Source: a virus. Taken from it: DNA of 20,460 bases. The translations under genes and the position numbers were made by a program. The notes under the pieces were generated by a model, which searched no databases, had not been told where the DNA came from, and saw only the letters and a list, made by a program, of their open reading frames with translations. The stretch lies in IMG/VR virus record IMGVR_UViG_3300020201_000280, positions 1 through 20,460 of that record; one strand, written 5' to 3'. The number at the start of each line of letters is the position of its first letter. The stretch's first letter is position 1. Shown here in pieces: positions 1 to 20,460 of this stretch.

Positions 1-424
1 CCACCCCCCCCTCCCACCTTTCGGCTGACGCTCCAGCTGCTGCTGGTTCACTGTCTAGTTGCACACTCCGAGGGAGGCGCCTCGTTCGGCACTTGTTAGT
101 GTCTTATACGTACAACACGCGCTCCTCTTCTAACGTGCGTTAGCGTACGCTCATTGGATTATCTAGCTCGCTGGGTAGTAGGGCATAGGGGGAGGGTGTT
201 ACGTGGCGTGGCTGGGAAGTACGACGACAGAGAGGTGATAGCCATCATATCACACTAGGCATTAGTGTATATCGCACGGGTTGGTAGTATTATGTATGAT
301 GTTAACTCATTGATGTATATGTATAGTGTGTAATGCGCAGTGTATCATGGGGAGGCTCCACAACTGGGGAGTATCCACAACTGTGGAGGGAGGATTGTTG
401 TATAAAAATAAAACAATACAATTC
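1..424. other. non-coding leader/intergenic region with inverted repeats
   Basis: No convincing open reading frame is visible on either strand. The first ~200 bases look more GC-rich than the rest of the window and start with a run of C. Several perfect palindromes occur: GAGGCGCCTC at 74-83, AGCGTACGCT at 142-151, and the hairpin ACACTA-ggcat-TAGTGT at 252-268. The right part (340-424) carries DnaA-box-like repeats and an AT-rich stretch, listed separately. The region could be a genome end, a divergent control region or an origin; nothing here decides between them. Confidence 0.6.
357..388 (+). repeat. tandem 15-bp repeat containing DnaA-box-like motifs
   Basis: TCCACAACTGGGGAG (357-371) is followed after two bases by TCCACAACTGTGGAG (374-388), a 14/15 match. 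The second copy is itself a hairpin (TCCACA-AC-TGTGGA) and, read with the preceding bases, gives GTATCCACA at 371-379, one base from the consensus DnaA box TTATCCACA. An AT-rich segment follows (395-424), with TTGTAT (398-403) and ATACAA (416-421) forming an inverted pair. Iterons plus an AT-rich stretch next to the first early promoter would fit a replication origin or an operator. The function is inferred only. Confidence 0.4.
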
Positions 425-452
425 TTGACATGTACAAAACCTGTACTATAGT
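425..452 (+). promoter_or_regulatory. sigma-70 promoter of the early operon
   Basis: A perfect -35 TTGACA (425-430) and a -10 TATAGT (447-452) are separated by 16 bp. The spacer contains TGTAC twice (431-435 and 442-446), a possible operator for a regulator. Transcription would start near 459, upstream of the first small gene at 484. This promoter is expected to drive the run of coupled small genes through to about 2407. Confidence 0.7.
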
Positions 453-483
453 TATATTAAGAAGGCAACTTAAAGAGAACATC

Positions 484-615
484 ATGAACAAACAAGAGTT
501 TTTAAAAGAGTGGAATAAACCAGTTAAAAAGACAACTGGTGGGATATTAGAAGATGTGTGTGCTACAATCGGATTCTTAGGTGTTATATTAATAATTGTA
601 GTGGTTGTATTTTAA
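484..615 (+). CDS. small tail-anchored membrane protein
   Basis: 43 residues, not recognised. The N-terminal half is polar (EFLKEWNKPVKK) and residues ~25-43 form one very hydrophobic segment ending in IIVVVVF at the C-terminus, as in a tail-anchored membrane peptide. An upstream in-frame ATG at 430 overlaps the promoter -35 box and cannot be on the transcript, so ATG 484 is the start. Its leader (AGAGAACATC before ATGAAC) closely resembles that of the next gene (AGGGGAACATC before ATGAAC). First gene of the early operon, directly before the diguanylate cyclase. Function unknown. Confidence 0.6.
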   Translation: MNKQEFLKEWNKPVKKTTGGILEDVCATIGFLGVILIIVVVVF

Positions 616-625
616 GGGGAACATC

Positions 626-1066
626 ATGAACGCAATGCTTCTATTAAGTTTATTGTTGAATGCATCACTAACTATCGTGTGCATCTATATATACAGGGAG
701 TTGCGTCTCGATGGACCAACGACACTACTTAATAAATCTCAGTTTGACATAGACAAGAAGGGGATGCGAAGAGAAGGAGATGTAATACTTGTAATAGATA
801 TTGACAAGTTCAAAGTAATTAATGATACACGTGGTCATGCATATGGTGACACTGTTATTAAAGATGTAGCAGATGCAATAATACGTAACATCAGACGTTC
901 AGACAGAGCATATAGAATAGGTGGTGACGAGTTTGCTATAATATCTGATAATACCCAGGGATTAAAAGAGCGCATACAATCATCATTAAGAGTGTCGGTT
1001 AGCGTGGGCATTGGAAAGACATATGAAGAAGCAGATGGAAATATGTATAAAAATAAAGCAAAATAG
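626..1066 (+). CDS. membrane-anchored GGDEF diguanylate cyclase (compact)
   Basis: 146 residues. Residues ~3-23 are a hydrophobic N-terminal anchor; the rest is one GGDEF domain expected to make cyclic di-GMP from two GTP at the inner membrane. Visible motifs: a degenerate DPLTGLLNR-like element (29-37), metal-binding DIDKFKVIND (58-67), GHxxGD (70-75), the active-site loop RIGGDEFAII (97-106), SVSVGI (124-129) and a C-terminal AD..MYK element (136-142). R90-x-x-D93 lies exactly five residues before GGDEF, the position of the product-inhibition I-site in PleD-type cyclases. All core catalytic residues appear intact, so it is probably active. The domain is shorter than the usual ~160-170 residues. 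Start ATG 626 has AGGGGA at 615-620; an upstream frame extension from 605 is unlikely. There is no sensor domain beyond the membrane helix. Confidence 0.88.
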   Translation: MNAMLLLSLLLNASLTIVCIYIYRELRLDGPTTLLNKSQFDIDKKGMRREGDVILVIDIDKFKVINDTRGHAYGDTVIKDVADAIIRNIRRSDRAYRIGGDEFAIISDNTQGLKERIQSSLRVSVSVGIGKTYEEADGNMYKNKAK

Positions 1067-1107
1067 TTACTTAAATTAAGAAGACAACATTATTAAGGGG
1101 ATGCGAA

Positions 1108-1413
1108 ATGAACAGAGTATACAAACAGTGCCACTTGAAAGCAATGGCAGAAAATTTAGAACTAGGCTTAATTGGAGGCGTATTAGCAAGTGGAATTGAT
1201 AGTTTTTGGGTTGTTACAGATATGATTAGTAATGGAGTGAGCGCACATTACATATTTATATTAATCATATTAGTGATGAGCACCATTGTACTGTCTATAG
1301 CACTTGTTAGGCACCACAGGAGCAACGTGAAACATCAAGTGGGCCTGATATATGACAGCAAGAAAGCCCTAGTTAAAGCAAAGAACAGACATTTCAGAAA
1401 AGGAGCGTTATAA
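1108..1413 (+). CDS. small membrane protein, two predicted helices
   Basis: 101 residues, not recognised. Two hydrophobic segments are visible at about residues 18-38 and 47-67, followed by a basic tail (KALVKAKNRHFRKGAL), suggesting a hairpin inner-membrane protein with a cytoplasmic C-terminus. AAGGGG at 1095-1100 provides the ribosome binding site. Its stop TAA overlaps the next start in TAATG, so it is translationally coupled to the helix-turn-helix gene. Position right after the diguanylate cyclase may suggest a shared membrane role, but nothing in the sequence proves this. Confidence 0.6.
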   Translation: MNRVYKQCHLKAMAENLELGLIGGVLASGIDSFWVVTDMISNGVSAHYIFILIILVMSTIVLSIALVRHHRSNVKHQVGLIYDSKKALVKAKNRHFRKGAL

Positions 1414-1565
1414 TGAACATGTCCGAGGCGGTTAGAATCTTAGAGCTACGAAGATTGAAAATGAGCATTGAACATATTGCAGCACAGTTGGGCATATCAA
1501 TAACAGAAGTGTGTAACGTGATATACGTTCAGAATAACAAAGATAAGTATGGAGGTGTAAAATGA
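1413..1565 (+). CDS. 50-residue helix-turn-helix DNA-binding protein
   Basis: 50 residues, starting within TAATG at the end of the previous gene. Residues ~18-38 (SIEHIAAQLGISITEVCNVI) have the pattern of a helix-turn-helix: a first helix with paired Ala, Gly at the turn, then a polar recognition helix, as in sigma region 4 or small phage regulators. It consists of almost nothing else, so it would be a minimal DNA-binding protein or an anti-repressor partner. An ATG two codons downstream could equally be the start. Coupled by ATGA to the secreted peptide gene after it. Confidence 0.5.
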   Translation: MNMSEAVRILELRRLKMSIEHIAAQLGISITEVCNVIYVQNNKDKYGGVK

Positions 1566-1675
1566 AATCATTATTATTAGCGATTATGTTGCTTTTGAGC
1601 AACGGGGCAGTGGCTAGCACAGTGTTAGTGTGTGGCCAGGACGGTAGATGCGACCTTGTTATTATTGTTGACTAG
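1562..1675 (+). CDS. tiny exported peptide with two cysteines
   Basis: 37 residues. MKSLLLAIMLLLSNGAVAS is a textbook signal peptide with a short basic start, hydrophobic core and AVA|S cleavage site after residue 18. The mature product would be only ~19 residues and holds Cys24 and Cys30, which could form a disulfide in the periplasm. GGAGG at 1551-1555 serves as the ribosome binding site, and ATG overlaps the previous stop as ATGA. Not recognised as a known family. A periplasmic inhibitor, an exclusion peptide or a lysis accessory are all possible. Confidence 0.45.
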   Translation: MKSLLLAIMLLLSNGAVASTVLVCGQDGRCDLVIIVD

Positions 1676-1684
1676 GAGAATAAT

Positions 1685-1861
1685 ATGAGCGCTATTAATT
1701 ATGACACACTATTAGATTCAGAGAAATTAGACCTTCTCAGGTTGTTATATACAGACTTGAAGAACAAAGAGAATATTACAGCTCTAGATGTTGAACAGAA
1801 AAAATTAGTTATAGCAGAAACACAAATTGTGTACAACCGTATTAAACTGAGGAGTCATTAA
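1685..1861 (+). CDS. small hypothetical protein
   Basis: 58 residues, acidic N-terminus and a helical, charged body rich in Leu, Lys and Glu (LLDSEKLDLLRLLYTDLKN). No motif is recognised. GGAGAA at 1675-1680 precedes ATG 1685. The leucine spacing suggests a coiled coil or helical bundle, compatible with a small protein-binding factor. It sits in the early operon between the exported peptide and another small protein. Confidence 0.5.
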   Translation: MSAINYDTLLDSEKLDLLRLLYTDLKNKENITALDVEQKKLVIAETQIVYNRIKLRSH

Positions 1862-1863
1862 TC

Positions 1864-2073
1864 ATGAAATTCTCAAGAGATTGTGCCAAAGACCTTGAAT
1901 TCATTGAAAAGCTGTATGGAGATTTAGAAGCTGGATTCAAGAACATACGTAAAAAGTACGTCAGACCTGAAGACTATATAGAGAGAGCGTTGCGTGTTAT
2001 GAACAGATCACATAATAGAGTTTCGTGGCGTAATGATGCCACTACTACCAAAATATACTTTAGAGATAGATGA
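1864..2073 (+). CDS. small basic hypothetical protein
   Basis: 69 residues, not recognised. The protein is helical in the N-terminal half (LEFIEKLYGDLEAGFKNIRKKY) and strongly basic towards the end (RVMNRSHNRVSWRND), so nucleic-acid binding is possible but unproven. GGAG at 1851-1854 inside the previous gene's end is its ribosome binding site. Part of the early operon. Confidence 0.5.
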   Translation: MKFSRDCAKDLEFIEKLYGDLEAGFKNIRKKYVRPEDYIERALRVMNRSHNRVSWRNDATTTKIYFRDR

Positions 2074-2090
2074 AGCATTGAGGTGCACCC

Positions 2091-2252
2091 ATGACATATT
2101 TCAAGACGTGGCAAGATGCATTCATGGTGTTCATAAGAACATACGGGGACAATTATGTGGATGCATACACATTAACAGCGGATTTTGAACACCTTCTACA
2201 ACAAAACATTAAAGGGTCATATTATATGAACCTTCCAGGAGAGAAATCATGA
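2091..2252 (+). CDS. small hypothetical protein
   Basis: 53 residues, rich in aromatic residues (MTYFKTWQDAFMVFIRTYGD), not recognised. The start ATG 2091 has GAGGTG at 2080-2085. Its stop overlaps the next start in ATGA, coupling it to the Fis-like gene. It is real mainly by context: same strand, tight spacing, and continuous with the operon. Confidence 0.45.
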   Translation: MTYFKTWQDAFMVFIRTYGDNYVDAYTLTADFEHLLQQNIKGSYYMNLPGEKS

Positions 2253-2407
2253 AAAACTTTAAAGAGGCATTGGAAAAGGCGGAAAAAAGGGTTTATTTAG
2301 CTGCGTATAAATATGCCGGGGGCAATCAATCACTGTCTGCCCGCCTATTGAGGGTGTCACGAAGCACGCTGATTAGTAAAATGAAGAAGTTCGGAAACAC
2401 TGTATAG
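2249..2407 (+). CDS. Fis-type helix-turn-helix protein, 52 residues
   Basis: 52 residues. Residues ~22-49 (AGGNQSLSARLLRVSRSTL, then ISKMKKFG) match the C-terminal DNA-binding helix-turn-helix of Fis and NtrC-type activators (consensus GGN-x-SxAARLLGISRxTLxxKLK-x-YG). Fis itself is ~98 residues; here the N-terminal dimerisation arm is reduced to about 20 residues, so only the DNA-binding unit remains. It likely regulates phage or host promoters, or competes with host Fis. Start is coupled by ATGA to the upstream gene, with GGAGAG at 2239-2244. Confidence 0.7.
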   Translation: MKNFKEALEKAEKRVYLAAYKYAGGNQSLSARLLRVSRSTLISKMKKFGNTV

Positions 2408-2476
2408 TAATGGAGGGGACGCTTACTCTTAGTATACCAGTAAAGTGTGTTTTTGTCAAGTCTACAGGAGATAAAT

Positions 2477-2923
2477 ATGAGAATACATGTGGAAGTGTTT
2501 AAACAAACAACTGACTACACCTGTGGACCAGCAGCATTAAAGACATTTCTCCACTATTATAATAGGGACGAGTACACAGAAGAGCAGCTGGATAAACTAT
2601 TGAACACATGCCCTATAAAGGGCACTAAGATTGAAGTCATTTACACATTCCTAAGGAGCATAGGGGTGGATGTAGCAACAGAGCGAAGCGACTCTAATAT
2701 AGATGTTATAGCCCTCCTTAACGCAGGATGCATTATACTAACGGAATGGATAGAGTGGGGAGGACACTTCGTCATTATAAACGGGTACGACGACACCCAC
2801 TATTATCTCGCAGACCCTGAGGAGGGCAATATAAAGGTGTTGAAGGATAAGTTTCATAGCATGTGGTTTACGAAACAAGAAAGCTTCGCGAACATGCTTT
2901 ATTTACAGAGTCATTTGACTTAA
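2477..2923 (+). CDS. C39-like cysteine peptidase
   Basis: 148 residues with the papain-like C39 architecture. The catalytic Cys is in QTTDYTCGPAAL (Cys16), His97 in WGGHFVIINGY and Asp113 in YYLADP, the order and spacing of the C39 peptidase domain that cleaves double-glycine leaders in bacteriocin exporters. Here the domain stands alone, with no transporter and no signal peptide, so a cytoplasmic substrate is expected. Start ATG 2477 is chosen because AGGAG lies at 2466-2470; an in-frame extension from 2447 lacks a site. A separate sigma-70 promoter follows the gene. The substrate is unknown; a peptide-cleaving host-takeover or maturation role is possible. Confidence 0.75.
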   Translation: MRIHVEVFKQTTDYTCGPAALKTFLHYYNRDEYTEEQLDKLLNTCPIKGTKIEVIYTFLRSIGVDVATERSDSNIDVIALLNAGCIILTEWIEWGGHFVIINGYDDTHYYLADPEEGNIKVLKDKFHSMWFTKQESFANMLYLQSHLT

Positions 2924-2943
2924 TGAAATATACAGTATATAAT
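2915..2943 (+). promoter_or_regulatory. sigma-70 promoter of the replication block
   Basis: TTGACT (2915-2920) and a perfect TATAAT (2938-2943) are separated by 17 bp, the optimal spacing. The -35 lies in the last codons of the C39 peptidase gene. Transcription would begin near 2950, just before ATG 2963, and would read through the SSB candidate and the DNA polymerase. Confidence 0.75.
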
Positions 2944-2962
2944 ATAAATACTTACAACAGGA

Positions 2963-3157
2963 ATGAGAAATACAGTGGACAGAGAAATAACAATAAATGC
3001 ACGAGAACTAAAAGCACTATCAAGTGAATTTGGATTATCGTTCATAGAGAATAAGGGAAGCATCACTGTTGTAGGTGAGAAGCAATGGCTTGTCTTTGAT
3101 AAGCAATTTTTTTATAACCCGGAGGAAACACAATGTCGACTAATGGAAATTTATTAA
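2963..3157 (+). CDS. small hypothetical protein before SSB
   Basis: 64 residues, not recognised. The pattern of alternating hydrophobic residues (SITVVGEKQWLVFDKQFFY) suggests a small beta-rich fold. CAGGA at 2958-2962 directly before the ATG is weak and very close, so leaderless-like initiation from the nearby promoter is possible. Its 3' end overlaps the start of the next gene by 25 bases and carries that gene's GGAGGA site. Confidence 0.5.
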   Translation: MRNTVDREITINARELKALSSEFGLSFIENKGSITVVGEKQWLVFDKQFFYNPEETQCRLMEIY

Positions 3158-3651
3158 TGTCACCAGTAGGTTCAATTCAATTTATGGCAGCTTCAAACCC
3201 TGTCAAACAATCTAAGACTGATGACAAACAAGTTTACACCCTTAAACTGGCACTTGACGTTAAGAAAGACAAAGACTTCTTAGCTGTGGTGAGTGAAATC
3301 AACGACGCTAAAGTTGTTACAGCACAAACTTACAGAGGTAAGGTGCAAGCAATTAAAGACTTGCTAGCAACTGGCAAGGCGCTAGTTGGTGCCAATTCTA
3401 CTTTTAAACCTGAGATTTATGATAGTAAAGGTAACAAATTAGAAGACGCTCCGATGTTCTTCGGGGATTCGACAGGCACTGCTCAAATGATTGTGCAACC
3501 ATGGAAAGGAGATAAAGGAGGCACCATCAATCTAATAGGCATCATCATACATAGTGTTGAGAATGCTGAAGGTTCAGAAGGAAGTAGTGGAACAGATAGA
3601 GGGGACCGTTTAGCCCAACTACGAGCCGCAGTGGAAGCTGCAACCAAGTAA
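3133..3651 (+). CDS. probable phage single-stranded DNA-binding protein
   Basis: 172 residues. The protein starts with a beta-rich segment, has basic/aromatic residues in the middle and an APMFFGD...IVQPWKGDKGGTINLIGI segment (~115-145) like phage OB-fold SSBs. The C-terminal tail (ENAEGSEGSSGTDRGD) is flexible and acidic before a short helix, whereas T7 gp2.5 and E. coli SSB end directly in acidic residues. GGAGGA at 3121-3126 fixes the start at ATG 3133. It lies directly upstream of the DNA polymerase, the usual place for such a protein. A different core replication accessory protein cannot be excluded. Confidence 0.5.
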   Translation: MSTNGNLLMSPVGSIQFMAASNPVKQSKTDDKQVYTLKLALDVKKDKDFLAVVSEINDAKVVTAQTYRGKVQAIKDLLATGKALVGANSTFKPEIYDSKGNKLEDAPMFFGDSTGTAQMIVQPWKGDKGGTINLIGIIIHSVENAEGSEGSSGTDRGDRLAQLRAAVEAATK

Positions 3652-3688
3652 CCCCTCGTAAGGGTGCATTTTAACTTAGGAGAGCCAT

Positions 3689-5662
3689 ATGAACATCGCT
3701 ATTGACTTCGAAAGTCATCTAATAAGTGATGGTGGTATATTTCCTAAACCAGTTTGCCTCTCGACCTATGATGGAACGGAGGCTTTTTTATTGGATTCAG
3801 AAGGGGCCAGAAAATGGCTTGCCGAACATCTAAATAAAGACACTATTATTGCGCATAACGCAGTGTTCGAATGTGGTGTTATAATAACTCATTATCCTGA
3901 ACTCACAGATTTGGTGTTTGATGCACTAGACAATGATCTCATCTATTGCACCAAGATTAGTGAATCTCTATGGAACATTCAAAGAGAGAAAGCTTTATTC
4001 GGACTAACATTAGCAGGACTTGTTAAACACTATTTTGATAAAGACATTAGTGAAACTAAAACAGACCCAGATGCCTGGAGACTGCGCTATTCAGAACTGG
4101 ATGGAATTCCTATAAGTGAATGGCCTAAAAAAGCAGTTGACTATGCAATAGACGACTCCATATGGGCATATAAAGTGTATGGGAGACAATTAGGCATCAA
4201 TCAAAGTCTGGCACTAAAGGCGGCGGTGTACTTAAATTTAATGGGCTCTGAAGGGTTTGCAATCAATCAAGAGCGAGTTGAATTACTCGAGAAAGAGATA
4301 TGGGAATTCTTAACTCCTCGATATGACTTTCTTGTTAAAGAAGGATTCTGTGATTATATACCAAGACAAAAGCAACCCCGCAAACAGGTTAAGAAACTAA
4401 AAGAATATGTTGAAACATTAGGTGTCACCCTTATGTACACGAACAAAGGAGCCACGGCAACAAGTGGTGAGGCATTAGTTAGCTATTTGACACAACTCAC
4501 TTCCAATCCAGTGTTAAAAGCTTTTTCAGAATTATCGAAGTATGAGAAAATTCTAACATCTTATATTAAGAATCTAAAAGGCAATTCAAAGATATATTCA
4601 CAGTATTCTACAACGCTGAACACAGGACGCACAAGCTCCAGTGGTTCCAAATTATTCAGCTCTTTGAACATACAACAAATACCACGAGCAGTGGAGGGAG
4701 TTAGCTATGATGTCCGCAACTGTTTCATCCCTAGGGAAGGCTTTAAAATATGTTCTATTGACTATAGTGGCCTTGAGCTTTGCTCTGCTGCTCATCAGCT
4801 GTATAAAACTCTCGGTTATTCATACATGCGAGAAGCTCTTAATGAAGGCGATGAGCCAACAGATATGCATTCCAAATTGGCCGCTAAAATAAAGAAGATT
4901 CCATATGCGGAATTTATGAAACACAAAAAAGAAGCAGAATTCAAAGATGCCAGACAAAAAGCAAAGCCTATTAACTTAGGATTTCCTGGTGGTATTGGTT
5001 ATGACACCATGCGCCACCTCATGTGGAAAGACGGAATTAAAACTAACTTCCAAGTGCTCGAAACAGCTAAACGAAAGAACGATTTATATTACTATCTCAC
5101 TAACTTAGCGTCTCCAGACCTTAGAATTAAACGCATGCACAAAAATGAATATGCTTTGGTGCAGGATGAACTGGTGATGCTTAAGAAGTATATGTTTGAC
5201 CTATACCCATGTTTAGGGCAATTCCTAAAAGAAACTCATAATAAATTTTTAACAGGGCGAACAAAGTTTAAGAAGAATGATTTTGATGAGTGGGAAGAAG
5301 AACCTATGTATATGTACGACACCCACGGGTTTAAGCGAGATTGGTGCACCTACACAGCATTATGTAATGGCTTCTTAATGCAAACACCTTCGGCTGTAGG
5401 AGCGCAAAAAGCAGTTAATGCAATTGTCAGAAAATATCATGATTCTCCTGATGTATATCCTCAAGCATTTATTCATGACGAAATTGTATTTGAAGTGAGA
5501 GAAGGGCGAGAAGATTTAATGGGAGAAGCATCAATGATAATGATAGATGAAATGCAAACTGTATTAACATCAGTTAGGATTGCCGTAGAAGCAAGCATTA
5601 GCGATTATTGGCAGAAAGCAGATGGGTTTTGGACTAAATCTTTTTGGAGGAATGCAAAATGA
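3689..5662 (+). CDS. polA: family A DNA polymerase with 3'-5' exonuclease
   Basis: 657 residues; replicates phage DNA. The N-terminal DEDDy exonuclease is seen as IAIDFES (Asp6, Glu8), AHNAVFE (~55-61) and YAIDD (exo III). The polymerase domain shows motif A as SIDYSGLEL (Asp358, Glu363), motif B as RQKAKPINLGFPGG (Arg422, Lys426, Leu430, Gly434) and motif C as IHDEI (His596, Asp597, Glu598). There is no 5'-3' exonuclease domain, as usual in phage enzymes. The residue aligned with E. coli Pol I Phe762 is Leu430, and the one aligned with Tyr766 is Gly434. Exo II has Glu where Asp is usual (NAVFE). AGGAGAG at 3679-3685 precedes ATG 3689. The stop overlaps the next start as ATGA. Confidence 0.95.
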   Translation: MNIAIDFESHLISDGGIFPKPVCLSTYDGTEAFLLDSEGARKWLAEHLNKDTIIAHNAVFECGVIITHYPELTDLVFDALDNDLIYCTKISESLWNIQREKALFGLTLAGLVKHYFDKDISETKTDPDAWRLRYSELDGIPISEWPKKAVDYAIDDSIWAYKVYGRQLGINQSLALKAAVYLNLMGSEGFAINQERVELLEKEIWEFLTPRYDFLVKEGFCDYIPRQKQPRKQVKKLKEYVETLGVTLMYTNKGATATSGEALVSYLTQLTSNPVLKAFSELSKYEKILTSYIKNLKGNSKIYSQYSTTLNTGRTSSSGSKLFSSLNIQQIPRAVEGVSYDVRNCFIPREGFKICSIDYSGLELCSAAHQLYKTLGYSYMREALNEGDEPTDMHSKLAAKIKKIPYAEFMKHKKEAEFKDARQKAKPINLGFPGGIGYDTMRHLMWKDGIKTNFQVLETAKRKNDLYYYLTNLASPDLRIKRMHKNEYALVQDELVMLKKYMFDLYPCLGQFLKETHNKFLTGRTKFKKNDFDEWEEEPMYMYDTHGFKRDWCTYTALCNGFLMQTPSAVGAQKAVNAIVRKYHDSPDVYPQAFIHDEIVFEVREGREDLMGEASMIMIDEMQTVLTSVRIAVEASISDYWQKADGFWTKSFWRNAK

Positions 5663-5874
5663 CAGAACTTCAAGGTTGGTGTATCACATCCAAGGGAAGT
5701 TGGGTGAATCATAGTGCTACACATAGATTCACTTATTATGAAACATTGATACTTAGACGTCCAATGTATTATTGTAATTGTGGAAAGAAAATATCCCCTG
5801 AAGAGTACTTAGATTATTCTAATTATTTAATAGCAAGAGATAAGGTCTTAAAGTCATATATGGAGAAATTATAA
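5659..5874 (+). CDS. small protein with CxC motif
   Basis: 71 residues, not recognised. A MYYCNCGKK element (~36-44) could be half of a metal site, with Cys8 and His18/His22 as further possible ligands; otherwise it is aromatic and helical. ATG 5659 overlaps the polymerase stop as ATGA with GGAGGA at 5646-5651, so it is the start rather than the TTG at 5644. Translational coupling to the polymerase suggests a replication-linked role. Confidence 0.6.
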   Translation: MTELQGWCITSKGSWVNHSATHRFTYYETLILRRPMYYCNCGKKISPEEYLDYSNYLIARDKVLKSYMEKL

Positions 5875-5875
5875 A

Positions 5876-6403
5876 ATGTCTAAGAAATTTGAAACATTAA
5901 TCACTCCAACTTCATCGTTGTATGAGATATGTATATGGGATGATTTAGAGGAGTTCGAGCATTATGATGAACTCATGAAAATGATTCCGAAGATTAAAGA
6001 AAACGACCAAGTGATTTTGAAAGTTGCCACACCTGGAGGTAGATGTGATGTAGGCTTCATGTTAATAGACCGTTTCCAAGCATTGACTTGTATATGTGAT
6101 GTAGTTGTACCCTATCCAACATATTCAATGGGGGCAATTATGGCTTTATGTGGAGATTCGTTAGCCATGAATGCAGGTTCATTTCTCATGTTCCATGATT
6201 ATAGTACAGGCGGTAGAGGTAAAGGAAACGAACTCATAAAATCAACGGAGGCATTCAGTGAAATATTTGCTTATAGGTTTAACGCTATTTGTCAGCCATT
6301 CCTTACTGAGGAAGAGTGTAGAGCAGTCCTTGAAGGGCAAGATTTATATATCAAATGGAACGACCCTTCATTAAAGAAACGAATGAAGAGACATTTTAAA
6401 TGA
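5876..6403 (+). CDS. ClpP-like serine protease
   Basis: 175 residues with a ClpP/crotonase fold pattern. ATPGGRCDVG (51-60) matches the ClpP substrate-binding element, Ser84 in YPTYSMGAIMA is the nucleophile, and His107 in FLMFHDYSTGGRG is the general base; the acid is probably Asp156 or Asp163. Length is close to mature ClpP (~193). No ClpX/ClpA partner is encoded, so it may act alone or with a host unfoldase. In many phages such proteins mature the prohead, but here the gene lies among replication genes rather than with the capsid, favouring a regulatory role. Stop and next start overlap as ATGA. Confidence 0.75.
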   Translation: MSKKFETLITPTSSLYEICIWDDLEEFEHYDELMKMIPKIKENDQVILKVATPGGRCDVGFMLIDRFQALTCICDVVVPYPTYSMGAIMALCGDSLAMNAGSFLMFHDYSTGGRGKGNELIKSTEAFSEIFAYRFNAICQPFLTEEECRAVLEGQDLYIKWNDPSLKKRMKRHFK

Positions 6404-7116
6404 AGCGCTATATCATATGGTTAGTTATATTTGCAGCTCTAGAAATAGGGCTGGCTTTGTATCTCACTGTATGGAGAGAACATTTCTGGAATGCAGTGGC
6501 TCAAAAGCAATCAGTTACATTCTTACATCAGTTGTTAGTGTTCACAGGAGTGGCACTAGGGGCTTGTTTTGTATCGGGTTTCTCTGGATATTTAGTTAGC
6601 CTGACAGCTATTAAATGGAGAGAGAAATTAAACGATAAAGCATTTCCAATTCGCGAATTGGAAATAGAAAACATATCTCAGCGTATACAAGAAGATTGCA
6701 TGACATACCCAGACCTAGTGCTCAACTTAGCATTCGGCATAGCTAAAGCCATCATGTACATTCTTGTATTCTCAATATCACTTATACTTTCGTACCATTT
6801 CTGGTACTTAGGTGTGTTCATAGCATACACGTTAATAGGGATGGTGGTGACTAGATATATAGCCAAGCCACTCACTAAGAAGCAGAAGCAGTTAACATAT
6901 TTCCAACAGTTTTATAGCCAAATAGGGGTGGTGGTGCCTTTGATTATAATAGCCCCTTTCTATTTTACAACACCAATGACACTGGGAATGCTCATGAGGT
7001 TTAATAGTCTTTCATCCACGATTTTAGAAAACCTCTCATATGGAATTACAAGCTTTGCAACTATCAATAGGTTGATAAGCTGTAGAAAACGACTAAAGGA
7101 AGCAAAAATATTATGA
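6400..7116 (+). CDS. short SbmA/BacA-like peptide-transporter membrane protein
   Basis: 238 residues with about five hydrophobic segments (~4-22, 47-69, 107-130, 134-152, 174-190). Signatures of the SbmA/BacA and ABC_membrane_2 families are present: VWREHFWNAVAQ (24-35, like WNRDFYNALQ), EIENISQRIQED (88-99, like EGASQRIQED of SbmA), and a C-terminal APFYFTTPMTLGMLM (185-199) followed by TINRL (221-225). E. coli SbmA, a proton-driven importer of peptide antibiotics such as microcin B17, has 406 residues; here the middle appears deleted between ~160 and 170. No ATPase is fused. It may be a minimal transporter, or a dominant-negative partner of host SbmA. A 24-bp palindrome lies inside the gene. 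It is coupled on both sides by ATGA. Confidence 0.65.
   Translation: MKRYIIWLVIFAALEIGLALYLTVWREHFWNAVAQKQSVTFLHQLLVFTGVALGACFVSGFSGYLVSLTAIKWREKLNDKAFPIRELEIENISQRIQEDCMTYPDLVLNLAFGIAKAIMYILVFSISLILSYHFWYLGVFIAYTLIGMVVTRYIAKPLTKKQKQLTYFQQFYSQIGVVVPLIIIAPFYFTTPMTLGMLMRFNSLSSTILENLSYGITSFATINRLISCRKRLKEAKIL
6642..6665. repeat. 24-bp perfect palindrome inside the SbmA-like gene
   Basis: The 24 bases ATTTCCAATTCG / CGAATTGGAAAT are each other's exact reverse complement with no spacer. It codes for part of the loop just before the QRIQED motif. No T-run follows it, so it does not look like a terminator. Confidence 0.8.
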
Positions 7117-7763
7117 AACATATAGTTAAAACAGAAGAGGAATGGTTAGAATTACGTAAACAGTACATAACAGCTTCCGAAGCTTCAGTGTTAGTGGGAG
7201 CAGACCCATATTCTTCTCCAGGAAAACTGCGCAACCCAACGCCATTTAGTGGTAATGCATTTACATTTGTAGGACAAGTGTTAGAGCCTGTAGTGGTGGA
7301 CGTAGCAAACAGAGTGATGGGCACCTCGTTTCAGCTGTATGAGAATGCAGAAGGACATAAAGAGTTCTACACGGAAGGACTGATAGGAGCAACACCTGAT
7401 GCACATCAAGATAGAAAAATTTTGATGGAATGTAAAACAACACGTCCACACACATATTTAAAATATTCGTCTGTTCCACCAAGTAAGTATTTAATACAAT
7501 TGTTAGTGCAACTTATGTGTACAAACCTGGATGAGGGATATTTAGCTATTATGTCCACAGACCTAACACAAGCATCAGCGAAGCTGGTTTGGCCAATAGC
7601 AATATTTAAATTGTGGAAATGTGGGACAATATGTGATATACTTAAGACACAAGCAGAGAAATTTACAAAAGCTTGTGATGAAGGTAAAAGTTTTAGAGTG
7701 GATTCTAAAATTAAACAGAGAGTGAGACTCCTTCTCACATTGTGTTATGAGAGGACTATATGA
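7113..7763 (+). CDS. YqaJ-type phage recombination exonuclease
   Basis: 216 residues of the PD-(D/E)xK nuclease superfamily, YqaJ/lambda Exo branch; degrades one strand of double-stranded DNA ends to feed recombination. Seen: ITASEASVLVGADPYSSP (19-36, the conserved start), GQVLEP (Glu58), IGATPDA (Asp96) and LMECKTT (Glu106, Lys108), the full catalytic set. Lambda Exo is 226 residues, so it is full length. No annealing partner (RecT/Bet/Erf) is evident beside it; the SSB candidate might fill in. Starts in ATGA with the SbmA-like gene and ends in ATGA with the metalloprotease. Confidence 0.85.
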   Translation: MKHIVKTEEEWLELRKQYITASEASVLVGADPYSSPGKLRNPTPFSGNAFTFVGQVLEPVVVDVANRVMGTSFQLYENAEGHKEFYTEGLIGATPDAHQDRKILMECKTTRPHTYLKYSSVPPSKYLIQLLVQLMCTNLDEGYLAIMSTDLTQASAKLVWPIAIFKLWKCGTICDILKTQAEKFTKACDEGKSFRVDSKIKQRVRLLLTLCYERTI

Positions 7764-8314
7764 AAAAAACAACAGATTTTATATATGAACTAGTAATTGT
7801 AATTTTATTATACGCACTTGTAATAGGAGCAGTTTATTTAATATACACTAAAAATTTCAGTCAAAGTGCAGTGGATGAAAGAGTGAGAGACATATATCAA
7901 CAACTAATAGTTAACACAGGACAATCACAAGAAGCTCTTCCTTTGGTCATAGTGGAGTCTCCGGAAATAAACGCTTATAATGATGGCAATAACATTGTTA
8001 TATATAGAGGACTTATTGATTCAACAGAAAGTTGGGATGAGGTGGCATTAGTGCTCGGGCATGAAATTGCCCACGGGATGCTTTGGCATTTAAGAATGCT
8101 AAATCAGTGGAAATCATTTAATGATCAGGAAGTTAGTGTCATGGAAGCTAATGCAGACAAACTAGGGGTTGTATATATGATGAAAGCAGGGTACGATGTG
8201 TGTAAAGGAAGAGAGATGTTCAAGCACTGGAAAGAACTAAGGGGGAATGCGTTAGCACAATCTCACCCAGACTTTTCATATAGATATGACGAATTAAATA
8301 TTAACTGCAACTAG
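7760..8314 (+). CDS. membrane-anchored M48-type zinc metalloprotease
   Basis: 184 residues. One N-terminal membrane helix (~10-30) is followed by a gluzincin domain: HEIAH (101-105), a third ligand in EANAD (Glu129, with Asp133), and a late SHPDFSYRYDEL (168-179) resembling the tHPs..R..L end of M48 peptidases (HtpX, BepA, LoiP). The NAYNDGNNIVIYRGLI stretch (71-86) matches the M48 strand before the zinc helix. It probably sits in the inner membrane, with the side of the catalytic domain uncertain. It is distinct from the second M48-like gene at 18873. Coupled by ATGA to the exonuclease gene. Confidence 0.8.
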   Translation: MKKTTDFIYELVIVILLYALVIGAVYLIYTKNFSQSAVDERVRDIYQQLIVNTGQSQEALPLVIVESPEINAYNDGNNIVIYRGLIDSTESWDEVALVLGHEIAHGMLWHLRMLNQWKSFNDQEVSVMEANADKLGVVYMMKAGYDVCKGREMFKHWKELRGNALAQSHPDFSYRYDELNINCN

Positions 8315-8324
8315 GAGAAACAAA

Positions 8325-8552
8325 ATGGCAATTAAGAATGCTTCAGCAATTGGACAAGCCATCAATTTAGCGGCAGCAGACGCCAGGAAACATGATGAAG
8401 AATCCAATCCAGCATACATATATAAAAGATATGTTTATTGGACATCCATATGCAGCGCCATCCAGGACTCTGACATAGAGATGATTCAAGAGGTTATAGC
8501 TAATTCGGATTTCGACAGTCTTATTAAAAAACTTAAGGAGACATTATCATGA
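8325..8552 (+). CDS. small hypothetical protein
   Basis: 75 residues, not recognised. Mostly helical (AIGQAINLAAADARKHDEE; IEMIQEVIANSDFDSLIKKL), soluble. AGGAGAAAC at 8313-8321 precedes ATG 8325. Stop and next start overlap as ATGA. It sits between the metalloprotease and a DUF5664-like protein. Confidence 0.55.
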   Translation: MAIKNASAIGQAINLAAADARKHDEESNPAYIYKRYVYWTSICSAIQDSDIEMIQEVIANSDFDSLIKKLKETLS

Positions 8553-8860
8553 GGGGGTGTAGACAACAAATTCTAGACATGTTAGAAGAAGTGAAAGAAG
8601 ACGTTATGCATGTGTTTGATTTTGGAGCACGTAAACATCCCGATTCAGGGGAGACACCAAATTTCTTGACACCCACAGGAAACAAATGTTCTTTAACAGT
8701 TAGAGGTAATAGCTGTTTACATCACTCATCAGATGTGCGATCGGGGGAAAAAGAAGATGGTGAGAGCGGATTACACCCTGCCTTGCACTTAATTGCTTCA
8801 GCTGCTATACTGTATATACGACAGAAGAGAAATATTGTCCACCCAGAGGACATGGGATAA
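8549..8860 (+). CDS. DUF5664-like small protein (tentative)
   Basis: 103 residues. FDFGARKH (24-31), a central HH, and DGESGLHPALHLIASAAILYI (70-90) resemble the order of motifs in phage DUF5664 proteins (GAxKYG, HL, DxESGxxHLxHAA), some annotated as dATP/dGTP diphosphohydrolase N-termini. The His/Asp/Glu residues could bind a metal, consistent with a nucleotide-pool role beside replication genes. The match is partial and made by eye. ATG overlaps the upstream stop as ATGA. Confidence 0.4.
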   Translation: MRGCRQQILDMLEEVKEDVMHVFDFGARKHPDSGETPNFLTPTGNKCSLTVRGNSCLHHSSDVRSGEKEDGESGLHPALHLIASAAILYIRQKRNIVHPEDMG

Positions 8861-8865
8861 TAGTT

Positions 8866-9120
8866 ATGCAAAGTAAGAGACATAGTATTATAGAATCATG
8901 TACGAACGTTGCTAGTGGAATGGCAATAGCATTCGCTATTTCCCAGCTAGCACACTGGTTTGAGCCACAAATTCAGAAATATATATGGAGCGGATTTGAA
9001 TGGCACATATCAGCAGGAAGTAATGTAATAATGACTATGCTATTAACTGTGGTATCTGTAATAAGAGGATACGCATGGAGACGACATTTCAACGCTAAAT
9101 TGACCGAGGAGCAACAATGA
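8866..9120 (+). CDS. small two-helix membrane protein (DUF7220-like)
   Basis: 84 residues. RHSIIESCTNVASGMAIAFAI (5-25) and a second hydrophobic segment (~53-68) ending in VIRGYAWRRHFN match a widespread phage family with the pattern R.hS..E..tN...G......Q...F ... S..RsY..RR.F. The function of the family is not established. Its stop overlaps the PrkA start as ATGA, so it is translated with the kinase. Confidence 0.6.
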   Translation: MQSKRHSIIESCTNVASGMAIAFAISQLAHWFEPQIQKYIWSGFEWHISAGSNVIMTMLLTVVSVIRGYAWRRHFNAKLTEEQQ

Positions 9121-11012
9121 AACTTCAAAAGAAAGAGTATGACATAGAGGTTATGTCAATGGAAAAATACTTAAAGCTCGCCCAGAAAGATAGTTCTGTT
9201 CTCGACTCAGCTGCTCAGAGAATGTTGAAAGCTATAGGTGAGCCAATTAAGAAAGACACATCTAAAGACCCTCGACTTAGCCGTATATTCGGCAACAGAA
9301 CAATTAGACAATATGAAGTGTTTAAGGATTTCTATGGATTAGAGGAAGTTGTTTCTAGAATTATATCTTTCTTCCAACATGCTGCCCAAAATTTAGAGGA
9401 ATCCCGACAAATATTGTACTTGCTAGGACCTGTAGGTTCAGCCAAAAGCTCACTTGTTGAACGACTTAAATCTCTTATGGAAAAAAACCCTATATACATT
9501 CTCGCTGACGAGAATGGAACCCCAAGTCCGATTCATGAAAGCCCCTTAGGTGTATGTGGAGAAGATATTCTATCTGACTTAAAAATTAGCGCACCGTTAG
9601 TTATTCCTAGTCCGTGGGCTACAAAACGATTAAAGGAATACAAAGGTGATTTGTCTAAATTCAATGTTATTAAACGCACCCCCAATCAATTAGAACAGGT
9701 GGCAATATCTAAGACGGAGCCAGGCGATGAAAACAATCAAGATATTTCTGCGCTTGTGGGAAAAGTTGATATTAGAAAACTGGAACATTACGCTCAAAAT
9801 GATGCCGACGCTTACAGTTTTTGTGGTGGACTATGTTTGTCCAACCAAGGAATCTTGGAATTCGTTGAGATGTTCAAGGCTCCTATTAAGATGTTACACC
9901 CGCTGTTAACAGCTACACAAGAACGTAACTATAAGGGAACAGAAGCAATTCCTGCAATCCCGTTCCAAGGAATCATCATTGCACATAGTAATGAATCAGA
10001 GTGGGATACGTTTAAGAACAACAAGAATAATGAAGCGTTCTTAGACAGGGTTTACAGTGTCGAAGTGCCTTATTGTTTACAGATAGATGAGGAACAAAAG
10101 ATTTATAAGAAGCTCCTTAATAGCAGTACATTAAAGGATGCTCCAACAGCACCATACACATTGGACCTACTGGCTCAATTCTCTGTATTAACAAGAATTG
10201 AAAGTCCTGAGAATTCTAACATAGTAACTAAGATGAGGGTGTATAATGGAGAGAACGTCAAAGAAAAAGACTCTAGAGCCAAGAGCTTCCAAGAGTATAA
10301 AGACCAAACAAGTTCTAACGAAGGATTCTCTGGGATTAGCACTCGGCTGGGATATAAAGTCCTCGCTGAAGTTTATAACTTCGATTTTGAAGAAATAGCG
10401 GCTGACCCTGTACATTTGTTGTATGTACTAGAGAAAACTGTTAATAGTGCTAGATTGCCTAAAGAGACACAAGAAAAGTATATTGAATACATCAAGGAAT
10501 ACTTAGTGCCTTACTATGCATCTAAAGTGGGCAAAGACATTCAAACCGCTTATTTAGACTCTTATGATGAGTTTGGACAAGCTTTGTTTGATAGATATAT
10601 TGTATTCGCAGATCATTGGGTTCAAGATAATGATTACAGAGATGTGGACACAGGTCAGATGTTCGATAGAGAAATGCTTAACAAAGAACTAGAAAAGATT
10701 GAGAAGCCAGCTGAAATTTCTAATCCAAAAGATTTCAGACACGAGATTGTAAATTTTGCTCTACGCCATCAGGCTAAGCATGATTCGAAAAATCCTAAAT
10801 GGACTTCTTACGAGAAACTAAAACGAGTTATAGAAGCTACAATGTTTGCTAAAACTCAAGACTTACTCCCTGTGATATCATTCACTGGACAAGGTAATAA
10901 GAGTGAGAAGAAGAAACATGATTCATTCGTTGTTAGAATGCAAGAGCTAGGATACACTGAACGTCAAGTGCGCCGTATCGTAGAGTGGCACATGCGCGTG
11001 GTGAACTCGTGA
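9117..11012 (+). CDS. prkA: PrkA/YeaG-family serine protein kinase
   Basis: 631 residues, near the full length of E. coli YeaG (644). The N-terminal AAA-type domain has Walker A GPVGSAKS (104-111), the family block YSFCGGLCLSNQGILEFVEM with FKAP after it, and IIIAHSNESEWDTFKNNKNN, followed by EAFLDRVY. The C-terminal kinase-like domain has EKIEKPAEISNPKDFRHEIV, PKWTSYEKLKRVIE, LLPVISF and a final GYTERQVRRIVEWHMRV, all strongly conserved in the family. Bacterial PrkA acts in stress, starvation and sporulation responses; kinase activity and, in Bacillus, Lon-like proteolysis have been reported. Both domains appear intact. It starts in ATGA with the membrane protein before it, and is followed by YeaH- and SpoVR-like genes. 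Confidence 0.95.
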   Translation: MKLQKKEYDIEVMSMEKYLKLAQKDSSVLDSAAQRMLKAIGEPIKKDTSKDPRLSRIFGNRTIRQYEVFKDFYGLEEVVSRIISFFQHAAQNLEESRQILYLLGPVGSAKSSLVERLKSLMEKNPIYILADENGTPSPIHESPLGVCGEDILSDLKISAPLVIPSPWATKRLKEYKGDLSKFNVIKRTPNQLEQVAISKTEPGDENNQDISALVGKVDIRKLEHYAQNDADAYSFCGGLCLSNQGILEFVEMFKAPIKMLHPLLTATQERNYKGTEAIPAIPFQGIIIAHSNESEWDTFKNNKNNEAFLDRVYSVEVPYCLQIDEEQKIYKKLLNSSTLKDAPTAPYTLDLLAQFSVLTRIESPENSNIVTKMRVYNGENVKEKDSRAKSFQEYKDQTSSNEGFSGISTRLGYKVLAEVYNFDFEEIAADPVHLLYVLEKTVNSARLPKETQEKYIEYIKEYLVPYYASKVGKDIQTAYLDSYDEFGQALFDRYIVFADHWVQDNDYRDVDTGQMFDREMLNKELEKIEKPAEISNPKDFRHEIVNFALRHQAKHDSKNPKWTSYEKLKRVIEATMFAKTQDLLPVISFTGQGNKSEKKKHDSFVVRMQELGYTERQVRRIVEWHMRVVNS

Positions 11013-11200
11013 GTAGGTTTGGAGATGAAGAAGCCCCCAATGGAGGGCTTCTTTCTCACGACATGGTGAGGAGCACAGCAACTGAAGTGGCAATACTGAA
11101 GAGACAAGTACACGCTTTAACAAGAAATTTGGAACATTTATGTAATCAATATAACCGCTCTTTGTCGGAGAAATTATATGACTATTTCACAAGAAGATAG
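11009..11200 (+). CDS. small coiled-coil protein after PrkA
   Basis: 63 residues if started at GTG 11009, which overlaps the PrkA stop as GTGA; a start at ATG 11063 would give 46 residues. The helical part (TEVAILKRQVHALTRNLEHL) has heptad-like leucine/valine spacing. A strong hairpin at 11028-11053 lies inside the longer version, arguing that either the shorter form is real or the gene is reached only by read-through. No family recognised. Confidence 0.45.
   Translation: MSRFGDEEAPNGGLLSHDMVRSTATEVAILKRQVHALTRNLEHLCNQYNRSLSEKLYDYFTRR
11028..11053 (+). terminator. intrinsic terminator or attenuator after PrkA
   Basis: AAGAAGCCC (11028-11036) pairs with GGGCTTCTT (11045-11053), a perfect 9-bp stem with further C-G pairing in the loop, followed by TCTC (11054-11057). 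The T-run is short (CTTCTTTCTC overall), so termination may be partial. It sits 16 bases after the PrkA stop and before the YeaH-like gene, so it could lower expression of YeaH and SpoVR relative to the kinase. Confidence 0.6.
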
Positions 11201-11243
11201 ACAGCCAGAACCCATTCCTGTAATTCCGCCCTTTGGAGGCTAA
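11178..11243 (+). CDS. 21-residue proline-rich micro-ORF upstream of YeaH
   Basis: MTISQEDRQPEPIPVIPPFGG, 21 residues. It has its own GGAG at 11167-11170, overlaps the end of the previous small gene, and stops one base before ATG 11245 of the YeaH-like gene, with the YeaH ribosome site inside its last codons. It may be a leader ORF that couples or tunes YeaH translation; the run of prolines could slow ribosomes. It could also be chance. Confidence 0.3.
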   Translation: MTISQEDRQPEPIPVIPPFGG

Positions 11244-11244
11244 C

Positions 11245-12393
11245 ATGACAATCATAGACAAAAGAAAGACAGGAAAGAACAAGTCTGTAGGTAATAGGCA
11301 GAAGTTCATTAAACGATATAAAAGTCGTATCAAACGTTCTATTGATTCTATATCTAGAGATAAAGGGATTACAGACATATTGAAAGACCGTAAAGTTGTC
11401 ATAGATCAAGACGAAATTGAAGAGCCAAACTTTAATTTTGATATGACTAAAGGCGAACGTGACGTAATATTTACAGGTAATAAAACATTACACAAAGGAG
11501 ACAAGATTCACAGGCCTCCGCCCTCAGATGAAGAGGGAACAGAAGGGAGTGACACAGGAGAAGGCTTTGATGAATTCTCTTTTACGCTCACCAAAGAAGA
11601 GTTTTTAGAGTTATATTTCAGTGACATGAAGCTCCCTGAATTTATTAAAGAAAGTATGAAGGGCACAGCTAAGTGGAAGATGAAACGGTCAGGCTACTCC
11701 AAAGAGGGCATACCTCCGAGGCTCGACCTGGTCAAGACTTTAAAGCAAGCCATGGCTAGGAGAATATCCACAAAATCCAAGCGCTATTTGGACGACATTG
11801 ATTTACGTTATAAGCATTTCACTAAACACCCATTCCCTGTGAAGCAAGCCACAATGATTTTATTGATGGACATATCAGGCAGCATGGGAGAGTTTGAAAA
11901 GGGATTGGCTAAGAAGTTCTTCTTGTTGTTATATTTATTTTTGAATAAGGTGTATAAAGATGTCGAAGTCATATTTATCAGTCACACGCAAGATGCTCAA
12001 GAAGTTACAGAACAAGAGTTCTTCTACGGAGAAGAAACCGGTGGCACCGTTGTCTCTTCTGGTTTACAGATGGTTAAAGACATTATAGATAGTCGTATTA
12101 ATTTAAATGAGACGAATGTGTATATAGCCCAGGCTTCAGACGGAGATAATTGGCCTGGAGAAGAAGATTTGATAGCTAGTTTGATGGAAGATTTATTGTC
12201 CAAAGTGCAGTACTTCGCATATATACAAACAGAAGAAGCTGAACGTAAGGAGTATAAAGCTAAATACGGCATTGATGACATATACACCTTATATGCGGCA
12301 TTAGAGGCCTCACACAGAAACTTGAACGCGAAATATGTCAGCTCTGAGGATGAGGTGTACCCTGTGCTTAGAAGTTTATTTGAAGACAACTAA
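11245..12393 (+). CDS. yeaH: YeaH/YhbH-family (DUF444) vWA-domain protein
   Basis: 382 residues; E. coli YeaH is ~427. The N-terminal part is basic with an RFIKRYKSRIKRSI-like element, then VIFTGNKTLHKGDKI and an acidic linker (~95-110). The C-terminal vWA domain has the MIDAS motif MDISGSMG (Asp209, Ser211, Ser213), Thr268 in EETGGTVVSSG and Asp299 in QASDGDNW, so metal-dependent protein binding should be intact. In bacteria this gene sits next to prkA and is a proposed adaptor or substrate of the kinase. The start is ATG 11245 with TTGGAGG at 11232-11238; an in-frame TTG at 11233 lies within that ribosome site and is rejected. Confidence 0.93.
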   Translation: MTIIDKRKTGKNKSVGNRQKFIKRYKSRIKRSIDSISRDKGITDILKDRKVVIDQDEIEEPNFNFDMTKGERDVIFTGNKTLHKGDKIHRPPPSDEEGTEGSDTGEGFDEFSFTLTKEEFLELYFSDMKLPEFIKESMKGTAKWKMKRSGYSKEGIPPRLDLVKTLKQAMARRISTKSKRYLDDIDLRYKHFTKHPFPVKQATMILLMDISGSMGEFEKGLAKKFFLLLYLFLNKVYKDVEVIFISHTQDAQEVTEQEFFYGEETGGTVVSSGLQMVKDIIDSRINLNETNVYIAQASDGDNWPGEEDLIASLMEDLLSKVQYFAYIQTEEAERKEYKAKYGIDDIYTLYAALEASHRNLNAKYVSSEDEVYPVLRSLFEDN

Positions 12394-12409
12394 TTAGAGG
12401 GAGAATATA

Positions 12410-12610
12410 ATGACTAATCCAGACTATAGAACGTGGGCTGACAACATAGTGTTATTAGCACAAGAACACGGAACTGCTAGAGAAGAAATCGAGCATGCCC
12501 TAGAAGCCGCATTTAAACAAGGATATTCTCTAGGACTTAATTATGGATGGGTAATAGAACAAGACAAATATTATAAAGGTTTCGCATATAAAGGAATTCC
12601 TAATGACTAA
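12410..12610 (+). CDS. small helical protein between YeaH and phosphoesterase
   Basis: 66 residues, not recognised. IVLLAQEHGTAREEIEHALE (14-33) and then AAFKQGYSLGLNYG give a two-helix pattern resembling the 56-residue protein at 13399 (LLA..., then DLGYTEGTEDA), so the two may be distant paralogues. GAGGGAGAA at 12397-12405 precedes ATG 12410. It overlaps the phosphoesterase start by eight bases. Confidence 0.55.
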   Translation: MTNPDYRTWADNIVLLAQEHGTAREEIEHALEAAFKQGYSLGLNYGWVIEQDKYYKGFAYKGIPND

Positions 12611-13397
12611 ATTAATATGGGTGTCAGATGTTCATCTAAATTTTCTACAAGATGAAGAACAAGAGAGATATAAGTTTTATGATAAGCTTAAAGAAGCCGA
12701 AGGCGAGCATATATTAATTACAGGTGATATAGCAGAAAGTCATAATGTTGTCATGTATATAGAAGAGATGATGGAGCGTACAGGCAAACCAGTACACTTT
12801 GTTCTTGGCAATCACGACTTCTATGGCTCTAAACTGCTCGATGTTAAGCGTAGCGTACGTCACCTAGGTTACCTACCTAAAAACTTTGGAGTGCCTCTAA
12901 ACGACTCTACAATCCTTATAGGTGTAGACGGATGGGGTGACTGTCGAAATGGTGACTATGAGAACAGCCGCTTAACAATGAGTGACTGGATACACATAGA
13001 AGATTTAAGGATTGAGTATAAGAAGGGTATGAAGGCCCTTAAGAAGAAGCTTATGTATATAGCCGATTTAGATGCGGGCAAATTAAAGCGGCGTGTTATA
13101 AAAGCTATTGCCGAGGGATATACAAATATTATAATAGCAACACATGTTCCTCCCTTTGAAGAAGTTTGTTTGAATGCAGGAAAGAAGAGCACACCGTGTG
13201 GATTACCTTTCTTCACTTCTAAATGTCTAGGAGATACAATTGTCCCTATAGCTAAATCCAACCCAAAGGTTGACTTTTTATGGATTTCGGGCCATACTCA
13301 TAGTAGGGCTAAATATAAGCCATGTAATAATTTAACATCAAAAGTAGCTAAAGCTGAATATTATCATCCTCGAATTGAGGATATTATTGAGGTGTAA
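12603..13397 (+). CDS. calcineurin-like metallophosphoesterase
   Basis: 264 residues with the complete set of two-metal phosphoesterase motifs: SDVHLN (Asp9, His11), GDIAES (41-46), GNHDFYG (69-75), ATHVPPF (His181) and GHTHSR (230-235). The substrate cannot be told from the sequence; relatives cleave phosphoproteins, nucleotides or cyclic nucleotides. Its position inside the PrkA-YeaH-SpoVR cluster invites the idea that it reverses kinase phosphorylation, which is inference only. It is not closely similar to the second phosphoesterase at 17291, which has Gln rather than His in motif I. Confidence 0.85.
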   Translation: MTKLIWVSDVHLNFLQDEEQERYKFYDKLKEAEGEHILITGDIAESHNVVMYIEEMMERTGKPVHFVLGNHDFYGSKLLDVKRSVRHLGYLPKNFGVPLNDSTILIGVDGWGDCRNGDYENSRLTMSDWIHIEDLRIEYKKGMKALKKKLMYIADLDAGKLKRRVIKAIAEGYTNIIIATHVPPFEEVCLNAGKKSTPCGLPFFTSKCLGDTIVPIAKSNPKVDFLWISGHTHSRAKYKPCNNLTSKVAKAEYYHPRIEDIIEV

Positions 13398-13398
13398 A

Positions 13399-13569
13399 AT
13401 GAACATAGTAAAATTTAAAGATGTGAGACAAAAGATTGAAGACGCGGCTGAATTATTGGCGAAGTCAGAACTTTCCAATTTTGAGTACGATGAAGTATTT
13501 AGAATTCTAGAAGTAATATATGACTTGGGATATACTGAAGGTACTGAGGATGCTCACATTTATATATGA
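13399..13569 (+). CDS. small helical protein before SpoVR
   Basis: 56 residues, not recognised; acidic and helical (KIEDAAELLAKSELSNFEYD, then EVFRILEVIYDLGYTEG). The start ATG 13399 directly follows the phosphoesterase stop with GAGGTG at 13390-13395; an upstream in-frame alternative at 13375 is unnecessary. It resembles the 66-residue product at 12410 in layout. Being placed directly before SpoVR, it may be an accessory of that module. Confidence 0.55.
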   Translation: MNIVKFKDVRQKIEDAAELLAKSELSNFEYDEVFRILEVIYDLGYTEGTEDAHIYI

Positions 13570-13578
13570 GGAAATAAT

Positions 13579-15078
13579 ATGAAAAAGAATAAGCTCTTAT
13601 TTTCAGGCAGTGAATGGGATGTTCCATTGATAGAGAAAATGTGGAAAACCATTGAGGATATAGGACGAAATAAGTTCGGACTAGACCCCTTCCCTGCTCA
13701 AATTGAAATCATAACAGCAGAGCAGATGCTTGATTGCTACAGCTCTGTTGCTATGCCCGTGATGTATAATCATTGGAGTTTCGGCAAGACATTTATACAA
13801 AATGAAAGTGCTTATAATAAAGGTATGCAGGGGCTAGCCTACGAGGTGGTGATTAACACAAACCCTTGTATTGCATATCTTATGGAAAACAACACAGCAA
13901 CGATGCAAGCCCTTGTGTTGGCACATGCATCTGTAGGTCATAGTCATTTCTTCAAGAACAACTACTTATTTAAAAAATGGACTGATGCAGACACTATTGT
14001 CGACTATCTTAAATTTGCTCGTAATTTCATTAAACAATGTGAAGAGAAATATGGTGAGAAACGTGTTGAATCACTTCTTGATAGTTGTCACAGCTTGCAG
14101 AATCACAGTATTGATAAATATAAAAAACCACCTTCTTTAAAATCAGAATTGAAAAAGCAAAGAGCTAAGCATTGGGAAAAATATTTCGAAACAACCTTTA
14201 ATGACTTATGGAGAACTGTGCCTCCAAAAACAACTAAGAGTAGAGATTTAGCAATTATTGCAGACAATGAACCTGAAAAAGTGTCTGAAGAAAACATTCT
14301 CTACTTTATTGAAAAGCACAGCCCAATTTTAGAAGGATGGGAAAGAGAGGTGATAAGAATTGTTCGTAAAGTGAGCCAATATTTTTATCCTCAACGCCAA
14401 ACTCAGCTTCTCAACGAGGGATGGGCCACCTTCACCCATCATATGTTAATGACTGAAATGTATGACCAAGGATTAATAAATGAAGGGTCTTACCTTGAGT
14501 TCTTAACGTCTCATACAGGTGTTGTATCTCAACTTGGATGGGAGAGTAAGCATTACACAGGTATTAACGTATATGCTTTAGGCTTCGCCATGCTTACAGA
14601 CATTAAGCGTATCTGCATGTCTCCAGATGAAGAAGACTTAAAATGGTTCCCAGAAATAGCTAACACTGATTGGATTGAAACGATTAAACACATCGTAGAA
14701 AACTATAGAGATGAAAGCTTTGTGTTACAATATTTAAGTCCTAAAGTGGCAAGACAATTTAAATTATTTGCTATTAAAATACAAGAAGGAGTGGGATATT
14801 TAAAAGTTGGAGCTACACATGACGATGACGATTTTTTAACGATACGTAAGACGTTAGCAGAACAATATGATTTAAGTGGACAAATTCCTCAAATAGAAAT
14901 CACAGGAGTAGATTGGAAGGGGGATAGATGGTTGCACCTCGAACATAAGACAAAAAATAATCAACGTTTAGATTATACAGATATGAAGAAGACAGTTGAA
15001 CATATCCGTAAGCTGTGGGGATTCACAGTTAAAATGGAATATAAAGACCTAGACGGTGCCATATTGGATGGTGTGTAA
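13579..15078 (+). CDS. spoVR: SpoVR/YcgB-family protein
   Basis: 499 residues, close to E. coli YcgB (510). Family blocks are all visible: MPVMYNHWSFGKTF (~59-72), GLAYEVVINTNPCIAYLMEN, ALVLAHASVGHSHFFKNNYLF (His116, His121, His123), LLDSCHSLQNH, DLWRTVPP, ILEGWEREVIRIVRKVSQYF, LLNEGWATFTHH (Glu280, His287, His288) and YLSPKVARQF. The His/Glu residues look like a metal site, and a metal-dependent hydrolase has been suggested for the family. SpoVR supports cortex formation in Bacillus, and E. coli ycgB belongs to the RpoS regulon with yeaGH. The C-terminal conserved region is present, so no truncation is evident. GAGGAAATA at 13567-13575 precedes the ATG. Confidence 0.93.
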   Translation: MKKNKLLFSGSEWDVPLIEKMWKTIEDIGRNKFGLDPFPAQIEIITAEQMLDCYSSVAMPVMYNHWSFGKTFIQNESAYNKGMQGLAYEVVINTNPCIAYLMENNTATMQALVLAHASVGHSHFFKNNYLFKKWTDADTIVDYLKFARNFIKQCEEKYGEKRVESLLDSCHSLQNHSIDKYKKPPSLKSELKKQRAKHWEKYFETTFNDLWRTVPPKTTKSRDLAIIADNEPEKVSEENILYFIEKHSPILEGWEREVIRIVRKVSQYFYPQRQTQLLNEGWATFTHHMLMTEMYDQGLINEGSYLEFLTSHTGVVSQLGWESKHYTGINVYALGFAMLTDIKRICMSPDEEDLKWFPEIANTDWIETIKHIVENYRDESFVLQYLSPKVARQFKLFAIKIQEGVGYLKVGATHDDDDFLTIRKTLAEQYDLSGQIPQIEITGVDWKGDRWLHLEHKTKNNQRLDYTDMKKTVEHIRKLWGFTVKMEYKDLDGAILDGV

Positions 15079-15101
15079 ATCAAAGATTTAAGGGGAATAA
15101 T

Positions 15102-15350
15102 ATGAAACATCTGATTAAAAAACTAGGGATGATGCCTCCAAATGTATTGACGCCTATTGTGCTTGCACAATATTTCCAAGAACAAAAATATGCATGTATT
15201 AAGGGTGAGGAATTAGCAGGACTCAAAGCAGTGGGAGGAAGTAAAGCATGGCTAGGACACACTAAAACAGGAAGTGCATATAAGAATGATGTGCCAACAG
15301 GTGCTATGTATAAAACACTAAAGAAATTTTTGGAGGAATTTTATGAATAA
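15102..15350 (+). CDS. small hypothetical protein after SpoVR
   Basis: 82 residues, not recognised. MKHLIKKLGMMPPNVLTPIV is followed by an amphipathic, lysine-rich stretch and a C-terminal helix (MYKTLKKFLEEFYE). TTAAGGGGAA at 15088-15097 precedes ATG 15102. It overlaps the start of the beta-helix gene by eight bases. Confidence 0.55.
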   Translation: MKHLIKKLGMMPPNVLTPIVLAQYFQEQKYACIKGEELAGLKAVGGSKAWLGHTKTGSAYKNDVPTGAMYKTLKKFLEEFYE

Positions 15351-15975
15351 ATACAAAATGATAAAACGTGAAAACTTATATCAAATTAAAGCTTTGCGCG
15401 ACGTAGGAGAGGATGTAAAAAAGGGAGATTTGGGAGGACGTGTTGAAAATGAAGGTAATTTGTCTCAAGACGGTGAAGCATGGATTTATAGGGATGCTAA
15501 GGTTTACGGCAATGCACACGTTTCAGGCGATGCACATGTTTTTGACAATGCACACGTTTCAGGCAATGCACACGTTTCAGGCGATGCACATGTTTTTGAC
15601 AATGCACACGTTTCAGGCAATGCACACGTTTCAGGTGAAGCATGGATTTATAGGGATGCTAAGGTTTATGTCAATGCACACGTTTCAGGCAATGCACACG
15701 TTTCAGGTGAAGCATGGATTTATAGGGACGCTAAGGTTTACGACAATGCACACGTTTCAGGCAATGCACACGTTTCAGGTGATGCAGAAGTGTACGGACA
15801 GGCATATGTTTTTGGTAATGCACACGTTTCAGGTGATGCAGAAGTGCACGGACAGGCATATGTTTTTGGTAATGCACACGTTTCAGGTGATACAGAAGTG
15901 TACGGACAGGCATATGTTTTTGGCAGGTTAGAGTTACCAAAGAAACCACAAGGCAACCAGAACTTACAGGACTAG
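15343..15975 (+). CDS. YdcK-like repeat protein, left-handed beta-helix
   Basis: 210 residues. The N-terminus (YQIKALRDVGEDVKKGDLGG, then RVENEGNLSQDGEAWIY) resembles E. coli YdcK (GGWVDADNVLSQQGDCWIY). From ~residue 44 to 197 the protein is built of six-residue units such as NAHVSG, DAHVFD, DAKVYG and QAYVFG, the hexapeptide pattern that folds as a left-handed beta-helix. There are three GEAWIYRDAKVY blocks and three near-identical EVYGQAYVFGNAHVSG-type blocks. Bulky Val/Phe/Tyr every six residues fit the helix core. It could be a structural or carbohydrate-related protein; no catalytic residue is evident. GGAGGAAT at 15332-15339 is the ribosome site. Confidence 0.75.
   Translation: MNKYKMIKRENLYQIKALRDVGEDVKKGDLGGRVENEGNLSQDGEAWIYRDAKVYGNAHVSGDAHVFDNAHVSGNAHVSGDAHVFDNAHVSGNAHVSGEAWIYRDAKVYVNAHVSGNAHVSGEAWIYRDAKVYDNAHVSGNAHVSGDAEVYGQAYVFGNAHVSGDAEVHGQAYVFGNAHVSGDTEVYGQAYVFGRLELPKKPQGNQNLQD
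15511..15920 (+). repeat. tandem 18-bp coding repeats with 54-bp higher-order units
   Basis: Inside the beta-helix gene, 18-bp units of the type AATGCACACGTTTCAGGC recur in frame. A 54-bp block (one GATGCACATGTTTTTGAC plus two of the above) occurs twice in succession at 15529-15582 and 15583-15636 with one base difference at the end. Another ~54-bp block carrying GAAGT(G)-ACGGACAGG recurs three times between 15780 and 15920. Synonymous sites are conserved too, so the copies are recent. The regularity keeps other frames open by chance. Confidence 0.85.
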
Positions 15976-15980
15976 AGAAT

Positions 15981-16361
15981 ATGACAACAAGAGTTGAGAG
16001 AACAAGGAATTTAAAAACAGAAACTGAAAGTGAGCATATGGGCAAGATTAGAAGTGCTTTACGAAGACTTAGTAGATTCTGGAAGCCTGCTGCTGCATCA
16101 CTAGCTCTAGTGCATCGTCCTTATATTGGAGATAACAAACGACTCAAACATGAATACCTTTGTAACAATTGCAACAGTTGGTATCAACGTAAATTAGTTG
16201 AGATAAATCATATAGTTCCCTGTGGTACATTAAGAAGTTATGAGGATGTACCTGGTTTTTTAGAACGTTTATTTTGTGAAGATGTAAAAGGCTACACTGT
16301 TTTATGTAAAGAGTGCCACAAATTAGAAACTGCCACTCAAAGAAAAGGGGAGAAAGAATGA
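15981..16361 (+). CDS. HNH-type endonuclease
   Basis: 126 residues. A zinc-finger-like pair CNNC (61-64) and CKECH (109-113) brackets EINHIVP (74-80), the first strand of the beta-beta-alpha HNH site, and LFCEDVKGYTVLCKECHK gives the terminal part of the motif. Cleaves DNA, as a free-standing or homing-type nuclease. Phage HNH proteins often aid packaging or move as selfish genes; here there is no terminase nearby. An internal ATG at 16038 is an alternative start, since the ribosome site before 15981 is weak. Stop region overlaps the next start as ATGA. Confidence 0.65.
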   Translation: MTTRVERTRNLKTETESEHMGKIRSALRRLSRFWKPAAASLALVHRPYIGDNKRLKHEYLCNNCNSWYQRKLVEINHIVPCGTLRSYEDVPGFLERLFCEDVKGYTVLCKECHKLETATQRKGEKE

Positions 16362-16456
16362 CACGAGAACATTTAGCTTGGGGACTGATTTTTCTAGTAG
16401 GCTGTCTGCTTGCAGGATTGCCTATATCCTTATTGTTAAACCATATTGGAGGATGA
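16358..16456 (+). CDS. 32-residue single-helix membrane protein
   Basis: MTREHLAWGLIFLVGCLLAG, then LPISLLLNHIGG: one membrane span (residues ~7-27) with short polar ends. It overlaps the HNH gene end as ATGA, and its last codons form the GGAGGA ribosome site for the next gene. A small holin-like or regulatory membrane peptide is possible, but one helix and no charged tail give no firm family. Confidence 0.45.
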   Translation: MTREHLAWGLIFLVGCLLAGLPISLLLNHIGG

Positions 16457-16457
16457 T

Positions 16458-16700
16458 ATGAGTAATGATGGCGAGATTGATATTTATTTAGACAACACTT
16501 CTGATGGCACTAGCTATTTAGAATCCTTAATTAAAAGTAGGAAACTATTAGCAGATGCTCCTCATTTATTAAGTAAGCTAGAAGAGGTTATAGATTTAGA
16601 ACTAGACTTAGCTATAATGGGAGCAAACAAAGCTAAGAAGGAATGTTTAAAATCTAATAAATTAGCAGAAGTGAAAGACAACCTGAGGCCAATAAAATGA
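16458..16700 (+). CDS. small acidic hypothetical protein
   Basis: 80 residues, not recognised. Acidic N-terminus (NDGEIDIYLDNTSDG) then a helical C-terminal half (LLSKLEEVIDLELDLAIMGA). GGAGGA at 16448-16453 fixes ATG 16458. The PHLLSKLEEVIDLELD pattern is common in small phage proteins of unknown role. Coupled to the next gene by ATGA. Confidence 0.55.
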   Translation: MSNDGEIDIYLDNTSDGTSYLESLIKSRKLLADAPHLLSKLEEVIDLELDLAIMGANKAKKECLKSNKLAEVKDNLRPIK

Positions 16701-16870
16701 TGACATTCTCACATTCACGTAAAGATTTACACGGCAACATCATATCTCAGCTTACATATACAGTGTATGAAGATAGTGGCATTCATGATGTTATGCAAGA
16801 ATTCAGACGGTTTCTATTAGCTGTTAGTTTTCACCCAAAGACTGTCGACAAATATATTGAGACAGAATAA
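16697..16870 (+). CDS. small hypothetical protein
   Basis: 57 residues. The end (DVMQEFRRFLLAVSFHPKTV, then DKYIE) fits a pattern frequent in phage accessory proteins (a helix followed by F.FL...GF...). No function is known to me. The start is within ATGA at the previous stop; a Met doublet means the start may be one codon later. Confidence 0.5.
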   Translation: MMTFSHSRKDLHGNIISQLTYTVYEDSGIHDVMQEFRRFLLAVSFHPKTVDKYIETE

Positions 16871-16884
16871 CTTAGGAGAGCCAA

Positions 16885-17298
16885 GTGGGAAACTACCATG
16901 AATGGGGCGACACCGATTTCGATTGGAAAGCTCTGGACGATGCTTCATACTACCTTCAAGACAATTGTAGACGATGGGCTAGAATGGGAATATGGACTAA
17001 AGAGAAATATGGAACTCTTCGCGTGTCTACAACATGCGCATATTTTCAAGAGATTGATTTTCTCCACACTATATTCTATCCAGGACATGCCTACATAAGA
17101 TGGCCTCGATGGTTTAGAGTTTATATAGATTGGCCATTTGGATGGGTGATGAAGAAGTTAGGAATTGTTCGTCTACTTCAGATTTATCAATATAACACCT
17201 TAAAGTTTTTTTGGAAGAGGGCAACTAAGAAGTGGCCTCACATATCAGAAGAAATCCTAGATGATTATGAATGGATTATAGGAGATTTAAATGACTAA
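16885..17298 (+). CDS. aromatic-rich hypothetical protein, GTG start
   Basis: 137 residues, unusually rich in Trp and Tyr (RRWARMGIWTKEKYGTLRVS; WPRWFRVYIDWPFGWVMKKL). No family is recognised with confidence; the WxKEKYGTLR motif recalls other phage proteins of unknown role. GTG 16885 is chosen because TAGGAGAG at 16873-16880 lies just upstream; an ATG at 16898 belongs to another frame with poor composition. The stop overlaps the phosphoesterase start. Confidence 0.6.
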   Translation: MGNYHEWGDTDFDWKALDDASYYLQDNCRRWARMGIWTKEKYGTLRVSTTCAYFQEIDFLHTIFYPGHAYIRWPRWFRVYIDWPFGWVMKKLGIVRLLQIYQYNTLKFFWKRATKKWPHISEEILDDYEWIIGDLND

Positions 17299-18058
17299 GC
17301 ATTTACTAATACCAGATGTGCAGACAAAAGAAGGTGTTCCAACGGACCATCTTGAATGGCTTGGTCAATATATAGTGGATAAGCAACCGGACGTTCTAAT
17401 ATGTATAGGAGACTTCGCTGACATGCCGAGCCTATCCTCGTTTGATAAAGGTAAGAAGAGCTTTGAAGGACGAAGATATAAGAAAGACATCGCTGCTGCT
17501 AAGTTTGCTATGGACACTCTACTAGGCCCCTTAAGAAAACATAATAAGCACATGCAGAAAATTAAGCAGAAACAATACAAGCCTAGAATGGTGATGACGC
17601 TCGGTAACCACGAGCAACGAATAGAAAGAGCTATAGAATGTCAGGCGGAGCTTGAGGGCATTCTCGGGTATCATGACCTCCCTTACGAAGACTGGGAAGT
17701 GCACGACTTTCTAAAGCCTGTGGTGATTGATGGTGTCTTGTATGTCCACTATCTATCTAATCCAATGAATGGGAAGCCGTATGGGGGCACCGCATTAAAT
17801 CAGTTAGGTAAAGTGCAGCATAGCTTCTGTGTAGGCCATAAGCAGACATTAGAGCATGCCACCTATTTCACACCATTGGGCAAACAAACCACCGGAGTAG
17901 TGGCAGGGGCGTTCTATCAGCATAATGAAGAATATAAAGGATATCAAGGTAATGCACATTGGAGAGGAATAGTTATGTTGCATGATGTTCATGAAGGTAA
18001 CTTTGACCCCATGTTTGTATCAATGAGATATTTACGGAGGCGATACGGGACACTATGA
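17291..18058 (+). CDS. phage calcineurin-like metallophosphoesterase (PDVQ type)
   Basis: 255 residues. Two-metal phosphoesterase motifs: PDVQTK (Asp9, Gln11 in place of His), IGDFADMP (39-46), LGNHEQR (104-110), a His in YVHYLS (~153) and VGHKQTLEHA (181-190). This DxQ/GNHE variety is common in tailed phages, and its substrate is not established. Full length. The gene ends in CTA TGA C, and a second reading frame lacking a start codon continues from that point. Confidence 0.8.
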   Translation: MTKHLLIPDVQTKEGVPTDHLEWLGQYIVDKQPDVLICIGDFADMPSLSSFDKGKKSFEGRRYKKDIAAAKFAMDTLLGPLRKHNKHMQKIKQKQYKPRMVMTLGNHEQRIERAIECQAELEGILGYHDLPYEDWEVHDFLKPVVIDGVLYVHYLSNPMNGKPYGGTALNQLGKVQHSFCVGHKQTLEHATYFTPLGKQTTGVVAGAFYQHNEEYKGYQGNAHWRGIVMLHDVHEGNFDPMFVSMRYLRRRYGTL

Positions 18059-18197
18059 CAAACAACGAGAACAACAAGCAGAACGAGAGCGTACAACTTT
18101 TAGATATAGGACATATGAAAGTTATATAGAAGAGTCTTTTAGTAACCTTAGAAAAGAAATAAATGAATTGAAGAGGAGTGGAAATGAAAACATCTAA
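18045..18197 (+). other. open helical reading frame lacking a standard start codon
   Basis: In the +1 frame relative to the phosphoesterase, codons from 18045 to stop TAA 18195-18197 read as a plausible coiled-coil tail (DKQREQQAERERTTFRYRTY, then EESFSNLRKEINELKR). No ATG, GTG or TTG exists in frame between the upstream stop (18024-18026) and the helix; ACG 18045, four bases after GGAGG (18036-18040), is the best local start candidate. It could also be expressed by +1 frameshifting at the phosphoesterase stop, or be broken by a mutation or sequencing error. Confidence 0.45.
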
Positions 18198-18876
18198 TGA
18201 AGGAAAAGTTGAGATTATAGGACATGAGGGTATATGTCTAAGCAAATATAAAGACTCGGTGGGAGTTTGGACAATAGCAGGAGGAGCTACGAAATCTGAG
18301 ATTCCTGACATAGCTTCTTGGCCACTATCTAAAACATTAACAATGAAGGACGCATTTGACCTATTTAGTAAGAGCATCACTAAGTATGAGAATGCTGTTA
18401 ATAAGTCACTTACACGTCCTATTCCACAATATCAATTTGACGCATTGGTCAGTTGGTGTTATAATGTAGGTGTCGGGTACACTCGCCAGGTATTCGATAA
18501 AAAGGGTAATATGATACGAGACACTGCCACCGTCATCAAACTTATTAATAAGGGAGCTGGCGGTGCAGACTTGCATAGAGCGTTAATGATGTATAGAAAA
18601 CCTATAGAGATTATTGGACGACGCACTAAAGAAGCAAATCTATTAGCATACGGTAGATATAGTAATAACGGAAAGGCATTGTTATTCCCTGTATCAAGCA
18701 AAGGATATCCCATATATTCTAAAGGCACATTAATTAACGTATGGCAATATATTTCTGATACAGATACAGATGAACCCGTTGTTCCTGAAGTGATGAAGGA
18801 AGAAGAAAAAAACCCTTCTTTGTTACAGAGGACATTAATATTAATCAACAAGTATTTGAATAAGGAGGGGATGTGA
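18184..18876 (+). CDS. T4-type lysozyme (glycoside hydrolase 24 endolysin)
   Basis: 230 residues; cleaves peptidoglycan glycan strands to release phage. The catalytic triad pattern Glu15-x8-Asp24-x5-Thr30 (HEGICLSKYKDSVGVWTIAGG) matches T4 lysozyme Glu11-Asp20-Thr26. FDALVSWCYNVG (~81-92) and LMMYRKPIEIIGRRTKEANLL (~139-159) are further family blocks. There is no signal peptide, so a holin would be needed. The C-terminal ~60 residues form an extension past the enzyme domain and end in RTLILINKYLNK, which recurs at the end of the next protein. GAGGAG at 18173-18178 supports ATG 18184 over GTG 18178. Confidence 0.92.
   Translation: MKTSNEGKVEIIGHEGICLSKYKDSVGVWTIAGGATKSEIPDIASWPLSKTLTMKDAFDLFSKSITKYENAVNKSLTRPIPQYQFDALVSWCYNVGVGYTRQVFDKKGNMIRDTATVIKLINKGAGGADLHRALMMYRKPIEIIGRRTKEANLLAYGRYSNNGKALLFPVSSKGYPIYSKGTLINVWQYISDTDTDEPVVPEVMKEEEKNPSLLQRTLILINKYLNKEGM
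18826..18865 (+). repeat. repeat A, copy 1 (end of lysozyme gene)
   Basis: A 40-bp segment beginning CAGAGGACATTAATATTAAT and coding for QRTLILINKYLNK; it matches 19314-19353 at 39 of 40 positions and supplies the GGAGG ribosome site region for the following gene. See the cassette finding. Confidence 0.9.
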
Positions 18877-19364
18877 GAAAAATGATATTTGCACTACTAC
18901 TAATAAGTTTTTGTGGGCCATCACTTGCCAGTGTGTCTAAACATCAAGCACGTCAGATATTCAACGATTTAGTGAAGGCTAATGGAATAAGAGCTACATT
19001 AAGTTTTAATAATTCTTCTGATGTTAATGCATATGGAGGCAACCATAAAGTTGTATTACTCGAAGGTTTGTTGCAGATGGCAGATAGAGATGTTATTATA
19101 TCTGTAATTGCACATGAACTTGGACATGTTATAGGATATAGAAGTGAGAGAGGGGCCGATGTGGTTAGTGGTCGAATAGCCAACGCAGCTGGTATGAACG
19201 TTTGTCCAGGAGCATATAAGTTTTTAGTTAAGGGGCCTGGAAGAATAAGTGGGGACAACATCCATCCAGATGGAATAACTAGATATAACGCTATGTGTAA
19301 ACAAAAAGGGCCTCAGAGGACGTTAATATTAATCAACAAGTATTTGAATAAGGGGCATATATGA
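18873..19364 (+). CDS. exported M48-type metalloprotease
   Basis: 163 residues. A signal peptide (basic RK start, hydrophobic core, SLAS cleavage region at ~17-20) directs it to the periplasm. The zinc site is HELGH (81-85) with Glu92 in ERGAD (Glu-x-x-Ala-Asp, as in M48 peptidases). NAYGGNHKVVLLEGLL (52-67) matches the strand before the zinc helix. GTG 18873, overlapping the lysozyme stop as GTGA with GGAGG at 18864-18868, is preferred since it adds the positive n-region; ATG 18882 is the alternative. The C-terminal 15 residues come from repeat A; the ancestral tail seems to lie downstream after the methylase gene. It may assist lysis or degrade envelope proteins. Confidence 0.8.
   Translation: MRKMIFALLLISFCGPSLASVSKHQARQIFNDLVKANGIRATLSFNNSSDVNAYGGNHKVVLLEGLLQMADRDVIISVIAHELGHVIGYRSERGADVVSGRIANAAGMNVCPGAYKFLVKGPGRISGDNIHPDGITRYNAMCKQKGPQRTLILINKYLNKGHI
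19272..19313 (+). repeat. repeat B, copy 1 (inside M48-type gene)
   Basis: A 42-bp segment coding for GITRYNAMCKQKGP; it matches 20089-20130 at 40 of 42 positions. It ends exactly where repeat A copy 2 begins. Confidence 0.9.
19314..19353 (+). repeat. repeat A, copy 2 (end of M48-type gene)
   Basis: A 40-bp segment, 39/40 identical to 18826-18865, fused in frame to the M48-type gene and giving it the same RTLILINKYLNK ending as the lysozyme. Its AAGGGG (19349-19354 region) serves as ribosome site for the methylase. Confidence 0.9.
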
Positions 19365-20095
19365 AGTATATGGGAGGCAAAAGCCTTATAGCTAAACTTA
19401 TATTACCCATCATACTAAAAGATAGGGAGGAGGGGCAGTGGTATGTAGAGCCTTTCGTTGGGGGTGGGAACGTAATTAAACTGGTTGGGGGGAATCGTGT
19501 AGGATATGATGCCAATCCATACACAATACAAGCGTTGAAGCTTATACGCGATTTTCCGCAGTGTTTGCCGAGAAACAACGGGGAGTTTACAGAAGCAGAT
19601 TATCACAGGGTTAAGAATGACAAAGCATGTTTTCTTCACGGGTACGTGGGATTTAGCATGTCTTTTGGAGCTAAGTTTTGGGGAGGTTGGAGCCGGGACA
19701 AGTCTAGTAATGATTACGTACTGCAAGCGTATACACATTCCCAAAAACAGTCCTTACTATTGCAGGGGTGCCAACTGGCCATGAAGGACTATAAAACACT
19801 GGAGTTTAAAAACAGCAGGTGTATTATATACTGCGACCCTCCCTACGAAGGCACTAAAGCATACAAGGTTGGTATCGATCACAAAGAATTCTGGCAGTGG
19901 TGTAGGGACAAAGTGTCTCAAGGGCACAAGGTGTTTATCAGTGAATATAAAGCCCCTGATGATTTTGTGTGCGTGTGGGAAAAGGTGCAAATAACAAGAC
20001 TTGCAAATAATATCGCTACTAACTCGGAACATGTAGAAAAGTTATTTGTACACGAGAGCCAATATAAAGGAGAGGCAGTACTCCTAAGGGAATAA
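19361..20095 (+). CDS. dam: Dam-like N6-adenine DNA methyltransferase
   Basis: 244 residues of the D12 class (alpha-type order). The S-adenosylmethionine motif is MKYMGGKSLI with PFVGGGN (31-37), and the catalytic motif IV is CDPPYEGT (158-165). Dam of E. coli is 278 residues, so this is complete but slim. Transfers methyl groups to adenine, likely guarding phage DNA from host restriction; the target (GATC or another site) cannot be read from the sequence. G-rich wording (GGTGGGAACG, GGTTGGGGGGAATC) differs from neighbouring genes and suggests a foreign source. It sits between repeat A copy 2 and repeat B copy 2. Confidence 0.85.
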   Translation: MKYMGGKSLIAKLILPIILKDREEGQWYVEPFVGGGNVIKLVGGNRVGYDANPYTIQALKLIRDFPQCLPRNNGEFTEADYHRVKNDKACFLHGYVGFSMSFGAKFWGGWSRDKSSNDYVLQAYTHSQKQSLLLQGCQLAMKDYKTLEFKNSRCIIYCDPPYEGTKAYKVGIDHKEFWQWCRDKVSQGHKVFISEYKAPDDFVCVWEKVQITRLANNIATNSEHVEKLFVHESQYKGEAVLLRE

Positions 20096-20136
20096 TTAGA
20101 TATAATGCTATGTGTAAACAAAAAGGGCCTCCATAG
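20089..20136 (+). pseudogene. orphan 3' end of the M48-type gene (contains repeat B, copy 2)
   Basis: Read from 20089, the bases give GIIRYNAMCKQKGPP and stop TAG (20134-20136), nearly the same as the pre-repeat end of the M48-type protein (GITRYNAMCKQKGP). This looks like the original or a duplicated end of that gene, cut off by the methylase cassette. It overlaps the methylase stop codon. Confidence 0.75.
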
Positions 20137-20194
20137 AAGCCGTATACGAGGCGTTCGTCTAGTAGGTGATACTAAGGCGACACCTAAATAAGAA

Positions 20195-20212
20195 AAGGCC
20201 CGTAAGGGCCTT
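20195..20212. terminator. bidirectional intrinsic terminator
   Basis: AAGGCCC (20195-20201) and GGGCCTT (20206-20212) form a perfect 7-bp stem with loop GTAA. On the plus strand CTTTGTTT follows; on the minus strand TTTTCTTATTT follows. It separates the plus-strand operon from the convergent tail gene. Confidence 0.85.
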
Positions 20213-20240
20213 CTTTGTTTGTTGTATTAGAAGCGAAGCA

Positions 20241-20460
20241 TTATTTTCTCTCCAATCCGTCCGGCCACTCCAAACTTTTTATTTTTGAGGGAAGGTCCCT
20301 CAACACTTGTTTCCTATCTTCTATTTCTCTTAGCCCATCTACATCTGATAAGTGTCTAAGCTGTTCCCCATCCAAATCCTCTAGGGCTGCATTCCTAGCA
20401 TGTCGTATGTGCTCCTTATGTATCACTAAAGCTTTAGATGAGTCAACCACTATATTGTTT
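20241..20460 (-). CDS. tail fibre assembly chaperone, C-terminal part (partial)
   Basis: The 3' end of a minus-strand gene; the frame stays open to the window edge, so the start is outside. About 73 residues are visible. ARNAALEDLD, then EDRKQVLRDLPSKIKSLEWP matches the end of phage tail (fibre) assembly chaperones, where R..LL...D....... is followed by YRQALRDLP and an EWP element. Such proteins assist folding or oligomerisation of tail fibres and are usually downstream of the fibre gene, so structural genes are expected beyond the right edge on the minus strand. Confidence 0.55.
   Translation of the reverse strand, partial: NNIVVDSSKALVIHKEHIRHARNAALEDLDGEQLRHLSDVDGLREIEDRKQVLRDLPSKIKSLEWPDGLERK

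Follow-up and report, generated by a model that had tools for sequence, protein, structure and literature searches.

The bacterial genes yeaG, yeaH and ycgB, elsewhere prkA, yhbH and spoVR, are among the widely conserved stress genes for which a biochemical function is not settled, and the occurrence of all three in a virus raises the question of whether they form one working unit there and how it would serve infection. The window analysed here (the whole stretch of DNA studied) is an IMG/VR virus fragment of 20,460 bp, from a small, apparently lytic soil phage, and no similarity of its DNA to known phages was found. The reading that we favour, for which the chances seem to us evenly balanced, is that the three genes are a complete functional module, acquired once and retained within a lineage, whose products act as an AAA+/vWA machine on SpoVR.

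Gene setting of the trio

The trio lies between replication and lysis genes, arranged as follows.

3133..7763, + strand: genes for DNA replication and recombination, preceding the trio (phrog matches)
3133-3651, + strand: SSB (phrog_112)
3689-5662, + strand: DNA pol A (phrog_17)
5876-6403, + strand: ClpP-like protein (phrog_1827)
7113-7763, + strand: YqaJ/RecE-like exonuclease (phrog_434)
9117..11012, + strand: PrkA/YeaG family AAA+ protein, 631 aa
11233..12393, + strand: YeaH/YhbH (DUF444) vWA-domain protein, 386 aa
12410..12610, + strand: small ORF, 66 aa, first of the three that separate YeaH from SpoVR (tblastn synteny)
12603..13397, + strand: calcineurin-like metallophosphoesterase (PF00149, 1.7e-12)
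13375..13569, + strand: small ORF, 64 aa, no assigned function (ORF list only)
13579..15078, + strand: SpoVR/YcgB family protein, 499 aa
17291-18058, + strand: second metallophosphoesterase, downstream of the trio (phrog_221)
18178-18876, + strand: endolysin, downstream of the trio (phrog_7)

The preliminary description had placed the three genes in order in one operon. The order was confirmed, but YeaH and SpoVR are not adjacent, the three ORFs at 12410-12610, 12603-13397 and 13375-13569 standing between them; the shared strand and the short gaps or overlaps fit an operon, whereas promoter- and terminator-like sites in a scan of the window occurred at chance level. The better YeaH start is probably ATG 11245. 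The 66-aa ORF adjoins YeaH also in the relatives L002-L004 (tblastn synteny), in which the metallophosphoesterase of 12603-13397 keeps the same position. The latter was found elsewhere in L009 and was not detected in L006, L007, L011 and L012, and was rejected as a fourth member of the module because it was undetected or moved in several relatives. Among the PADLOC models for anti-phage and counter-defence systems, no family matched PrkA, YeaH or SpoVR.

Conserved features of PrkA, YeaH and SpoVR

In agreement with the preliminary description, the three proteins encoded on the + strand proved to be of full length, with end-to-end Pfam matches and intact catalytic residues. In PrkA, PF08298 (1e-149) and PF06798 (9.6e-58) were covered over 1-358/358 and 1-255/255, giving an AAA_PrkA domain at residues 13-368 and a PrkA C-terminal domain at residues 370-624, and phmmer matched the protein to PDB 9xip at 1.7e-52. 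"Kinase" is the historical name of this family; the best-matching AAA family was AAA_PrkA, with AAA_5 and bpMoxR matching weakly, and PrkA is an AAA family of its own, not MoxR proper. Its Walker A motif, GPVGSAKSS, contains K110, and K110, R220 and K414 are the equivalents of K116, R232 and K426 in E. coli YeaG, the mutants of which did not complement (PMC4664914).

One alternative takes PrkA mainly as a Ser/Thr protein kinase acting on host regulators, with YeaH and SpoVR as accessories, so that the module would be a signalling take-over. In line with this, PMC4664914 cites kinase activity in vitro for the recombinant YeaG protein and shows that K426A, located in the kinase-like domain, fails to complement; the equivalent K414 is conserved in 66/67 aligned viral PrkA rows. 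In B. anthracis PrkA, however, kinase activity was undetectable and the kinase domain has no P-loop (PMC13001217), and a kinase alone would leave the near-constant vWA partner and SpoVR unexplained. We regard the take-over as quite unlikely and the "kinase" label as doubtful. On whether PrkA works as an ATPase, kinase or protease, PMC4664914 and PMC13001217 are in conflict.

The DUF444 profile extended over YeaH (PF04285, 4.1e-116), and the MIDAS residues D213-x-S215-x-S217, T272 and D303 were invariant in 89/89 rows. An AF2 model (pLDDT 81.8) predicted a vWA fold, which aligned to vWA domains at Z ~15-16 (Rea1-MIDAS, Z 15.6 over 182 residues), NorD also being among its matches; a sequence search of the PDB with YeaH gave no match. 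A helical insertion of about 40-50 aa precedes the vWA domain in 23/23 bacterial YeaH rows, a common bacterial trait outside the Pfam definition, whereas the podoviral proteins, that of the window included, lack it (a loss of 42-51 aa) and have 4-12 aa at that place in six rows. In L006 and L004, this place is occupied by 29-33 aa with CxxC pairs. The absence of the insertion in podoviruses might reflect an altered coupling.

SpoVR matched PF04293 (1.8e-153, 1-406/407) and SpoVR_C (PF24755; 3.2e-16, 1-54/55), and H116, H121, E280 and E89 were invariant in 86/86 rows, E280 being situated within a NEG(W/F)A motif. The AF2 model (pLDDT 88.4) was largely helical, and its top rows in VIA-align were M1/M32/M2/M3 metallopeptidases with Z from 12.4 to ~7, the best being 12.4 (3o0y) and 10.2 (LTA4H). 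The fold is hence predicted from the model to be like that of the gluzincin metallopeptidases (clan MA), with invariant His/His/Glu. Foldseek returned no significant PDB match for the model at E 0.001, a sequence search of the PDB gave no match, and a Pfam search up to E 10 hit no peptidase family. A profile-profile comparison by hhalign, made with shallow alignments, lent no support to homology with M1 or M32 peptidases (probability 0.1-0.2). SpoVR also lacks the catalytic Glu of HExxH, showing HxxxGH, or HCVGH/HVLGH in distant rows, with no Glu after the first His.

These residues bear on a second alternative, in which the phage trio jams the host trio by mixed rings or a decoy adaptor and thereby shuts off the host stress response. 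Many Proteobacteria carry a copy of their own, and the loss of the insertion from podoviral YeaH could give a faulty adaptor. The ATPase and MIDAS residues and the invariant SpoVR sites are nevertheless all retained, while for jamming one subunit would suffice, with no need to keep every catalytic residue; this explanation, too, appears improbable.

Distribution, origin and retention

Co-occurrence was counted in the best 80 loci per scan, using those with enough flank. Among these best viral matches the whole trio was present in order at 44/45 PrkA loci and 58/58 SpoVR loci, so that the full set, whose frequency the preliminary description had left to a search, occurs often in viruses. YeaH directly followed PrkA in 45/45 viral and 69/69 bacterial loci, and the same trio order was seen in 62/69 proteobacterial loci (best matches with enough flank in each case). 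These observations suggested that viral spoVR is usually part of a PrkA-YeaH-SpoVR set. The genomes of the carrier phages span about 44 kb to more than 600 kb, and three viral copies have intein-like insertions within conserved PrkA or SpoVR sites.

The nearest bacterial PrkA among the matches listed was 62% identical to that of the window. In the PrkA, YeaH and SpoVR single-gene trees and in the concatenated tree, the phage group came out as a single clade, separate from the sampled Proteobacteria; the bacterial rows were all or nearly all Proteobacteria and do not fix the root or the donor lineage. The dN values were 0.08-0.23 and dS was saturated or 2.6-3.4, the dN/dS ratios being mostly not computable because of this saturation. 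PrkA was present in 11/11 contigs with a related polA (at least 56% identity), three of them cut by a contig end, and SpoVR was present wherever the contig extended to it, whereas neither was seen in six polA relatives at 42-49%. This pattern indicates that the trio was probably gained once, by an ancestor of the podovirus-like lineage, and has been kept since.

The trio of the window is thus intact, co-occurring and under purifying constraint, with the genetically required residues conserved. Selection for the complete set, as proposed in the preliminary description, was upheld by the viral co-occurrence, the dN values, the concordant trees and the retention in the polA clade; no loss was seen among near relatives, and a single recent host acquisition with decaying frames was contradicted by the separate clade and the intact ORFs. 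The suggestion, also made in the preliminary description, that the trio keeps the host in a starvation-like state or counters its signalling found no support in these data. Recent acquisition was further rejected on the 62% best bacterial identity and on GC content, which is 36.6-38.8% in the trio and 38.6% in the backbone. No replacement AAA+/vWA pair was found at the same place in the trio-less relatives; the AAA+ protein there is ClpX-like (phrog_4339), and members of that family occur in the group of the window as well.

One relative is represented by a contig of 44,161 bp, which its 127-bp terminal overlap suggests is a complete genome. Among its genes are those for terminase, portal, head, tail fibre and endolysin, and its structural set is podovirus-like. 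A role of the AAA+/vWA pair as a chaperone for building particles has a precedent in the group 2.2 jumbo phages, where a MoxR-vWA pair with a fused metallopeptidase was proposed to aid virion assembly (PMC7824862). In the 44-kb relative, however, the structural genes are on the opposite strand and the trio accompanies replication and lysis genes, the more distant polA relatives show no trio, and all three bacterial proteins, SpoVR too, are kept and work in phage-free cells, which leaves this role a slim prospect. That the window is a misfiled cellular or prophage-flank contig, or a recent functionless pick-up, has precedents in Enterobacter phage LAU1 (yeaGH 98% identical to an enterobacterial chromosome, at the record's end, and rejected as a second phage case) and in the cellular-looking viral contigs L201, L219, L225 and L239 (83-98% to bacteria), but is extremely improbable given the identity to bacterial copies, the phage genes of the 44-kb relative, the backbone-like GC and the absence of the ribosomal L2 gene from 50 contigs checked.

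Comparison with known systems and proposed mechanism

The module favoured here comprises, end to end, the three families of the bacterial set, namely yeaG-yeaH, linked to nitrogen starvation in E. coli, and ycgB/spoVR, and shares its order with most Proteobacteria retrieved and its essential residues with the bacterial trio; it differs in residing in a lytic-looking phage with at most 62% identity among the matches listed. In E. coli, mutants of yeaG and of yeaH show similar behaviour (PMC4664914). The sporulation context that had also been invoked is a poor fit, as the closest bacterial homologues among those retrieved come from Proteobacteria and not from spore formers. In viromes of ocean oxygen-minimum zones, spoVR is the most abundant sporulation-type viral gene (PMC8940887), and the study interpreted it as a gene for sporulation, unlike the set membership suggested here.

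Single members were already known in phages, from the ocean-virome SpoVR and from the Ralstonia jumbo phage RsoM2USA, which encodes PrkA (ORF30) and SpoVR (ORF28) on one strand (PMC8504454). That publication treats them as separate genes, with SpoVR under replication, and its text lists no third member; an unlisted gap of ~1.35 kb between ORF28 and ORF30 would fit a DUF444 gene. PrkA and a DUF444-like vWA protein occur in each matched record of the Thermus phages phiYS40, TMA, phiLo, MN1 and Lalka, with SpoVR detected nearby in phiLo and MN1. These homologues share about 22-32% identity with the window and form a separate distant branch; the order YeaH-SpoVR-PrkA, seen in phiLo, is common to this branch and L013-L017. 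Their annotations read "serine kinase", "conserved bacterial protein" and "stage V sporulation protein R". The complete trio, with 56-59% PrkA identity, was also found in the huge uncultured phages LR745206, LR756502 and LR756504 (634-642 kb) and in many large IMG/VR contigs; in LR756502, SpoVR is ~240 kb away from PrkA-YeaH, yet all three are retained. No description of the complete trio as a recurrent viral unit was found in the literature.

In its logic the trio resembles the MoxR AAA+/vWA pairs NorQ-NorD, RavA-ViaA and CbbQ-CbbO, in which an AAA+ ring and a MIDAS-bearing vWA partner work on a client enzyme; AAA+/vWA pairs load metal into such clients (PMC13036017). PrkA differs from these in forming an AAA family of its own and in its C-terminal domain, and a ring, a finger insertion and metal loading would apply to it by analogy only. 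On this analogy, PrkA would be an ATP-driven AAA+ ring and YeaH its MIDAS-bearing vWA adaptor, and the two may remodel SpoVR or provide it with metal, in the way that NorQ-NorD serve nitric oxide reductase, with SpoVR as a putative gluzincin-fold metalloprotein serving as effector or client. The phage would thereby bring along a machine that in Proteobacteria is produced chiefly when cells starve or are stressed, and the output, a cell-state or envelope/proteome adaptation, would become available at any host growth phase. We infer the AAA+/vWA/client assembly, metal binding by SpoVR and the benefit to the phage, the last from retention only. A wider proposal, which is tentative and rather unlikely to hold in full, is that the trio loads metal into or activates SpoVR as an undescribed gluzincin-fold metalloprotein, that diverse phages use it as a host-state switch during infection, and that the viral genes labelled "sporulation" spoVR and "serine kinase" all belong to one system.

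The literature's reading of viral spoVR as a sporulation gene and of PrkA as a stand-alone kinase is corrected accordingly. Since Thermus phages that grow in T. thermophilus carry homologues, a direct experimental route is available. The recurrence of the complete set in very different phages implies joint action of the three proteins, and a pay-off from this action in the infected cell.

Conservation of the complete trio among viruses

The preliminary description had placed three near full-length stress-response genes in order within one operon of the window:

9117-11012, plus strand, PrkA (YeaG)
11233-12393 (probable start 11245), plus strand, YeaH (YhbH, DUF444)
13579-15078, plus strand, SpoVR (YcgB)

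Presence, order and full length were confirmed, each Pfam profile being covered end to end or nearly so. The genes are closely spaced in one same-strand stretch, but YeaH and SpoVR are separated by three other ORFs, including a calcineurin-like phosphoesterase, and strand and spacing fit an operon.

In IMG/VR, candidate stretches with confirmed relatives numbered 338 for SpoVR and 236 for PrkA. Among the best 80 loci per scan, with identical copies removed and a 4.5 kb flank required, 44 of 45 PrkA loci and all 58 SpoVR loci carry all three genes, arranged PrkA-YeaH-SpoVR. The one locus that departs from this, L201, lies on a contig of cellular type (98% to a bacterium); three loci filed as viral (L219, L225 and L239) likewise appeared cellular by PrkA identity. 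A second, distant gene order, YeaH-SpoVR-PrkA, was found in loci L013-L017 and Thermus phage phiLo, and in LR756502 SpoVR lies approximately 240 kb from PrkA-YeaH, the linkage being lost and the set kept. The initial observation was right, and stronger than its reader could know, as was the interpretation that selection acts on the complete trio. The start of the Enterobacter phage LAU1 record (MN688132.1, L019, 1-3308) was rejected as a phage case, since its yeaGH is 98% identical to an enterobacterial chromosome; it is host yeaGH, a prophage flank deposited as phage.

Single members are annotated in some phages, as had been believed: in an oceanic oxygen minimum zone, SpoVR was reported to outnumber all other viral "sporulation" genes (PMC8940887), Ralstonia phage RsoM2USA was published with PrkA and SpoVR as separate entries (PMC8504454), and both are annotated in Thermus phage records. 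In other jumbo phages, a MoxR-vWA pair fused to a metallopeptidase has been noted (PMC7824862). In the open-access literature, no description of all three genes together as one viral unit was found.

The carrier phage

The window, an IMG/VR fragment of 20,460 bp, encodes DNA polymerase A, a Gp2.5-like SSB, a RecE/YqaJ-like exonuclease and an endolysin; comparison with 50,697 phage records gave no near match. Its PrkA matched eleven viral contigs at 68-93% (53% for L012), the alignments spanning the whole protein or the greater part of it, and most of these contigs share the gene order around PrkA. A relative of 44,161 bp has an exact overlap of 127 bases between its two ends, located within prkA; a complete assembly with circular permutation or end repeats would show this. 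Its terminase (40% identical to that of EBPR podovirus 1), portal, head-closure, DNA-ejection and tail-fibre genes, together with a weak major-head-protein match, lie on the other strand from the trio. A search for integrases in nine phage-group members was negative, and the carrier is thus likely a lytic, podovirus-like phage. Among 50 trio-bearing viral contigs, Terminase_6N was matched in 24 and Gp23 capsid in 18 (three under the family cut-off), and ribosomal L2 in none.

The window also encodes the following:

605-1066, GGDEF-domain protein (PF00990, 6.8e-21) with an intact IGGDEF motif and what looks like a membrane segment at the N-terminus; the related loci compared showed no homologue
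5876-6403, ClpP-like serine protease (phrog_1827) within the replication block; on the other strand in several relatives (L005-L007)
7760-8314 and 18873-19364, small metallopeptidase-like proteins with motifs HEIAHG and HELGH, each matching the other's relatives by tblastn
15343-15975, repeat protein with units of HVSGNAHVSGDAHV type, probably a beta-helix; a relative sits elsewhere in L003 and L008

Origin and retention of the trio

Recent acquisition from a host, with decaying reading frames, was contradicted. The closest bacterial PrkA among the matches listed was 62% identical, the three genes and the phage backbone were close in GC, and the phage group and the sampled Proteobacteria formed separate clades in the concatenated FastTree and in the single-gene IQ-TREE phylogenies (phage-group support 83, 79 and 96 for PrkA, YeaH and SpoVR, moderate for two genes). 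Against nearest kin, dN was 0.08-0.23 and dS saturated or 2.6-3.4. The frames were intact across the group except for SpoVR of L011, which stops short of the C-terminal end in one frame, possibly through a sequencing error.

With the adjacent DNA polymerase as lineage marker, 17 loci were found. PrkA was present in 11/11 loci with polymerase identity of at least 56% (a contig end falling inside the gene in three), and SpoVR in every such contig reaching that far. In the six loci at 42-49%, fragments of 16-44 kb, neither PrkA above the family cut-off nor SpoVR was detected. The trio was absent from three loci (L295, L297 and L300) in which the exonuclease-to-lysozyme stretch is covered; in two, a sigma-factor gene follows the YqaJ exonuclease, in the region that the trio block occupies in the window's group:

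L295:10985-11551, sigma-70-family gene (Sigma70_r4 and r2)
L297:13541-14050, sigma-70-family gene (Sigma70_r4)

These distributions suggest that the trio was probably gained once and then retained in the phage lineage.

Predicted properties of the three proteins

Equivalents of E. coli YeaG K116, R232 and K426, mutation of which abolishes function (PMC4664914), are conserved in the window's PrkA. Whether members of the family act as kinases is disputed: for B. anthracis PrkA, no kinase activity was seen and protease activity was negligible (PMC13001217). A PrkA-family structure has been solved (9xip/9xiq/9xir).

YeaH contains a vWA domain whose MIDAS is invariant, and its best structural matches include the MIDAS domain of Rea1, a partner of an AAA+ ring; NorD was among the Foldseek hits. 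A helix-like insertion of 42-51 aa before the vWA domain, present in all sampled bacterial rows, is missing from phage-group YeaH. At its site, two relatives carry a CxxC-rich, zinc-ribbon-like segment, CxxC-x(n)-CxxCxGxG:

L004:12355-13569, YeaH with this segment
L006:12094-13314, YeaH with this segment

The SpoVR model (pLDDT 88.4) gave no significant Foldseek match, and nearly all its VIA-align rows were gluzincin metallopeptidases or relatives (3o0y, Z 12.4; LTA4H, 10.2; then M1 aminopeptidases, M32 carboxypeptidases and ACE), although Z below about 13 can mean nothing for helical proteins. Independently of the model, the motif order, a GxxYE strand followed by a His-x4-His helix and then a NEG(W/F)A helix, is that known for M1 enzymes. 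H116, H121, E280 and E89 are invariant in 86/86 rows. The HExxH glutamate is missing, and no support for a peptidase relationship came from profile-profile comparison. On these grounds, we hypothesize that SpoVR may possess a gluzincin-like metal site devoid of classical peptidase chemistry.

Intein-like insertions, each ending in HN or GN followed by Cys/Ser, occur at three different conserved sites: in SpoVR after NEGWA (L007:13041-15377) and LDAY (L180:7986-10214), and in PrkA after GVILSH (L165:3769-6648). Inteins prefer conserved functional sites.

Proposed mechanism

An AAA+ protein, a MIDAS vWA protein and a putative metalloprotein together have the composition of metal-insertion/remodelling systems such as NorQ-NorD-NOR. 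In the simplest reading, PrkA-YeaH would remodel or metallate SpoVR. E. coli yeaG and yeaH mutants share the same phenotype in nitrogen-starvation adaptation (PMC4664914). NorD has a vWA finger extension that enters the AAA+ pore and is needed for iron insertion (PMC13036017). The purpose first suggested for the module is conjectural; a phage with its own copy would have the trio's output whatever the host growth phase. If confirmed, such a mechanism, in which an AAA+/vWA pair acts on SpoVR as its metalloprotein client, would be new.
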